Origin: a virus
Virus record (IMG/VR): IMGVR_UViG_3300013126_000016
Coordinates: 1-64,000 of that record
Direction: 5' to 3' (one strand)
Length of the DNA stretch: 64,000 nt
Part shown: positions 1-64,000 of the stretch, one piece after another
How positions within the stretch are numbered: the stretch's first letter is position 1
How the letters are laid out: each line of letters opens with the position of its first letter
Translations under genes and position numbers: made by a program
The notes under the pieces: generated by a model
Told to the model about the DNA's origin: nothing
Database searches by the model: none
Seen by the model: the letters and a program-made list of their open reading frames with translations, nothing else

Positions 1-3000
1 ATATCCTTTAACTGTAAAGCAACCTAGTAAACTATTATATCGATTACCTATAGAAAAAATAGGTTTTAATACATCACTATTTTTATATGGAACAGCACTA
101 TAATAAATATTTAAGTTTTCTTGGTACCCTACATACTCGAGAATGTTATAAAACATAGCAACTCTAGCACTACGAGTAAAAGGAATTACTTGAGTATCAT
201 AATAATTGTATTTTCTACCTTCTTGATACGCTAAACACTTCATAGCATCGCTAATAAATTCTGTTCCTTTATAATAATTCAAGTTTTTATTAGTTGCTTC
301 AGCTCTAGATGCAATTACGGTATCTACTATAGCGTCATTAGATGAGTTCTCACAAGCTCTTCTAAATTGACCATAAAAATTATTAAAAGGAGAACCGCTA
401 TCTTTTACACTTTGACTATTTCTATAATTAGGTTGAGAACTTATTGAAACAGGATTAGCACCACTTAAACTTTCATTATAAGTTCTATGTAAGGTAACCG
501 TAGCATTGCCAAGATTACTTCTTAAAAAATAATCTCCAGGTTCTATCTCATCAAATATTATAGGTTTAATACTAGCCCCACCTACAGTCCCACTCACAGT
601 TATTGAATCATTTGTACTATTATTAACTAATTGAAAGTCTCCAGTACTATCATTTTTGTTAGTTACTCTATAAACAGTGTTTACATTTATTCCACTTAAA
701 CTTCCTATAGACCTAAATCTTATTTTTAAGTCGTTTCTAATAAAGGTATTAGCTGCTGTTCTAAATAAAGAAGGGGTACCTGTTACTTGTGTTATTGCTA
801 GGCTACTATACTCAGCTGATACTGCGCCTTGTCTATCTCTATATATTCCAAAAGTTACTTGTTGACCTGTTCTATACAGTTGAGAATAACTATAATTAAA
901 AAACATTTCATCTGCTTCCACACACAATGTAATGTCATTATTGTTACCTACTCCAAATATTCCAAGACTCAATCCCCTATCATAGCTACTCATTTCCTTT
1001 ATTTTTGTACTGTTGGCTTTATAGAGTATCACTCTCATTCCACCAGTTTCAGTAAAATTTTGCCAAGGGCTACTGCTATTACTATAGTTTACAGAAGTAC
1101 CATTTTGACTTGTTGCTAATTGAAACCCAGTATCAGAGATTCTTTTTACCCAATAACCTGTTATTGGATGATATCTAGTAAAGTTTACTAAATTGCATCT
1201 TTCACTATAAACTAAATAAACAAAATCAGTATTCTTTAATCCATGATTATTAGTTGTATAAAATGTAAGAGGTGAACCATTAACATTAGCAAGGTTAGAG
1301 CTTGTTAATGATATGCTTACTTCTATTTTTACTGCGTCTACAGTACCATTAAACATCCCTTTATATACTGCTCTATAAGAGTTTTGAGGTACTTCTTTAT
1401 TAACAGTTAAAATACTTCTAGGAGTTCCAGAAAATTGTATGTCAGTGTACTCAGACCTTTTAATAGTTGACCCTTCTACAACTCCTGATAAAGTCGTTAT
1501 AGGCTTATTTAACATAGCATTTTCATAAGAAGTAGCCAACTTTATACTAAAACCCCAGTTTACTTGTATGGCATAATATACTGCCCCGTTTGTTAATCCA
1601 TTTAACGCACCTTCGTAAACTACAGCATCTCCTGTTCTTAAATAATGTGATGTGTACCCAGGTAACCAGTCTAAATTTAAAGTGTCTGTTCCACTCAATC
1701 CATTTACTATTAATTTAGGATTTAATTCATCTAAAACTACTTCTGGTACTACATAAACATTACTTGTATTACTAGCTGCACTAAATTGTATGGGTATGTT
1801 ATTAACAGAGTTACTCAATGTACTAGCTAATTGAAAAGTAAAACTACTGTAATTAGGACTCATAACATAATAAGTTGTTCCACTAGTAAAATTAGTTATA
1901 GAACCACTAAAAATTAATTTTACTTTTTGTCCTACTAATAACTGATGGTCTAGTTCTGTTGTGAAAATAGCCGCGCTACTTGTACCGCTTGTTACACTTA
2001 CTACGTTTTGCACTGTTTTTGTAACAACAGGCATACAGTACCCTTTTAAACCGCTAGAATATCCGCTTATATGAATCGTTGTTATAGAGGTACCACCTTT
2101 AGTATATGAAATATTAAATCTAGTAGCATCAACAATAGAGCTAACGTAGTAAACACCTGGTGTAAGATTAGTAATCGATAGGCCAGCTGGAATTGTTACA
2201 TTATTATAGTTTATAGCTTTTCCTACTACTAAATAATGATCGGGTAAAGTACCTAAAATAGACTCAGTACCATCAGCTAAAATATTTCCTGAAGGCATAA
2301 ACAACCCAGCTTCTTCCCAAGTCAATCTATAACTCCTGTCTTGCAAACTATCACTCTGTAACATAAATACAGGACTTAATATATATTTTCTCTTCTCTAA
2401 ATCACTTAGTTTATTAAATTGACTTTTATGTAATACCCATGTAAAGAAAATGTCTTGTTTATCTCCTGTACTTAAAGGAGTTATATTCAATGCTAAAGGA
2501 GAATTACTAGAGGACACCAGAGTGTAATCTTTTGAAACATCCTCCCCTTTACAATTTCTGAATTTAACCCCATCAAAATGATCCTTCCTTACATAAAACT
2601 CTGGTATCTCTAACATAGTATCCCCATGGACACCTGTCATGTCCGCATCTACCAATCCTAACGCAGGAGTTATTGCATTATCAGCATTCTGTCTATCTAA
2701 ACACTCCCACACTAATACTGTATTTACTTGACTGATTACTACACTATGCAAAACTCTATCACCTGTGTTATACGTTAAGTTAGAGTTGTAGATTGGTAAT
2801 AAAGTATTAGTTCTAGTAGTTGTGTTATAAGGATTTCTTATATAAGTATTACCTGTGCCTCCATAAAGAGGGCTGCCCCCATTGCCATACTCTGGTCCAC
2901 CTTCTTCTACTACTATCCATCCAGATTGTCTCATAAAGTTTACAGAAGAGCCTTGTGTTACATTAACTTGCAGATTATTAAAGGCATCTTCATACGTATT

Positions 3001-3687
3001 AGCTATAGAAAAAGAGGTATTGTTTATCTTAATAGCATAATAAATTCTATTGAGAGTTAAACCAGAATTTCCTACTTGTGTACATCTTATCCTACTCCCT
3101 GTTATTAGATTGTGATTACCTCTAGTAAGTAAACTGTACGTGTAAGAATAATTTGGAGATTGATCTAAACCATTAATCTGTAGCCTTGTAATCGCTTGTT
3201 TTCTTTGATATCCAATATCTGTATTTACTGGATTAGTCGATATTGTAAAGGCATTATTACCGGAAAAATCACATATAATCCTTTCTAATGTTCCAGCTAT
3301 TTTGCCTACTGTAGGATTAGTTTGACCACTACTTGTAAATCCAGCCTCACCTCGAAACGTAGTGGGATCCAAAGTTATATAATAATAAACTGTTCTGTCT
3401 TCCCACATGTTGCATACTTTTACATAACTATTAGCTGTTAAGTCTGGCTGAAATTTATATCCACTACTACTAGTTATTTCAGTGTTAGAACCTACATATC
3501 TATAATAACCATCATTAGATTGTTCATAGTAAGTATCATTTTCTTGGTTCCATATTAAAGGACACGATAATTTGGCAGACTCGCAGGTAGTTGCTATGCT
3601 ACTAGAACTAATAGCTGCTATTATATTAGGTTTTTTTAATACTAAGTCAAAACTTTGTGAGCTAGATCCAAATCCAAATGTAGGCAT
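1..3687 (-). CDS. Tail fibre/baseplate-like structural protein, partial
   Basis: The frame read leftwards from an ATG at 3687 stays open to the window edge (about 1229 codons in the stretches I read), so the C-terminus is missing. The start follows a weak AAGAGAA ribosome site. The protein is rich in Ser, Thr, Asn and Tyr, with no membrane segment or enzyme motif. It holds about five diverged copies of a module of the form GxxYYAI...FSIA...YEDA: NRIYYAIKINNTSFSIANTY near 3000, GAVYYAIQV...FSIKLATSYENA near 1570, TTYYVM...FTFQLAST near 1850, GVYYVSSIVDATRFNI near 2130 and TGYWVKRISDTGFQLATS near 1110. Such repeats are usual in phage fibre or baseplate proteins. The structural role is inferred from composition, repeats and orientation matching the virion genes; no family was recognised. 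Confidence 0.7.
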   Translation of the reverse strand, partial: MPTFGFGSSSQSFDLVLKKPNIIAAISSSSIATTCESAKLSCPLIWNQENDTYYEQSNDGYYRYVGSNTEITSSSGYKFQPDLTANSYVKVCNMWEDRTVYYYITLDPTTFRGEAGFTSSGQTNPTVGKIAGTLERIICDFSGNNAFTISTNPVNTDIGYQRKQAITRLQINGLDQSPNYSYTYSLLTRGNHNLITGSRIRCTQVGNSGLTLNRIYYAIKINNTSFSIANTYEDAFNNLQVNVTQGSSVNFMRQSGWIVVEEGGPEYGNGGSPLYGGTGNTYIRNPYNTTTRTNTLLPIYNSNLTYNTGDRVLHSVVISQVNTVLVWECLDRQNADNAITPALGLVDADMTGVHGDTMLEIPEFYVRKDHFDGVKFRNCKGEDVSKDYTLVSSSNSPLALNITPLSTGDKQDIFFTWVLHKSQFNKLSDLEKRKYILSPVFMLQSDSLQDRSYRLTWEEAGLFMPSGNILADGTESILGTLPDHYLVVGKAINYNNVTIPAGLSITNLTPGVYYVSSIVDATRFNISYTKGGTSITTIHISGYSSGLKGYCMPVVTKTVQNVVSVTSGTSSAAIFTTELDHQLLVGQKVKLIFSGSITNFTSGTTYYVMSPNYSSFTFQLASTLSNSVNNIPIQFSAASNTSNVYVVPEVVLDELNPKLIVNGLSGTDTLNLDWLPGYTSHYLRTGDAVVYEGALNGLTNGAVYYAIQVNWGFSIKLATSYENAMLNKPITTLSGVVEGSTIKRSEYTDIQFSGTPRSILTVNKEVPQNSYRAVYKGMFNGTVDAVKIEVSISLTSSNLANVNGSPLTFYTTNNHGLKNTDFVYLVYSERCNLVNFTRYHPITGYWVKRISDTGFQLATSQNGTSVNYSNSSSPWQNFTETGGMRVILYKANSTKIKEMSSYDRGLSLGIFGVGNNNDITLCVEADEMFFNYSYSQLYRTGQQVTFGIYRDRQGAVSAEYSSLAITQVTGTPSLFRTAANTFIRNDLKIRFRSIGSLSGINVNTVYRVTNKNDSTGDFQLVNNSTNDSITVSGTVGGASIKPIIFDEIEPGDYFLRSNLGNATVTLHRTYNESLSGANPVSISSQPNYRNSQSVKDSGSPFNNFYGQFRRACENSSNDAIVDTVIASRAEATNKNLNYYKGTEFISDAMKCLAYQEGRKYNYYDTQVIPFTRSARVAMFYNILEYVGYQENLNIYYSAVPYKNSDVLKPIFSIGNRYNSLLGCFTVKGY

Positions 3688-3756
3688 ATTAATTCTCTTA
3701 CTTGTTAATTTCTTTATATACTATCAATTTACTTTTTAATAAGGTTACTTAGAAGA

Positions 3757-3770
3757 TAGCCGCGCGGCTT
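3757..3770. repeat. GC-rich palindrome AGCCGCGCGGCT
   Basis: A perfect 12-bp palindrome at 3758-3769 lies in the gap between the divergent genes at 3687 and 3807. The plus strand becomes clearly C-rich to its right. Confidence 0.7.
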
Positions 3771-3806
3771 AACATTTAAAGTAGTACCTCTACTACTTTT
3801 TTTGTT

Positions 3807-4070
3807 ATGCCTAATACTAACCTTAAACCTGGTTTCGTCTACTTCATCGGCGATATCTACGCTAATAAAGTCAAAATAGGCTACTCTAAAAACCCTCATG
3901 GCCGCCTCAAACAAATCTCCACCACCTATCCCGGTAAACTTACTCTCCTTAAATGCATTCCAGGCTCTATTAAGGACGAACGCCTCTATCATAAACTCTT
4001 CTGCCACTCCCGCATCTGCCGTGAATGGTTTACCCTAACCGCTGATATCTCTCACTTCATTAACCGTTAA
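3807..4070 (+). CDS. Mug113/T5orf172-type GIY-YIG domain protein
   Basis: This 87-residue protein is almost entirely one domain. GFVYFIGD near residue 10, KVKIGYSKNPHGRLKQIS near 21-38, a central LLKCIPG and an ERLYHKLF...REWFTLT ending match the Mug113/T5orf172 branch of the GIY-YIG nuclease superfamily, with K-I-G-Y as the second core motif and the Arg of GRLKQ as the usual conserved Arg. Members are common in phages and mobile elements; most are uncharacterised and DNA cleavage is assumed from the fold. The stop codon overlaps the next start (TAATG), so the two genes are probably co-translated. The first part of the gene is unusually C-rich on the coding strand. Confidence 0.8.
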   Translation: MPNTNLKPGFVYFIGDIYANKVKIGYSKNPHGRLKQISTTYPGKLTLLKCIPGSIKDERLYHKLFCHSRICREWFTLTADISHFINR

Positions 4071-5113
4071 TGAATCTTATCTCTATGAACTCCGCCACTT
4101 ACTCCGCCACTTACTCCGCCACTTACCCCGCCACTAATAACTCTAAGCCTAAGATTAACTTTCCTAGGCTAGAGGCTATTAAAAAACTAAAATCTAGTAT
4201 CTCTACTAGAAACCGCTCTACCTCAGATTTTATTAAACCTAACGGCCGCAGCGCAGACTTTTGCCTCTCTATCGCTTATGGCTGTCTTCTTGGTTGCTCT
4301 TATTGCTATGTACAACGACATAACTTAAACGGCAACCCGCTAACAACCTATTCAAACAAAGACGAACTGTTCGTCGCAATCCTTAAGCACCATAACCTCC
4401 TTTTTACTCCTAAACCTCCTACTTTTAAACCCTGTGATTCTAACTATCCCTCCGGTGAATCTGACGTAATCAACTACACCTACGATGTTGGAGAATCTTC
4501 TGATGTTTTACTTAGAGTAATCTCCCCTGACCTTAACTGGTGGCTAACTAACCTAATAAATGTACCCTACCTTAAACCTACTTTTGCAACTAAAATCTCA
4601 ACCCCCGTTGCTATCTCCCGCTTAATAGACTGTCCTATACCTCGTAAAGCACGTATCCGCGCTTCTGTAGCCCCACAGAACATCATAGACCAAACAGAAA
4701 TTATGACTGCTAAAGTAACAGACCGTATAGCTGGTCTTAACTTAGCCTACGAAAAGGGTTATGAATGTCATCTCAACTTTAGTCCTATCATAGTAACCCC
4801 TACTTGGGTTGAGGATTACTCTAATCTCATGATTCTATTAGATGAGTTATTATCTCCTAAAGTAAAAGAACAACTGCACTGTGAGGTTATATTCCTAACC
4901 CATCACACTGCCCTCTCTAACTGGAATGCCAAAAACTTCCCTTTAGATAGCGAATCCCTACTTTGGACTCCTGAAAACCAGGAATTTAAAACCAACGGGC
5001 GCGGCTACGATGTTAAACGCTATAAGTGGCAACTTAAATCCCGTTATATCTCTACTTTTAAACAACTCTTGTCTAAATATATGCCTTACTGCACCATCCG
5101 TTACATCTTTTAA
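4070..5113 (+). CDS. Radical SAM protein, spore photoproduct lyase-like
   Basis: The protein has 347 residues. C72-x3-C76-x2-C79 in GCLLGCSYCYVQ is the SPL-type radical SAM cluster motif, and a later stretch of the form TDRIAGLNLAYEKGYECHLN followed by FSPI fits the SPL-family barrel. SPL itself reverses the thymine spore photoproduct in DNA; the substrate here is unknown, though DNA repair is reasonable in this setting. The N-terminus contains a TYSA/TYPA repeat from four 12-bp DNA units at about 4089-4136; a second Met at 4085 is an alternative start. It is coupled to the GIY-YIG gene and ends just before two hairpins. Family assignment is firm, function is not. Confidence 0.75.
   Translation: MNLISMNSATYSATYSATYPATNNSKPKINFPRLEAIKKLKSSISTRNRSTSDFIKPNGRSADFCLSIAYGCLLGCSYCYVQRHNLNGNPLTTYSNKDELFVAILKHHNLLFTPKPPTFKPCDSNYPSGESDVINYTYDVGESSDVLLRVISPDLNWWLTNLINVPYLKPTFATKISTPVAISRLIDCPIPRKARIRASVAPQNIIDQTEIMTAKVTDRIAGLNLAYEKGYECHLNFSPIIVTPTWVEDYSNLMILLDELLSPKVKEQLHCEVIFLTHHTALSNWNAKNFPLDSESLLWTPENQEFKTNGRGYDVKRYKWQLKSRYISTFKQLLSKYMPYCTIRYIF
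4089..4136 (+). repeat. 12-bp tandem repeat in SPL-like gene
   Basis: About four copies of ACTCCGCCACTT (the last diverged to ACCCCGCCACTA) encode repeated T/S-A-T-Y residues near the N-terminus. It keeps frame, so it is a candidate for copy-number variation. Confidence 0.8.
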
Positions 5114-5122
5114 TGTACTTTT

Positions 5123-5154
5123 ACCTTTAGAGTTCTATAAAAAACTCTAAAGGT
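5123..5154. terminator. Stem-loop after the SPL-like gene
   Basis: ACCTTTAGAGTT and AACTCTAAAGGT form a perfect 12-bp stem with an 8-base loop, 9 bases after the SPL-like stop. There is no U-run on the plus strand, so it may be an RNA 3'-end protector or a weak terminator. Confidence 0.5.
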
Positions 5155-5218
5155 ATATCTGTATATCTATTAAAGTACCTGTAAAAAAGATTAAAAAAAG
5201 AAGTTAGTTTTTCTAAGT

Positions 5219-5250
5219 AGCGTTAAGCAATTCCCCTCTTAACGCTTTTT
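5219..5250 (+). terminator. Intrinsic terminator
   Basis: AGCGTTAAG pairs with CTTAACGCT around a 10-base loop and is followed by TTTTT. It separates the 3807-5113 pair from the next operon. Confidence 0.7.
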
Positions 5251-5293
5251 CTATCTTCTGTTACTTTAGTTTTAGTTTACTTCTTTTATTTTT

Positions 5294-6703
5294 ATGACTC
5301 CTTCTATAGTTAGCAGACTTGAATTCAATCCCTCTACTTTTCTTAAAAATCTTAAAAGCATTTACTTCCCTGATAAAAAAATTCCTATCGGTAACGCTCT
5401 TAAATACATATACCTTGAACAAGTTACTTCTTCTGAAGCTTTACTAGTGTGTTACATAGGACAAGGGTGGTTTTCTGTCAGATTAGATTGTGTTGGGTTT
5501 ATTGGTACTTGTTACCTATTTGATGGACAAGATGCTTTGGATAGATTATCTAAAAGTCTTTCTGCTATTAAAGATAGCCCCGCGCTTCAATTCTTCCAGA
5601 CCCCTAACTCTAAAATGTCTGTTAACTTTGTCTTCCCTAAATCTAAATCTAAAAGCAATATTGCTATCAATACCTATAACAACGATTACTCTGATTTTAC
5701 TGAACCTTGGTTAACCAACTCCTCTCTCCCACTCTCTCAACTTATTCCTATCCCTAAATCTTCCCTTAAATACTTTACCTCCGGCCTCCGTATCGCTAAC
5801 TCTTTCTCTTCTCTCTCCTCTGATACCTTCGAAAAACCTGTTTGGCTCTGGTCTATTGACTCCTCCCTTTGGCTCGTTTGCACCGAAAAGTCCGGCATCA
5901 ATGGTGTCTCCCTTCTCTGCATCAAATTATATGACTGCACTTTTAATACCTTTAACATAGGTATAATGGGTAAGCAATTAATAAAGTCTGCTTACTTATT
6001 CTTTTTGTTTAATGAAATATCGTTGTGTTTAAATAGTGAAAACCAGTTCATTATTAAATCTGAGGAGTCTATGGCTATTCTAACTACTTTTAATCCTAAT
6101 CTTTATCCTGTCTATTCTAAAGGCTTTCAGAACTTTTTTATAGACCGCTCCCCTAATAACTTTCTCTGTCATCTTACTTTCTTTTTAGAAGACTTAATAA
6201 CTGCTGTTACTCTTTCTAGTCCTAAAAGTAATGATCTCAGCAACGATATTGTTCTAGAACTCTCTGATAGTCGTTCTAGTTTTATTCTTTCTAAAAGAGC
6301 TGATGCTACTAAACTAGAAAAATCTGAAATAGAAGTAGTAGATATGTTAGGCTCTCAGCAATGGGTAAATGTTGTTTTGTGTCATACTTATCTTTTACAA
6401 GCTCTATTAGCTTTAAAGAATAATTATCTTAGAGAAGAAACCTCAGAAAGTAGCCCCGCAAACTTTGACCCCGATGATTTTGAACAATATTCCTCTGATT
6501 CCCCTGATTCCCTTGATTCCTTTGATTCCCCTGATTCTCCTGATTCCTCTAAAAAGCTAATTACCCTTACTCTTGATTCTTTTAGAGAACATTATGTCCT
6601 CTACGTTTCTTCTTCTACTTTTACTAATCCTTTAATTAATCGAGATTTTTGTGCAACAATAATTTGTAGACCTCTACAACCTGATTCTATCGATGACCAC
6701 TAA
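5294..6703 (+). CDS. Unrecognised protein, possible divergent sliding clamp
   Basis: The protein has 469 residues. I cannot place it firmly. It may have three similar segments of the kind seen in beta sliding clamps: an N-terminal FNPSTFLKNLKS...IPIGNALKYIYL, a middle block with mixed strands, and a late VNVVLCHTYLLQALLALKN. It heads an operon of replication and repair genes (UDG, helicase), which makes a clamp plausible, but the order and length are not decisive. Near residues 400-420 an acidic SPDSLDSFDSPDSP tract comes from a 9-bp DNA repeat. GC-rich repeat cores lie inside the gene at about 5575 and 6455, encoding DSPA and SSPA; the coding strand changes from G-rich to C-rich at both. Confidence 0.75.
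   Translation: MTPSIVSRLEFNPSTFLKNLKSIYFPDKKIPIGNALKYIYLEQVTSSEALLVCYIGQGWFSVRLDCVGFIGTCYLFDGQDALDRLSKSLSAIKDSPALQFFQTPNSKMSVNFVFPKSKSKSNIAINTYNNDYSDFTEPWLTNSSLPLSQLIPIPKSSLKYFTSGLRIANSFSSLSSDTFEKPVWLWSIDSSLWLVCTEKSGINGVSLLCIKLYDCTFNTFNIGIMGKQLIKSAYLFFLFNEISLCLNSENQFIIKSEESMAILTTFNPNLYPVYSKGFQNFFIDRSPNNFLCHLTFFLEDLITAVTLSSPKSNDLSNDIVLELSDSRSSFILSKRADATKLEKSEIEVVDMLGSQQWVNVVLCHTYLLQALLALKNNYLREETSESSPANFDPDDFEQYSSDSPDSLDSFDSPDSPDSSKKLITLTLDSFREHYVLYVSSSTFTNPLINRDFCATIICRPLQPDSIDDH
6494..6547 (+). repeat. 9-bp tandem repeat in coding sequence
   Basis: Six diverged copies of CCTGATTCC encode an S/P-D-S tract. It lies about 40 bases after the GC-rich core at 6455, inside the C-rich flank. Confidence 0.75.
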
Positions 6704-6878
6704 TCGCTTCCGCTATCCTGAGTACTTACATTGGAATTCTCTTATTCATTATTTACAAGTAAATGATGTACTTACTTATAAAAATAGTGAGGGAGAAACC
6801 AAACGTATTAAAATTGTGCAAATAGTTCAAGGAGTTACTGATTCTTATCCAAAGCTAGTCTACAAAATCTTAGATTAA
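6693..6878 (+). CDS. Small hypothetical protein
   Basis: The 61-residue product starts inside the end of the preceding gene (11-base overlap) and ends 4 bases before the UDG-like gene, so it fits the operon tightly. It is mildly basic, with HWNSLIHYLQVNDVLTYKN followed by RIKIVQIVQG, which could fold as a small beta barrel. No family was recognised. Confidence 0.6.
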   Translation: MTTNRFRYPEYLHWNSLIHYLQVNDVLTYKNSEGETKRIKIVQIVQGVTDSYPKLVYKILD

Positions 6879-6882
6879 TACT

Positions 6883-7743
6883 ATGTCTCTACCTCCTACT
6901 TACTGTAAGCAACCTCATGACGTTATTGAATTTGACCGTTATTGTAATCATTGCGAACTTGGTCAACGATTACAAAAACATAACAAACGCGTTCTAGAAC
7001 TAGAACAAAAAGAAAACAAAACAAACAATGATACTGCTTATAGAAAAAAAGAACCTTTACTTTATAGCGTAGGGGGTGCAGGCCCTAACTTTTCTGACTT
7101 CTCCTCTATCCGCCTTATTATCCTCTCTGATTTCCCTGGCTCCTACGAATCAGACTCTAAAAACCTTTTCCCTATGGTCGATGTCCTTCGCGATCAAGTA
7201 CCTCGACGTAATGGTCTTGTTAAACGCCGCAATGCAGGCTCTATGCTCCGCTTTGCACTCCATTCTATGTACAACCTTGATACTTATCATGATTGTTGGA
7301 TAACTAACACACTTAAATGCACTCCTATGGATACTACTCCACTAGAAAGTAAGCATGTAAAACCTTGTGTAACTAAGTGGTTATCTAATGAGTTTTATCT
7401 TATAGACCAATACTTACCTAACATTCCTTTACTAGTGGCTGGTAGTCTTGCTTTTAATTCTTTAAAGTTTTTCTATAAGGAAGATAGTGTTTGGTTGAAT
7501 AAATTGTCTTTTAAAGATAGCCGCCGCCGCTCTGACCTCAAAATAGGCCTCACTAAACGCCCTTTTGTCGTTACTTATAACCCCGCCGCTATCGCTCGCT
7601 CTGAACCTACTATCACCACCTCTTTTAAATCCTCCCGCAAACTCTCCCTCCCCTCCCATAATGAGTGGCTTTACCCCCCTCTCCCCGGTAGCCCCTTATC
7701 CTCTTTTATTAAAGACCTCTTTATGCTCTCTTCTTTCCTTTAA
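6883..7743 (+). CDS. Uracil-DNA glycosylase, family 4/5-like
   Basis: The protein has 286 residues. It would remove uracil from DNA. Visible UDG-fold motifs: GGAGPNF near 64-70, SDFPGSYES near 82-90 (the usual GExPG position), TNTLKCTP near 141-148, LLVAGSLAFNSL and VVTYNPAAI (replacing the usual HPS/A active loop). Cysteines C21-x2-C24 and C146-x15-C162 have the spacing of the iron-sulfur site of family-4 enzymes. The classic His of the final loop is Asn here, so activity or preference may differ. A GC-rich core lies in the gene at about 7519, after which the coding strand becomes strongly C-rich. The stop is 4 bases before the helicase start. Confidence 0.75.
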   Translation: MSLPPTYCKQPHDVIEFDRYCNHCELGQRLQKHNKRVLELEQKENKTNNDTAYRKKEPLLYSVGGAGPNFSDFSSIRLIILSDFPGSYESDSKNLFPMVDVLRDQVPRRNGLVKRRNAGSMLRFALHSMYNLDTYHDCWITNTLKCTPMDTTPLESKHVKPCVTKWLSNEFYLIDQYLPNIPLLVAGSLAFNSLKFFYKEDSVWLNKLSFKDSRRRSDLKIGLTKRPFVVTYNPAAIARSEPTITTSFKSSRKLSLPSHNEWLYPPLPGSPLSSFIKDLFMLSSFL

Positions 7744-7747
7744 TACT

Positions 7748-10351
7748 ATGGATGACTCTACCTTCTTAATCGAACACCCTTCTCAATTATCTTCTCACCA
7801 ATTTATTCCCCCTAATTCTATCCTCCAAGATGATTCCTATTTACAAGCTTACTTACGCACTAAACAGTCTCTCTTAAATCAACCTTTAATCGAATACCGC
7901 GACTATCAAGCTCAGGTTGCTGCTGTCCTCTCTTGTATTCCTCGCAATATTATCAACGGCAGTATGGGTATAGGTAAATCTCAACCTACTACTTGCTCTG
8001 TCTATACTCCTGATGGCCCTCAACTTATCGGTGACCTTAAACCCGGTGACTCTGTCTTTACTCCTGCTTCTACCTCTAGAGTCCTTTCTACCCATCCCCA
8101 AGGCCCTATCGATTTCTATAAGATTACTTTCTCCGATAACTCCTACACCTACTGCTCCCTCAACCATCTTTGGTCTATTATCCCTTCCCCTAGTAAACCT
8201 AGTTGTATTATGACTACTAAAGAAATAATACAACACATCTCAAACCGCAAAAATCCTCCTCTTTATATTCCTCTAACACTAGCAGTTCCTTTCCCTAATA
8301 AACCTGTTCCCATCCCTCCCTATCATCTAGGTTGTTTGTTAGATAATCCAGACTGCTTTAAAACTCTTTGCCTCACCATTGACTCTCTCTATAATTCTCT
8401 TCACTCCCTTGGTATTAACCTCTCTAGACTTTCTTCCTTTTCTATCCCTAAAATTTACCTCTTTAACTCTGTTGATGTAAGACTTAATCTCTTACAAGGT
8501 TTATTAGACTCTAATAGCTCTTTTACAATAGTTAATAAGAATATAGAGTGTATTAACTATTTTGTAAGTAGTTCTAGTAGTTTAGCAAAGGATATACAAT
8601 TTTTAGTAGAGTCATTAGGGGGAACTTGTTTAATAGAGAGGAAGGGGAGAAAAACAGTTAGTGGAGGTTCTAGCATTTATTTTCAGTTAAGTATTAACTT
8701 ACCTAGAAATATTTGTCCTTTTAAGAATCCTCTAAAGTTAGCTGATTACCCAATGAATAACTTTTATAAGGTGTATCCTTATCAAAAGAATTCAGATACT
8801 ACTATTACTTATGCTAATAGGGCTATAAAGAAAGTAGACTATGTAGGTAAAACAGAATGTGTTTGTATAAAACTGGAAAACGAAGAAGGTTTGTACCTAA
8901 CAGATAGATTTATAGTTACTCATAATACTATTATTTGTTTGTTAGCTATTCAGGATATTTTTAATAACTTTGAAGGTAGCCCCGCGCCTGGCTCTGTCCA
9001 TATCCTTGTCCCCTCCCTTCTTTCCTCCAACCGCTGGTTGGAGGATTCCTCTTTTTTCCCTTTTAAACACCTTTTTCACCTTCTTACTTCTAAATCCTTT
9101 TCCCACTCCCTCTCTTCTCCTATCCTCCTCTATACTCACGACTTTCTTAAACTCACTCATCGTCCCTCTTCTTCTACCTACAGCTCTTTACTTAAATGGC
9201 TTTACCCCCCTCAGATAACTATTATAGATGAGGTACACCACTGTCAACCTAACTCTATCAGAACCAAACATATATCTTCTCTCATAGAAAACTGCCCCCG
9301 CGTCGTCGCTATGTCTGGTACTATTACTGAAGGTCGTCTTGCTGATGTTCATCACCTTTGCTCTTTTATTTATGGCTCAGACTGGCCTTTCTCTAATCCT
9401 TCTTCCTTTTGCTCTACTTTTGGCAGCTCCTCTTCCCTTAACCTTAACTACCACGCTAACTCTGATTCCACTAAAAGTAAAATCTTTAATCACCTTAACC
9501 CTTCTAAGTCTCTTCCTTTTAAGAATCTTTGTGACCATTATATCTATCGCGTTAATCTCTCTGACCCCTTTGTGTCCTCTTCTATAACTCTCCCCTCCCC
9601 TTCCCTCTCTGTTATCGGTATTCAACCCTCTAATGTTCAGTTGTCACTACATCAAGAGTACGTAGAGGGACAGTACAATAAGATTAAAGAAGTTGTTGAA
9701 GGAATAGAAACAGAAGGGGTAGAAACTGTAAAAACAAAAGCAGAGGCTTTAAGGTTAATTTATCCTTTAATACAAGTTAGTAATCATTGTGAGGATAATA
9801 ATAATAAACTAGAAAAGGTAATAGAGTTAGTAAAAGAATCAAAAGGTAAAGTAGTTATTTTCTGTGCTTATAACAAATCAGGTAATATTGTATCAACTAG
9901 ACTAAAAGAGGAATTAGGTTCCTCTGCTGTAGTCAGGTTATACAGTAAAGATGATTCCGAACAGATTAAAAAGCTTTCTGATTCTCAGCGTATGGTTGTT
10001 GTAGACCGCTTCCTTCATGACCCTGAAGTAAAAGTTGGTGTCTTTTCTATTAAATTAGCCGGCGAGTCTATTAACTTAACCTCCGCTAACTCTATTATCT
10101 ATTACTGCCTCCCTTGGTCTATTAAAACCCTCTCCCAATCCATCTACCGCGTTATCCGCCCTGGTAATCCTCATTCCTCTGTTAGTATCTATCTGCTTTT
10201 TAATCAAGGTCTCATAGATGAATATCAAGTTGCTCTAGCTCAAACTAAACTCACATTTAAACAAACTACTGAAGAGTTTAGAGTCGCTCCCCCTGTAGAG
10301 GATACCTCCTCTTATACCCCTTCTAATGTACTTAAACAACTTTTATCATGA
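7748..10351 (+). CDS. SF2 DNA helicase interrupted by an intein
   Basis: The precursor has 867 residues from ATG 7748, chosen because it lies 4 bases after the UDG-like stop; the open frame extends further upstream, but only inside that gene. The mature protein is an SF2/SNF2-like ATPase. Walker A (GSMGIGK then T) is split by the intein, DEVH lies at residues 494-497, MSGTITEG is motif III and QSIYRVIRPG near 797-806 is motif VI. An N-terminal EYRDYQAQ resembles a Q-motif. It probably remodels DNA during phage replication or repair. The coding strand changes from G-rich to C-rich at the GC-rich cores near 8972 and 10058. The end overlaps the next start (ATGA). Confidence 0.85.
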   Translation: MDDSTFLIEHPSQLSSHQFIPPNSILQDDSYLQAYLRTKQSLLNQPLIEYRDYQAQVAAVLSCIPRNIINGSMGIGKSQPTTCSVYTPDGPQLIGDLKPGDSVFTPASTSRVLSTHPQGPIDFYKITFSDNSYTYCSLNHLWSIIPSPSKPSCIMTTKEIIQHISNRKNPPLYIPLTLAVPFPNKPVPIPPYHLGCLLDNPDCFKTLCLTIDSLYNSLHSLGINLSRLSSFSIPKIYLFNSVDVRLNLLQGLLDSNSSFTIVNKNIECINYFVSSSSSLAKDIQFLVESLGGTCLIERKGRKTVSGGSSIYFQLSINLPRNICPFKNPLKLADYPMNNFYKVYPYQKNSDTTITYANRAIKKVDYVGKTECVCIKLENEEGLYLTDRFIVTHNTIICLLAIQDIFNNFEGSPAPGSVHILVPSLLSSNRWLEDSSFFPFKHLFHLLTSKSFSHSLSSPILLYTHDFLKLTHRPSSSTYSSLLKWLYPPQITIIDEVHHCQPNSIRTKHISSLIENCPRVVAMSGTITEGRLADVHHLCSFIYGSDWPFSNPSSFCSTFGSSSSLNLNYHANSDSTKSKIFNHLNPSKSLPFKNLCDHYIYRVNLSDPFVSSSITLPSPSLSVIGIQPSNVQLSLHQEYVEGQYNKIKEVVEGIETEGVETVKTKAEALRLIYPLIQVSNHCEDNNNKLEKVIELVKESKGKVVIFCAYNKSGNIVSTRLKEELGSSAVVRLYSKDDSEQIKKLSDSQRMVVVDRFLHDPEVKVGVFSIKLAGESINLTSANSIIYYCLPWSIKTLSQSIYRVIRPGNPHSSVSIYLLFNQGLIDEYQVALAQTKLTFKQTTEEFRVAPPVEDTSSYTPSNVLKQLLS
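7979..8926 (+). other. Intein in helicase Walker A, class-3-like, degenerate endonuclease
   Basis: The intein is about 316 residues (78-393 of the precursor), in frame between GIGK and TIICLL, so splicing restores GMGIGKT-type Walker A. It starts SQPTTCSVYTPDG with no nucleophilic Cys at position 1. Block B is NHLW (H140, W142), block F has Cys in TECVCIKLE (C371 or C373), and it ends VTHN followed by Thr. Trp, block-F Cys and +1 Thr form the WCT signature of class 3 inteins. The middle has LLQGLLDSNSSF and LGCLLDNPD, which look like LAGLIDADG motifs that have lost their acidic residues, so homing is probably dead. The exact N-junction (Ser or Gln) is not certain. Confidence 0.85.
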
Positions 10352-10878
10352 GTAATTTAAAATTTAGCCTTAACCCTGATGAAAATGATGATGACGATGA
10401 AGAATATCCAGAGGAGGTACCTCAATCTATGCCAATAACAGAGTTTTTAGACTGTTTATCAGCTAAAGATAGAGAAGAGTTTGTCCGTACTTATAGTAGT
10501 TCTATAGAGGCCTCTAAAAAACCCTTCAAACCTTTAGCTACAGACCTTATTAAATCTGTTCGACAAGATGTTTTTCCTATCATTCAATCTTCTATAGACT
10601 CCTTAGCTAATGGCTCTTCTCCTAAATACCTCTTTTACTCTCTTGATTTTCTTGAAGACTCTATTAATAACCTAGTAAAAACATACAACACTCTGTCTAA
10701 ACAAGCTTCTAACTTCTTAGAAACGAAAGAGGAAAAAAGAGAATTGGAAGTGTATTTTGAACAGGTAACTAAACCTTCTAGAGACTCGCCTTCTATTATT
10801 TCTGCTCCTACTATCCAAGTTAGAACTTTTAGCGTAGCTATTCCTGACATTCCTGATGGGAAGAGTTCTGAAGAGTAA
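10348..10878 (+). CDS. Acidic hypothetical protein
   Basis: The 176-residue product begins at an ATGA overlap with the helicase stop. The N-terminus is very acidic (DENDDDDEEYPEEV), followed by helical sequence with SINNLVKTYNTLSKQASNFL and then a Pro/Ile/Ser-rich tail. An acidic tail could bind a DNA-binding partner such as the helicase. No family was recognised. It is the last gene before the long GC-rich hairpin at about 10889. Confidence 0.7.
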   Translation: MSNLKFSLNPDENDDDDEEYPEEVPQSMPITEFLDCLSAKDREEFVRTYSSSIEASKKPFKPLATDLIKSVRQDVFPIIQSSIDSLANGSSPKYLFYSLDFLEDSINNLVKTYNTLSKQASNFLETKEEKRELEVYFEQVTKPSRDSPSIISAPTIQVRTFSVAIPDIPDGKSSEE

Positions 10879-10888
10879 TAATCTTAAA

Positions 10889-10932
10889 GGTAGCCGCGCG
10901 GTGCTTTACTATATATAAAGCACCGCGCGGCT
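10889..10932. terminator. Long GC-rich stem-loop
   Basis: AGCCGCGCGGTGCTTTA and its exact complement form a 17-bp stem around a short AT loop. It is the largest member of the GC-rich palindrome family and closes the 5294-10878 operon. It may terminate in both directions, though no long U-run follows. Confidence 0.75.
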
Positions 10933-10962
10933 TCTTTTGTCCCTTAATCTTATTCCTTTGTT

Positions 10963-11595
10963 ATGGCAACACAATCCCGTTTCGGCTCCCGCAACGTTAA
11001 TTTCTACAAGTACTCCTCCACACTCTCATTAGAAGAACAAGAAAGCCTTGACGCTGCACAAGAAATGGTTAAAATCATTAAATCTCGCAGCCCTAAATCT
11101 TACTTTGATGAAGCCCTAACAATCCTTAAATCCTTCCCTTCTGACCCAAAAGAAAGCTCCTTTAAACTCCCTCTTAACCTCCTTAGTAACGCTCTCTACG
11201 TTAACGATGAATACGTACCCGCTCTTAAACTTCGCTGCTCTCTTATAAAATATAATCTCAGAGACTTATATGGCTATGTTAGCTATATGCAAGACCTGTC
11301 TAAACTTTGTAACGTTACTCATCATCCTTCTTATTATTTTCTATTAGCTTGTGCTTACATAGATTATAAAGAAGAATACAACAATGCTATATCTGTCTTA
11401 GATAAAGCTATCGAATACAAAGATAAATGTAGTAAAGAGTTGTTAGCTAGTATTTATTACAATCAAGGCTTCTGCTTCCTGCAAATCGGTGACATAGATT
11501 ACGCACGAGAATGTTTTGAACTCTGTTCTTTACTTAATCCAGATAAATATAAAGGAATTATATTACCTGTAAAAAAGATTAAAGAAAGAGATTAG
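10963..11595 (+). CDS. TPR-like hypothetical protein
   Basis: The protein has 210 residues. The second half reads as tetratricopeptide-like helices: ALKLRCSLIKYNLRDLYGYV, YFLLACAYIDYKEEYNNAI and ASIYYNQGFCFLQIGDIDYA. These are scaffolds for protein binding. The first gene of an eight-gene set whose members mostly have their own 3' hairpin. The first third is C-rich on the coding strand and becomes AT-rich later. The last codons contain CTGTAAAAAAGATTAAA, an A-rich motif also found elsewhere in the window. Confidence 0.75.
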   Translation: MATQSRFGSRNVNFYKYSSTLSLEEQESLDAAQEMVKIIKSRSPKSYFDEALTILKSFPSDPKESSFKLPLNLLSNALYVNDEYVPALKLRCSLIKYNLRDLYGYVSYMQDLSKLCNVTHHPSYYFLLACAYIDYKEEYNNAISVLDKAIEYKDKCSKELLASIYYNQGFCFLQIGDIDYARECFELCSLLNPDKYKGIILPVKKIKERD

Positions 11596-11637
11596 TATTA
11601 CTAGTTCTCCTATAGTTTTGTTTGAGTTAACTTATCA

Positions 11638-11655
11638 GGTAGCCGACCGGCTACC
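11638..11655. terminator. GC-rich hairpin terminator
   Basis: GGTAGCCG-AC-CGGCTACC followed by CTTTT. It lies between the TPR-like genes at 10963 and 11665, only 9 bases before the latter's ATG. Confidence 0.7.
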
Positions 11656-11664
11656 CTTTTATTT

Positions 11665-12408
11665 ATGCCTTCTCCTTCTTTTGATAACAATATAAAAGCC
11701 AGTCGCTGTTACGACGATGCTCGTTACTATATTAGTCAAGACAATTACATTACGGCTGTTTATTTTCTCAATGAAGCACTACAATATGACCCTACAGAAG
11801 GTCAATACTTTAAAGACCGCTCTTTTTGTCTCCACCAATTGGCTACTTATGAATCTATTAACCATCAATATCAGCAATATTTAGAAAAAAATGATTTAGA
11901 TAGTTATTATCTGTTATCTATCTTTCAGATTTACTTCAATCAGTGCAATATTGAGGACTACTCTTTTCAGGTCTCTTACACTAACAACTCTATACCCTGT
12001 GAGTTGGTTGACTCTATAAAACATAGTTTGTTGAGAGACGCTATAAAGGATAGTTTTATAGCTATAAACTTAGAAGAAAACGATGTTAATGCTTACGAAC
12101 AACTAGCAGACTTATATAGAGAATTGGGAGATAATGAACAATCTTTTTATTATCTACTAAAAGCAAGTAAGTACGAATTACTTAACCAGCTTAATGACGT
12201 TTTCAATCATTTAGAAAGCAGATTTACAGTGATATTTAAGGAACAAAATTACTGTAAAGAAAAACTAGAAAAAGAAATAGGCAAGCTAAAACGCCAGTCT
12301 AAAATTCTAGAAGAACAAATTTCTTATGGCGAAACAGAAATAAAAAGGTTAGAGCATAATATTAAGGCTTTAAAGAAAAAACTTTCTGAAACTAAAATAA
12401 GTTTTTAG
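11665..12408 (+). CDS. TPR protein with C-terminal coiled coil
   Basis: The protein has 247 residues. Two TPR-like pairs are visible: ARYYISQDNYITAVYFLNEA followed by LQYDP near residues 20-42, and VNAYEQLADLYRELGDNEQS followed by FYYLLKASKY. The last 55 residues, from KEKLEKEIGKLKRQSKILEE to the end, form a probable coiled coil. It likely binds other proteins. The start lies right after the 11638 hairpin, so the terminator is in the 5' leader of this gene if it is co-transcribed. It is probably related to the TPR-like neighbours at 10963 and 16988. Confidence 0.75.
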   Translation: MPSPSFDNNIKASRCYDDARYYISQDNYITAVYFLNEALQYDPTEGQYFKDRSFCLHQLATYESINHQYQQYLEKNDLDSYYLLSIFQIYFNQCNIEDYSFQVSYTNNSIPCELVDSIKHSLLRDAIKDSFIAINLEENDVNAYEQLADLYRELGDNEQSFYYLLKASKYELLNQLNDVFNHLESRFTVIFKEQNYCKEKLEKEIGKLKRQSKILEEQISYGETEIKRLEHNIKALKKKLSETKISF

Positions 12409-12433
12409 TTTCTACTTGTTCCCAAGGATATAA

Positions 12434-12595
12434 ATGCCTCAAAACTTTAATCATGTGCCTCATGATACTAACTCCTCTGCTTTAGATACTGCTTTGTATC
12501 TTTTTGAAACAGGTTCTATACCTTACGATGCTCTATTAAAATTAATAGAGCTTTACTATTCTACTAATAGTTCCCATACACCTAAACCTGATTAA
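12434..12595 (+). CDS. Small hypothetical protein (53 aa)
   Basis: A short frame starts MPQNFNHVPHDTNSSALD and ends SSHTPKPD, with an amphipathic helix TALYLFETGSIPYDALLKLI in the middle. It fits the gap between two plus-strand genes, starting 25 bases after the upstream stop and ending 3 bases before the next ATG. The AAGGAT at 12424 is a possible ribosome site. It resembles a short regulatory or partner protein; no family was recognised. Confidence 0.55.
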   Translation: MPQNFNHVPHDTNSSALDTALYLFETGSIPYDALLKLIELYYSTNSSHTPKPD

Positions 12596-12598
12596 CTT

Positions 12599-13576
12599 AT
12601 GTTACTACCTCAAAGACTTTTTCCAGCTTTAAAGAAACGACTATCTATCTTAGAACCTTTAATATCCTCAAGGATAGGAGAGGAAAAGACTAATATATTC
12701 TTGAAAACCTTAGCTTATGTTACTAAACCTGAGGAACAACTAATTGAAGATAACCTAATTGACTTTTTTGTGCGAGAATATAGCACTAATTATTATGCTG
12801 GTGAGTTTACCTCTTATAGTGAGTTTCTTTACCCTCTTGAAACTCGTTTAGAATCTCGTCTTGTATTCATGGGCTCCTACTCTACTTTTGATGTGCTTTC
12901 TAAATACTTTATTAAGTATGATTCTGAAAGTTTAGCTACTTACTTAATTGGAAGAGGTATTATCTTTGGTATTCCTGATGGTGGTGATTCTAATAAAATT
13001 CACATTTTCTACAACATCTTAAATATACAAAGTTTATTAGAGTTTGGAGAAACTGAGTATGTTGTACCTCTTTGTGAAATTCTAGATGATTTACTATCTA
13101 TCAATCAATTAGAAGACTCTGAGTATACACAAGAAGAGCAGATTGTATTCAACAATTTGTGTGAATTAGTAAGCAACCTTCGTTCTAAAGCTTATTCTAT
13201 ACACAATAAGTCTACTGCTTTCCTAGAACAGTTCCCTAACAGTCCTAGGTTTAAAACAATAGTGTTAGATTACAATAAACAATCTCTTACTATTCCTGTT
13301 AACCTTTCTCTACTAGGGGATAAAACTCTTTCTATTAAAGTACAAGGAACAAAATTAATAAACTTAGTTGAGGAACTAGAAAGTATATTTTGTGCAGATA
13401 CAGATGAACTTAGAAAGCAGCAGTGCATAGAAGATATTGAAGAGTCTATAAAGGATAAAGTTAGAACACTTTATAACTTGCCTGAAGATCTTATTTTATA
13501 TAAGAACTTTGAGGAACCTTTTAGTTTCTTTACTGATAAGCTAACTTTTCCTCTAGTTTATGAACTGTTAAGGTAG
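12599..13576 (+). CDS. Hypothetical protein
   Basis: The protein has 325 residues, largely helical and acidic, without recognised motifs. It starts 3 bases after the 53-residue gene, so the two are probably translated together. The stop TAG is part of the GC-rich repeat (GGTAGCC at about 13572), so the repeat itself ends the protein. The tail near residues 215-240 has a strand-rich patch (LDYNKQSLTIPVNLSLLGDK). No function can be assigned. Confidence 0.75.
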   Translation: MLLPQRLFPALKKRLSILEPLISSRIGEEKTNIFLKTLAYVTKPEEQLIEDNLIDFFVREYSTNYYAGEFTSYSEFLYPLETRLESRLVFMGSYSTFDVLSKYFIKYDSESLATYLIGRGIIFGIPDGGDSNKIHIFYNILNIQSLLEFGETEYVVPLCEILDDLLSINQLEDSEYTQEEQIVFNNLCELVSNLRSKAYSIHNKSTAFLEQFPNSPRFKTIVLDYNKQSLTIPVNLSLLGDKTLSIKVQGTKLINLVEELESIFCADTDELRKQQCIEDIEESIKDKVRTLYNLPEDLILYKNFEEPFSFFTDKLTFPLVYELLR

Positions 13577-13590
13577 CCGCGCGCTTTCTT

Positions 13591-13863
13591 ATGTCTAACA
13601 ACTTTTACTACTCCTCTTTCTCTTGTCTCCTCTCTCCTTCCCCACTCTTTCTTCTGCTAGATTCTACTAGTACTGAATTAAAATATTCTACTAGCGTAGA
13701 GAATGGACTAAATTATCTTAATTGTAATGCTTTTCATGTGGAAAATTCTCTAGAAGCAGCAGAACAGCAAGCAGAAGAATTTATCTATTTCTTAGAATTA
13801 GATTGTGTTTACCTTTTTAAAATTTCTATTGATAAAATAGAATTTCTAAAATCAATCCCTTAA
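13591..13863 (+). CDS. Small hypothetical protein
   Basis: The 90-residue product lies between two GC-rich repeats (13572 and 13871). The first 25 residues, FYYSSFSCLLSPSPLFLLLD, come from a strongly C/T-rich stretch and look hydrophobic; the rest has an acidic helix with LEAAEQQAEEFIYFLELD. It could be a small membrane-associated or partner protein. No family was recognised. Confidence 0.6.
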   Translation: MSNNFYYSSFSCLLSPSPLFLLLDSTSTELKYSTSVENGLNYLNCNAFHVENSLEAAEQQAEEFIYFLELDCVYLFKISIDKIEFLKSIP

Positions 13864-13870
13864 CCATATA

Positions 13871-13888
13871 GGTAGCCTGCCGGCTACC
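13871..13888. terminator. GC-rich hairpin terminator
   Basis: GGTAGCC-TGCC-GGCTACC followed by TTTTT, 7 bases after the upstream stop and 8 before the next ATG. Confidence 0.7.
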
Positions 13889-13896
13889 TTTTTACT

Positions 13897-14964
13897 ATGC
13901 CTATTCGCACTCTGATTCCTAGAATAGTTCTAAGCTATTACAACACAGACCCAGAAATAAAGGCCCTTGATCGTAATGGGTTTAAGTGTAACTTCGTTAA
14001 TCCTAATTGCTTTGAAAGGTATGATCCTGAGATTAAAACACTTCTAATACACGAATTTAGTGATATTAGAAATCTAGAATGTTACAGAGAAATGCATGAA
14101 GAAGATATCTTAGCTGATTACTCTTCGACTCAAGAAAAAATTATTGATTTCATAGATTTTCCAGACTTAACTTTTTCTACTCCTTGTCTTCTTTGTACTT
14201 CTAAATCAAACCCTGCACTTTCTGCTGAGTCTTTAACAATAATAAAAGCTATTACTGATATAGGTTACTTTATTGAGGAATATCAGTTTCTAGGTTCTAA
14301 AATCCTTAATTGTTTTAACATTAATAATGTTCCTTGGAACCAAAAAACTAAAATAGTAGAAGAAGCTAATAAACTTCTAAAACCCTTAGGATATAGTGGC
14401 TCTCCTGAATCTATTTATCCTTGTGTTTATGCTGTAAGCCGTAAATCTCTAGAAGAAGGTAAACTCATCGGCAAGTGGATTTTTCCTCAGCAACCACAGC
14501 TATCTGGAGCAGACAAAGAAAAAACAGCTGCTATACTACAATTCGTATCTGAACTAGAAAGCGTTAAATTAAGCGAGTCAGATACTTATTGTATCATCTC
14601 TCACTCTCGCTATGGAGACTTTCTTTATTCTTCTATAGATTACGAACCCGACTACTTGTGGTTTGTAGCTTATCTTCTAGAGAAATATAGAGATGAAGAT
14701 TTAATAGCTGGTTTACTACACAGCCTTGATGATAATCCTCGAGACGTTGACTTTTATCTGTCGTCTAAACTTTATTGTGATCACTATCCATCTTTACAAA
14801 ATTTTGTTGAAGAATGGTTAAACATACCTAAACATTGTAGATCAGAATTTAGAAACTACTTTGATTACGAAGATTATGTACTGGAACTAAAGCAAGAAAA
14901 CCCTAATTGGCTATTTATTGATCTGAAAGAGAAAAATAAAGGATTTTATGTATTTAGAGATTAG
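13897..14964 (+). CDS. Hypothetical protein
   Basis: The protein has 355 residues, acidic, rich in Tyr, Asp and Glu, with many Cys (for example CLLCTS near 97-102) but no clear metal motif. The end (FDYEDYVLELKQENPNWLFI) is charged. It is flanked by GC-rich hairpins at 13871 and 14967. Not recognised; probably lineage-specific. Confidence 0.75.
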   Translation: MPIRTLIPRIVLSYYNTDPEIKALDRNGFKCNFVNPNCFERYDPEIKTLLIHEFSDIRNLECYREMHEEDILADYSSTQEKIIDFIDFPDLTFSTPCLLCTSKSNPALSAESLTIIKAITDIGYFIEEYQFLGSKILNCFNINNVPWNQKTKIVEEANKLLKPLGYSGSPESIYPCVYAVSRKSLEEGKLIGKWIFPQQPQLSGADKEKTAAILQFVSELESVKLSESDTYCIISHSRYGDFLYSSIDYEPDYLWFVAYLLEKYRDEDLIAGLLHSLDDNPRDVDFYLSSKLYCDHYPSLQNFVEEWLNIPKHCRSEFRNYFDYEDYVLELKQENPNWLFIDLKEKNKGFYVFRD

Positions 14965-14966
14965 AC

Positions 14967-14978
14967 AGCCGCGCGGCT
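14967..14978. repeat. GC-rich palindrome
   Basis: AGCCGCGCGGCT starts 3 bases after the upstream stop and is followed by ACTTTT. It is probably the terminator of the 13897 gene. The 110 bases to the next gene also hold GCACCCAACTGCAGAAGG-type sequence with no clear element. Confidence 0.6.
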
Positions 14979-15088
14979 ACTTTTAACCTTGGCAGTTATG
15001 ATTCTTTTGCTTTAATATTATAAAGCTAGAAACAGACAATAGTTAATTTACCCCCCTTCTGCACCCAACTGCAGAAGGTTTTCTATTT

Positions 15089-15787
15089 ATGCAACTCAAA
15101 GATTGTTTAACTTACCTAAAGAATCAAGGTTACTCTTCTATTACCTTTGATTATTACTCTGATTTATCTGATTACTTTAACTTAGATCATGTTGTACATC
15201 TAACTAAGCAAAACCGCCAGAATACTTATAAACAAACTGACTTAAAAGGATTACAAGACTTAACTGCTTTTAAAAACTTTTTAGAACCTATTCTAAAAGA
15301 TTCAAAACGTTCTTTCGAATCCGGCTATAAAGGTAAGTTTGTTTTTAACCTCCTCGACCTCCCTTTTATTGTTACACAGCACTTAACTCTACTTAATTAC
15401 ATCTCCCCAAAAGATAAACATGATTCTACTATAGATGTTAATTCTTCTATATACTCTATAGCTCTTTCTTTAAAAGAAAAAGGTTTAGAAGAATTAACAT
15501 TTACGTATGTTTATGAATCAGAGAATTATGATTTTACAGAAACTTCTTTTACTTGGGCATCTAATGCTCTTGATAGAGGTACTTCCATTCTTTCTAGTAG
15601 TTACGAAGATAGTTTAATAGATTATGCTGTTACTAAGTTGTTTAGCCTTTCCCACGCTGTACATAATGATGATAGTCTAACTGCAGAAGGCACTGTTACT
15701 TTTAACTTTGTGAACATGATTCTTTCTTTAACTGAGGATTACTATTGTCCAGAAGAGAAATCTTTTGTGCATGTTATTCCTGTTTAA
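15089..15787 (+). CDS. Hypothetical protein
   Basis: The protein has 232 residues and appears to be built of two similar halves: each contains an L-KxxGxxxxTFxY segment (LKNQGYSSITFDYYSDLSDY near residue 10 and LKEKGLEELTFTYVYESENY near residue 130), followed by a conserved stretch (AFKNFLEPIL versus SYEDSLIDYAVTKLF) and a closing beta segment (GKFVFNLLDLPF versus GTVTFNFVNMIL). This suggests an internal duplication. Function unknown. Confidence 0.75.
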   Translation: MQLKDCLTYLKNQGYSSITFDYYSDLSDYFNLDHVVHLTKQNRQNTYKQTDLKGLQDLTAFKNFLEPILKDSKRSFESGYKGKFVFNLLDLPFIVTQHLTLLNYISPKDKHDSTIDVNSSIYSIALSLKEKGLEELTFTYVYESENYDFTETSFTWASNALDRGTSILSSSYEDSLIDYAVTKLFSLSHAVHNDDSLTAEGTVTFNFVNMILSLTEDYYCPEEKSFVHVIPV

Positions 15788-15789
15788 TT

Positions 15790-15815
15790 AAGGTAGCCTA
15801 GCGCGGGGCTACCTT
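15790..15815. terminator. GC-rich hairpin
   Basis: AAGGTAGCC and GGGCTACCTT pair around a GC-rich loop, directly after the upstream stop; the next gene starts at 15844. Confidence 0.65.
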
Positions 15816-15843
15816 CTTTAACTACTTTGTTCTATTTACTTTC

Positions 15844-16899
15844 ATGAACTTTTTAACTCATTTCCATGTTATACGTTTCTTGAAAACTCTCGAACTCCCT
15901 TTCTGTATTCAAGAAACTAATGTTTGGAGCGAATCCCTAGAATTCTCTGTTGAACCACTTAACTCTGATTCCTACTCCTCTGTTTTTTCTTTTCTTAAAC
16001 AACACTTCCAAAAACTCTTTGTACAAAAGAGTAATACTATTGCTTATGTTAATTATGGTGACCCTGAAAAGAAATATAGATTAGAAGTTCTTTTACATCA
16101 ATACGAGGATTTTGACCAAGAGTACGATGATGATGACAAACCACTACCCAAAAAAATCCCTTCTCTTATACCTACTTGGAGACGCTTAGAACAAGCTGCC
16201 ACTTCTAAAAGAATTTACCAAGTAGAGCCTCTCCCTTCGATTATTCCCACTGCTTGTTTTTACTCTCTAAAAGGAAACTTATCTGCTAAAATTCTTGTTT
16301 TTGACGGCCTTTGTCAATCTTATTTACAGAAACTGTGTGGTTTAGATGACCCTAAAGTATTAATTATAGATGGTGATTTAACATCCCCTAACCTAAATTG
16401 GTTTGATGAATTCTATAAATTAAACATCAATACCTCCTTTGCTGAGTTTATAGAAATCTGGGAGTCCACTGGTTTAGTATCTGATTACTCTTGGTCTTTT
16501 GTTAAGGAAATAGCTAAGAACCCTTCAAAGTGGGGAACTCTTAATAATGTTTACTTTCTCCCAGCATTTAACCATTATTCTCAGATAATTTACCCTAACA
16601 GCTATCCTGATGCTTTTGTAGCTCACCCAGGAGAATCTTGGTCTGTTATCAATAACCTCAATATTCTAGGGCAAAAACTAGGTGTAGATTGTATTCTTAT
16701 TAGCTTGCAATCCGGTATTGGTGATAGTTGTAAATGGAATGCTCCTATACTGTTTGATCCTAGAGTGCATAAAACTATTTGTAGTACTCTTCCTCTTACA
16801 GAAGATTTAGAAATTAGCTTGGTTTTGAGCTTAATGCAAGACTTAGATTTTAAGGTTCCTTTTCTTATGCCTGATTTTGCCTATACTTCTTTAGGCTAA
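15844..16899 (+). CDS. ParA/MinD-like protein with degenerate P-loop
   Basis: The protein has 351 residues. The first 130 are unrecognised. From residue 135 the ParA/MinD fold is visible: CFYSLKGNLSAKILVF (138-153) stands where FYSxKGGxGKT is expected, VLIIDGDLTSPNLNW (172-186) matches the switch/Walker A-prime partner segment of ParA-type ATPases, and VDCILISLQSGIGD matches the Walker B region. The Gly-rich Lys-Thr loop is lost, so ATP binding is doubtful. Such pseudo-ATPases may act as regulators or partners. A C-rich start and AT-rich end follow the hairpin at 15790. Fold call moderate to good, function unknown. Confidence 0.75.
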   Translation: MNFLTHFHVIRFLKTLELPFCIQETNVWSESLEFSVEPLNSDSYSSVFSFLKQHFQKLFVQKSNTIAYVNYGDPEKKYRLEVLLHQYEDFDQEYDDDDKPLPKKIPSLIPTWRRLEQAATSKRIYQVEPLPSIIPTACFYSLKGNLSAKILVFDGLCQSYLQKLCGLDDPKVLIIDGDLTSPNLNWFDEFYKLNINTSFAEFIEIWESTGLVSDYSWSFVKEIAKNPSKWGTLNNVYFLPAFNHYSQIIYPNSYPDAFVAHPGESWSVINNLNILGQKLGVDCILISLQSGIGDSCKWNAPILFDPRVHKTICSTLPLTEDLEISLVLSLMQDLDFKVPFLMPDFAYTSLG

Positions 16900-16904
16900 T
16901 TTTT

Positions 16905-16928
16905 AAAGGTAGCCGCGCGGCTACCTTT
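16905..16928. terminator. Perfect 24-bp GC-rich palindrome
   Basis: AAAGGTAGCCGC and its exact complement, with TTTT at the end. It is 5 bases after the ParA-like stop; a probable bidirectional terminator. Confidence 0.75.
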
Positions 16929-16987
16929 TACTTTTTCTGTAAAAAAGATTAAAAAAAGAACTCAAACTTTAACAACGGTACTTATTT

Positions 16988-18007
16988 ATGTCTGACATCC
17001 TATCTCTCTCTTATATCCTATCTGGCGAGCAAGATATCTCTTCTCTTCCTACAGTAAAAGTTGAATCTTTTATTCAAACTCTAGATAAGCCTAGTTTACA
17101 GGAATTAATTGATTACCTCTCAACAAAAATCTCTTCTGACAAGGAAAATAGTTTTTATAGTTCTTTCTACTCCTATAGAGGTCTTTGTTACAGATTACTT
17201 GAATTAGCAGACAATTCCCTATCAGATTATAACGAGGCTATTTATCTTGACCCTTATATCGGTAGATACTACTATAACAGAGCAGAATTATCGTTCTTTC
17301 TACTTGGGTCTTCTAACATTGCAGAAAAAATAAGTGCTTTATATGATTGCAGTAAAGCTATAGAGTTTCGTGATAACACTAACATAGATTATTTTCTTTT
17401 TAGAGCTTCAATCTTAGCAGATTTAGCAACAAACCCTCTGATGGGTCTAAAGCTTGATGGTAATGCTAATGGTATTCTATATAGAGCTGTAGAAGATTTA
17501 AACTTTGTTATTACATTATGCCCTGATAACGTTCAAGCTTACACTTTAAGACTATCCTGCTTTTATAGTACGGGAGAGTATTATACATGTATTCCTGATT
17601 GCGAGTCGGCTTTGAAACTTTTAGATATTAATGATGATTGGTTAAAACAAATCAAAGAAAAAGATTATAATACCTCAATCCCCTACTACATTCATACCTT
17701 ATATTGGTATTGGAATGCTTTAACCCAAATCAATGACTTACCTAAAGCTAATCTTTTTAAATATATCTACATAGATACTTTAGCAAATCAACAAGTTTAC
17801 TTTGCTAATGAACATCTGTTAAATGGACGTTTTGGAGAAGGTCTTCAATGTTTTGAGCTTGCTTTAGATTATCTGAACGATTGCAGTGCTCTTTACGATT
17901 CTGAGTCTGTAGAACAGAGTACTAAACTTAATTTTCTTTTACAAAACTTTGACAATAAAAAAGAATCAGTACTGAAATCTTTTTTAGTACTAAAAGATTT
18001 TAAGTAG
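16988..18007 (+). CDS. TPR repeat protein
   Basis: The protein has 339 residues. TPR units are clear: FYSSFYSYRGLCYRLLELAD then NSLSDYNEAIYLDP near residues 55-90, YYYNRAELSFFLLG near 96, LYRAVEDLNFVITLCPDNVQ then AYTLRLSCFYSTGEYY near 160-195, and a final EHLLNGRFGEGLQCFELALD. It would act as a protein-binding scaffold. An A-rich motif at 16937 and a perfect hairpin at 16905 lie in front of it, and another hairpin follows. Confidence 0.85.
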   Translation: MSDILSLSYILSGEQDISSLPTVKVESFIQTLDKPSLQELIDYLSTKISSDKENSFYSSFYSYRGLCYRLLELADNSLSDYNEAIYLDPYIGRYYYNRAELSFFLLGSSNIAEKISALYDCSKAIEFRDNTNIDYFLFRASILADLATNPLMGLKLDGNANGILYRAVEDLNFVITLCPDNVQAYTLRLSCFYSTGEYYTCIPDCESALKLLDINDDWLKQIKEKDYNTSIPYYIHTLYWYWNALTQINDLPKANLFKYIYIDTLANQQVYFANEHLLNGRFGEGLQCFELALDYLNDCSALYDSESVEQSTKLNFLLQNFDNKKESVLKSFLVLKDFK

Positions 18008-18018
18008 ATTAGTTTGGC

Positions 18019-18046
18019 TTAAGGGTAGCCGCGCGGCTACCCTTAA
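18019..18046. terminator. Perfect 28-bp GC-rich palindrome
   Basis: TTAAGGGTAGCCGC and its exact complement, 12 bases after the TPR gene. It is the longest uninterrupted copy and would stop transcription from both sides. Confidence 0.75.
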
Positions 18047-18083
18047 ATTCTTAAAACTTTTTTTCTAATTCTCAATAAACCTC

Positions 18084-18112
18084 TTGACTTTGTCAATAGC
18101 GTGTGCTACTCT
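18084..18112 (+). promoter_or_regulatory. Possible promoter before the 43-bp array
   Basis: TTGACT (18084-18089), 17 bases, TACTCT (18107-18112) with a TG two bases upstream of the latter. TTGACTTTGTCAA is also a short dyad. No coding gene follows on the plus strand before 18909, so a transcript would contain the tandem array. A guess from motif spacing only. Confidence 0.3.
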
Positions 18113-18199
18113 CTAGGTAGGCGCGGACGGGTTACAGGCTTATAAAGCTTAGTAACAATAGCTTATTAATAGCTTTCTAATAGGCTATTAGTAGACTAC

Positions 18200-18400
18200 A
18201 GTTGCTCCATCCCAGACACTCTAGTAGGCTGTCAGAAGAGAAGGTTACTTCCTCCCAGACATTCTAGTAGGCTGTCAGAAGAGAAGGTTACTTCCTCCCA
18301 GAAGTTCTAGTAGGCTGTCAGAAGAGAAGGTTACTTCCTCCCAGAAGTTCTAGTAGGCTGTCAGAAGAGAAGGTTACTCGCTTCCAGACACTCTAGTAAG
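18200..18400. repeat. 43-bp tandem repeat array
   Basis: CTAGTAGGCTGTCAG recurs at 18221, 18264, 18307 and 18350, with a diverged CTAGTAAG at 18393: spacing exactly 43 bp. Each unit continues with AGAAGAGAAGGTTACTTCCT, which contains the small dyad GAAG-GTTA-CTTC, then CCAGAA or CCAGAC. The whole unit is conserved, with no variable spacer. It lies in a gene-free stretch with AT-rich palindromes on its right. Iteron-like origin repeats or a repeat-bearing structured RNA are the best readings. Confidence 0.85.
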
Positions 18401-18407
18401 TTGATTG

Positions 18408-18446
18408 CAAAAAACCTTTACCTTTCTTCCAGTGGGCGGTTTTTTG
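18408..18446 (+). terminator. Terminator-like stem after the array
   Basis: CAAAAAACC pairs with GGTTTTTTG around a 21-base loop, so the 3' arm is itself a T-run. It would end a transcript of about 330 bases that starts at the candidate promoter near 18107. Confidence 0.35.
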
Positions 18447-18550
18447 TTAAGAAAATATAGACTTATTAATAAATTTATTAATTAAGCTATTAATAAAGGG
18501 GAATTTTTAAGCTCTTTAAAACGAATCACAGCAGTATTAACATAAAAAAA

Positions 18551-18572
18551 GCTGGCTTGGGAGAAAGCCAGC
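18551..18572 (-). terminator. Intrinsic terminator of nblA
   Basis: Read on the minus strand, GCTGGCTT, a 6-base loop and AAGCCAGC are followed by seven T. It lies about 65 bases after the nblA stop. Confidence 0.75.
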
Positions 18573-18636
18573 GTAATAATGGAAGGAGTGATACTTAAAA
18601 TATAGTTAATTATTATATAATAACAAAATATATTGC

Positions 18637-18798
18637 TTATAATCCCCACTCTTTTGCAATAATTTCTGCAAAAGAGTTTTGCATAAGCTTCATATTTTTA
18701 AGAGCATCAAGTAAAGCTTGCTTAGCTTGCACTTCTGTTAACCCACTTATTTCTTCTTTTAGTTTGTATAATTCTAACTCTTGTTCCAATGAAAGCAT
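18637..18798 (-). CDS. nblA: NblA phycobilisome degradation protein
   Basis: A 53-residue protein from ATG 18798. The sequence begins LSLEQELELYKL, has EVQAKQALL in the centre and ends KEWGL. Cyanobacterial NblA has the pattern LSLEQ, 17 residues, QA(K/Q), 24 residues, WGL; the spacing here is identical with no gap, which makes the assignment firm despite low overall identity. NblA binds phycobiliproteins and delivers them to the Clp protease, dismantling the light antenna. Phage copies are known from freshwater cyanophages. It is a single minus-strand gene with its own promoter-like TATAAT (18834-18839), an AAGGAT ribosome site and its own terminator, pointing to independent expression, probably early. 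Confidence 0.9.
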   Translation of the reverse strand: MLSLEQELELYKLKEEISGLTEVQAKQALLDALKNMKLMQNSFAEIIAKEWGL

Positions 18799-18833
18799 AG
18801 CTTAATCCTTATAGAGTTACTTACTCTCAAGAT

Positions 18834-18839
18834 ATTATA
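18834..18839 (-). promoter_or_regulatory. Candidate -10 box of nblA
   Basis: TATAAT on the minus strand, 35 bases before the nblA start. A good -35 box is not visible (TTAATT at 16 bases is weak), so an activator or a phage factor may be needed. Confidence 0.4.
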
Positions 18840-18908
18840 TAGTTAAAGATTTTTGAATTAATAACTTAAAAGTATATCTTTTAGATAAAGCAATAAAGGT
18901 TAAAAGCT

Positions 18909-19037
18909 GTGGAAGAAGATTTAGACCTGTTACTTAAATTGAATGAGCAAAGAGAAAAGGAAGCTGTAAAAAAGATTAAAGAAGAGGAAGATCCAGCTTT
19001 ATGGTGGTTTTCCTTTAATACCAAGGATGATAGTTAA
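18909..19037 (+). CDS. Small hypothetical protein (42 aa, GTG start)
   Basis: A short charged product: EEDLDLLLKLNEQREKEAVK then KIKEEEDPALWWFSFNTKDD. The GTG at 18909 follows AAAGG by 8 bases, and the stop is one base before the next ATG, which supports it as a real gene. It is divergent from nblA. The coding sequence includes the A-rich motif GCTGTAAAAAAGATTAAAG. No family was recognised. Confidence 0.5.
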   Translation: MEEDLDLLLKLNEQREKEAVKKIKEEEDPALWWFSFNTKDDS

Positions 19038-19038
19038 A

Positions 19039-19176
19039 ATGAGAGACAAGACTTTAGATCCAGACAGAGAATTGATAGTAAGGAACGGTAAACTATATTG
19101 GCAATATTCTAATGGGAAAATAGAACCTTATGAAAATTCTGATTACCTACCTGAGGATATAGAAGATACGCTTTAA
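19039..19176 (+). CDS. Small hypothetical protein (45 aa)
   Basis: The product reads MRDKTLDPDRELIVRNGKLY then WQYSNGKIEPYENSD and an acidic end. The central LIVRNGKLYWQYSNGKIE looks like a beta hairpin. It starts one base after the 42-residue gene and ends before the GC-rich stem at 19186, so the pair forms a tiny operon. Function unknown. Confidence 0.55.
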   Translation: MRDKTLDPDRELIVRNGKLYWQYSNGKIEPYENSDYLPEDIEDTL

Positions 19177-19185
19177 TATAATTAA

Positions 19186-19222
19186 GATAGCGGTGCGGTT
19201 AATCTTAACCGCGCCGCTATCT
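19186..19222. terminator. GC-rich stem-loop
   Basis: GATAGCGGTGCGGTTAA and TTAACCGCGCCGCTATC form a 17-bp stem with one wobble, and TC as loop centre. It follows the small genes and lies 18 bases before the next ATG. Confidence 0.7.
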
Positions 19223-19240
19223 CTTTACTATTTTAAAACT

Positions 19241-19378
19241 ATGCAACACACAAACACTGAACAACAACTCTCAGAACAACAGTGGAAAAGAGTTTTAAAG
19301 CTTTTAAAAGAAGGTAAATTAGGTCAAGTAGAATTAGAAAAAGAAGACCTAATAGAGATTGCAGATGAGTTCGATTAA
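19241..19378 (+). CDS. Small acidic protein (45 aa)
   Basis: Start chosen at ATG 19241 because the upstream in-frame ATG at 19193 lies inside the GC-rich stem. The product is MQHTNTEQQLSEQQWKRVLK then LLKEGKLGQVELEKEDLIEI and an acidic end, probably one or two helices. It is bounded by hairpins on both sides. It could be a small regulator; no family was recognised. Confidence 0.55.
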   Translation: MQHTNTEQQLSEQQWKRVLKLLKEGKLGQVELEKEDLIEIADEFD

Positions 19379-19386
19379 ATTTATAG

Positions 19387-19404
19387 GGTAGCCACAAGGC
19401 TACC
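19387..19404 (+). terminator. Intrinsic terminator
   Basis: GGTAGCC, ACAA loop, GGCTACC, then TTTTAT. A variant of the GC-rich repeat with an open loop. Confidence 0.75.
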
Positions 19405-19430
19405 TTTTATAGTTTTGAAGGAGTAAATAG

Positions 19431-20564
19431 ATGAAGAATTACCCTTATAGTAAATTACCTTTAACTTGGTCTAATTACTTACTTGGCTCTGAGAGAAACA
19501 AAATAGAAGTATCTTACATGCAAAACATCGTCAGAAAAGGTGTTAGATATCTAGATACTAGTTTTTTTATTACAGGAGTCAGCGGTACAGGTAAAACTAG
19601 TTTAGTTCTCCTTTTTATTAGGTCTATTAAATGTCTTAACAGAATAAAAGGAGAAATAGAACCTTGTGGAGTTTGTGCAAGTTGTACTAGGCAAGATGTC
19701 AGACTAGAAGGAGTAAATTCTTATTCGGGTGTAATCTGGATTCAACCAGGTCAATATACAGAAGATACTTTACATCAGTCAGTAAAAACTGCTTTAAACG
19801 AAGCATCAAAAGGTCACACAAACACAGGTAATGAAGATGATGTACTCTTTGTTGTATTAGACGAGTTCCAGGAGTTTAGTAGAGACCTTAGAAACAAGCT
19901 TTTACTAAGAACTGAACTAAACATTAAGGGCAAAAATGTTTGTTTTATCTTTCTTACTATGCGTCCTGATTTATTTAGTGAAGAGGATTTAATTGCTTTA
20001 TCTCGTAGAGGTGTAACTATTAATCTAGGTCTCTCAACCAATAAAAGCATTTACAACCATATCTTAAAAATGTACCCTAATATAGAACCTGAAGCTGCTT
20101 GGACTATAGCAAATGGTAGTAAAGGTAGACCAGGTTTAGCAATCTCTTATTTAGGTGCATGTCTAGAAAAGTTTGGTAAGATAGACTTAGATATAGCTTG
20201 CTATATAACTAACAATCTTAGAGATGATTGGAGGTGGTATTTATGGCAAGCTGTTATCTCTCGAGACTTTCAACAAATAAGAGGATTAATCACCTATTTT
20301 ACAGAAGAACTAAACTCTGTATCTGAAAGTGATGTAAATAAACTCTTACAAGACGATATAATAGAAACTGTAACAAGAACAGGATTACTAAACGACAAAC
20401 AACAATTTGCTTTAAGTTTATTAAGTCAGCAATTATTATCAGGAATTTCATTATCTACTATACTGATGCAGATAGGAGGTACAGAATTATTACTAGTAGA
20501 AGAGGAAGCTGTAAAAAAGACTAACAGAGAGGAATTACTAAAATATATTGAGGAGGATCAATGA
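19431..20564 (+). CDS. DnaX-like clamp loader ATPase
   Basis: The protein has 377 residues and a clear ribosome site (GAAGGAG, 19417-19423). AAA+ motifs: Walker A GVSGTGKTS (49-57), Walker B VVLDEFQEF near 141-149, then TMRPD as sensor 1-like segment and SRRGVTINLGLS. Four cysteines C68-x10-C79-x2-C82-x2-C85 match the zinc module of bacterial DnaX/HolB, so this probably loads a sliding clamp on DNA. The second half differs from known subunits. It overlaps the next gene (ATGA), which may encode another loader subunit. The A-rich motif recurs close to its 3' end. Confidence 0.8.
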   Translation: MKNYPYSKLPLTWSNYLLGSERNKIEVSYMQNIVRKGVRYLDTSFFITGVSGTGKTSLVLLFIRSIKCLNRIKGEIEPCGVCASCTRQDVRLEGVNSYSGVIWIQPGQYTEDTLHQSVKTALNEASKGHTNTGNEDDVLFVVLDEFQEFSRDLRNKLLLRTELNIKGKNVCFIFLTMRPDLFSEEDLIALSRRGVTINLGLSTNKSIYNHILKMYPNIEPEAAWTIANGSKGRPGLAISYLGACLEKFGKIDLDIACYITNNLRDDWRWYLWQAVISRDFQQIRGLITYFTEELNSVSESDVNKLLQDDIIETVTRTGLLNDKQQFALSLLSQQLLSGISLSTILMQIGGTELLLVEEEAVKKTNREELLKYIEEDQ

Positions 20565-21466
20565 AACACATTGAACTAGAAGATTTAAAAGGGAAGATAA
20601 CCGGCGGCTTCCTATATCTTACTTTAGGCACTGTATCCCAAATACAACGATTGACTTATTTCCTCTTTTCTAATCCTTCTATTACCCTTCTCTATCACCC
20701 TACTAGGTTTGAATTATCCCAAACAATACCTTATTGTGTAAGCTTTAATGAGTCTGATCTTATTGTTTATATAGTGTACCCTAACTTAGTAGAACTTAAA
20801 CCTATAGGATTAAAAAAAACAGACTCTAATCCATATCACTTTCCTTCTTCTCTCTTTATACCATCTAATTGCATAGTTTTTCTATCATTATGTTCTATTA
20901 CAGGAGATATAAATGAGAGAGAGAAATCTATAGCTAAAAAGTTACAGTCTTCAGCTTCTAAGTATGAGATTTTAGATTTAAGAGGGGTAAATGATTTTAG
21001 TTTGTTTAATGTAAAAGAAAAGAAGGAGCAAACCCCGCCGCTAACTCTAGAACAAGAGCTTGTATGGAGCTTAAGAACAAAAGAGGGTATTAATAGGTGG
21101 TCTAGTTTTACAGATTCAGAATTGTATAAATGGTTTATAACCCCTAACCAAACTGAACCTATTCTATTGTTAAACGCCCGGGCTGCCTATTTAATTCCTT
21201 ACATTATGCCTTTCTGTGATTTACTAAAAAAACATTGGCATAGCTCAGGTAAAAATCAAATACTTAAAACCTTTGCCTATTGGGTTTTTTTCTCCTCTAC
21301 TATCTGGAAAGACTATCCCTCTCAAGGATTAACTCTTAAACCTGATAAGAAAAATCCTAATAAGTATCAATTCTTTTTCTTTATTAGTGAAACGTCTAAA
21401 AGATACTGGTTACAGTATATTACTTTAAACGCTTACTGTAAAACCTCAGAAGTTTTGCTACAATAA
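20561..21466 (+). CDS. Hypothetical protein, possible clamp-loader partner
   Basis: The protein has 301 residues and begins at an ATGA overlap with the DnaX-like gene. The first 150 residues alternate strands and helices (GGFLYLTLGTVSQIQRLTYF; PSNCIVFLSLCS), as in the N-terminal domain of HolA-type delta subunits, but no diagnostic motif is present. The second part is helical and Trp-rich. Translational coupling suggests they work together. Changes from G-rich to C-rich coding sequence occur at ACCGGCGGC (about 20600) and at CGCCCGGGC (about 21176). Confidence 0.7.
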   Translation: MKHIELEDLKGKITGGFLYLTLGTVSQIQRLTYFLFSNPSITLLYHPTRFELSQTIPYCVSFNESDLIVYIVYPNLVELKPIGLKKTDSNPYHFPSSLFIPSNCIVFLSLCSITGDINEREKSIAKKLQSSASKYEILDLRGVNDFSLFNVKEKKEQTPPLTLEQELVWSLRTKEGINRWSSFTDSELYKWFITPNQTEPILLLNARAAYLIPYIMPFCDLLKKHWHSSGKNQILKTFAYWVFFSSTIWKDYPSQGLTLKPDKKNPNKYQFFFFISETSKRYWLQYITLNAYCKTSEVLLQ

Positions 21467-21513
21467 AAAAGAGTAACAAAAGCAAAAAAACAAAAACCCA
21501 ACTTTACATTCGT

Positions 21514-22815
21514 ATGACAGCTATTACATCGTCCGATGATTCTTTTTTAGATTTGTTTGAACCTATTCAACCCCCTGTAATTACTAATGAATCTTATGAC
21601 CCTGATCTTACAACTGGTAACTTAGAGATTAGTTACATTATGAATTGCAGACAGTCGGGAGATATCACAAAAACTAAAAGTTTTACCTGGTCTCATGCAA
21701 AATCTAAAAAGTCTAATTACACAGTTAATTCGTTTATTAGACCTTCTATAGTTGCTATAAAAGGTATTCCATTTAGATTCATGTCTGGTTTAAGGTACAC
21801 TAACTTTGAAGAAAAAGATATAACTAAACGAAACATTTGCCGCACTTTTGAAACAGTTGAAACTCTTCCAGACGGTACTAAGTTTGTTAAAAAAAGTTCA
21901 TTGCCTCTTAGTCATCCTATTACTAACCCCTATAGGTCTAAACTTGAACCTACTACTCCACACTGGACTTTGACAGACCATTCTAATATAGAAATGTATG
22001 GTAGTAGAAGAGACCCAGAAACTAATGAACGCCTAAAATGCTTAGACTGCATTAAAAGAGGTTTACACATGGTAATAGGGGAAAAAGATGGCAAGCCAGC
22101 AATACTTAATAGTTGTACACCAGTAGCAACTGTAATATTCTTAGTAACTCATCTAGGATTTATAAACGCGGATTCGTTATTAGAAGGTCAAGAGAATTAC
22201 AAACTAGATTGGGTTGAACTTAAGAAAGGTTGTTATAGTTCATATCCAGATAGGATTATAACCCAAGTATTAAGAGAGAACGAAAAGCCAGAAAATTATA
22301 ATCTGGAAAATCCTTTTATCTTAAAGATTCCCTTAACTAAAGCACAAGCTAATATGAAGTTAGGTCCTGGGGAGTATAATTTTGAGCCTGTACCTCAAAA
22401 TTATCACCCTAATCATGTAGTAGGGATGCACGACCTTATTAAGGATCTACAGTCTCCTCAAAACTTTAACGTATCTTGTTTCCTAGAAAAGTCTAGTAGA
22501 AATTTTGTCTATACTACTGCTTATGAATTATATATAGCAGAGTTACCCTCTACAAAACATAATCAGGAAGTTATATTCATAGGTGCAGAAACAGACCATC
22601 AGGGAGTGTTTGCTAATATGTCTAACGCTGAAATAGCTAAAAGTCTTCTAGAAATAGAACGACAAGAACTTTCTAGCGGACATTTACCTTTGGCAGATCA
22701 TACTACTAATACTAGTAATACTCCTACTATTGTTACAAAAACAGAAGAAGATAGCAATGTTAAAAATGCGTTTGCCCTACCTGAAGCACTTCAAAAAAAA
22801 ACTTCAGTTCGATAA
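21514..22815 (+). CDS. Hypothetical protein, possible zinc-containing DNA-binding protein
   Basis: The protein has 433 residues. The middle has CLDCIKRGLHMVIGEKDGKP then AILNSCTPVATVIFLVTHLG, where C-x2-C and a later C could be part of a metal site. The first part is beta-rich with many basic residues; the end (from about 385) is a Ser/Thr/Glu-rich tail. Its place after the clamp-loader pair suggests replication, and the layout (core plus acidic/polar tail) would suit a single-stranded DNA-binding protein, but this is a guess. A bidirectional-looking hairpin follows. Confidence 0.75.
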   Translation: MTAITSSDDSFLDLFEPIQPPVITNESYDPDLTTGNLEISYIMNCRQSGDITKTKSFTWSHAKSKKSNYTVNSFIRPSIVAIKGIPFRFMSGLRYTNFEEKDITKRNICRTFETVETLPDGTKFVKKSSLPLSHPITNPYRSKLEPTTPHWTLTDHSNIEMYGSRRDPETNERLKCLDCIKRGLHMVIGEKDGKPAILNSCTPVATVIFLVTHLGFINADSLLEGQENYKLDWVELKKGCYSSYPDRIITQVLRENEKPENYNLENPFILKIPLTKAQANMKLGPGEYNFEPVPQNYHPNHVVGMHDLIKDLQSPQNFNVSCFLEKSSRNFVYTTAYELYIAELPSTKHNQEVIFIGAETDHQGVFANMSNAEIAKSLLEIERQELSSGHLPLADHTTNTSNTPTIVTKTEEDSNVKNAFALPEALQKKTSVR

Positions 22816-22844
22816 AATTTGAGGACATTCCTTTTTAATTAATT

Positions 22845-22871
22845 AGCCTACTGAGTTCTCAGTAGGCTTTT
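22845..22871 (+). terminator. Intrinsic terminator
   Basis: AGCCTACTGAG-TT-CTCAGTAGGCT followed by TTTT; ends the 19431-22815 operon. It does not belong to the GCCGCGCGGC family. Confidence 0.8.
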
Positions 22872-22882
22872 ACTATAAACTT

Positions 22883-23083
22883 ATGCTTCTAATAGTACAC
22901 AGAAAGATAAACTTACTTAGAACTTTACTAAAATATAGTGATGTTAATAAATCACTATTTACAGAAGAGGAATTAATAATAGCTAAGAGGGCCTGTGAAT
23001 TAGTAAAAGAGGAGGAGATAGAGGAAATAGAAGAGTTAATAAAGGAGATAGATTTCAAGAAGTTATTAAGTTTTTTGAGGTAG
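22883..23083 (+). CDS. Small charged protein
   Basis: The 66-residue product is helical: MLLIVHRKINLLRTLLKYSD, then EELIIAKRACELVKEEEIEE and a short tail. The gene lies neatly between the terminator at 22845 and the GC-rich repeat at 23078, and its stop TAG is inside that repeat (GGTAGCC). No family was recognised. Confidence 0.55.
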   Translation: MLLIVHRKINLLRTLLKYSDVNKSLFTEEELIIAKRACELVKEEEIEEIEELIKEIDFKKLLSFLR

Positions 23084-23097
23084 CCGCGCGGCTACCT
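23078..23097. terminator. GC-rich palindrome, terminator
   Basis: A perfect AGGTAGCCGC/GCGGCTACCT palindrome followed by TTTAT. The upstream gene ends inside it. Confidence 0.7.
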
Positions 23098-23137
23098 TTA
23101 TCTTATTTTTAGTTCTATACTATCCATAAAACTATTT

Positions 23138-23854
23138 ATGCCTCCTGATAACTTACTAGATTTCCTAGAATCTAAAGACAAAATCCAAACCATTCAATCC
23201 GATACCTCCAAGATTATCCGCAAGGAAAATAACATTACTACTGAAGAATATATCTCCCTCTTTATTAACCTTATTATTTTTGTTACTCTTGTTATTAAAG
23301 TTATTCAACCACTTACAGATATTCTTAAACCTTTAAAAATTAAATTAACTAAAAAATACTTTAAAGAAATAAACTTTATTGAAGACCTTTTAGAAGAATT
23401 ACTATTACTCACTAAAGCTGATAGAGTATGCGTGGGTGTATTTCATAATGGTCAAGTTTGGGGTCACTTTCATTTTATGAAAATGACTATAGCTTATGAA
23501 GCTTGTAAGTATGGTATAACTTCTATAAAAAAGTTATATGCAAACGTTCCTCTAGAAAAGATAAAAAACCAACTACAGGTAGTAGAGGAGGATAAGTTTT
23601 CAATATTTAATAGGGATGATGATTTAGAACCAGAGTGTATAAAATACCTAGACAGCCAAAACTTAAAAGGTACATTATCTAGGCTCATAACTAATAAAAA
23701 AGGGGAAGTAATCGCTATATTAGAGGCTCAAAGACTCTATGATTATTTTGGTAGCGAAGACTTGTCTGATAGCCGTTTAGAGCCTACTTTCAATAGGCTA
23801 ATACACAATCTTTCTCTAATAAATGAAGGTAAAGAGTTACCTATAGATAATTAA
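23138..23854 (+). CDS. Membrane-anchored GAF-like protein
   Basis: The protein has 238 residues. One hydrophobic segment (LFINLIIFVTLVIKVI, about 41-56) would anchor it in the membrane. After a basic linker the domain with ADRVCVGVFHNGQVWGHFHF (near 93-112), later GTLSRLITNKKGEVIAILEA (near 178-197), has the strand pattern of a GAF/PAS-type sensor domain. Possibly senses or binds a small ligand at the host membrane. The fold call is from pattern only. Confidence 0.7.
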   Translation: MPPDNLLDFLESKDKIQTIQSDTSKIIRKENNITTEEYISLFINLIIFVTLVIKVIQPLTDILKPLKIKLTKKYFKEINFIEDLLEELLLLTKADRVCVGVFHNGQVWGHFHFMKMTIAYEACKYGITSIKKLYANVPLEKIKNQLQVVEEDKFSIFNRDDDLEPECIKYLDSQNLKGTLSRLITNKKGEVIAILEAQRLYDYFGSEDLSDSRLEPTFNRLIHNLSLINEGKELPIDN

Positions 23855-23887
23855 AACAGTGGCAAACTAAGAAATTTAAGATATAAT

Positions 23888-25132
23888 ATGGATAGTAGAT
23901 TTTGGATTGTAGTCTTGAACCTGTTCTCCGGTATTATCTTAGCTCAACCTGAAGCCAGCCAATTGTATTTCTTAGCACGCGCTAAAGATACTAATGGTTC
24001 TGGTTGGTTGCGTTTAAGTATTAAATACTTAATGAACTTTTTCAATAAGTCCAAGAGTACGATATTGCGTTGGGCAAGGAACATATTTTATTTTTCTGAT
24101 AATGAGGTGAGGGGAGACAGGATCTTCCTGAAATACAAAGCTATTAGGAAAGTAAAGAATGATAGTAAAGTACCGGCCCACGCAAAGTTTGCAGCTGAAA
24201 AAACTCTATTAGAAGATATAAATCAGCTAAAAGCTAAATGTTACGAAGCTGCTATTGAAAGACAACAACAGTCTTGTAAGAAAGCAGTTGACAAAGTAGT
24301 GAAATCTAGCAAGCAAACCTTTGAACCGACCCTAGAAAGCCTACAAAGCTCTAAAATTGCTAAAGGGTGTGAGTGGGTTGACGAGGCGGGGAAAAAAGCG
24401 TTTGTAAAGAGGCACGTAGTACCGATTGGAGCGAGGCAAGATACAGTAGCTGAGAAAGTAGGAAGGTCGGCGCAAACACTGAGAAAGCACACTAAAACTA
24501 TAAATAGAGTGCATGTGTGGTGGAGGGTATATTACAGAAATCCTAAAGAGGGAATTCCTGAGCAGTATTACCAGTTCAACAAGAAAAAAGTTAGGAATGG
24601 TAAGAACTCTGTTGAAAAGAGGTTGTACAGGAGAATGCCTAATTATTATTTCTGTGATGTGTATGCATGTCCAGAAAAAACAAAAGAAGTGTTTGTGCCG
24701 ATTAGTCCTACTGAACAGTTAGATGAAAAGAGAAGTTTGATAAGAATGATAGTTTCTCAAATGCCGAAGCGCAGAAAGGTAGGCGTGCGCGGGGATTTAT
24801 GTGAACCTAAAGTACAAAAGAAATTCCTGGAAAAGCTATTAGAAGTTCCTAAAGAAAGGATTGACTTATTAGCTGTAGGATTTTTCATGTACGCAAGCGG
24901 GCAACCAGATAGCAAAGAAACAAAGGAAAGAATGCTAGGGATGTTGAAGCAGGTTTCTGTAGGAGATCTGATAGACAAAATTGGCAATACTCTTACTTTG
25001 CTCAAGAGCGGGATAGATGAAAAGTTAGCTGATTATCTACTCTTGCTATTGAGAAGAGCGCTAAAGTCTGACTGGGTTATTCCACCATTATGGGAAACCT
25101 ATAGAACGACTGGTTACTCATTACAGCAATAG
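23888..25132 (+). CDS. Hypothetical DNA-binding protein, possible replication initiator
   Basis: The protein has 414 residues and is basic. The first 80 residues contain a winged-helix-like segment (WLRLSIKYLMNFFNKSKSTI then LRWARN), and a second helix-turn-helix-like segment reads DTVAEKVGRSAQTLRKHTKT near 180. A coiled region (LLEDINQLKAKCYEAAIERQ) separates them. Two HTH segments and a basic charge suit a replication initiator or regulator. Codon use is G-richer than in its neighbours. It is isolated by GC-rich sequence at 25147 and the AT palindrome at 25207. Confidence 0.65.
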   Translation: MDSRFWIVVLNLFSGIILAQPEASQLYFLARAKDTNGSGWLRLSIKYLMNFFNKSKSTILRWARNIFYFSDNEVRGDRIFLKYKAIRKVKNDSKVPAHAKFAAEKTLLEDINQLKAKCYEAAIERQQQSCKKAVDKVVKSSKQTFEPTLESLQSSKIAKGCEWVDEAGKKAFVKRHVVPIGARQDTVAEKVGRSAQTLRKHTKTINRVHVWWRVYYRNPKEGIPEQYYQFNKKKVRNGKNSVEKRLYRRMPNYYFCDVYACPEKTKEVFVPISPTEQLDEKRSLIRMIVSQMPKRRKVGVRGDLCEPKVQKKFLEKLLEVPKERIDLLAVGFFMYASGQPDSKETKERMLGMLKQVSVGDLIDKIGNTLTLLKSGIDEKLADYLLLLLRRALKSDWVIPPLWETYRTTGYSLQQ

Positions 25133-25206
25133 GACTAACAACATTCCCGGGCTGCTAGATTAAGCAATAATATCAATAGAAATTAGATCTTTAATAAGTT
25201 CTAATA

Positions 25207-25240
25207 GATTTTTTTTGTTTAATTAAACAAAAAAAATCTA
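25207..25240. terminator. Perfect AT-rich palindrome, probable bidirectional terminator
   Basis: AGATTTTTTTTGTTTAA and its exact complement (34 bp). It separates the 23888 and 25341 genes, and gives T-runs on both strands. A protein-binding operator cannot be excluded. Confidence 0.6.
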
Positions 25241-25340
25241 CAAATAAATATTTATATAAGAGGCTCAAAACCGCGCTTAAAGAGTTTTTTTAGATTTTAG
25301 AGAGCAAACTATAGTTTTATATTATTTTGTTTTTTTAGTT

Positions 25341-26798
25341 ATGAAAAGAGTAAAATATAAGCCTGCTTATAAAGTTAACGAACTGTTCGTTGGAGAAGGG
25401 ACGGCAATAGTAATTACAGGGTGGACACCAAAAGACAGAATAAAAAGGGAACTAGAAAAAGAAGGAATAAAGTATGCAGCAATAGGAAACTTATACTCCC
25501 CAAATTATGGACTAACGTATTTAGCAGCTAATCTATTAGCTAATCCCTACGATTGGGATATTTGCCTATTAGGAGGTACAAGAGCCGATTTATTTAGCAA
25601 TGGTATAGAAGCTGTAAAAGGGATGCTAGAAGGCAAAATAAAGGGGGATAGAGTATTTAACACAAAGGGAGAACAAGTAGGCAGAATAGATAATATATTT
25701 GAGGAAGAACAGATAAAGTTATTACAAGAGAAGTTAGCCGCGCGGCTGACTTACCATACATCTATAAAAGATTTAATAAAATACTTAAAAGAGATTAATA
25801 AAGATAAGAGAGAATTAGAGCAATATGCAGAACCTATAATAAAAGAGATACCTATAATAAAGAGTAAAACCAGGTCAGGCAATACTAACAGTCCTAGAAT
25901 AGAAGGAAAGACTGTAGAAGAGGTGTGGATAAAGATATTACATCTTATAAGAACAAATGGTCTATTAACTAATTCTCAATATGGTCAAAGGCAAGAGATA
26001 ATAAGTTTAAGTGTTACTATAACAGAACAACCAAAACTTGATTGTCTAGAAATAAAAGAGTGGATGCCTATATCCTATGATTCTTTAAAAGAGTATATAC
26101 CAAGTTTTTGTTACAGTAAGCATAGTGAAGAGACTGAGTATACTTACAGCAATCGTATAAGAAACTTAGAAGGGGTAGACCAAATAGAAAGAATAGTAGA
26201 TAAATTAATAGCAGACCCCAATTCAACTCAATTATATATAAGTTTATGGGATACTTATAAAGACATTTACAATAGTAACCCACCTTGTTTAGTGAGTATA
26301 TGGGTAAGGTTAATAGATAATAAGTTATTACTAGAAGGGAGTTTCAGGTCACAAGATATGTTTACAGCGTACATACCAAACGTTGTAGGGTTAAGAGAGA
26401 TTCAAAGTATTCTAGTAAATAAAATAATAGACAAAGGATTATTAGTAGAAGAAGGTGTATTAATAACAAATTCAAAGTCAGCACATTTATACGAGAATGC
26501 TTTTAGAGAAGCTGACGAGATAATAAGTAAGGAATATAAATATAAGAAAGTGTTAGAACCAAAGGATAGAGTAGGAAATTTTGTGATAGAAGTAGAGGAG
26601 CGCGGGGCTACCTTACTAAAAATAAAACAACTAACGCCTACAGGAATCCCTATTTCTTTGTATGAAGGAGAAGAACCCTTTAAGTTACTAGTGGAAATAA
26701 TAAACCAAAATCCCACTATAGAAAAACAACATATAGCTTACTTAGGTACAGAACTACAAAAAGCTACTTTATTAAAAAATCAGTACAAGCAAGGTTGA
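25341..26798 (+). CDS. DUF4346-thymidylate synthase fusion protein
   Basis: The protein has 485 residues. The N-terminal 110 match DUF4346: AIVITGWTPKDRIKRELEKE, then YAAIGNLYSPNYGLTYLAAN near 45-64, LLANPYDWDICLLGG and a KGDRVFNTKGE turn. The C-terminal part, from EEVWIKILHLIRTNG near 193, is thymidylate-synthase-like: PPCLVSIWVR with the nucleophile at C316, and FRSQDMFTAYIPNVVGL (R336, D339, N347) corresponding to the dUMP-binding RS-D and Asn segments. It would make dTMP from dUMP, next to RNR. Such fusions occur in archaea, cyanobacteria and viruses. GC-rich cores lie inside at 25735 and 26600. Confidence 0.8.
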   Translation: MKRVKYKPAYKVNELFVGEGTAIVITGWTPKDRIKRELEKEGIKYAAIGNLYSPNYGLTYLAANLLANPYDWDICLLGGTRADLFSNGIEAVKGMLEGKIKGDRVFNTKGEQVGRIDNIFEEEQIKLLQEKLAARLTYHTSIKDLIKYLKEINKDKRELEQYAEPIIKEIPIIKSKTRSGNTNSPRIEGKTVEEVWIKILHLIRTNGLLTNSQYGQRQEIISLSVTITEQPKLDCLEIKEWMPISYDSLKEYIPSFCYSKHSEETEYTYSNRIRNLEGVDQIERIVDKLIADPNSTQLYISLWDTYKDIYNSNPPCLVSIWVRLIDNKLLLEGSFRSQDMFTAYIPNVVGLREIQSILVNKIIDKGLLVEEGVLITNSKSAHLYENAFREADEIISKEYKYKKVLEPKDRVGNFVIEVEERGATLLKIKQLTPTGIPISLYEGEEPFKLLVEIINQNPTIEKQHIAYLGTELQKATLLKNQYKQG

Positions 26799-26940
26799 CA
26801 AAGCATAGAAAAAAAGTAGAGTATATAAATCTCAAGGTTAATCATCTGCCAAGTTACTCCGAGTAAACTCAACCTGCCAATTTTCATATATCAGAAAACT
26901 AAAATGTACAAGAGCTGTGCTGAAAAGCGCGGCTCTTTTC
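26795..26940 (+). ncRNA. Possible small RNA or structured leader
   Basis: TTGACA (26795-26800) overlaps the upstream stop codon and TAGAGT (26817-26822) lies 16 bases on. About 90 bases later a hairpin AAGAGCTGTGC/GCGCGGCTCTT (26910-26937, two wobble pairs) ends in TTTCTT. Between them AGGTT...AACCT encloses GTTAC...GTAAAC, and CTGCCAA occurs twice. This could be a short free RNA or simply the terminator of the upstream gene. Confidence 0.3.
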
Positions 26941-26942
26941 TT
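26910..26942 (+). terminator. Intrinsic terminator
   Basis: AAGAGCTGTGC, loop TGAAAA, GCGCGGCTCTT, then TTTCTT. It separates the thymidylate synthase gene from the primase. Confidence 0.65.
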
Positions 26943-27020
26943 AATAATTTTCTTAAAGTCCATCTACTAAGGATTAAGTTTTTAAAAGCTACTATATCCA
27001 CTTCACTATAATGTACTTTT

Positions 27021-28241
27021 ATGGAAATACAACAGTTAAAAGAATGCTTAAGAATAAGTAAAGTATCAGAGATATTTGAGATAGGAATAACAAATAAGGA
27101 GACAAACCAAAGGTGTCCTTTTTGTGGAGGAAGTAATTCGTTAAAAGTATATAGTGACGTATGGTTTAAGTGTTTTAAATGTGGGAGTAGAGGAGATATA
27201 ATAAACTTATTGCAAGTGGCAGGTAAGGCTAATAGTTTCCGGGAGGCTGTGTTAAAATTAAGTAATTTAGTAGACACAACGAAAGAAACTAGAGAATACC
27301 GAATAAGATTAACAGGTATGGAAGCCACTTACAAAAGTTATAGAACTCATAAGAAGAGGAAACAAGGTGCAGAGTATTTAGAGAGTAGAGGATGGAAAAA
27401 GGCAATAGATAGAGGAGATTACGGATATTCTGACGCTCCAGATTTGTTGCAAAGTAAGGGACATACAAAAGAGGAGTTAGAAAATCTAGGGTTAATGTTG
27501 ACTAAAGAAAGGGAGCTATATGATAATCATGTAGTATTTCCGGTCAGGACTGCAAATGGAAAGTTAGTGCATGTACAGGGAAGGAATACCGACCCGGCGG
27601 CTAACTTAAGATGGTTAGCAGATAAAGGACAACCCCCTATAAACAACTACTTATACAACCTAGAAAATCTAAATAAGTCCACTAACTACGTTGTTATAGT
27701 AGAAGGTATTTCTGACGCATTAAGTCTTTTAGAACTAGACGAGCCAACAGTAGGTACTTTTGGAATTAACTTTTCTCTTCTTAGACACATTCCCTCTTTT
27801 AAGAATTTAACTCATATATTAGCTATCTTTGATAGAGACAAGTATAGTATAGGTACGCCTTTACAAGGAAGATATAAAAGCTGGACACAAGTAGTGCCCG
27901 AGTTATGTAAACTTAGTATTGAGTTAAAGATACCGATATACACTTGGATGGTACCAGACATAAGTGGAGTTAAAGATTTAAATGATTTACTGATAGAAGT
28001 AGATTATGACGAAGGGGCATACAAAGATTTATTAGTAAAAACAGTAATGCCTCTAGAAAGAATGTGCTTAGAAATTATACAAATAACAGAGGATAAAGAA
28101 CTTTATTGGTTATTGTGGGAACTTCATAGAGAACTAAAAAATACAAAAGAAGAAAAACTTTTAGAAGATCATGTTAATACAAAATATGGTTCTCTAAAAG
28201 AACACTTTAAATGGATTGTTAGTTCATCTATGGAGTTTTAA
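27021..28241 (+). CDS. DnaG-like primase (CHC2 zinc finger, TOPRIM)
   Basis: The protein has 406 residues. CHC2-type zinc finger: C32-x2-C35 (CPFC) and C51-x2-C54 (CFKC) near the N-terminus. TOPRIM domain: VVIVEGISDALSL from about 226, with its Glu, and LAIFDRDK near 267 with the DxD pair. It lacks a helicase domain, so helicase action must come from another protein. Makes RNA primers for phage DNA replication. A perfect TATAAT at 27007-27012 lies 8 bases upstream of the ATG; if used, the leader is almost absent. A GC-rich core inside the gene at about 27592 encodes DPAAN. Confidence 0.85.
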   Translation: MEIQQLKECLRISKVSEIFEIGITNKETNQRCPFCGGSNSLKVYSDVWFKCFKCGSRGDIINLLQVAGKANSFREAVLKLSNLVDTTKETREYRIRLTGMEATYKSYRTHKKRKQGAEYLESRGWKKAIDRGDYGYSDAPDLLQSKGHTKEELENLGLMLTKERELYDNHVVFPVRTANGKLVHVQGRNTDPAANLRWLADKGQPPINNYLYNLENLNKSTNYVVIVEGISDALSLLELDEPTVGTFGINFSLLRHIPSFKNLTHILAIFDRDKYSIGTPLQGRYKSWTQVVPELCKLSIELKIPIYTWMVPDISGVKDLNDLLIEVDYDEGAYKDLLVKTVMPLERMCLEIIQITEDKELYWLLWELHRELKNTKEEKLLEDHVNTKYGSLKEHFKWIVSSSMEF

Positions 28242-28243
28242 AT

Positions 28244-29056
28244 ATGGAGTGTAATAGAGTTAGTTTTTATGTAGGTATAACTTCTAACAGAAACATAGTA
28301 TGTGGTTGTGTAGTAATAGTAGTAAAATGGATGGATGAAGAAGAGATAATTGTAGTGTTTCCAGACGAAATAAATAGTAGAGGCTGGAATAGGGTAATTC
28401 TACCTAAGATAGAGTATGTAGTAGCTAGAGAGCAAAGGAGGTTAAAATTAAAAGACAAAGAAATAGAAATAGTAATACCAAACATTTACATTTCTTATAG
28501 TTCTATTTATAGAACAAGGTATAGCAGATTTAATAGTATAACAAAGGAAGCAGATAAACTAGCAGAACAAAAACGCCTATGGTTACTAGACACAGTTTAC
28601 GCTGATTCTTACCCTATATATAAGTTAAGGGATAATCTAGGCAAACTGGATATAGATCTTGCACTGACTATCTTAGATAAAGGAATAACTAGCATATTTA
28701 TAGTTAAAAGGTTATCTAAAATAGGATTTTACTATGAAGAAGCATTAAAAAGATTAGACAAAAGGGTATTATTTACAGACTATACAGGTAGTAACACACC
28801 TGCATGGTGGTTAGAAGAATTTGAAGGAAGAAGATTTTGTAACGATACAGGAGTAATAGAAGGGGGATATTTACCAATAAGATTTAGAAGATGGGCAAGG
28901 AACATGGGAATAAAGATATTAGGAATAAAAAAGGAGAAGTATAGTAATCCAGAGTCAATAGAAGAAGAGCACTTATTAACACAAGGAGAAAGGTATGAAC
29001 AAAGAAGAAGAAAAAGAAGGAAAAGAAGAGCAGCAGAAAGAGGAAGTAGAAGATAG
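28244..29056 (+). CDS. Hypothetical protein with basic tail
   Basis: The protein has 270 residues and starts 2 bases after the primase stop. The first 100 residues are beta-rich (IVCGCVVIVVKWMDEEEIIV), and the C-terminus is a strongly basic stretch (RYEQRRRKRRKRRAAERGSRR-like) encoded by almost pure purines. The end of the gene runs into a GC-rich core at 29055. Probably binds nucleic acid through its tail. No family was recognised. Confidence 0.75.
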   Translation: MECNRVSFYVGITSNRNIVCGCVVIVVKWMDEEEIIVVFPDEINSRGWNRVILPKIEYVVAREQRRLKLKDKEIEIVIPNIYISYSSIYRTRYSRFNSITKEADKLAEQKRLWLLDTVYADSYPIYKLRDNLGKLDIDLALTILDKGITSIFIVKRLSKIGFYYEEALKRLDKRVLFTDYTGSNTPAWWLEEFEGRRFCNDTGVIEGGYLPIRFRRWARNMGIKILGIKKEKYSNPESIEEEHLLTQGERYEQRRRKRRKRRAAERGSRR

Positions 29057-29103
29057 CGGCGCGGCTACCTACTTACTATATTTTATTTCAAGCAACATTA
29101 ACT

Positions 29104-29517
29104 ATGGCACTTTCTAAATTACAAAAAAACACTTACCAATTCCAAGCTCTGTTAAATAAACACTCAGGCTCTACTCTAGAAAAACTATTAAAAGTAGATT
29201 TATATAGTTGTTTACTCTTGTCAGACCAATTAAAAGTAAACAGGAACTATTCTACAGACTGGTTTTACCAAGTTATGATGACAACATTTGACTATTATCT
29301 TATACTAGTACCGGAGTTAGAAAAAGACTTGAAAGTAGTAAAAGAGAATAGAGTAGAAAATGAGAGTGACTGGGAATTAATAATAAAAAGTCATCTTAAA
29401 AGATATAAAGCAGAAGTAATGACAAATTTAAAGTATTCTGATTATTATGAGGAGACTATAGCTTACCTCAAATTACGTCAGGAACTAAGAATATGTTTAC
29501 AGAACAGAATCAAATAA
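29104..29517 (+). CDS. Hypothetical protein
   Basis: The 137-residue product is helical and charged, with LQKNTYQFQALLNKHSGSTL near the start and no recognised motif. It overlaps the RuvC-like gene by 25 bases, which suggests translational coupling and a linked role. It lies after the GC-rich core at about 29055. Confidence 0.7.
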   Translation: MALSKLQKNTYQFQALLNKHSGSTLEKLLKVDLYSCLLLSDQLKVNRNYSTDWFYQVMMTTFDYYLILVPELEKDLKVVKENRVENESDWELIIKSHLKRYKAEVMTNLKYSDYYEETIAYLKLRQELRICLQNRIK

Positions 29518-30116
29518 TTAAAGCTGGAGAACTTCTACCTGGTATGAGCGCTATTAGCCAAGAGCCTGTTTGGTTAATAGCTTTAGACCAAGCCTTAGAA
29601 AACACGGGTATTGCTATACTATCTACAGGTAAAGGTATAATCTACACAAGTGTTTTAAAGACTAACAAGAATCATATAATAGAAAATAGACTAGCTTATA
29701 TTGACAGAGTAATAGAAGAATTAATAAGGGAGTTAGACCCAATAGATATAGCAATGGAGGAGGTGTATCCTGGATTAGCGGGGAGAACAGTAAGTATTTT
29801 GTCACAAGTTTACTGTACGATAACAAATATATGTCACAGAGTAGATAAGAAGTTTAAAATATACAGTTCATCTAAATTAAGAAGAGGGAGTTGGGTAAAG
29901 AAACTAGATTTAGAAGGGACAAAAGCGTATTGTAGGAAATGGTTAGTAGAAGATTTAGGAGAGGAGCAGATAAAAGACTTAGAGGATCATGAGACTGACG
30001 CAATAGGTATTTTATGGGCTATGGCACTAGACAAAGGAGCAAGAAAGGATAATATTAAATATATGAACATCCAAAAAACTCCATTTGACCAATTAAAATT
30101 ACTAAGAAAACTATGA
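29493..30116 (+). CDS. RuvC-like Holliday junction resolvase
   Basis: The protein has 207 residues. RNase H-fold motifs: IALDQALENTGIAIL (D32), IDIAMEEVYPG (E89) and a final DHETDAIGILWA with two Asp, matching the acidic residues of RuvC-type resolvases. It should cut branched recombination or replication intermediates, a usual need before phage DNA packaging. It overlaps the RecB-type nuclease start (ATGA), so the two are coupled. Confidence 0.85.
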   Translation: MFTEQNQIIKAGELLPGMSAISQEPVWLIALDQALENTGIAILSTGKGIIYTSVLKTNKNHIIENRLAYIDRVIEELIRELDPIDIAMEEVYPGLAGRTVSILSQVYCTITNICHRVDKKFKIYSSSKLRRGSWVKKLDLEGTKAYCRKWLVEDLGEEQIKDLEDHETDAIGILWAMALDKGARKDNIKYMNIQKTPFDQLKLLRKL

Positions 30117-31246
30117 CCCGTAACTTTTCCTTACCCACAACATCTTATACAAGATTAAGTAGTTATCCTAAATGCCCTACAAAGTACAATAACACGTATG
30201 AAAACAAGATTACAACGAATTTAGTAGAGAGTATAGAAGAGAGTTTAATAACAGGAACTTTAACGCACTTACTACTAGAAGAGTATCTAAAAGAGGGAGT
30301 ATTAGGAGATAAAGCAAAAGATTTAGTAGTAGATCTAGTAGTAGATAAGTGGTTAAGGGAAAGTTGTAAATTGGAAGCGCAAGTAAACAATGACGAGTTT
30401 ATAGCAGCAGAGTTAGACGTAATAGGGATAAGAAAGTATATAAAAGAGATAGGGAAGATATATAGGAAATGCGCGGCTAATTATATAAAAGAAGATGCTA
30501 TAAGGAACACAGACATGTCTGTGCCAAAGGATCCAATAAAGTATCCGCCAACAGTCTTAAAAAAAGAGATTAATTCTAGTGGATTAAATAATCTAGGTTT
30601 AGGAATAAATAATAGTGCAGCAATAATAAACCCACAATTTAGGAGAATAGTTTTAACAGAAGTATTAGGAAAAGCAGGATTATACTTTTATAGTTTTGAA
30701 GTACCGCAATGGGTTAAGAAAACGTTAGCAGTGGAATTAAGGTTTGATGATTATAATTTAGAGTGGAAAAATAAAATATGGCTAGGAGGTATAGACTGGG
30801 TATTTGAAACTGTTAGTGGGGAAATAGTAATATGCGATCATAAAACAGAAAAAGAAAAGACTTCGGAATTAGATGCACAGTATCACCCTCAATTAAACTT
30901 ATATGTAAACCTTTATTATTCTATAACAAAGGTAATAGCTGACTATGTAGCTATAAATCACTTACCTAGTGGAAATATAGTGTTAGCAAAAGTAGATGCG
31001 AGTATAGTGTATAGAATAGTAAAAGGATTAGAAGATATAGAAGATGCGATACAGGAGAGTATAAGGACAGGAAAGTGGAGAAAAGCTCTAGCGCCATTAG
31101 AATATAATTCGCCGTGTTTAACAAGAGACTGGCAGACTAAAAAACTGTCAAGAGTATGTAAATATTTTAGACATTGCTGGCCTAATTACAGTGAAGAAAT
31201 AGCAATAGAAATAAAGAATTTTGAGATAGAAGGAAGAGAGGAGTAA
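30113..31246 (+). CDS. RecB/Cas4-type PD-(D/E)XK nuclease
   Basis: The protein has 377 residues. Motifs: TSYTRLSSYPKCPTKY (C21), LITGTLTHLLLEEYL (residues 46-60), WLGGIDWVFE with Asp near 226, ICDHKTEK near 239-246 and QLNLYVNLY. These form a PD-(D/E)XK core. C-terminal cysteines in SPCLTRDW and VCKYFRHC, with the early C21, resemble the iron-sulfur arrangement of AddB/Cas4 nucleases, though the spacing is unusual. Probably a recombination exonuclease acting beside the RuvC-like protein. A GC-rich core (about 30472) encodes CAAN. Confidence 0.8.
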   Translation: MTRNFSLPTTSYTRLSSYPKCPTKYNNTYENKITTNLVESIEESLITGTLTHLLLEEYLKEGVLGDKAKDLVVDLVVDKWLRESCKLEAQVNNDEFIAAELDVIGIRKYIKEIGKIYRKCAANYIKEDAIRNTDMSVPKDPIKYPPTVLKKEINSSGLNNLGLGINNSAAIINPQFRRIVLTEVLGKAGLYFYSFEVPQWVKKTLAVELRFDDYNLEWKNKIWLGGIDWVFETVSGEIVICDHKTEKEKTSELDAQYHPQLNLYVNLYYSITKVIADYVAINHLPSGNIVLAKVDASIVYRIVKGLEDIEDAIQESIRTGKWRKALAPLEYNSPCLTRDWQTKKLSRVCKYFRHCWPNYSEEIAIEIKNFEIEGREE

Positions 31247-31250
31247 AAGA

Positions 31251-32078
31251 ATGAGTTTACCAGAAAGGGAAGCGTCAAACAAAGCAGCAGCTTCCTACAT
31301 AAGTAAAAGGACTGGGTTTACTAGAGAAGAAATTATAAAAGTATTAGTTTTATACCAGGAATACTTAGTAGTTAGATTACTAAAACACGAAAAAGTTATA
31401 ATACCAAACGTATTAACTCTTTATACTAGATTAAGATTAGGAGAATATAGTATAGTACCCTGTGTAGCAGAAAGATTAAAAGAATGGTACAGAAAGAAAG
31501 TTAGAGGAGAAATACTGTTAATAGAATCAGAAGAGGAAAAAAAGGAGTTAATTTATAATAAAGAGAAAAGCATAAAATACAGAGAGTTAGCCAGTAAATA
31601 CATATCGAACATAAGAAATGCTGGATTTGAAAGAGAAGTATGGAGTAATTATAGTAGAGGGGACATATCCTTTTTAAGTTTCTTAAGATATTTGCAGCAA
31701 GATTTTCCTTATAGAAGAGATTGGTATGACGAATGTAGTAACGAGTCTATAAAACATATATACATCAAAAAGATACTAGAATTATATAAAAAAAAGTATC
31801 CCAAGCATTTTTTGTACTTAGAGTATTTATGGTTAGGTGTAGGGAGAAGAAAAAGTTTAATGTTAAGGAATAAGATATTAGCAGGGGAGTTGTTATTAAA
31901 CTGGGAAATAATAGTAGACATTGTAGTGTTAATAATAAGGTTTCCAGAATTTTGTCCTGAGTTTATAAGGGAGCTAGTAACAGAGTTTAAAAAGTTTAGA
32001 ATAGAAGAGCAGGAAAGAAATGGATTACTATCAAGAGCACGAATACACCCCTCCGTTATTGAACCTAGAAAAAAGTGA
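31251..32078 (+). CDS. Hypothetical protein, HU/IHF-like N-terminus
   Basis: The protein has 275 residues. Near 14-55 the segment AASYISKRTGFTREEIIKVL then a helix and HEKVIIPNVLTLY resembles the dimerisation part of HU/IHF proteins, without the DNA-binding arms. The remaining 200 residues are basic and helical. It follows the nuclease by 4 bases with a GAGGAG ribosome site. It may bind DNA or scaffold the recombination proteins. Weak similarity only. Confidence 0.7.
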   Translation: MSLPEREASNKAAASYISKRTGFTREEIIKVLVLYQEYLVVRLLKHEKVIIPNVLTLYTRLRLGEYSIVPCVAERLKEWYRKKVRGEILLIESEEEKKELIYNKEKSIKYRELASKYISNIRNAGFEREVWSNYSRGDISFLSFLRYLQQDFPYRRDWYDECSNESIKHIYIKKILELYKKKYPKHFLYLEYLWLGVGRRKSLMLRNKILAGELLLNWEIIVDIVVLIIRFPEFCPEFIRELVTEFKKFRIEEQERNGLLSRARIHPSVIEPRKK

Positions 32079-32772
32079 TGATAACAAAGTAATTAATGAG
32101 ATTAATAACGCATTAGTTTACTTTGAGCAATTACAAGACTGTGTAGAAAGGTTAGAGGTAGTAGATAGAAATCTAAAAGTAAACGAATACACAGAAGATA
32201 TAAAAGTTGTAATAGAGAAGTTAAAGACGTTGATAGCAGCATTAGACACTAATGAAGGGGAAGAGAGTGTAAAGCATTTATTTAAGGAAGGTAATTTAAA
32301 CAGATTACCAAAGACAAAAATAGAGAGATTAGGGTACGGGAGAATAATAATAGATTCATTAAATAGGGGTGAGAGTATAAAAGATATATCTAATAAACTA
32401 TCTTTATCAATTTCAATGGTGTCTAAATTCTGCAAAATGTATGAAAGTTTAAAACCTTCTCAGAAATATGAAGTAAAGAGAAGATCAGTATTTAATATAG
32501 CGGATAACTATGAGGAGTTATACGTTTTATTGTATAGGACTCTATCAAAATTAGAGAGTTTAGATCCAGAAGTTTATGTAAAGTGTGCAAGCGAGGTAAG
32601 GTTATTACTAGCAGCAGTTGATAAATTTATAGAGAAGAATACGGAGAGAAAAAAGATACAGGAGTTAGGGCAAGTAATACTAGAAATATTAATAGCAGAG
32701 TCACCGGAAAGGAGGGGGCATATAATAGAGAGATTTAGGAAGATAGGGATAGGGCACATGATAGGAGTGTAG
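32020..32772 (+). CDS. HTH protein, possible small terminase or regulator
   Basis: The protein has 250 residues. It overlaps the previous gene by 59 bases in another frame; the start has an AGGAAAG ribosome site. After an acidic helical first third, SLNRGESIKDISNKLSLSIS followed by MVSKFCKMY (about 112-140) is a good helix-turn-helix. The C-terminal 100 residues are helical (LSKLESLDPEVYVKCASEVR). HTH plus helical oligomerisation region is the layout of small terminases, but also of repressors. The gene ends before the GC-rich palindrome at 32783. Confidence 0.7.
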   Translation: MDYYQEHEYTPPLLNLEKSDDNKVINEINNALVYFEQLQDCVERLEVVDRNLKVNEYTEDIKVVIEKLKTLIAALDTNEGEESVKHLFKEGNLNRLPKTKIERLGYGRIIIDSLNRGESIKDISNKLSLSISMVSKFCKMYESLKPSQKYEVKRRSVFNIADNYEELYVLLYRTLSKLESLDPEVYVKCASEVRLLLAAVDKFIEKNTERKKIQELGQVILEILIAESPERRGHIIERFRKIGIGHMIGV

Positions 32773-32782
32773 GGTAGTAGAA

Positions 32783-32794
32783 AGCCGCGCGGCT
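32783..32794. repeat. GC-rich palindrome AGCCGCGCGGCT
   Basis: It lies 10 bases after the HTH gene; the left flank is strongly G-rich on the plus strand. No T-run follows. The remaining 90 bases before nrdB hold nothing clear. Confidence 0.65.
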
Positions 32795-32884
32795 ACGTTA
32801 ATAAATAAGTTAATAAATTTTTTACTTATAGAAGATACTATAAGAGTTAAATTAAAAGAAGTCGCGCAAATAATAAGAAAAAAT

Positions 32885-33847
32885 ATGTTAACAGAGCCCA
32901 GGTTAAGGTATAAGCCTTTTGAGTATGAAACAGCCCATGAGCTAGGTAAAAAGCAATGGAACTCGTTTTGGACAGCTGATGAGTGTGCCTTAACAGAAGA
33001 TATATTAGATTGGAATACAAAATTAACAGAAAATGAAAAGAGAGTAGTAGGAGGAGTTTTAAAAGGATTTACCCAACTAGAACTACTAATAGGGGATTAT
33101 TGGTCAGGAGTAGACAAATGGTTTCCAAAACCAGAAATAAGTTATATGGCAAAGACCTTCAGTGCGTTTGAGGGTATACATGCAGAAGCATATAATAAAC
33201 TAACAGAATCATTAGGTATAGATGATTTTGAGGCTTTTCTATCAGACCCCCAAGCAAAGAAAAGATTAGAAAACCTAATAGAAATAAAAAAAGAAACTAA
33301 AGAAGAGATAGCAAGATCGCTGGCTATCTTCTCAGCATTTGCAGAAGGTGTTTCTTTATTTTCATCCTTTGCAGTCCTAATGAGATTTCCTATAATGAAC
33401 AAACTTAAAGGAGTAGGTACTATAGTCGAATACTCTAGTAGAGACGAGAATTTACACTCTAAAGCAGGTATATGGTTATTTAATCAATTAATAAGAGAAA
33501 ACCCATTTTTAAAAACTAAAGAGCTAGAAGATAGTGTACATGAGGCTGCAAGAGTATGTGTAGAGTTAGAAGAAGGATTCATAAAGTCTATATTTGAGCA
33601 AGGGGATTTATTAGGATTAAAAGCAGAGGATTTAAAAAACTACATAAGAGCAAGGGCAAACCAAAAACTAATAGATTTAGGGTATAAGCCTATAATAGAA
33701 TACAATAGAAAATCAGCTGAGTCTATATCAAGCTGGTTTGATACATTAACAGCAGCAGGGAGGAATCATGACTTTTTTGTGACTACAGAAACCAACTACA
33801 GTCAAAGTAAGAAGTTTGATCCAAAGAAACTAACGTTTAACTTTTAG
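32885..33847 (+). CDS. nrdB: Ribonucleotide reductase class I beta subunit
   Basis: The protein has 320 residues. It carries the diiron/tyrosyl radical site: E in TQLELLIGDYW, then FEGIHAEAY with E96-x2-H99 and Y103 at the spacing of the radical tyrosine in class Ia, FAEGVSLFSSFAVL and EYSSRDENLHSKAG (E-x2-H). The end FDPKKLTFNF is the probable tail that docks on the alpha subunit. It makes deoxynucleotides with NrdA. The order beta then alpha is the reverse of most bacterial operons; the gap to nrdA is 11 bases. Confidence 0.95.
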   Translation: MLTEPRLRYKPFEYETAHELGKKQWNSFWTADECALTEDILDWNTKLTENEKRVVGGVLKGFTQLELLIGDYWSGVDKWFPKPEISYMAKTFSAFEGIHAEAYNKLTESLGIDDFEAFLSDPQAKKRLENLIEIKKETKEEIARSLAIFSAFAEGVSLFSSFAVLMRFPIMNKLKGVGTIVEYSSRDENLHSKAGIWLFNQLIRENPFLKTKELEDSVHEAARVCVELEEGFIKSIFEQGDLLGLKAEDLKNYIRARANQKLIDLGYKPIIEYNRKSAESISSWFDTLTAAGRNHDFFVTTETNYSQSKKFDPKKLTFNF

Positions 33848-33858
33848 GGTTTAAAGAA

Positions 33859-35736
33859 ATGCCAGAACAGATTAAAGTTGAAGGAATACAAAGTTTGTTT
33901 ATAGAGTTAGAAGAAGAGTTAAACGATTTAAAGGAGAAGGGAGAAGCACCACAATGGTTAAGTGGGGAGGGTTTAAAGCTGTTAAAAACAGGGTATTTAG
34001 GAGTAGGGGAAACGCCAAAAGGGATGTGGGAGAGAGTAGCCCAAGCAGCTGCCTCCAAATATAAATCTAGTAATGAAGACTATCTAAGAGATATAGAAAT
34101 GCTAGAGGAGGAGCAAGAAATAAATTTAGAAGAAAGATTCTTTGAGTTAATGTGGAAGGGTTGGCTAGGAGCAGCTAGTCCTATACTATCTAACTTAGGG
34201 ACACCTAAAGGGCTGCCTATTAGTTGTTATTCATCTTATATAGCTGACAACAGAGAATCTATTTTTAAGAGTTGGGAAGAAATAGGTTGGATGTCTTCTA
34301 TAGGAGGCGGTACAGCTGCTCACCTAAGTGACTTGAGACCTTTAGGTTCAAAGATAGCTAACGGCGGGGTTTCTAATGGAGTTGTACCTTGGATAAAAGT
34401 ATTAGACTCTGTTATGGTAGCAGTAAACCAAAGTGGGTTTAGACGAGGTGCATTAGCAGCCTATTTAGATATAGATCATCCAGACTTTTTATCGTTTTTA
34501 AAGATAAGGCAGCCGCACGGGGACATAAATCATCAATGTTTGAATATACATCATGGAGTTACAATCACAGATGACTTTATGAGAAGATTACGAGAAGGAG
34601 ATGAAGAGGCAGCAACCCGCTGGGCTAAATTAATAGAGACTAGATTTAATAAAGGAGAACCTTACATCATTTTCATAGACACAGTAAACAAAAACAACCC
34701 AGATTGGTACAAAGACAAGGGTCTTACTGTAAAAGGAAGTAACTTATGCTCTGAGATATGTTTACACACATCAGAAGAATATAGTTTAGTATGTTGTTTA
34801 AGTTCACTAAACCTAGCAAGATATGATGAATGGAAGCACGACAGATATATAATAAGAGACAGCATATTCTTTTTAGATGCGGTTATGGAAGAGTTTATAG
34901 AAAAAGCTGAACATATTCCTGGCATTAAAAGAGCTTATGAGTTTGCCTTAAAAAGTAGAGCCTTGGGGTTAGGAGTAATGGGCTATCATACTTTGTTGCA
35001 AAGTAGAGGATATGCATTTGAAAGTGAAGAAGCAAGATTATTAAATGAGGAAATATTTGAGAGAATACACAGAGAAGCATGGATGGCAAGTGCAGAGTTA
35101 GCATTTAGATTAGGGGAGCCGGAGTGGTGTAGAGGATATGGAGTAAGAAACACCCACTTAACAGCTGTTGCTCCCACAAAGTCAAATTCAGTAATAGCAG
35201 GGGGGTTAGAAGGAAATTCTATTTCAGAAGGAGTAGAACCTTACTACAATAATTATTATGTAAACGATACAAAAGGTGCTTACTTTAGAAAGAATCCAGT
35301 TCTAGTTAAATTACTAAAAGCTAGAAATAAAGATACAGAAGAAGTATGGAGTTCCATAAAAGATAATTCTGGTTCAGTCAGTCATTTAGACTTTCTTACA
35401 GAAGAAGAAAAAAACGTATTTAAGACAGCCCATGAAATAAACCAGATAGAACTAATAAATCAGGCTGGTACTAGACAACTATACATAGACCAAAGCCAAT
35501 CGTTAAACTTATTTTTTCTTAGTAGAGACGATGAAGAATACATAAACTTTATAAATGCTGTTCATGTACAATCGTGGAAAAAGGGAGTTAAATCATTGTA
35601 TTACCAAAAAGGAAAAGCAGAGTTAAGTAGTAAGAGCAATATATCCTTTGAAAGGATAGAAGAAGAGCAAAAGGAATCTATACCTGAGTTCTGTGGTTTA
35701 AGTAAAGAAGAAGGTTGTAATGTTTGTGAAGGATAG
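33859..35736 (+). CDS. nrdA: Ribonucleotide reductase class I alpha subunit
   Basis: The protein has 625 residues, shorter than typical NrdA because the N-terminal ATP cone is absent, so overall dATP inhibition may be lost. Active-site features: PISCYSSYIADN with the first redox Cys, NLCSEICLHT (N-x-C-x-E of the thiyl site), LVCCLSSLNLARYDEW with the second Cys, PTKSNSVIAGG...EGNSISEGVEPYY, and a C-terminal GCNVCEG pair of redox cysteines. No intein or intron is present. Works with nrdB and the nearby thymidylate synthase to supply phage DNA synthesis. Confidence 0.95.
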   Translation: MPEQIKVEGIQSLFIELEEELNDLKEKGEAPQWLSGEGLKLLKTGYLGVGETPKGMWERVAQAAASKYKSSNEDYLRDIEMLEEEQEINLEERFFELMWKGWLGAASPILSNLGTPKGLPISCYSSYIADNRESIFKSWEEIGWMSSIGGGTAAHLSDLRPLGSKIANGGVSNGVVPWIKVLDSVMVAVNQSGFRRGALAAYLDIDHPDFLSFLKIRQPHGDINHQCLNIHHGVTITDDFMRRLREGDEEAATRWAKLIETRFNKGEPYIIFIDTVNKNNPDWYKDKGLTVKGSNLCSEICLHTSEEYSLVCCLSSLNLARYDEWKHDRYIIRDSIFFLDAVMEEFIEKAEHIPGIKRAYEFALKSRALGLGVMGYHTLLQSRGYAFESEEARLLNEEIFERIHREAWMASAELAFRLGEPEWCRGYGVRNTHLTAVAPTKSNSVIAGGLEGNSISEGVEPYYNNYYVNDTKGAYFRKNPVLVKLLKARNKDTEEVWSSIKDNSGSVSHLDFLTEEEKNVFKTAHEINQIELINQAGTRQLYIDQSQSLNLFFLSRDDEEYINFINAVHVQSWKKGVKSLYYQKGKAELSSKSNISFERIEEEQKESIPEFCGLSKEEGCNVCEG

Positions 35737-35744
35737 ATAATTAC

Positions 35745-35768
35745 AATTAGGCTATTTATAGCCTAATT
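35745..35768. terminator. Hairpin after nrdA
   Basis: AATTAGGCTAT-TT-ATAGCCTAATT, followed by three ACATTT direct repeats. A probable terminator or attenuator between nrdA and dps. Confidence 0.65.
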
Positions 35769-35807
35769 ACATTTACATTTACATTTAACAGAATTAATAA
35801 ATTTATT

Positions 35808-36263
35808 ATGATAGAAGATATAAGTAAATATAAAGACTTAATAGTAGAGTTATACAAGCTGCAAGCTAATACTTTTGTGCTTTATTTAAAGAGTTGGGGA
35901 GCGCATTGGAATGTAGAAGGAATAAACTTTATAGAATTGCATGAGTTATTCAAAGAGGTGTATGAGGGGTTAGAAGAAGAAATAGATAGGATAGCCGAAG
36001 GGATAGGCTCATTAGGGTATAAAGCGCCGGCTAACTTAGAGTTATATATAAAGTTATCTCAGCTAAAAGAATTTAAAGGAAGTGAGAGTTATGATATACT
36101 ACTCAGTTCTTTATTATCAGACTTATTAGAAATAGAAAGTTTGTTATTAAACTGTAATAAAGAAGCTGTAAAAGTAGAATGTGAGGCTATACTTAATATG
36201 CTACAAGATATAATAGAGCAAAATAGGGTGTATATATACAAACTGAGAAGGACTGTTAAATGA
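35808..36263 (+). CDS. dps: Dps-like ferritin
   Basis: The protein has 151 residues, typical of Dps. The core motif is KSWGAHWNVEGINFIELHEL followed by FKEVYEGLEEEIDRIAEGIG: two His (HWNV and LHEL), Asp and Glu (IDRIAE) are the usual intersubunit ferroxidase ligands. Dps cages oxidise iron using peroxide and can protect DNA. A phage copy could limit oxidative damage in a photosynthetic host. The N-terminus lacks a basic DNA-binding tail. A GC-rich core (about 36008) encodes APAN. It overlaps the next gene (ATGA). Confidence 0.85.
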   Translation: MIEDISKYKDLIVELYKLQANTFVLYLKSWGAHWNVEGINFIELHELFKEVYEGLEEEIDRIAEGIGSLGYKAPANLELYIKLSQLKEFKGSESYDILLSSLLSDLLEIESLLLNCNKEAVKVECEAILNMLQDIIEQNRVYIYKLRRTVK

Positions 36264-36751
36264 TAATAGAGTATAATAAACTGAATTATTTAAAAAGTAC
36301 AGATGAAGTTTTGTATGTAAGTAGTAGTAGGAGTAAAAAAGGAGATATAGAGAAATTAAAGAAAGCAGGGGGATGGGAGAAGTTAGGATTTAAAGCTGGG
36401 TGGTGGGAAGTAGACGAAGATATAACAGAGTATGCGAACGTAAGACATGCAAAAAAGATAGTAAACTTTTTAAAGAACAGTAAGAATACTTTAATTTATG
36501 CAGAGCAGATAGAAATAGGGATAGTATTAGAAGCGTGTAGGGGAGTAATACAAGAAAATAAACTAGAAAGGTACAGTGTAGGAGATGCGGTAAACGGAAA
36601 GAGAAAGGTAATACCAGATGTATGGTTAGCGGCGTTATTAGACAATGAAGCTAAAATGGGTGGGAGATTGGTAGGAGAAATAGAAAGTTACTTAGCAACT
36701 CGAATAGCAATTGACAGCGCGGCTACAATTATAGAAGGAGAATTTGATTAA
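36260..36751 (+). CDS. Hypothetical protein
   Basis: The protein has 163 residues, coupled to dps by an ATGA overlap. It has a compact alpha/beta look (GWWEVDEDITEYANVRHAKK) with no recognised motif. A GC-rich core near the end (about 36713) encodes SAAT. Co-translation with dps suggests a related role, otherwise unknown. Confidence 0.7.
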   Translation: MIIEYNKLNYLKSTDEVLYVSSSRSKKGDIEKLKKAGGWEKLGFKAGWWEVDEDITEYANVRHAKKIVNFLKNSKNTLIYAEQIEIGIVLEACRGVIQENKLERYSVGDAVNGKRKVIPDVWLAALLDNEAKMGGRLVGEIESYLATRIAIDSAATIIEGEFD

Positions 36752-36754
36752 GTT

Positions 36755-36928
36755 ATGACTATAGAAGAGTTATTAAGCATAGCTATAAGATATAAATTAG
36801 GGAGAGAGAAGCTAGGGGATAATTGGACTATAGGAAAAGCAGTAGAGTACGAAAGTACCCTACCAAGAAAACTAACAATTGAAGAGTTAACTAAATTAAC
36901 TAAAAGAGAGGAGCAATTACAGTTTTAG
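36755..36928 (+). CDS. Small hypothetical protein (57 aa)
   Basis: The product begins MTIEELLSIAIRYKLGREKL, continues GDNWTIGKAVEYESTLPRKL and ends in a short helix. It starts 3 bases after the previous stop, and its own stop overlaps the end of the convergent recombinase gene by 12 bases. Last gene of the plus-strand run. No family was recognised. Confidence 0.6.
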   Translation: MTIEELLSIAIRYKLGREKLGDNWTIGKAVEYESTLPRKLTIEELTKLTKREEQLQF

Positions 36929-38395
36929 AGTAATAGATATTTCCTTATTAGAGTTAATAGTAATGAGTTCTATTAGAAGGAGATAGATATCACGTTTTTC
37001 TTGTTTAGTTCTACTTTTAAAAAAGAGGTCATCTTGAAAACAATCTAAAAGGAGTTGACGTTTATTATTAATAGAAGTAGAAAGAGATTTTTCCCTATTA
37101 TTGATGTGGTCTATTTGTGAATACAGTTTACGAATATTAGGAGTAAGTTCTGGGTCTTCTAGGGATTCCAGGACTTTTATTTTATTAAGGATAGGAGCTA
37201 TTAAGGGGTTTACAGAAGTAGATTCAAGTTTTTCTTCTTTTACTAAAAGAGATACTTGGTATGCTTTGTTTTTGAGTTCAGAGATAACTAAATCTTCAAG
37301 ATAAGTATCTCTAGTAATAGAGCGATTAGAGCATATACAACTTTTATAAGCTGCGCGGCAGCGGTAGTAAACATAAGTAATACCATTCTTACTTTTAGTA
37401 CTGCAAGTGTCCATACTGCGGTTACAGTGAGGACATTTAATTAATCCTGTTAGAGGATAGCATTTAGAAGAAGTGCCATAGCCTTTAAGAGAGGAGTTTA
37501 GTTTTGAGATACTTAATACTTGTTCATACTCATAGTCAGACATTAAAGTTTGATCAGGGTGAGTATTGTAAAAGATGATATTGTCTTTTGAGGTGTTACG
37601 TCTAAAGTAAGATGTATGGCCTCTTAAAATAGGGGAATGAAGCCAAACTGAGAGGCCTTGGTAAGTATATAAATCAAAAGATAAATGGTTTCTTTCTCTT
37701 CGGAGGTTTTTAGAAACAGGGGGGAAAAGGCCATACTTAGACATAACAGTTCTGAGAGTAAGGCGAAGGGATTTAAGAGACAGATAGAGTTCAATGAGTT
37801 CGCGGGCTAAATTATGAATACTAAACTCTTGTTTAGTTTCTAATAGACAAAGAAAGGGGGCAGTATTAAGTTTAGGGTAACCGTTCTCTAAAACATACCC
37901 AAAGACTGGCATAGAAACCTTTTTGCTTTTTCGTATATACTCCCAAGAATCAGAATAGCGTTCTTTAATTCGTTCTATTTCGTTCCTGCTAAAAGTTACT
38001 AAAAGGCGGGCATGAGTACGACCTCCTACAGTAGTAAGATCAATATTATCTTTAAGTCCTATGCAAGGGGTATTAGTGCTAATAACAAGTTCGATAAATT
38101 CCTCCATTAAAGAATGAGAATCAGTTAATCTATCTAAGCGTGTAAGGACTACTTGACTAACAGAATTAGATTTAATTTCTTCCATGAGTTGGGAAAGACC
38201 TTTTCGTTTTTTAGAAGAACGAGAGATAACGTCCCAATAAATTTCTGTACAACCATAAGATTTAAGTTCATCTATATGTCTTTCAAGAGTACCTTGTTTA
38301 GACAATCCATAGCTGCTTTCAGATCTAGACAAGCGGGTATAACCAATAATACGATTAGAGGGGGAGGAAAAGATAAGATGACCTGTTTTATCCAT
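36917..38395 (-). CDS. Large serine recombinase, XisF-like
   Basis: The protein has 492 residues. N-terminal resolvase domain: IGYTRLSRSESSYGLSKQG (catalytic Ser probably S23), then SQVVLTRLDRLTDS with the active-site Arg, and GGRTHARLLVTFSRNEIERI. A recombinase domain and a zinc ribbon (GLIKCPHCNRSMDTC and YRCRAAYKSC) follow, then a coiled-coil end. Architecture matches large serine integrases and cyanobacterial XisF-type excision enzymes. It could integrate or excise this phage or control a DNA rearrangement. It lies next to the 38393-38450 repeats, a possible regulatory or attachment region. Confidence 0.9.
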   Translation of the reverse strand: MDKTGHLIFSSPSNRIIGYTRLSRSESSYGLSKQGTLERHIDELKSYGCTEIYWDVISRSSKKRKGLSQLMEEIKSNSVSQVVLTRLDRLTDSHSLMEEFIELVISTNTPCIGLKDNIDLTTVGGRTHARLLVTFSRNEIERIKERYSDSWEYIRKSKKVSMPVFGYVLENGYPKLNTAPFLCLLETKQEFSIHNLARELIELYLSLKSLRLTLRTVMSKYGLFPPVSKNLRRERNHLSFDLYTYQGLSVWLHSPILRGHTSYFRRNTSKDNIIFYNTHPDQTLMSDYEYEQVLSISKLNSSLKGYGTSSKCYPLTGLIKCPHCNRSMDTCSTKSKNGITYVYYRCRAAYKSCICSNRSITRDTYLEDLVISELKNKAYQVSLLVKEEKLESTSVNPLIAPILNKIKVLESLEDPELTPNIRKLYSQIDHINNREKSLSTSINNKRQLLLDCFQDDLFFKSRTKQEKRDIYLLLIELITINSNKEISITLKL

Positions 38396-38450
38396 AGGAG
38401 GAAGAGAGTTTTATGTGTATAGTAAATAAAACATAGGAGGAGTTTACTAT
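38393..38450 (-). promoter_or_regulatory. Repeats upstream of the recombinase
   Basis: CATAGGAGGA occurs at 38393-38402 (covering the start codon) and again at 38432-38441. ATAGTAAA (38419-38426) and TTTACTAT (38443-38450) form an 8-bp inverted repeat that encloses the second copy. This may be an operator by which the recombinase controls itself, or part of a recombination site. Confidence 0.35.
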
Positions 38451-38491
38451 AGAGATAAAACTTTAAAAAATAAAGTTTATAAAACTTTAGG

Positions 38492-41400
38492 TTATTGTTG
38501 TTTAAAGAAAGCGAGGTCTTTTAGGGATTCTTCTGTAGTGTATTTAGGATATAAAGGGTCTAAAACTAGTAAGCCAAATCCGTCTGCAGTAGTTGAGTCT
38601 GTTTTTATATCTATAGAAGATGAACTAATAGAAACATCAAGGGTATATTGAGAAGGAGGGGTATATTGAGGATATTGAGGGTCGCTCCTGTATTGAACTG
38701 TAGGTTTAAAACCAGAAGAGTCTACAGTAAGTTTTATATTAGCAGTAGGTCTTTGCTCTTCTAATTTCTTCTTAGCGCGTTTTATTTCTACTATTTGTGA
38801 ATCAAACTCTAATACTATTCTTTGTAGTTGTTGATAATTTAAGACTGCTTTAGAATTAAATATATTAGTTTGGTCTTGAGGTTTAACAACAGGATTATCC
38901 GAGGGTAATTTAGCTATAGTACTTTCAAGAGCATTTTGAATAGGGGTAGGGACATTAGAGAGGAAATCGTATCCAGTAGTATTTTCGATTTGGTCAACAG
39001 TGGTCACATACCTTTTCCAGTCGTGGTCTAATGTTTCGCTGTTAGGGATATTAACAGCAATCACAGGGGTGCTAGAGGTAATATCTGAAATGCCAGAGGG
39101 TCGATCTAAGACAACAATTATTTTCCAGGTATATTCAGGGATATTAACTAGATTATTAATTTTCCCCTTGCTTCCAGAAACACCAGCAATAACATACAAG
39201 GTTTTTCCTTCTTGTATTAGTTTTCTACTGTAATCTTCTAAACTTGCCCAGGTTTTTCTATTATTAGTTTCTGTTTGAGGGATGATATTAGTCATTAAAA
39301 AAGTAGAGGAATTATCGTCCCTACTTCCTGTTCTATCCGAAGATGGAACTAAATGTCCTCTGTCATATCCAGAACCCCTATAATCACTTGGTTTTACAGA
39401 TTCCCACTCTTCTGGGAGACTGAAATCTGGTTTAAAATCATTTTGTCTTTTAGTGCTTCCTAGCCATAATTGATTAGCTTCCCATGATACCCAATTAGCA
39501 GTTCCAGTACTTCTGTTATAGGATAAAGCGTATTGTTCCTTTATCATTAGATAATTATTGGGACTACTAGTATTAGATTTAGCTTGACTAGGGTTACCAA
39601 GTAATAAATGAGGTGTTAGATATATCTGTTTTGGTGTATTAGGTGTACTAGATGTATTAGGTGTATTAGGTATATTAGGTATATTAGATTTATATTCTTT
39701 TGTTTTACTAACGGAGTCTAGTGGAACTTTAGTGTTAAACGCGCCGCTAAATATATCTATTAACTTATTACCTAATCTGTAAAGTATAGTTTGTCCTTGA
39801 TTAGGTATAGAGTTAATAAAGAAGAGATATTCATCTTGTCTCCTTTTTACTAGACCTCCTAAAACTCTACCATGATTATCTTTATTGTAAGGTAACAACC
39901 ATTTAGCAGCACTTAGATAATCTCCTTGATTTAAAAACTTAAGTAAAGTAGAGTTTTTAAATCCACCCACACCAGCATTAAAAGCAAAAGAAGTAAGAAT
40001 AGTAAACTGAGTTCTAGTTAAAGGTACTTTAACATTGTCTCTAACAGCTGTAGCAGCTTTATCCATATCCATAATAAAGATACGTTCTCCTTCTTGTTGG
40101 GTTATCCTTTGTCCCCACTTAACATCAGGTCCTGTATGACCATAACCTATAGTAAGAACACCCGTACCGTCATCATAAGTTTGAGGACGAAATTTTTCTT
40201 TATCTTTTATGTAATTAATTATTTGTTGATCATGCTGTATATGAGTAGGTAAATATGGATTAAATAACCTATTATCTACTTTACTAGTAGAAAAAGAAGT
40301 ATTACTAATAGGAGTATTCTTAGTAGGTACTTTAATACCAGCAGGTAAGGGTCTTCTAGGTATATTAATTTTCTCAGATGCTATTAAATAGCGTTGTGGT
40401 TCTATTAAAGTATTTATAGAAGTAAAATTTCCCGCTCCTGCATAGTTAAACTGTTTAGGATTAAGTATTTTATCATTACTTTTTTGTGATGCTATTGAAT
40501 AGAGTTGTGGTTCTACTAAAGTGTTTACTTCTATAAACTCTCCTGCTCCTGCATAATTAAAGTGTTCAGGAGAAGTAGAAGATATTTGTTGTTTTTCTTG
40601 AGTATGTTGAGTAACTATTACTTGAGATGGTTTTATAGATTGTCTTCTAAACCTTTCTTTATAGAAACGAACTTTTTCTAGTAAGAGACGCATATCATGA
40701 GAACGAGGGTCTGACCTATTCTCATTACGGTCAACATCACGGTGTGTAGTTATTCTAGACTCAGGGATATTATATCTTATAGACAATTCCGCAATAGCCT
40801 GAGCCATACTATCGTATTGTTCAGGAGTATAGCCTGAGTGGCCTATAGAATAGGGGTTACTATTAGCTGGGGATTCATAGGAAAAGTGATAAGAAAAGTT
40901 ATTAACTGAAGGTTTCTGATTACGACTAACTCTAAAAGTTTCATTATTAAAATAAGAATTAGAAGCACCAAAAGCTCTTTTAGAGTAATCAACTAATTCT
41001 ATGACAGTTCCGTCTCTAGTGATTATTCTATGATAACTAACCTTAGATCTAGGATCTTTAAAATAATTAACAGCTGATCTAGCAGAACTGGCTGTCTCGT
41101 GTAAAACAATTAAAGGTTGATTAGTGGCAGGTTTGCCATAAGCATCAACAGTAAGACGTTCTCCATAGTTAGAGGGGTTAACTTGTTCTCTTATAGTTCT
41201 ATAAGTTCTATTAGTGGGTAGCTGCGCGGCGGCTGCCCTTGGAATTAAACTCTGTACTATTTGACTTCCTATAGACTGTTGTGCAGACTGTCTAGCTATT
41301 TCTAAAGTTGTACTTCTACGGTCATTACTAGAACCTGTTAAGTCTAAAGCTCTGTTAGTAGCTATTTGTATAGATGTATTATTAGCAACATTAGATGGTA

Positions 41401-44400
41401 TATTATAAGATATTATAGGAGCTGGCCCATATCTTATTTCTAACAACTCACTAATAGTTTTAAACTTATACTGTTTATTAGAAAAATATCTTATTATTCC
41501 TTCTAAAGAATTAACAGTATTTTGTCTTGAAAGATTTGTTTCCCCACTGTCAGGATCTTTTCTAAAACTATCATGAAGGAGTATTATTGAACCTTTTCCT
41601 AACCTTTGTCTACTAGTCTTTACTCCTAGAATTACGTTGTTAAGGATTTGATTACTAGAGGAAGCTCTAAAATCTTTAGGGTCTATATCTGCTCCTATTA
41701 TAGCATAGCCTAATCCTCTTACATATTCTACGATAGGAGTATTGTAATTAAAATAAGGGGCTCTAAAAGTAATATTAGTTTTATTAAAATTAATACCAGT
41801 AATACTTTTTAAAGTTTCAATATTATCAGTTATTTCTTTTTCTATTTCACCTGATGAGAGCTTTCCTAATTCATCTCCTGGAAGAGAAATCCCAGCAAAC
41901 TTTTTATGTTTTAAATGTCTTTGAGTATGTAAACCTAATTGGTGACCTTCTTCAACAATCCTTCTAACTAAATCTGGGTGTTGTTTAGCGTGTATACCCA
42001 TAAGATAAAAAGTAGCTTTTACTCCGCTTTCCTTAAGAATGTCTAAAATTCTTGGAGTAAATAAAGGGTCAGGTCCATCGTCAAAAGTGAGAGCTACTAC
42101 TTTTTCTTGGGTATTAATATAATCTATAGGTTCTCTAGGAGGGTTATTAACTAAACTAGTAGGTAAAGCTTTGTACTGCCTAATAGCTTGAGTTAAAGGT
42201 ACTCTAGTTAAAGGTGGTGTTGATGATCGTGGTGGTGGTGGTGTACTTCTATTTCCTACATATTGTGCATATCTAGTTCTAGCAAATCTCATGAACTCAG
42301 ATAATTTGCCGGTTGGTTTTGCTTGATTAGGGTATTGACTTTTTCCTTCATCTGTTTGTAGGGGAGTCCATATACCAGATATTTCAAAGAATATACTACT
42401 TTTTATGTTTCTATTTTCTGAAAAAGCACTTATAACTTCATTTAAGTATGCTCCATTTCCCCTTTCAAAAAGTAAGTATATAGCTAATAAATCTTGTACA
42501 CCTGGTTCATAAGAAGGTTTAGATCTAAATAATTTCCTTAGAGTAGAATTAGCCCTTCGCCACTCAAGGTGAGGTGGGTTATTGTACATTATTTGATATC
42601 GTCCTGAAGCAGTAAAGGCTCCAGGTAAAGGACGATTATCGTAAGGCATTTGAGACAGATCAGTTAGCTCTGCCCCGCCATATAATTTAGTATAACCGTA
42701 GTTTTTAGTTGCATTATTAGGTAAAAAATCTGTTCCTTCTGATCTGGCTATAGCATCAAAAAACGCTCTTATAGCTGGGTGGTCTAAATATTGTTGAAGT
42801 TGTGTACCTAAAGGCGTTAAGTATGAAGTATCTCTAGGATTTAAAGGGTTATTACCTCTACCGGTTAGTATAGAACTAGGAAGGGTATTACTAGAGTAAA
42901 CATCATTTGCTATTGTTTGTGATCTGCGAAGAACATTAGGATTACCGCTGTTTAAAGCTTTAATATACCTTTCATGGTCTTCAACGGAAGCGGACAAGTG
43001 GACGTGAACATCTCCTGTAACAGCTGCGGCATTACTTTGAGTGCCTAAAAACTGACCTTCAACTACAGACTGACCGCTAGTAAAAGTAAGGCCTTTCAAA
43101 TGATACATTTGACCTAATATTCCTCTTTTGGAAGAGTCTCTTATAAAGGAGTCAGAAGAAAAAGAGTTTAAATAATCTTCTCTAGTTTTATAAAAAGTGT
43201 AGCCACCTAGTGCTGGTAAAACTTTTACAAAAGCAGTAAATGGAGAAGGAACTGGGACATCAGTAGATTGTTGACCTTTTAGTCTTAATACGTAATCTAT
43301 TTTTATTAGATTAGGGTTAAAAGGTTCTATTTCATCTCTTCCTCTACCAGGAATCCCTAAATCTCTATACCTCCTCCCACTTCCTGTTGTATTTCCTCTA
43401 TTTGTTGTACTTGGATGATGTATTGAAGTATCATTAAAAGTTTTAACTTTGTAAGGGCCTGACATTACGTCATAAGGAGCATAAGATACTCCTAATCCTA
43501 AAGGGGAGCCTGTAGGAGTTGGGGTTGAGGAATTAGCAGGAGGTCTAAAAGTTGCAGCATTAGTACGACTACCACCAGGTGAATAAGTATAAGGACCTAA
43601 TATAGCGCCAATAGCACCTCCTCCAATAGCACCACCGATAATAGCAAAAGGAGCAGCAGGGGGAAACAAAGCAGCTAATATACCACCAGCTACTAAACCT
43701 ACCCCGGCACCTACAGCAGTTGATAGAGCAATATGTCTTTGAAAATCTAATAAATCTCTACTAGAAGAGATCTTTAAAGCAGACATCCTTTGTGTGTAAT
43801 AAGTGTCTAATACATCGTTTAACACAGGAGAACCAAAGATTTCTAGAGCTATAGCAGCTCCGACACCAAGTGGGCCAAAGACAGAAAGGCCTAGACTTAC
43901 GCCGCTCATAATTATGTTTGTAGTTTCGCCGGCTAACTTTCTAGAAACGTATTCTCTACTTAACTGTTTTGGTTGACTTTCAGTGTCAAACATACTATAT
44001 AAAGATAATCCAGCTCTAAAACCAGAAATATAGCTCATATAAGAGAGACCTACACCTTTTACAGTGCTCTCAAAAGAAGGTATTTTAAAGAAATTACTTA
44101 CACTAGAAAGGTTTAAAGAACTAAGTTTAAAGTTTTTAATAAAATCAACCCCTTGAGGTAAATTAGAGACCAAAGGAATCCCTACAGAAGAATATAAAAG
44201 GGTAGATCCTACAGCTTGTTTTGTTTTATCATCATCTTTAGAAAACTGATTATAAGCTAAATAACCAAAGGTTAATCCTAAACCTAATAAATTTCCTGTA
44301 TTTGCTAACTTATTATTAAAACTAGAGCTAGTCGTAGATACTGCTTTATTAATAGTAGCTGTAGTAGTAGCTGTAGTAGTAGCTGTAGTCTTACCTAAAG

Positions 44401-47400
44401 GATTATTTGCATAATACTGACTACTGTATCTAGTATAAGCAGGGTCAATAGGATTAGAAGAGGGTATGTAAGGCAGTGGTACTTGTCTAGGTAAACTAGG
44501 AGGAGGAAAGATAGGTTTAGGAACTTGAGGTATGAAATTAGTTGAAGTAGAAACAGGTGTTGGAGAGAGTAAAGTAGCCGAAATAGAAACAGGGGCTATG
44601 TTCTGGGGTATAAATTTTGTAATTATATAAGGATTTTTTAATCGTAGAATTTGTTGTTGAAAAGTTTTAGCCTGTATTTCAGAGATATCATAACTAACTA
44701 CAGCACGTACTGTTGAAGGGTTACCAGGAACTGCTTCATAGTTTTCTAAACCTATTTCTACACTTCTTCTATAAGTGTAAACTCCTCCTTCTTCTGGTAT
44801 AAAGTCTGCATTATAAGGTACAAATTCCTTTTTGCCCTGAGCTTTTACTTCTATTAAATCAGTCTTTGAAGCGGGAATAGAATCTAACTGTTGTCTAAAA
44901 GAAGGGTGACTAGAGGGGGAATCAGTGACCTGCATTTCAGGATGACGTTTACCAAAAAGTCCTCGTTTTTGGGATTCTACAGGGATTGCAGGTCCCTCTA
45001 TTAAATGAAAAGTTAATTTATTATCAATAACTTTAGGAGTTTGTTGTAATATTCCTGTTCTTCTCATTAACTGCCCGTCAGCAGAATAATCGGGATAAAC
45101 TATATCATAAGTACTTCTAAATAATTTAACATTTTTATTGTAAGTGTATGAGGTAGAAGAAGTACCTATTACTTTCTTGTTGGGGTTAGAAGGACTAGGA
45201 GCAAAATTATCTATAAACTTAATATCTACTCCTTTTAGTTTATTTAATTCAGAACTAGTAGACAGTATATGAGAAGGCAAATGAGTATGCCTCTTAATAG
45301 CAAAATCATAAGGAGATACAGCAAAACGAGGATTTAAACTAGCAGTAGTAGAACCTCCAGGAGTAGTAGAAATAGTAGCAGTAGTAGAACCTCCAGGAGT
45401 AGTAGAAATAGTAGAAGTAGTAGAACCTCCAGGAGTAGTAGGAATAGAAGGTTGAATTGTGTTAATGGAAGCCTTTTCCAGTGCAAGAGTTTGCAATCGA
45501 TTTTGTTTAATATGTTTTAGAGATGCAAAGGACTCAAAAACACTGTAAAGAGCGACGCCGCCCGCTAATGTTAATACTCCTGTTTTGACAGTATCTCTAT
45601 CTATAGTAATAGGAATAGATTTAATAGCAGCGCCGAGAGTAGTGGCGCTAGGAAGTCTAAATTTTTCAACAAAATTATGGTAATGAAAGTCTGCTACTTT
45701 ATCAGAGAAATAATTTATAAATTTAGAAACACTAAGAGAAGCTAAGAAAATAATATGGTAGTTAACAGATCTACCACTTAGCCTAGCATTTCTTAAAGCC
45801 AAGGAACCTAATCCAGCATTTATAGTAGGGCCTATTAAGTTTTCGTAAGCTGCCCTAGTTTCTTCTTTAGTAGATTTAAGGTTAAGATTTAAAACGTTTA
45901 AAGCTCCTGAACCTATAAAACCTACATCAAAGATAGAAGGTGAGTGATATTGAATATTACCAAAGAAGGAGCGTAAACCTGAACGAATAGGGTTAGTAAC
46001 AAAACGAGCAGCGCCCACACTTCTATTATAGATATTAGAAGATAATCTAGTTATAAAAGGTGGGATAGAAGGTAGTCTTATTCCTCTAGAAACTCTAGTT
46101 GCAATGTTAGAAGAACCCCCAAGAAAAGAAAATACGCTACCAGTAGCTCTAGTTAATGCGTTAAGAACAGGATTAAAACCTCTCAAGTCAGAGCTTAAAT
46201 AATCTAAAAAGGGTCTTCTAGTCAAGCCATATCTAAAAGCACCATAAGAGGAGAGGATAGTAAAACCGGTGTTTATTGAATTAGAGATATTTTGAAGATT
46301 AGGGTCATTAGGATTTTTAGAGAGAAATAAATTATTAAAAATAATTCTAGAAGTAAGAGCTACAGAACTTAGGCCTAAAGTAAAAGAATTTCTAGCTCCA
46401 AAAGGAAGGAGAAAACGAACACCAGCGCCGACACTTGCTTTAGAAGCACCTTGAAATACTTTAAAAACGCTAACTGCAGTAGCTAAAGTTAGACTGCGTA
46501 TACTAGTTGGAACTCTAAGAGATTTAAAAAAAGACTGGTGTGCTGTTTTTCCAGAGAATGCTAAATGAGCGGAATAAAGTAAACCGATACCGCTTAGAGT
46601 AGAAGCTATAGCTAAATTGTTGCGTTGTTTATCTTCTTTTGATGAGTATCTATCTAGTAGATTATAAGCACTTATTAGAGATAATAATAATCCAGTTATA
46701 GCGATGTTTTTAGAGTTGTTTCTTATAAAAGGTATGTTAAATAATTGTTGTGCTTGTGTTCTAATTCTAGTATTAAAAGGTGAAAAGAGACGAGAAAAAA
46801 CATTTCTAGTAGAATTAGCCACACCGTGAGTAATGTTAGAGTAGAGGGCACCAATAGCTCTAATAGGGCGATATAGACGACGTATATTAGGTCTAATAAC
46901 ATCTCTGTAAACAAGGTCTTTGTAACCGAGGTAAGTAGAGTTATAGGCAAAACCAAGTTTAGGGACAACAGAAAAAATAGTGCTGAGAAGAGTAGCACCT
47001 CTAAAGAACTCAGGTAATCTACGTTGATAAGAACCGACAGCTTCATGATCTGAAATCTGAATACGGCGTTGGATAGCTAATCTAAGAAGAGAACTACCCA
47101 TTGCACGAGGTCTAAAATCGTTTAGTACTCTAGAAGAATTAATTGATTCAAAATACCTATCAGCATAAATTCTATCATATTCAGCAAACCTACCAAGAAC
47201 AGAAGAGTGTACAAAATCATCTATACCTCCTCTAGTTGAGCTGGCTCTTTGTCTAGCTGTCCTCATTAAGTCTAATCTATTCTGATAGACATCTATCGAT
47301 GTATATTTAAATAGGTTTCTACCAGCAAAAGCATATTCACGAGTAAACTTAGGATAGATGATGCGGTCGAAGCGTTTTGCGGTACTAGGGAGAAGAAGGT

Positions 47401-50400
47401 TAGAGAGAAAAGTAAGTGGGACATTGCCACTGATTTGGTTATCGACTTTATCCCAGACATAATCAAGGCTAGAGTCTATATGTTTAAAGACAGAGTTGCG
47501 TGCAGCGGAGAGGACATTAGAGACACCAGGTACTCCTGAAAGGTGATATATAATGGAAGAGGTTTTGTTAAATATAGGAGTACCAATATGGCGGTCATAA
47601 GATCTAGTTAAGTTTACAATAGAGCGAGTAAAAGAGCCGCGAAGAAATTGTTGATCCAAGTAATAAGCACCGATAGCGGAGCCAACTAAAAGAGAAGCGG
47701 CTCCAAAAGCTGGAACACTAGACATTGCGGCGCTAAATGCTCCAAGGGCAAAAACAGTTGCAGGAATTTCCCCTAAGAATCCAGCAGTAGCTTGAGAAGC
47801 TTCTATTTTACGAAGCATGTCATTTTCAGACCCAGCTAAAGTAAAACTAGATACAGCACTATATAGAGGAAAGAAGTCGTTAGCAGCTCCTATTATTTTC
47901 ATAAGGCCAAACATACCTTCAGAGAGCACTCCGCTAAACCCTCTATTTAACATAATTCTATTGATTATTTGTTCTGACTCAGGAGCTGTAGAGCTTATTC
48001 TATGCTGTATATTACCTCTAGGAGGAGTAACATTAGGGATGTTTAAGTATTCAGAATCAGTTACTAATTGTGCTGTAGCAGAGTGAAATAAAGATGTGTG
48101 TATTTGTTTAAATTTATTAGCTAATACAATTTTTAATTTATTAAGACGTATTTCATCTGAAAGACTATTATCAGCAAGGATATAATTAATTTCATAAGAT
48201 AAGGAATCAAACTGGTCAAGGAAATTCTTTAATTTATCTGGTTGAGATAAACCCATTACATCTCCGAACTTTATAGACCTTTGAGATTGGGAAGCAGGGT
48301 TTACAACATCAATTACAGTTCTGTCTAATAAATCGGATTTAAACCTATCTTTTATACTATTTATATAAGTATCTACGGTTTCAGTTCCTCTTAAAACCTG
48401 TCTTAAATCAGAGTTAAACAAACTTAAATCAGAATTAGAGCTAGAGTAGTTTATCAAGCGTCCATAAAAATTATTAAACTCAGAGCTAACATTGCTGGAT
48501 AATTTTCCTAAGTTACTACGTCCATCAGGGGTATCAGAAAACAATAGTTTATTTTCATCTAAATTAAAGAAAGCTTCAGAAGTTAATAGATATACAGGTT
48601 TATTAGTGCCTTTAAATTGTATTGGGTGTAAGCTAATAACTGGACTTTTTGCATCGTTTATAAATGCGTAGGATAAAGGAGGTCTTCTTATTCTTTCCAG
48701 GTCATTAAGAATGCTTTCTAGTTTACGAACAGTAGAGTTATGGAGAGCGCCTTGATTATAAGCTGCAAAAGAAGCAATAGATTGAATAGAGAAAGTAATA
48801 ATATTACCGGTAGTAATAAGAAACAGAGGTATTTGTTGAGCTGCTAACAGAGCAGCTGTTCCTGAGGTAGTAGTATTATTAAACCCACCTAGAGCGTACT
48901 TAAAGGTATTACCAAAGTAAGAAAATAAAGAAGAACTATCATTTTTTGGTCTAGCAGAGTTTATAAAATTGTAATCTAGATCTTTAGAACCGTACTTAAT
49001 ATTATCTAAGAATTTAAATAATTTATTACCAACGTCAAATAATAAGTTACGTTTTTTGGGTAAAGAAAAGTAACCGGAATAATTAAAGTAGTCAAAAGGT
49101 GAGAAAGTGCGAGGGAGTTCTCCAAATGGTAGAATCTTACTTAGTTCTTTATTAACTAAGTCTGTTTTAAACTTTCCAGACTTAAACAAGTCAAAGAAGA
49201 GAGAATAAACTAATTCTATAGGACGTTGGTGACTTAATCTTCTAGTTTCCTGAGTACGGAACTGTAAAGCATAAAGAAGAGCTTCACTAGTATTAGAAAG
49301 CATTTCTGATTCTGTACTAGTAATAAAACCTACTAATTTAGCGGGAGACTTACGAGGTAGAGAACCCATAATTCTGTTGTAGTTACGCTCTAATAGTTGG
49401 TCTGGAGATATATTTCTGTCATCATAGCTTAGTATATTTTTAAATATTTGTGAGAAATCAGAACTACTTAATAATTGAGCAAAGCTGTATTGAGAGCCAC
49501 TAATATCCGCGAAAGTTCCTTGAGATTGAGTATATAGTCTAAAATCGTATCTACCTTCAGAGAGGCCAAAAGGTCCGCCTAGGGGTATAAAGGCGTTAGC
49601 ATTATCTTGGTAGATAAGGCTTTTAATACCGAATATAGAGGTAGCGGCGCGGAGTAGATAATCAGAGTAAGCGTAGAGAGAATCTGTAAAGTTTTTAGGT
49701 TGATAACGAGGTTTTTTATAAGACCCTGGAAGTCTGTACAGCTGCTCTTCAAAAGTTAAATTAGCTGAATCAGAATCCGAAACAACATCTGTAAAACCTA
49801 AACCTTTACCTGTTAATCCTCTGCCGAATAAACCTATAGCCGCTAACACGGCTGATACAGAGAATACTCTTCTTGCAGCTATAGATAAACGTAGAGGTAC
49901 TGTTCTTACAAACAAATTATCAATAGATTGACTAGCATCTATTGCTTGAGTATATATTCTATGTATTGCTTGCTGTTGGCGACCTATATAAGTGTTAGGT
50001 GTAGCGTTAGCAAAGGACTCAGCAGTATCAAATACACCTGCGTTTCTTAATGAATATCCATAAATAGCAGTAAGAGGAATAGTAGTGGTAGTTAGCTTCC
50101 AGGCTTCCGAGGCGAGGGCATTGGGTTCTAGGAAAGAACCTATATGGGAGAAATCAGAATCAGGAGAGTGAACAGAGGAAGCGTACAGATAAGCAAGAGC
50201 CAAAGGTAAAGCTCTTCTAAAGCGGGAGCCATAGCGAGTACCAAGAGCTCTAAGAGATTGTTCAGGAATGCCTAAAGTAGCAGCTGCGCCTCTAGCAATA
50301 GCATTAGGCAGAGCAAAAAGGGGAGTTTGACTGTATCTAGCAAGAGTTTCAAAAGAACCGGCTACAAATTTAGCTATATGATAAGGAGTTTTAAATTGTC

Positions 50401-53400
50401 TTAGCTCTCTTCTTAAAGTAGAAGTTGATGGAAGTCTTCGTAATCTATCTTCTAGTCTATCAAAACCAGTAGAAATATAAGAAGATATTCCAACAAAACT
50501 CATAACAGTAGAAAGAGAATTATCTTTAGAGAAAGAGAGAAAATGTTTAGGAAAAGATAAGAAAGAGAGTGAAAAAGCTAACTTTTCACTTTCGGATATA
50601 TCTTCTTCAGTTAGAGGAGTTTTACTACTAATATAATTTATACTGCTCCTACGAGCTTCAGGTAAATAAGAATTAAAAGGTTTAAGTCTAAATTCTAAAG
50701 GTGCAGAAGGGATAGAGCCAGTACCTAATATAGGGAAAAACTGAAAACCTGCTCCTATAGTTAATGAATTACCAGCTGGGTCTAGTTTAGATACAAAAGT
50801 TAGCTGAAAGATAGGGTTAGGTATTTGTTGAGAGAAGTTGTAATTAACTTGTTCTCTAGCGACTCTACCATAGGTTAGATTATAAGCTGCTAACATGGAG
50901 AGATTTAACATAGAATATTCTTTAATAGTAAAAGGTTTATCTTGTTGTAATCGAGATACAACACCCTTAATTAAAGATAGAGATGAGAGGTAATTTTCAG
51001 AGTTAGGGGAAGAGCCTGTAGGAGAATTACCTGAGATAAACTTATTAAGATTTAAGATATTAGCTGCGGCGTTAAATATAAACTGAGTAGCTAATAAAGT
51101 AAGGGAACCTCCTATTAGAGCTCCCAACCATCCAAATTTAGTAACAGGTCTAGAACTAGAAACATTCTTTAATCTTGTTAGAAGTTGCTGTTGTTCTGTA
51201 GTTAAATTAGTAAAAGGATTATCTAATAGGGAAGAAGTTGGGTCATTAATACCAGTAGCTTGCCTAACAATATTAAGATGTTGTAGTATTCCATGTGGAT
51301 AGAAGCGTTGTGTTCTTTCACTAAAAGACTTTTCAAAGATACTAATACCAGTACTAGTAGTATATTCAAAACTAGGGAGTAGGTGTCCACCTATAATAAA
51401 ACCAGACGCAACTAAAGGATATTTTATATAACCAGGTATGCCACCAGAATATTTTATGTTAGCAAACTTACGATCATTGCCCTCTTTAGTTTTATAGCTT
51501 GTAAGATTAAAATCAACTAATATCTGGTTAATAAGATCTCCTGAGTTACGCATTATATGAGGGTCAAACAACTTATCAGCTATAAGAAGAGGACCAACAG
51601 AAAGAAGAAAACCACGAACAGACTTAAAGATATTAGGTTTACCAGCATCTATAGAAGTAGCATAATTATAACGACTTTGAACGATAGTATCGTACTGTTC
51701 TCTGCGTTGTATATATAATTCTAATAATCGTCTAGAGCGGGGTTCTCTTAATAAGTTTTGGAGGGATCTGCTTAAAACACCTACATTATTAGGGTCACTA
51801 CCACCACCATATAATTGTTCTGTTAGCTGTCTTAATAATTCTGTATAATCAGGAGCACCAGCAGGATTTATTGGTGTAGTTAGATTTAAGCGTCTAAAGT
51901 TTGCATTTTTTAGTATTCTTTCTACTCTTGTGTATATTTGTTTTTCTATAGAAAATAAAGAATTCTCTAGAGTGTAAATTCTAAAGTTTTCAAAAGCTTC
52001 TTGATAGATATTAGAGTTAGTTGATTGTTTAAAGATAGTTTGAGCAATCCTTTTACTAAAAGCAGTAAGACCGCTAAAACCTGGAGCCAAGAGATTTTTA
52101 AGGGAATAATCTTCAATATCAGTACCTGCGCTGCGGTCAACTCTGAGGGAGCGGATGCCAATAGAATCACGATAAGGTTTAAAATAAAGTAAAGGATTAG
52201 CAGGGATAAACTCAGATATTTTATCTAATAATTCAGCGATGGATTCTAATCTTGAATAACCGTAGTTTTTTATTTCAAAATCGCTAAATCTTCTATGGAA
52301 ACTACCATCAGGAGTCTGTACTATTTTATAGACAGCTACAGGGTTTTGAGACAATAAATTTCTGAGGTTTTCTAAGTTATTATTAAAGATCCTTCTAGAT
52401 TCGTCATCAGGCACAACAGAAATAGATTCTAAGATAGGAAATACAATATGATTAAAATTAGAAAGGTCTAACTGTCTAAATCTAGAAAGTTGTCCAAACC
52501 AACCTCTATCAAAACCTAGAGTAGAAGAATTATAAGACCTAGAAAGGTCAAGTTCTGCAGTAGTAGTGTTAATACCTAAAACTTCGCGTTGAACTCGAGT
52601 TAACTCATCAGAACTAAGAGTAGTAGGAGTTGTTGAAACTGAAGGTGTAATATTTTCTGAGACATGAACAATTAATCTATTAATAGCAGAACCCTCTGGG
52701 GTTACATTATTGCTACCGTATATTACGTCTAACTGTAAACGGACATCGTTATTTATACCACTATAATCAGGAGTATAACCTTGTATTTCAGCAGCTCGTT
52801 GAGTTACGTAATTATAATAATCTTCTACAAACTTACCAGCATTAAGAGAACTTATATTTGGGTCAGTACTAATAAATGAGTTTTGTAGGTTTGTAATAAT
52901 ATCTATAGATTTAATAAATTCATTAGAAAAGAAAAAGTCTCGTATATTTCTATCACTTAAGTTAGTAATATCAGAATCAGTAAATAAAGTGCTACTAACC
53001 TTTTCAATACCAACTTCTTCAAACTGAGCTTTAGCGATAGAAAAAGTATGAGATACACCAAAGTAAAAAGCTAAAGAATAAGCTGTAGAAGAAACCGTCA
53101 TAGCAGAGGAGTAGATAGTGTTTTCAAACACTCCTCTTTCTGGATCTGCTTCGTAAAAAGATTTATGAAATTTTGATATAGAACCTTTTTCTTTTCCGGA
53201 GCGTACTCTTCTATAAAATTCGCTAGAATAGAATCCAGTAAAAGTATCTAATACACGTCCTACGCCTTTAGCCAGTACACCAGTCAGACCAGAACCTTCA
53301 GTATAGATATCAGTAAATATTCTATTTAGAATATCTCCAAAACCGGGTAAATTAAGACTGTAATCAGCCCATTTAGCTATAGTACCTTTAAAACCTGTAG

Positions 53401-54283
53401 GTTTTTCTCCTGATGCTGTAAAGTATGTGTCTTGATACATAGACACAGAAGTTTGCTTAGTGTTATTAAAGAAATCACTACCAAGGTAATTAGGTAAGAT
53501 AAGTTGTTGAAGGTCAGAGGTTTCGGATCTATTTTTATAGAGTAGGGGAATAAAGAATTTAAGAATAGGATTATCAATAGCTTCTACTTTAGCTAATTTA
53601 AACTCTGCTGAAGATTTTCTAAAACTAGAAGGTTGAAGATAATATTTATCTGACCAGATACCTTTTTTCTCTTCTTTAGCTTTGCTTTGTACACCTGATA
53701 ATCTTTCTAGACCAGGATTTTCTCTAGCGTATTTATAAAAGAACTCAGAGTATATTGAAGCGTAACCATGTTCTAGTAGGTTTTCCTGTAAAGTATAATC
53801 TTTATTAGTAGTAGTAGGTTTTAATCCTATTATAGAAACAGTTCTACCATATTCATCCCTATCTAAAGTTATTATATTTACCTTGTTGCCCTCTTTTTTT
53901 AATAAGTCTTCAACATGTTTAGTTGCTTTTTTACCCCATTTAAAGTGTTCTATATCTATTTTATTTTTAGAATTTTCTTCTTCAGGAGTATGGGGGATTT
54001 CAGGTGCATCAACTAAACCGACTCTAATAGTTACTGTTTTTTTAGACTGATCAGATTCATAATAACCACTAATAGTATCAGCGTCACTAACTTTTTGGAC
54101 AATAAAACTTTTTTGAGAAACAGGTTGACGAGGTTGAGGATTAAAATAATTGCTAAGTTGGGATGCTGCTCCTTGAAAGTTAGAGCTGATATTAGACATT
54201 GCTCCTTGAATATTAGAAGCAGTTACTGCCAAAGACCCAGGAGATAAAACAGAATTAGATATTAGATATTTTGAATAATCCAT
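38492..54283 (-). CDS. Giant multi-enzyme virion protein (5263 aa)
   Basis: Domains from the N-terminus: staphylococcal-nuclease-like (about 60-212; DADT, R87, DAPE, DEYGR); about 2700 residues of hydrophobic and Arg/Ser-rich helices with no known domain; a TTPGGST repeat near 2950; a degenerate M23/LytM-like domain (about 3674-3774, ends HVHL); a lambda-R/GH104-like lysozyme (about 3827-4009; IARSEGT, GRYQI); a CE4/NodB deacetylase (about 4059-4285; TFDDGPD, HTQRH, LLHDS); an amidase_2 domain (about 4386-4541; VLHET, THRD); a duplicated FNYAGAG unit; a T4-type GH24 lysozyme (about 4687-4826; GYGHT); and a His-Me finger NUC1 nuclease (about 4911-5105; DRGH). Probably packaged and used at entry or in lysis. 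No frame break was seen. Confidence 0.9.
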   Translation of the reverse strand: MDYSKYLISNSVLSPGSLAVTASNIQGAMSNISSNFQGAASQLSNYFNPQPRQPVSQKSFIVQKVSDADTISGYYESDQSKKTVTIRVGLVDAPEIPHTPEEENSKNKIDIEHFKWGKKATKHVEDLLKKEGNKVNIITLDRDEYGRTVSIIGLKPTTTNKDYTLQENLLEHGYASIYSEFFYKYARENPGLERLSGVQSKAKEEKKGIWSDKYYLQPSSFRKSSAEFKLAKVEAIDNPILKFFIPLLYKNRSETSDLQQLILPNYLGSDFFNNTKQTSVSMYQDTYFTASGEKPTGFKGTIAKWADYSLNLPGFGDILNRIFTDIYTEGSGLTGVLAKGVGRVLDTFTGFYSSEFYRRVRSGKEKGSISKFHKSFYEADPERGVFENTIYSSAMTVSSTAYSLAFYFGVSHTFSIAKAQFEEVGIEKVSSTLFTDSDITNLSDRNIRDFFFSNEFIKSIDIITNLQNSFISTDPNISSLNAGKFVEDYYNYVTQRAAEIQGYTPDYSGINNDVRLQLDVIYGSNNVTPEGSAINRLIVHVSENITPSVSTTPTTLSSDELTRVQREVLGINTTTAELDLSRSYNSSTLGFDRGWFGQLSRFRQLDLSNFNHIVFPILESISVVPDDESRRIFNNNLENLRNLLSQNPVAVYKIVQTPDGSFHRRFSDFEIKNYGYSRLESIAELLDKISEFIPANPLLYFKPYRDSIGIRSLRVDRSAGTDIEDYSLKNLLAPGFSGLTAFSKRIAQTIFKQSTNSNIYQEAFENFRIYTLENSLFSIEKQIYTRVERILKNANFRRLNLTTPINPAGAPDYTELLRQLTEQLYGGGSDPNNVGVLSRSLQNLLREPRSRRLLELYIQRREQYDTIVQSRYNYATSIDAGKPNIFKSVRGFLLSVGPLLIADKLFDPHIMRNSGDLINQILVDFNLTSYKTKEGNDRKFANIKYSGGIPGYIKYPLVASGFIIGGHLLPSFEYTTSTGISIFEKSFSERTQRFYPHGILQHLNIVRQATGINDPTSSLLDNPFTNLTTEQQQLLTRLKNVSSSRPVTKFGWLGALIGGSLTLLATQFIFNAAANILNLNKFISGNSPTGSSPNSENYLSSLSLIKGVVSRLQQDKPFTIKEYSMLNLSMLAAYNLTYGRVAREQVNYNFSQQIPNPIFQLTFVSKLDPAGNSLTIGAGFQFFPILGTGSIPSAPLEFRLKPFNSYLPEARRSSINYISSKTPLTEEDISESEKLAFSLSFLSFPKHFLSFSKDNSLSTVMSFVGISSYISTGFDRLEDRLRRLPSTSTLRRELRQFKTPYHIAKFVAGSFETLARYSQTPLFALPNAIARGAAATLGIPEQSLRALGTRYGSRFRRALPLALAYLYASSVHSPDSDFSHIGSFLEPNALASEAWKLTTTTIPLTAIYGYSLRNAGVFDTAESFANATPNTYIGRQQQAIHRIYTQAIDASQSIDNLFVRTVPLRLSIAARRVFSVSAVLAAIGLFGRGLTGKGLGFTDVVSDSDSANLTFEEQLYRLPGSYKKPRYQPKNFTDSLYAYSDYLLRAATSIFGIKSLIYQDNANAFIPLGGPFGLSEGRYDFRLYTQSQGTFADISGSQYSFAQLLSSSDFSQIFKNILSYDDRNISPDQLLERNYNRIMGSLPRKSPAKLVGFITSTESEMLSNTSEALLYALQFRTQETRRLSHQRPIELVYSLFFDLFKSGKFKTDLVNKELSKILPFGELPRTFSPFDYFNYSGYFSLPKKRNLLFDVGNKLFKFLDNIKYGSKDLDYNFINSARPKNDSSSLFSYFGNTFKYALGGFNNTTTSGTAALLAAQQIPLFLITTGNIITFSIQSIASFAAYNQGALHNSTVRKLESILNDLERIRRPPLSYAFINDAKSPVISLHPIQFKGTNKPVYLLTSEAFFNLDENKLLFSDTPDGRSNLGKLSSNVSSEFNNFYGRLINYSSSNSDLSLFNSDLRQVLRGTETVDTYINSIKDRFKSDLLDRTVIDVVNPASQSQRSIKFGDVMGLSQPDKLKNFLDQFDSLSYEINYILADNSLSDEIRLNKLKIVLANKFKQIHTSLFHSATAQLVTDSEYLNIPNVTPPRGNIQHRISSTAPESEQIINRIMLNRGFSGVLSEGMFGLMKIIGAANDFFPLYSAVSSFTLAGSENDMLRKIEASQATAGFLGEIPATVFALGAFSAAMSSVPAFGAASLLVGSAIGAYYLDQQFLRGSFTRSIVNLTRSYDRHIGTPIFNKTSSIIYHLSGVPGVSNVLSAARNSVFKHIDSSLDYVWDKVDNQISGNVPLTFLSNLLLPSTAKRFDRIIYPKFTREYAFAGRNLFKYTSIDVYQNRLDLMRTARQRASSTRGGIDDFVHSSVLGRFAEYDRIYADRYFESINSSRVLNDFRPRAMGSSLLRLAIQRRIQISDHEAVGSYQRRLPEFFRGATLLSTIFSVVPKLGFAYNSTYLGYKDLVYRDVIRPNIRRLYRPIRAIGALYSNITHGVANSTRNVFSRLFSPFNTRIRTQAQQLFNIPFIRNNSKNIAITGLLLSLISAYNLLDRYSSKEDKQRNNLAIASTLSGIGLLYSAHLAFSGKTAHQSFFKSLRVPTSIRSLTLATAVSVFKVFQGASKASVGAGVRFLLPFGARNSFTLGLSSVALTSRIIFNNLFLSKNPNDPNLQNISNSINTGFTILSSYGAFRYGLTRRPFLDYLSSDLRGFNPVLNALTRATGSVFSFLGGSSNIATRVSRGIRLPSIPPFITRLSSNIYNRSVGAARFVTNPIRSGLRSFFGNIQYHSPSIFDVGFIGSGALNVLNLNLKSTKEETRAAYENLIGPTINAGLGSLALRNARLSGRSVNYHIIFLASLSVSKFINYFSDKVADFHYHNFVEKFRLPSATTLGAAIKSIPITIDRDTVKTGVLTLAGGVALYSVFESFASLKHIKQNRLQTLALEKASINTIQPSIPTTPGGSTTSTISTTPGGSTTATISTTPGGSTTASLNPRFAVSPYDFAIKRHTHLPSHILSTSSELNKLKGVDIKFIDNFAPSPSNPNKKVIGTSSTSYTYNKNVKLFRSTYDIVYPDYSADGQLMRRTGILQQTPKVIDNKLTFHLIEGPAIPVESQKRGLFGKRHPEMQVTDSPSSHPSFRQQLDSIPASKTDLIEVKAQGKKEFVPYNADFIPEEGGVYTYRRSVEIGLENYEAVPGNPSTVRAVVSYDISEIQAKTFQQQILRLKNPYIITKFIPQNIAPVSISATLLSPTPVSTSTNFIPQVPKPIFPPPSLPRQVPLPYIPSSNPIDPAYTRYSSQYYANNPLGKTTATTTATTTATINKAVSTTSSSFNNKLANTGNLLGLGLTFGYLAYNQFSKDDDKTKQAVGSTLLYSSVGIPLVSNLPQGVDFIKNFKLSSLNLSSVSNFFKIPSFESTVKGVGLSYMSYISGFRAGLSLYSMFDTESQPKQLSREYVSRKLAGETTNIIMSGVSLGLSVFGPLGVGAAIALEIFGSPVLNDVLDTYYTQRMSALKISSSRDLLDFQRHIALSTAVGAGVGLVAGGILAALFPPAAPFAIIGGAIGGGAIGAILGPYTYSPGGSRTNAATFRPPANSSTPTPTGSPLGLGVSYAPYDVMSGPYKVKTFNDTSIHHPSTTNRGNTTGSGRRYRDLGIPGRGRDEIEPFNPNLIKIDYVLRLKGQQSTDVPVPSPFTAFVKVLPALGGYTFYKTREDYLNSFSSDSFIRDSSKRGILGQMYHLKGLTFTSGQSVVEGQFLGTQSNAAAVTGDVHVHLSASVEDHERYIKALNSGNPNVLRRSQTIANDVYSSNTLPSSILTGRGNNPLNPRDTSYLTPLGTQLQQYLDHPAIRAFFDAIARSEGTDFLPNNATKNYGYTKLYGGAELTDLSQMPYDNRPLPGAFTASGRYQIMYNNPPHLEWRRANSTLRKLFRSKPSYEPGVQDLLAIYLLFERGNGAYLNEVISAFSENRNIKSSIFFEISGIWTPLQTDEGKSQYPNQAKPTGKLSEFMRFARTRYAQYVGNRSTPPPPRSSTPPLTRVPLTQAIRQYKALPTSLVNNPPREPIDYINTQEKVVALTFDDGPDPLFTPRILDILKESGVKATFYLMGIHAKQHPDLVRRIVEEGHQLGLHTQRHLKHKKFAGISLPGDELGKLSSGEIEKEITDNIETLKSITGINFNKTNITFRAPYFNYNTPIVEYVRGLGYAIIGADIDPKDFRASSSNQILNNVILGVKTSRQRLGKGSIILLHDSFRKDPDSGETNLSRQNTVNSLEGIIRYFSNKQYKFKTISELLEIRYGPAPIISYNIPSNVANNTSIQIATNRALDLTGSSNDRRSTTLEIARQSAQQSIGSQIVQSLIPRAAAAQLPTNRTYRTIREQVNPSNYGERLTVDAYGKPATNQPLIVLHETASSARSAVNYFKDPRSKVSYHRIITRDGTVIELVDYSKRAFGASNSYFNNETFRVSRNQKPSVNNFSYHFSYESPANSNPYSIGHSGYTPEQYDSMAQAIAELSIRYNIPESRITTHRDVDRNENRSDPRSHDMRLLLEKVRFYKERFRRQSIKPSQVIVTQHTQEKQQISSTSPEHFNYAGAGEFIEVNTLVEPQLYSIASQKSNDKILNPKQFNYAGAGNFTSINTLIEPQRYLIASEKINIPRRPLPAGIKVPTKNTPISNTSFSTSKVDNRLFNPYLPTHIQHDQQIINYIKDKEKFRPQTYDDGTGVLTIGYGHTGPDVKWGQRITQQEGERIFIMDMDKAATAVRDNVKVPLTRTQFTILTSFAFNAGVGGFKNSTLLKFLNQGDYLSAAKWLLPYNKDNHGRVLGGLVKRRQDEYLFFINSIPNQGQTILYRLGNKLIDIFSGAFNTKVPLDSVSKTKEYKSNIPNIPNTPNTSSTPNTPKQIYLTPHLLLGNPSQAKSNTSSPNNYLMIKEQYALSYNRSTGTANWVSWEANQLWLGSTKRQNDFKPDFSLPEEWESVKPSDYRGSGYDRGHLVPSSDRTGSRDDNSSTFLMTNIIPQTETNNRKTWASLEDYSRKLIQEGKTLYVIAGVSGSKGKINNLVNIPEYTWKIIVVLDRPSGISDITSSTPVIAVNIPNSETLDHDWKRYVTTVDQIENTTGYDFLSNVPTPIQNALESTIAKLPSDNPVVKPQDQTNIFNSKAVLNYQQLQRIVLEFDSQIVEIKRAKKKLEEQRPTANIKLTVDSSGFKPTVQYRSDPQYPQYTPPSQYTLDVSISSSSIDIKTDSTTADGFGLLVLDPLYPKYTTEESLKDLAFFKQQ
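45340..45440 (-). repeat. 36-bp tandem repeat in the giant gene
   Basis: Three copies of a 36-base unit encode STTPGGSTT(S/A)TI, a flexible Thr/Gly linker near residue 2950. Confidence 0.75.
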
Positions 54284-54303
54284 AGTTTAGCAGTAACACG
54301 CTG

Positions 54304-55302
54304 TTAGTATCTACTAGAAGTATTAATGTTATATTCTATTAATTGGTCTAAAGTAAGAGAAGGTTGATATTGAACAGACATAGTAGACTGACCTAATATA
54401 AGAGAGTTAGAAAAGATATTAAGCATGTTCTGTTCAAAGATAAAACTATCTACACCACTAACAGAATTAACTGCCCAAACAAAATAAGGTAGAGCTATTT
54501 GAGAAGAGCTATAAAGAAGAGTAAGGGACTGAAACAAGGGTTTACTTCTAACTATCCAATTTTGCATATCAAAAGGTTTAGAATTACCACGGCGGTAGTA
54601 CCTTACCTTATAGCGTCCACGAGGGATAAAAAGGTCAGAAGGAATAAGTTCAAACTTAACTAAACCGTCAACTGGTATCTCAACAATAAAAGGTTCTCTA
54701 ATATGACTAAAAACTCCTGGTCTACAAGAAGCAGGGGGAGTAATATGTAAATAATAATCTGACTTAGGAATTACAGCACTAGAAGGAGCAGAATCATCAT
54801 TAAGGATACTACAAATAACAGGAGAGATAGTAGCTATAGCGTAGCCTAAGCCTGGTTGAATAGTAATGATTACTGTTTCATTTTCTTCTTGATCAGTATC
54901 TCCTATAGGGGATATAAAAAGGATTGAAGTTGGGGTATTTTCTGTAAATACTATAGTACCAGAAGTGCTATTAAAGGTAGCCGCGCCGGACTGAGTATAA
55001 TCAGCTGGATCAGTTCCATTGGCTTCAAATCTAGCAGTCCCGCCAACTGAGAAATTAACAGTTAAAGGTAGAGTAAGGTCACCGTTGCGAGTAAAGGTAA
55101 AAGCAAACTTAGTGTTTGTGTTTTCATTTAGTCTAGTAGGGGATACAGAAAGGGAAACGCTAGGAGAGTCGTTAGGGGTTATTCGATATGGAGGAACAAA
55201 CTGAATAGCTATAGGAGAATAAACTAAAGGAAGAGATGGACTATAGAAAAGATTATTATTAGTTATAAAAGGTACATTATTGCCATCTACGAATAAAGTC
55301 AT
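54304..55302 (-). CDS. Calx-beta domain structural protein
   Basis: The protein has 332 residues. Residues 45-170 form a Calx-beta domain: SVSLSVSPTRLNENTNTKFA, then FTFTRNG, GTDPADYTQSG, GTIVFTENTPTSILF and GDTDQEENETVIITI are the characteristic strands and acidic Ca-binding loops. These domains bind calcium and occur in adhesins, including many cyanobacterial surface proteins. The C-terminal half is beta-rich without recognised motifs. It lies 20 bases upstream of the giant gene in the same transcript, so it is probably a surface-binding virion protein. A GC-rich core at about 54978 encodes SGAAT. Confidence 0.8.
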   Translation of the reverse strand: MTLFVDGNNVPFITNNNLFYSPSLPLVYSPIAIQFVPPYRITPNDSPSVSLSVSPTRLNENTNTKFAFTFTRNGDLTLPLTVNFSVGGTARFEANGTDPADYTQSGAATFNSTSGTIVFTENTPTSILFISPIGDTDQEENETVIITIQPGLGYAIATISPVICSILNDDSAPSSAVIPKSDYYLHITPPASCRPGVFSHIREPFIVEIPVDGLVKFELIPSDLFIPRGRYKVRYYRRGNSKPFDMQNWIVRSKPLFQSLTLLYSSSQIALPYFVWAVNSVSGVDSFIFEQNMLNIFSNSLILGQSTMSVQYQPSLTLDQLIEYNINTSSRY

Positions 55303-55368
55303 AATAGCGGGTATAAGAGGTGTAGATAAACTTAAAGTATAGGTAAGAGGGAATAAAGCAGAAAAAAG

Positions 55369-55386
55369 GGTAGCCGCGCGGCTACC
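55369..55386. terminator. GC-rich palindrome
   Basis: A perfect GGTAGCCGC/GCGGCTACC copy between the Calx-beta gene and the ATPase gene; a likely terminator or processing site in the minus-strand virion transcript. Confidence 0.7.
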
Positions 55387-55387
55387 T

Positions 55388-55427
<40 letters not shown>

Positions 55428-56243
55428 TTAAATAGGTTTAAATTCTTCCCAATCTATAGAAAAAGTATGTTGTAATTCATCAGATTCGATATTAGAGATG
55501 AAACCGTCATTTTTGAAGATTAATTCAAAAAGATTAGATTTCTTATCATCGGAGTACACAGCATAGGCTTTAAAATCTGATAACCTTAAAGATCTTTGAG
55601 CGACTCGGTGTTGGATTCTTCTAATAAAATAGTTACTTTGAGTTTCTACAATAAACTGTATGTCTTTCTGTTGATAATAATCTATAAGAGTATCAGCCAA
55701 GTAACATTGATTAGTAGGGTCTAAAGAGTTCTCTGGATTTTCTAGAATGATAGTAGTGCCTCTATCTACATACTCTAATAATAAAAACAACTGTAAAAAA
55801 GAAGTTACTGAATCCCCTAACTTATTTACTTCAACCTTAGCGTTATTCAAAGACTTAGCAATGATTTTATACTTATTAGGTTTAGTAGTAGATTGTTTTA
55901 AGTGAATAGTACGTAAGAGATTTAAATCAGAGAGTTTAGTAGAGAGAGTGGATTGAAAGAAGGGGCGGTGTTTGTCTAGTGCGATAAAAAAGGGATAAAC
56001 AAACTGACCATTAACACCAGTAGAAAAAGGAAGGGAGTTAGTTTTAAGGTAAAAGTAGCTAGGGACAGTTCTTCTGTTAGAGCTAAGCATAAGAACATGA
56101 CCCTCTGGGGAGTTATAATAAATATGTTTTAGTAAAGACGTTTTACCTGTGTTGTTATTGCCTGTAAAAACAGTAATACCTGAAAGTTCAAAAGTAAGGT
56201 CTTGAAAAGACCTGTGTTTAGAGATAGTATGGTTTGTAAGCAT
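55428..56243 (-). CDS. ABC-type AAA ATPase (OLD/RecF-like)
   Basis: The protein has 271 residues. Walker A: TVFTGNNNTGKTSLLKH (about 28-44). A signature-like LGDSVTSFLQLFLL, Walker B TTIILENPENSLDPTNQ with a D-loop, and FIVETQSNYFIRRIQ as H-loop region follow the order of RecF/OLD-type ABC ATPases. No Toprim nuclease domain follows, so it is a stand-alone ATPase. Its site between the terminase and virion genes is unusual; possible roles are defence or anti-defence, or DNA handling. Confidence 0.85.
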   Translation of the reverse strand: MLTNHTISKHRSFQDLTFELSGITVFTGNNNTGKTSLLKHIYYNSPEGHVLMLSSNRRTVPSYFYLKTNSLPFSTGVNGQFVYPFFIALDKHRPFFQSTLSTKLSDLNLLRTIHLKQSTTKPNKYKIIAKSLNNAKVEVNKLGDSVTSFLQLFLLLEYVDRGTTIILENPENSLDPTNQCYLADTLIDYYQQKDIQFIVETQSNYFIRRIQHRVAQRSLRLSDFKAYAVYSDDKKSNLFELIFKNDGFISNIESDELQHTFSIDWEEFKPI

Positions 56244-56280
56244 AGGTAAAACTAAGAAGCATTATATATTCAAGTATAAT

Positions 56281-58071
56281 CTAATCATCTTGAGACCACA
56301 CAGGGTCTGAGAAGGAGTTATATTTCCAGCGACGGTAAGAGCGGCGGACTTGTTTAGTTAGTTCTTTAGAAGAGTTAGTAAAAGTGAGGTCAGAGTCAGA
56401 GAAATTAGTATTTACAGACCCAATAGAAGAGGATTTAGGAGTTTCGGAAGTAGAGAAATCAGACATAAGATGCCATATAACAGAGACTACAGCATCAGCA
56501 ATATCTTTAGAACCATCCTTACGATGGTCTATCTTTTTTTGATTTATAAGGCTAATACCAAATAATTCTTCTTTAAGGCGACTAGTCCAAGGAGAATCTA
56601 CAGGTAGTATTACTCTATTTTCGTGAAGCATCTTACGAAAGAAATCGTAAAGTTCTAATTGTTTTGTTTGACTAAAAGTCATAACAGAAGCGTTAAGACC
56701 AGAGTTTCTAAGATGTTGAATAGTTTCAGGATTATAATGGTCAGAAGTAATTTTGCTTAAAGGTCTAGATTTGTTTACTTCATATATACAACTGTAAACA
56801 TTGCTAATACCGACAGTTTGTTCTGGGCTATTATCCCAGACTAAAAGACCGTCTATAATACCATAGCGTTCTTTGTTTATAACTTCCCTATGACCAAAAG
56901 CAACAGCAAAACTATCAGTTACAAAAGCTGGATCTAAATGCATAGCAGAGACTAGAGAAGTAGATAGTATCTTTTTAATATTAATTCTTACAAGTTTATC
57001 AGAACCTACTTCTGTACTTAAAGAAATAGAAGAGTTACCTCTAAAAGAGCGGACTATTTCGTCATCATCAAAGAAAGAGTAGAGTCGGTTATAACGTACG
57101 CCTTCAAATTCTAGAGCTGCTTGGCGGGGATCTAAATGGTATTCTGCTTGTACTACAGGATTATCTCTAGCAGCATGAACAGGATTAAGATCCCAGGAGC
57201 GAAGTCTGAAACCCAACCAACCTGGAGAAGATTTAGAGACTTGGTATAACTTTTGTATAGCGTCACCTTCGCACCAAGCAGAAGATATAGCAATACGTTT
57301 AGCATCACAACCAAAAGTAACACCAGAGATACCAATGTTTGACCATAATTTAAGAGCGTTACTTTCAGAATCGCCGCTAGATATTTTAGATTCTTCATCA
57401 AACCTAGCAACTTCATCCATCAATAAACATATTACTGAAGACCCTACTTGAGACGCAGAATTAGAATTACCGCTATATATGTACAAGAGTTTATCAGGAT
57501 ACTTAATCTCTTCCTCTCCTATAATAATCTTTTTTTTATCTACTAAACGTTTAATATACGGAATATGTTCTAAAAGTCCTTTTATTTGAGAAAATATAGT
57601 TCTCTTAGTTTGTGTAGCACTAGTAGCTATACAGTATATAGATATAGCAGTAGATGTAGCTATATTATAATACATTTGAGGACTTTTCATAGCGCATAAC
57701 CTGTAGAATTCGTAAGCACCAATTAAAGAAGCCAAGAAGCTTTTAGAACCCCGCCGGCCAGCTTCAACACAGAGAGATTGATAAGTAGTACCTGGGATAT
57801 AAAAGGAGGGGTTAAAAGAAAGTCTATCAAGAGCAAACCAAGATTCTAATATAGCCTGTTCATCTTCATTAAGAGACAGGCCATAAAAAGTTTTTAATAA
57901 AAGAACTTGACGGGGGTTTAGTTCTTTCACACCCCAGGTTTCTTTATTTATTTCATTAGCTATAAAACTTAGAATATCAGAAGATTGAGGAACTCCAATT
58001 TCTTCATTAATAGAGTCTACAATACTTTCTATAAAACTACTAACTTCTAAAGTAAAATCCCTGGCTGCCAT
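56281..58071 (-). CDS. terL: Terminase large subunit
   Basis: The protein has 596 residues. ATPase: Walker A-like EAGRRGSKSFLAS (about 108-120), Walker B VICLLMDEVARF (about 213-224). Nuclease: MHLDPAFVTDSFAVAFGHRE with a first Asp and a late HRKDGSKDIADAVVSVIWHL with the final acidic residue. It cuts the concatemer and pumps DNA into the head. Its placement downstream of the baseplate genes rather than at the start of the packaging block is noteworthy. The small subunit is not evident nearby. Confidence 0.9.
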   Translation of the reverse strand: MAARDFTLEVSSFIESIVDSINEEIGVPQSSDILSFIANEINKETWGVKELNPRQVLLLKTFYGLSLNEDEQAILESWFALDRLSFNPSFYIPGTTYQSLCVEAGRRGSKSFLASLIGAYEFYRLCAMKSPQMYYNIATSTAISIYCIATSATQTKRTIFSQIKGLLEHIPYIKRLVDKKKIIIGEEEIKYPDKLLYIYSGNSNSASQVGSSVICLLMDEVARFDEESKISSGDSESNALKLWSNIGISGVTFGCDAKRIAISSAWCEGDAIQKLYQVSKSSPGWLGFRLRSWDLNPVHAARDNPVVQAEYHLDPRQAALEFEGVRYNRLYSFFDDDEIVRSFRGNSSISLSTEVGSDKLVRINIKKILSTSLVSAMHLDPAFVTDSFAVAFGHREVINKERYGIIDGLLVWDNSPEQTVGISNVYSCIYEVNKSRPLSKITSDHYNPETIQHLRNSGLNASVMTFSQTKQLELYDFFRKMLHENRVILPVDSPWTSRLKEELFGISLINQKKIDHRKDGSKDIADAVVSVIWHLMSDFSTSETPKSSSIGSVNTNFSDSDLTFTNSSKELTKQVRRSYRRWKYNSFSDPVWSQDD

Positions 58072-58076
58072 AACAT

Positions 58077-58499
58077 TTATAGAGAATTAAAAAAGAAGGT
58101 TATTACTAATTGATTAGGTTCAATAGTTATACTATCTCCGGAGGTTATTTCTAGAGGTTTAAGTAAAGTAGAATAACTTATCATAGTTTTAGTATTATTA
58201 TTTCCATACCAGAAAGAAGTAAAGTTAATAGTTACAGGACTTATAGTGCTAGAAGTTGTAATAGTGTTGGAGTTAGTTATAAAACTAGAATCAGAGTTTA
58301 CTAAAGGGGTGAAGGGTATATAAGATGGACTAAAAAGAAAATTAGAGTCAGAGTTATTAGTAGAAGGATTAAAAGAGTGGAAACATATAAACCTAGAATC
58401 TGAAGAGGGTATAGTTAAAGAAGTTAAGTTTGTAGGGTTAATAGAACCACCAAAAGAAAGCACACTCAATACAGAATTAGAAAGGGAACTATTAAACAT
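58077..58499 (-). CDS. Small Ser-rich virion-like protein
   Basis: The protein has 140 residues, rich in Ser, Thr and Asn (NSDSSFITNSNTITTSSTI), beta-strand-like, without a signal or membrane segment. It lies in the baseplate/terminase transcript with 1-5-base gaps to its neighbours, so it is probably a structural component. No family was recognised. Confidence 0.65.
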   Translation of the reverse strand: MFNSSLSNSVLSVLSFGGSINPTNLTSLTIPSSDSRFICFHSFNPSTNNSDSNFLFSPSYIPFTPLVNSDSSFITNSNTITTSSTISPVTINFTSFWYGNNNTKTMISYSTLLKPLEITSGDSITIEPNQLVITFFFNSL

Positions 58500-58500
58500 T

Positions 58501-60783
58501 TTAGATAATTGTTATTTTACAAACAGAGTTTTTACAGACTTTTATATTAGAGCTAATATTTAAAGGACCGAGACAACATATAAACAAATCATTTAATTTA
58601 AAAGAAAGATTGTAGTTAGAATAAAGTGGAGACCAAACACCTACAGGCATAATAAGGTTAGTAATAAAAGTATAACCTGTAGGGCAATAAGTATTAGAGT
58701 GTAAAGGCATTAAAGGCAGAAATTCAGAGACAGGATAAACATATTTATCATTAGAAAAAACAGTACCAGTAGAATTAGAGTCAATTGGGAACCCAGGAGT
58801 AGTTCTTTCTGCTAGAGAGTTATATTTTTTAGTAATAGAATCAATAGTAATAGTATTTTCTTTTGGATAGAAAGCAATAGCTGTGTATTGATCTTCATAT
58901 AGAACCTTATTTCTATAGTCTAATCTATTAACTAAACCTGTATAAATAGATTTGTCAGAGTAAGTTGAAGAATTTAAATCTTTTAAAGAAAGATAATAAG
59001 GTGTAGAACTGTACTGAACAGAAAAGTTTTGTTTTAATAAGAAGTTAAGTTTGTTTAAAAGAAAATCTTGATGAGAAGAGGTAAGGGGGAATTGTATAAA
59101 CTCTTTTATAAAAGGGTCTAATAAAGTATTAATTATAGGTTTTATAATATATTCAGGTAAAAAATTAGCTATAGGAAGCCATAAATTAATTAGAATACGT
59201 AAGAGAAAGCCAGAAGAATAAAAAATAGGTAAACGAAGTAAGCTGTAAACTATAAAGAAATTAAAATAACACTGAGAATAAGTATATATAAGAGAACCTA
59301 TAGAAGTAGACTTGTCTTCCTCTTTATCAGGGTTAGACCATTCAACACCTTCTGGTAGAAAAGATATAATAAGGTCTTTAGAATAGCTACAGAAAGCTTC
59401 TGCTTCTAAAGCAAAAGTATCAAATGCAGAAGGAGTCACTAAATCTGATTTAAAATGGAAACAAGATAAAGGAACAATGTTATAAATAGGCTGTGAAGTT
59501 ACTTCATTAAATATAGACTGGTTATAGAAAGTTTCTAGCAATTGAACAGTCCAATAAGGTCTGTTATTAAAAGAATAGAGATTTATAAGACTAGCAATAA
59601 GAAAATCATCATCAGAATAAGTTGTACTGTTAAGGCGATTTTTACTGTAAAAAGAGATAAGACTTAAAGAAGTAGTAGGGGAGAACTGACAATGCCACCA
59701 GAATTTATAAGTACAGATTGTTAAACTAGACGATTCATTAAAGAGAGAATAAAATAGATTGTCTGGTAATTCAGGTAAATTATTGAAAGAAACAAAAAGT
59801 CTAGCTGCTTTTTCATGAATAGTAGAGTCATAATCTAATTGTAGATAATAGTTAAAGAGTAAAGAAGCTATAACAGAAGTTTTAAAGGAAGTAGAAAATA
59901 AATCAACTTCGCCATTAGTGTAATTTTCACAGCAAAAGCCAGTGGAGTAATCAAAGGAATTACAGGTAATATAACAAAATGCTTTGCATAAGTTTAAGCA
60001 GTCTACATAAAAGTTAGATATAAGATTACTAAAATAATTAATATTAGTAAGGTAATGAAGGGCTTTAGAAATAGAGAGACCTAAGAGAGCATTTTCATAA
60101 AAAGAGAAATCAGAAGAGGTGTTAGAAGGATCTAAACTAGAAAGACCAGAAGAGATAGGGGGGGAGAAACGGAATCTATTTTCTTGGAAAGTGATTAAAG
60201 ATTTAGTAGAAGATATCTGGAGTAGTTCTATAAGTTGAGAAACTACAAGTTCTGGTTTATTAAGAGAGCAAGCAAGGATAAGACCCCAAGAAGAGGAAAT
60301 TAAAGTTTTAGTAGAAGAATTAGAATAAGTGGAAGATAAGATACCTTTATTCTTACTAGGAATAATATGTTTAACGCTCGAGTCGTTATCTACTAAATAA
60401 CAATAAACTTCTACATTAGGATAATTAGGTAAAGAGTTATCAAAATCTCTAGTAAGAGTAGATTCTGTATTTTTAAGATATAAAGCAGGACTTAATTTAG
60501 TGAAGCGAGACTCAGAGTTATTAGTTACAGTAGAGAGGATATAATCGTAGCGAATAGGAGTTCTAAAAGAAGTTTTAGAAGAAGTTAAAGTAGAATGAGA
60601 GCATAGAAAAGGCTGAGAAAAAGAAGGAGTTTTAAAGTAAGTAGTATAGCTAGGGTTTAATAAAGACAGTGATATATTTCTAGAGCGTGAATACAGTTCT
60701 GAATAGAAAGATGAAGGGAATAATTCAAATATAGAAGTAATAGATGAACCGTTTATCTTAGTAAACCAATTATTATAAGTCAT
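58501..60783 (-). CDS. Large tail/baseplate protein, unrecognised
   Basis: The protein has 760 residues and lies directly after the baseplate J gene, where a wedge or tail protein I is expected. It is rich in Ser, Tyr, Phe and Leu, with about a dozen Cys spread along it (FYVDCLNLCKAFCYITCNSF near 260). The C-terminal part has strand-rich segments (TAIAFYPKENTITIDSITKK). No motif supports an enzyme. Structural role inferred from position only. Confidence 0.65.
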   Translation of the reverse strand: MTYNNWFTKINGSSITSIFELFPSSFYSELYSRSRNISLSLLNPSYTTYFKTPSFSQPFLCSHSTLTSSKTSFRTPIRYDYILSTVTNNSESRFTKLSPALYLKNTESTLTRDFDNSLPNYPNVEVYCYLVDNDSSVKHIIPSKNKGILSSTYSNSSTKTLISSSWGLILACSLNKPELVVSQLIELLQISSTKSLITFQENRFRFSPPISSGLSSLDPSNTSSDFSFYENALLGLSISKALHYLTNINYFSNLISNFYVDCLNLCKAFCYITCNSFDYSTGFCCENYTNGEVDLFSTSFKTSVIASLLFNYYLQLDYDSTIHEKAARLFVSFNNLPELPDNLFYSLFNESSSLTICTYKFWWHCQFSPTTSLSLISFYSKNRLNSTTYSDDDFLIASLINLYSFNNRPYWTVQLLETFYNQSIFNEVTSQPIYNIVPLSCFHFKSDLVTPSAFDTFALEAEAFCSYSKDLIISFLPEGVEWSNPDKEEDKSTSIGSLIYTYSQCYFNFFIVYSLLRLPIFYSSGFLLRILINLWLPIANFLPEYIIKPIINTLLDPFIKEFIQFPLTSSHQDFLLNKLNFLLKQNFSVQYSSTPYYLSLKDLNSSTYSDKSIYTGLVNRLDYRNKVLYEDQYTAIAFYPKENTITIDSITKKYNSLAERTTPGFPIDSNSTGTVFSNDKYVYPVSEFLPLMPLHSNTYCPTGYTFITNLIMPVGVWSPLYSNYNLSFKLNDLFICCLGPLNISSNIKVCKNSVCKITII

Positions 60784-60785
60784 AA

Positions 60786-61874
60786 TTAACTAGGGTATGA
60801 TACATTAATAGAGGATAATACTATAATCTCATTAATATCTGCTGTAACATCAGAGGAAGGTTCAAGGACTGTACAATCTTGGACGAGAGGTAGAACAGAG
60901 AATTTAATAAGACTTATGGGTAAAGGTTGGTTAATATCAAGAGAGTTAACGGAGGAGTAGAGAGCTTCAGATATTTGACTATTAAGGGAGGAGATATTAT
61001 AATCAGAGCTATAAGGTGTAACTTTAATAGAGATAGAAACTGATTTAACGGTAGCGTTATTAACGGAAACAATAATACCAGCAGGAATATAAGGTTCAAG
61101 ATAGGAAGTAAGAGAATCAACTTCTATAGAAGAGTAAGAATTAAGAAAATTAACCCATACTTCTACGATACCGGGTATTCTAGTTTTAACATAACTTCTA
61201 GTTACGCCAGTATATGCTTGGAGTACACTTTTTAGAGTAGAAATAGAGTAAGGATGATTATTAGAGTATAAATAATAAAAGTAGCGGGCGCGGAGGGAAA
61301 AATCTGATTCTTCATCACTACCTCCGAAAAACCCTTCAGAGAAAGAAGTTTTAGAACTAGCTTTACCTACAAAAAAACGTATAGTAGGCTCAGTAGATAT
61401 TAACTCCGAGTTAAACAAGGGGGTTCCAGCACTAAGGTTGTAAGAAGAACCAGGTACAAATGAAGCAACGTTAACTAAAGTATTCTGCTCTGGATTAGTA
61501 GAAGTTGAAACAGCTGATAATGTATAAAATTGAGAACCTGAATTAGTATCTGTTAACACAGTACCCTGCTGTACTAAAATAGATTTAGAAGTAGGTAATA
61601 TAGTCACAACACCTTCTGAATAAGAAGGAGAAGTGCGGGTAACCAAATAAGAAGTAAGGGAATCAAGGTCGGAGCCAGAAGCTGTAAGGGGAGAATAAGA
61701 AGTAATAAGGGAAGCTAAGCGGAGTTCAAGGTTTTGGATAACAGCGGAGTTAGCTCTAGCAAGAGTATAGAGAGGGGAAGATGGATTAGGATCTAAAGAA
61801 AGGGGGCTGGAAGTAGATCTTATAGTAGAAAGATATTCATCAAGGATAGATTGAAAGTTTCTAGGAGAGAACAT
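60786..61874 (-). CDS. Baseplate J-like protein
   Basis: The protein has 362 residues. Family signs: an N-terminal helical part with LARANSAVIQNLELRLASLI, GSDLDSLTSYLVTRTSPSYS near 65-84, LVQQGTVLTDTNSGSQFYTL near 102-121, GGSDEESDFSLRARYFY near 193-209, then STLKSVLQAYTGVTRSYVKT and IPGIVEVWVNF. This is the layout of the J/gp6 wedge of contractile tails. Together with the gp25-like gene upstream in the same transcript it shows a myovirus-type baseplate. Confidence 0.9.
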   Translation of the reverse strand: MFSPRNFQSILDEYLSTIRSTSSPLSLDPNPSSPLYTLARANSAVIQNLELRLASLITSYSPLTASGSDLDSLTSYLVTRTSPSYSEGVVTILPTSKSILVQQGTVLTDTNSGSQFYTLSAVSTSTNPEQNTLVNVASFVPGSSYNLSAGTPLFNSELISTEPTIRFFVGKASSKTSFSEGFFGGSDEESDFSLRARYFYYLYSNNHPYSISTLKSVLQAYTGVTRSYVKTRIPGIVEVWVNFLNSYSSIEVDSLTSYLEPYIPAGIIVSVNNATVKSVSISIKVTPYSSDYNISSLNSQISEALYSSVNSLDINQPLPISLIKFSVLPLVQDCTVLEPSSDVTADINEIIVLSSINVSYPS

Positions 61875-61883
61875 AATAACTAA

Positions 61884-62297
61884 TTAAATATTAATAGATA
61901 AAGAATCTGAGCCTACTCTAAAAGAGACAGAAGTTTCGCTTATAGAATTACCATAAACTTTAACAGAGTTAATTCTAGATTCGTACTGAAGACTTTCAAT
62001 AATAGAATTATAAAAATCAGTAGAGTTTATTTCTTCCTCTGGAAGAGAAACGTAATCCTGTAAATCTGAACCATAAGTTTCGTCTATTAAAGTTAGTTTA
62101 AGTGGTACGTCTCCTAGTAAAGGATTAGAATCTTCAAACTCTGGTTCTAAAATATAACGAGAATATGCGTTTATATGAGTAGATAACCTGCATTTAACTT
62201 CTTTAGAAATAACATCTAAACTAAAGAGCCAGTTAGTAGATAAATCTCCATCAATAAATTGAAGGCCTTTAAGCTGAAAGTATTGTTGCATAATCAA
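61884..62297 (-). CDS. gp25-like baseplate wedge protein
   Basis: The protein has 137 residues. It starts QQYFQLKGLQFIDGDLSTNW, with later VPLKLTLIDETYGSD and a beta-rich end ETSVSFRVGSDSLSI. Size, position before baseplate J and the last strands fit the gp25/GpW-type wedge family, but identity is low. The start overlaps the end of the 62294 gene by 4 bases (ATGA). Confidence 0.6.
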   Translation of the reverse strand: MIMQQYFQLKGLQFIDGDLSTNWLFSLDVISKEVKCRLSTHINAYSRYILEPEFEDSNPLLGDVPLKLTLIDETYGSDLQDYVSLPEEEINSTDFYNSIIESLQYESRINSVKVYGNSISETSVSFRVGSDSLSINI

Positions 62298-62902
62298 AGA
62301 GAAATAGGTAAAGAGGAATCTTGTTCAAAACCAAAACGAAATGTACTAATAGATTTATCAATAGACCAAGATCTATCAGTTACGTTAACTAAGCCTTTAT
62401 TAAAAGGTTCATAGAGACCTAATACTAACCTATAATTTCCCTTGTCCCACAATCCTGAAGAATTAAATGATATAGTAGAGTAGTTAAATAGGTCATTACC
62501 AACTAATAAGAGAACTGAATCTTTTATGAGTGACCAACCTAAAAAACCTTGTTTATGGTATTTAGGGAGAGAGAGGTTAACAAAAAGGGAACCGAGGGGG
62601 GTGTTAGGGGAGATAATTTTATAAGAGAGAGGAGGGGGTGTAAAGAGTTTATTAACAGAAGCGTAAGAATTAACAGAAATATTAGAGAGATCCCCCGAGA
62701 TAAGAGTTGCTGTATTTTTAGAAGAAATATATAAAGAGCAAGTAGAAGCTGTAATTATTTGACCAACGATGGGGATTGATTCTGTGAGGGGTTGTAAAGT
62801 AATTGTTTGTTGCGTAAAGTCTATAGATTCTATTACAAAATCAACTTCTGTATTTTTTACAGATTGAGAGTAATAAGAAGATGCTGGTTTAAGATTTAGC
62901 AT
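62294..62902 (-). CDS. Hypothetical baseplate-operon protein
   Basis: The protein has 202 residues. The first part (VDFVIESIDFTQQTITLQPL) is a beta barrel-like start; the rest is Ser/Leu-rich (GFLGWSLIKDSVLLLVG). It lies 9 bases after the 62912 gene. Probable structural protein; no family was recognised. Confidence 0.65.
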   Translation of the reverse strand: MLNLKPASSYYSQSVKNTEVDFVIESIDFTQQTITLQPLTESIPIVGQIITASTCSLYISSKNTATLISGDLSNISVNSYASVNKLFTPPPLSYKIISPNTPLGSLFVNLSLPKYHKQGFLGWSLIKDSVLLLVGNDLFNYSTISFNSSGLWDKGNYRLVLGLYEPFNKGLVNVTDRSWSIDKSISTFRFGFEQDSSLPISL

Positions 62903-62911
62903 ATTAGTAAA

Positions 62912-63283
62912 TTAATAGACAGTACGTTGAGTTTGGGGATTAGGGCTAGTAGTAGAGGGGTATGTAGGAAGAGTAGGGGAAGGGGGAGCAGTTTCTTTAG
63001 TAGGGGGTGGGTCTACTTTAGGTTTCTTTTTAGAACTGCCTTTAAACATTTCCCCTAATTTTTTTAGAGCCCATTTCTGGGCATTATTAGCTATTCTCAA
63101 TCCTTCTTTTTTTAGTTCTTCTTCTACTATAGCTTGTACCTGTTCTTGACTTAGAAGGTCAACATCATCTTCTAGTAATCTGTTTTCTATTTTTTTTAAT
63201 AGAGGACTTTCAGCTGTTTTAGAGTTACTAGCTACTGAGCCAGTAGGAGTAGGACTATTAGTATTAATATTATAAGAACTCAT
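62912..63283 (-). CDS. Pro-rich hypothetical protein
   Basis: The protein has 123 residues. A Ser/Thr/Pro start is followed by a charged helix (LLKKIENRLLEDDVDLLSQE) then a Lys-rich linker and a Pro/Thr tail (DPPPTKETAPPSPTLPTYPS). It may link baseplate parts. No motif was recognised. Confidence 0.6.
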   Translation of the reverse strand: MSSYNINTNSPTPTGSVASNSKTAESPLLKKIENRLLEDDVDLLSQEQVQAIVEEELKKEGLRIANNAQKWALKKLGEMFKGSSKKKPKVDPPPTKETAPPSPTLPTYPSTTSPNPQTQRTVY

Positions 63284-63293
63284 AGGATTAAAA

Positions 63294-64000
63294 TTAAGAA
63301 TTAGCGGCAGATTGAACTTGATTAGAGGAAGAAGTAGTAGGAATACCAGCGGCTTTTACAGGGTCTGGATTAAGAATAGTATTAGTGTCTAAGTCCATAA
63401 TAGGGCGAGCGGAACCCCCCATGCCTATTTGAACTATGCTACCTTGGATTCTAGTAATAGAACTTGAAGCTAAAGACAATTCTCCTTGAGAAGATATATA
63501 AAAACTATTTTGAGCATATAAATTAGTATCTGTTTTACTTTTTATAGATACGTCTTCTTTTGTTTGTACTTGGTAGCTATTAGCTATTAAATAAGAATCT
63601 TTATCTGCTTCATTATAGATAATACCTTTTGTTCTAAGAATACTATTAGTTGAGCACTGAGTATTAATCTGGCCTGCTAATATATCATAATTTTGGTCTA
63701 CTTGGACTTTGAGAGAGCCTGTTTGTTGAAGAGTCTTTTCTTTAGTAGAACTATAATAATTAACATTTCCTATGTAAAAAGAGCCTGAAGATTGGTTTAT
63801 ATAGTTACTATTTTGATTTACATATAAATCCGTAGAACGTTGCCAATTAAACTTAGAAGAGACCTTAAATGTATTAGTAATAGAGTTAAAACAATTACCT
63901 ACAACAGAAAAATTATCGGAGACATTAAGATTAAGAGGGGAAATAGTTTCAAAACAGTGAGAAGATATAAAGCGGAAGTTATAAGCTTGATTATGAGAAG
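63294..64000 (-). CDS. Baseplate spike/hub-like protein, partial
   Basis: The frame is open from the right edge to the stop at 63294-63296 (about 235 residues, N-terminus missing). A short internal TTG at 63479 is not a real start. The sequence is a long run of short strands with Asn, Ser, Tyr and Gln, such as STDLYVNQNSNYINQSSGSF and SYQVQTKEDVSIKSKTDTNL, then SIVQIGMGGSARPIMDLDTN. This repeated pattern fits the beta-helix of phage spike proteins (gp5/VgrG-like). The start of the gene lies outside the window, so family membership cannot be checked. Confidence 0.75.
   Translation of the reverse strand, partial: SHNQAYNFRFISSHCFETISPLNLNVSDNFSVVGNCFNSITNTFKVSSKFNWQRSTDLYVNQNSNYINQSSGSFYIGNVNYYSSTKEKTLQQTGSLKVQVDQNYDILAGQINTQCSTNSILRTKGIIYNEADKDSYLIANSYQVQTKEDVSIKSKTDTNLYAQNSFYISSQGELSLASSSITRIQGSIVQIGMGGSARPIMDLDTNTILNPDPVKAAGIPTTSSSNQVQSAANS

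Follow-up and report, generated by a model that had tools for sequence, protein, structure and literature searches.

A giant reading frame with nuclease and wall-enzyme domains after the terminase gene of a Ma-LMM01-like phage, and its candidate role in entry

Gene order and integrity of the giant frame

The window analysed here is a stretch of 64,000 nucleotides that forms part of an 87-kb IMG/VR virus fragment (record IMGVR_UViG_3300013126_000016). As a preliminary description of this DNA had claimed, a single frame of 5263 residues, followed by a stop codon, runs without interruption on the minus strand, and the observation of a giant multi-domain frame is thereby confirmed. The gene forms the end of a same-strand run that encodes portal, Mu-like protease, capsid, tail sheath, tube, baseplate wedge and terminase. 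The terminase, which shows kinship also with its counterpart in Microcoleus phage My-WqHQDG, marks the late gene run. The window phage is a contractile-tailed relative of Microcystis phage Ma-LMM01 and so belongs near known freshwater viruses of cyanobacteria. The main features outside the enzyme domains are listed below; residue numbers here and throughout refer to the giant protein.

56281..58071, minus strand: large terminase subunit, 36% identical to the Ma-LMM01 terminase and indicative of a Ma-LMM01-like affiliation
54304..55302, minus strand: 332-aa ORF directly upstream of the giant
38492..54283, minus strand: giant ORF, 5263 aa; homologous giants follow the terminase in Ma-LMM01, the Microcoleus phage and most IMG/VR relatives examined
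46934..53584, minus strand: family core, residues ~234-2450, best conserved over 250-1750 (blastp to relatives, E 0 to 1e-126; hhalign; AF2)
45340..45447, minus strand: 36-bp tandem repeat in three copies, encoding a linker rich in Ser, Thr and Gly that joins the core to the C-terminal part
43595..43915, minus strand: Gly-rich hydrophobic segments, residues ~3457-3563, which account for three of the giant's four hydrophobic 19-residue segments
40364..40571, minus strand: tandem duplicated linker between Amidase_2 and GH24, period ~111 bp, ~1.9 copies

Between the terminase and the giant, an ORF of 271 aa (55428-56243) gave AAA/SMC-like ATPase matches. On the other side, 96 bp downstream of the giant, lies a large serine recombinase/integrase-like ORF (36917-38395, minus strand; phrog_95, 1e-46), past which a terminator-like stem was seen at 36865-36840. 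The window phage may be temperate, or a mobile element may occupy the recombinase site; either could have aided domain capture. Elsewhere in the record we noted an ORF of at least 1229 aa (1-3687, minus strand) that runs off the record start and has no Pfam or PHROG match, a spore photoproduct lyase-like gene (PF20903; window 4070-5113), and a long tail-sheath ORF of 1188 aa (L003:11486-15052; record 71486-75052) in which the sheath C-terminal domain was recognised at the end only. No further lysin was recognised among the other ORFs of the fragment, and profile searches of the record recognised no other protein as a tape measure. A search of the fragment for a NuiA-type inhibitor found none, the search control being likewise silent.

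Base composition is level along the giant frame (GC 0.31-0.36, GC3 0.14-0.23) and resembles that of the adjoining genes. A second contig, at 98%, backs the first 300 residues, and a single contig covers the last ~1,000. The whole giant has no close DNA or protein relative among named phages, nor do its C-terminal pieces have a near copy in IMG/VR. The NUC1 domain alone matched one IMG/VR contig, where the frame is a 146-codon ORF and not a giant.

By blastp the core matched many relatives with E-values between 0 and 1e-50 and others less strongly, and hhalign aligned it with the Ma-LMM01/Microcoleus proteins (98%, E 4.5e-14; 94%, E 1.6e-7). AF2 models of two core pieces, of 751 aa and 16 sequences each, were mostly helical and of moderate quality, with pLDDT values of 71 (residues 250-1000) and 64 (1000-1750). 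Neither model gave a significant fold match in the PDB, and the model of residues 250-1000 gave none among viral models. Four hydrophobic segments were predicted in the giant, three of which are Gly-rich and clustered directly before the M23 domain; glycine-zipper Pfam matches were found in the giants of some relatives. It is possible that this Gly-rich stretch is membrane-interacting.

Enzyme domains of the window giant

Domains were called with Pfam and PHROG profiles and by comparison with solved structures, giving the following set.

53639..54106, minus strand: SNase domain in the N-terminal nuclease slot, residues ~60-215 (PF00565, 3.4e-15)
42944..43366, minus strand: degenerate M23, residues ~3640-3780 (PF01551, 0.027; phmmer to L087, L083 and L075, 1e-8 to 1e-6)
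42254..42811, minus strand: GH104 lytic transglycosylase-like domain, residues ~3825-4010 (phrog_90, 2e-12; 1am7/3d3d, 4e-4)
41432..42115, minus strand: CE4 polysaccharide deacetylase, residues ~4057-4284 (PF01522, Polysacc_deac_1, 2.5e-31; 7y51, 3e-28)
40703..41113, minus strand: Amidase_2, residues ~4391-4527 (PF01510, 1.8e-19)
39830..40204, minus strand: GH24 phage lysozyme, residues ~4694-4818 (PF00959, Phage_lysozyme, 5.8e-36; 9kbs, 5e-26)
38945..39592, minus strand: NUC1/NucA-type endonuclease, residues ~4898-5113 (PF01223, Endonuclease_NS, 4.7e-55; NucA structures 1zm8/2o3b, 2e-88 and 3e-88)

These are the domains that the preliminary description had named, each with its key motifs apart from a degenerate M23, and the profile searches that it called for recovered all of them (SNase, CE4, Amidase_2, GH24 and NUC1 strongly, GH104 clearly, M23 weakly), with key motifs in place everywhere except at the first M23 zinc His. 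The catalytic Arg/Asp/Glu/Arg set of the SNase domain is complete (R87, D92, E95, R147). The GH104 domain, whose matches 1am7 and 3d3d are solved lambda-type lysozymes, has its catalytic Glu at E3849 in a SEGTD-type motif, as placed by alignment with relatives and by the 1am7 match. The CE4 domain carries TFDDGP-4066, H4119xxxH4123, R4174xPY and LLH4237; the Amidase_2 domain has, by motif, the zinc ligands of two His and an Asp/Cys (H4395, H4514 and D4525) and also Y4417; and the GH24 domain has E4696, D4705 and T4711 in the pattern E-x8-D-x5-T. In the NUC1 domain we found DRGH-4974, the metal-binding N5007/N5008 and the downstream E5016, so that the earlier claim of two nucleases, SNase and NUC1, agrees with the sequence. 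An HExxH zincin motif is absent from the window giant, and Pfam and PHROG profiles recognised no tail-fibre or sheath-binding domain in it.

The M23 stretch required closer inspection. Of the zinc site HxxxD plus HxH, the Asp (D3663) and the H3760xH3762 pair are present, as is H3728, but the first His is absent, and it is missing in 7/7 aligned members. Clear M23 domains occur near the C-terminus of relatives' giants (1e-15, 1e-12 and 5e-10), and two relatives with such domains match the window stretch directly by phmmer (1e-8 and 9e-7); the weak profile match therefore reflects homology and not chance. The window M23 peptidase is probably impaired. A similar arrangement is seen in PDB 8kea, which we take to be a cyanophage baseplate, where an M23-like stretch stands at the end of a phage-type hub; that match covers 58 residues only, and the hub, at 899 aa, is not a giant.

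The preliminary description also proposed that different bonds of peptidoglycan could be attacked. Since the glycan is the target of both GH24 and GH104, and CE4 does no more than deacetylate, cleavage is predicted for two kinds of bond, glycan and amide, and not for four; to these the probably impaired M23 peptidase is to be added.

The C-terminal domain aligns with Anabaena NucA (PDB 1zm8, 2o3b) along its length at 2e-88 with DRGH intact, although, unlike NucA, it is the last domain of a fused phage giant. Its nearest genome matches are cyanobacteria, with identity up to 60%, which points to a cyanobacterial source for the domain. This source, together with the kinship with Ma-LMM01, suggests a cyanobacterial host; a terminase search of genome assemblies for the host gave no match.

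Giants of related phages and their exchangeable ends

A giant gene lies just after the terminase in Ma-LMM01 (gp120), MaMV-DC (AGR48684), MaMV-DH01 (UWV19772) and Microcoleus phage My-WqHQDG (WOL31340), and is annotated as hypothetical in each. These giants are like that of the window in position, and those of Ma-LMM01 and Microcoleus have homologous cores, but all four are shorter, and no wall enzymes were recognised in the Ma-LMM01 and Microcoleus proteins. In that of Ma-LMM01 no enzyme domain of any kind was recognised, so that enzyme activity is not a trait of every family member. Searching IMG/VR with the terminase gave 46 loci; most of those with enough flanking sequence have a giant after the terminase, and the completed giants range from 2,898 to 9,530 aa. 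The longest are single frames of ~9,530 aa in L085/L095 (G014) and of 7,866 aa in L078/L093 (G007), both with HExxH. The G004 giant sits elsewhere, toward the far end of its contig, and may adjoin the terminase if that genome is circular. No giant was found within 5.7 kb after the terminase of L016, or after the related terminase of the one Streptomyces phage examined. The terminase ORFs of L016 (8261-11467, 1068 aa) and L014 (10001-12220, 739 aa) have insertions at different sites, which look like inteins or similar elements, and in L014 there are IS200/IS605-like ORFs downstream of the terminase.

Relatives' giants were scanned with Pfam on their end pieces. At the N-terminal slot, PLDc_2 was found in 10/19 relatives and SNase in 3/19, and at least three changes between SNase and PLD are forced on the terminase tree. 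In two sister pairs the partners differ: the window has SNase and L010 has PLD, and L045 has SNase and the Microcoleus giant a PLD domain in the place of the window's SNase. The record of the window's closest relative contains no SNase and has instead a PLD match with an HxK motif. SNase and PLD are unrelated phosphodiesterase folds that share one slot, and it is this occupancy by two such folds that argues for a selected nuclease function. The PLD domains could also act on lipids.

The C-terminal parts vary as well. M23 occurs in the giant frames of 9/22 relative records, and matches to GH104, DPBB transglycosylase, VanY, deacetylase, Beta-lactamase2-like and other domains were found in these parts of relatives' giants; in L080 there is a VanY peptidase (2e-33) with weak kinase/APH-like matches. 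GH104 was common to L075, L077 and L081 at first pass and to ten giants after iteration, where the E-values of the iterated GH104 and CE4 profiles come from local models that include the members themselves. The order M23-GH104 recurs in relatives, the order GH104-CE4 recurs in L082, and CE4 is found in one other family member. Amidase_2 and GH24 each occur in 2/22 relative records as separate frames (154 and 167 codons, and 221 and 281 codons, respectively), and NUC1 in 0/22. Among the giants compared, only that of the window contains Amidase_2, GH24 and NUC1, and because they are absent from relatives' giants, these domains seem to have been added later, in the lineage of the window phage. 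As these comparisons read, both ends have enzyme slots whose contents can be exchanged without loss of the core, and the gene looks like a rapidly evolving toolkit for entering cells.

The preliminary description had called this combination of domains striking. The window giant is indeed the richest in recognised enzyme domains among the 24 giant sequences compared; the gene itself, however, is clade-wide and carries other enzyme sets elsewhere, and a polyvalent class of proteins has been described. Its members bring nucleases and peptidases together with peptidoglycan enzymes, and their injection along with the DNA is predicted (Iyer et al. 2017; PMC5512222); the same paper reported a paucity of them in cyanobacteria. 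The window giant resembles polyvalent proteins in uniting disparate activities, in two or more domains, within one polypeptide, and in its late/virion context, with terminase, baseplate, sheath, tube, portal and capsid genes on the same strand; some relatives add zincin HExxH motifs, VanY peptidase and weak kinase matches. It differs in lacking a zincin metallopeptidase, which is a common processing theme there though not found in all, in a core matched to no known domain, in belonging to giants of up to ~9,500 aa, and in single end-slots exchanged between unrelated folds. The HExxH motif occurs in the giants of L081, L083, L087, L078 and L085, against a chance expectation of 0.01-0.14 per protein. 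Because zincin motifs, common in the described class, occur in these five relatives and not in the window giant, we call the latter polyvalent-like and not a member.

Candidate role in entry and alternatives

We lean, with some reserve, toward the interpretation that the giant travels in the virion as a cargo resembling polyvalent proteins, and that at entry it opens the wall and brings in nucleases. We infer its location in the virion, its ejection, its activity and its targets from what can be read in the sequence: the ORF, the domains with their motifs, the shared core, the slot replacements and the late-gene context. The same-strand run of structural genes and its conserved place after the terminase make it plausible as a virion protein. 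The giant would be carried in the particle and released during infection; the mostly helical core would hold it there or contribute to a passage across the envelope. The C-terminal GH104, GH24 and amidase domains would open the wall locally and CE4 would alter the glycan, with M23 probably impaired, and the N-terminal SNase together with the captured cyanobacterial-type NucA at the C-terminal end would cut nucleic acid of the host or of competitors. A transglycosylase is known in T7 gp16. Giant multi-domain virion proteins of the N4 vRNAP and T7 gp16 type are expelled into the host (PMC12633501), and the proposed ejection of the window giant would be of this kind, although it has no recognised RNA polymerase, belongs to a contractile-tailed phage and shows no sequence or fold match to these proteins. 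Transcription of the Ma-LMM01 terminase and lysozyme falls in the middle class and not the late one, the class of gp120 being absent from the main text (PMC5780444); this counts against the entry reading. Our search of the literature on Ma-LMM01-like phages found no virion proteome or other proteomic evidence for any family member. Taken as a whole, the earlier interpretation is partly supported.

It is unlikely, in our judgement, that the giant is instead the tape measure of the tail, ending in lytic domains of the kind known from mycobacteriophage TM4, among others. Although it is the largest protein of its gene run and its core is predicted to be mostly helical, the gene lies beyond the terminase, outside the tail module, and its size varies from 2,898 to 9,530 aa within one clade. 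Tail length follows a tape measure at 1.5 A per residue, and for one relative, MaMV-DH01, ~2,899 aa would predict a tail of ~435 nm, as against the 230-260 nm reported. Tape-measure proteins can carry peptidoglycan-hydrolase motifs (PMC1796659), and the profile searches recognised none other in the record; yet no tape-measure profile matched the pieces scanned, and while several of the core's fold matches are tape measures, none is significant. A role at exit, in which endolysin genes became fused to a structural gene and are used mainly at the end of infection, seems improbable to us. GH24 and Amidase_2 are short, endolysin-sized separate frames in some relatives and lie within a giant here only, but a soluble protein of 5,263 residues is unlikely as an endolysin, the M23 and GH104 domains of the C-terminal part are a family trait, and nuclease domains would be of no use for lysis. 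The lack of another recognised lysin among the other ORFs fits such a role, although in a record that is a fragment this means little.

Secretion is common among homologues of SNase and NucA, and the nucleases might accordingly have targets outside the cell, such as extracellular DNA within the sheath of the host, and not act in the infected cell. We consider this quite improbable, since the N-terminal slot is on the same polypeptide as the large core, far from the lytic end, and no tail-fibre or sheath-binding domain was recognised. To an assembly chimera, in which the last enzymes came from another genome and were joined in silico, we give hardly any credence. The block from CE4 to NUC1 was found in this contig only, and Amidase_2, GH24 and NUC1 were not found in relatives' giants; against this, the frame is open over every junction with even GC and GC3, the M23-GH104 and GH104-CE4 orders recur in relatives, the frame stops 96 bp short of a recombinase ORF on the same strand, and the second contig backs the first 300 residues.

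The entry reading can be extended to the family, a proposition that we regard as evenly balanced: the giants of Ma-LMM01-like cyanophages would form a family not described before, of proteins delivered by the virion and up to ~9,500 aa long, with a helical core and replaceable nuclease and wall-hydrolase cartridges at two ends, a set that in the window has grown to include a cyanobacterial-type NucA and would make a combined wall-breaching and nucleic-acid-attacking entry machine. Polyvalent proteins as such are known; the cyanophage family of giants, its size range and its swappable slots are new. The gene is annotated as hypothetical in cultured isolates, and a clade-wide giant family of polyvalent-like make-up is thus placed in relatives of phages that infect bloom-forming cyanobacteria, such proteins having been reported as scarce in cyanobacteria. 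Because unrelated nucleases replace each other in a single slot, the role of a virion nuclease becomes directly testable in a culturable phage-host pair, and the predicted action on two wall bonds, together with deacetylation and NucA, would be useful for the study of how the cyanobacterial wall is breached.
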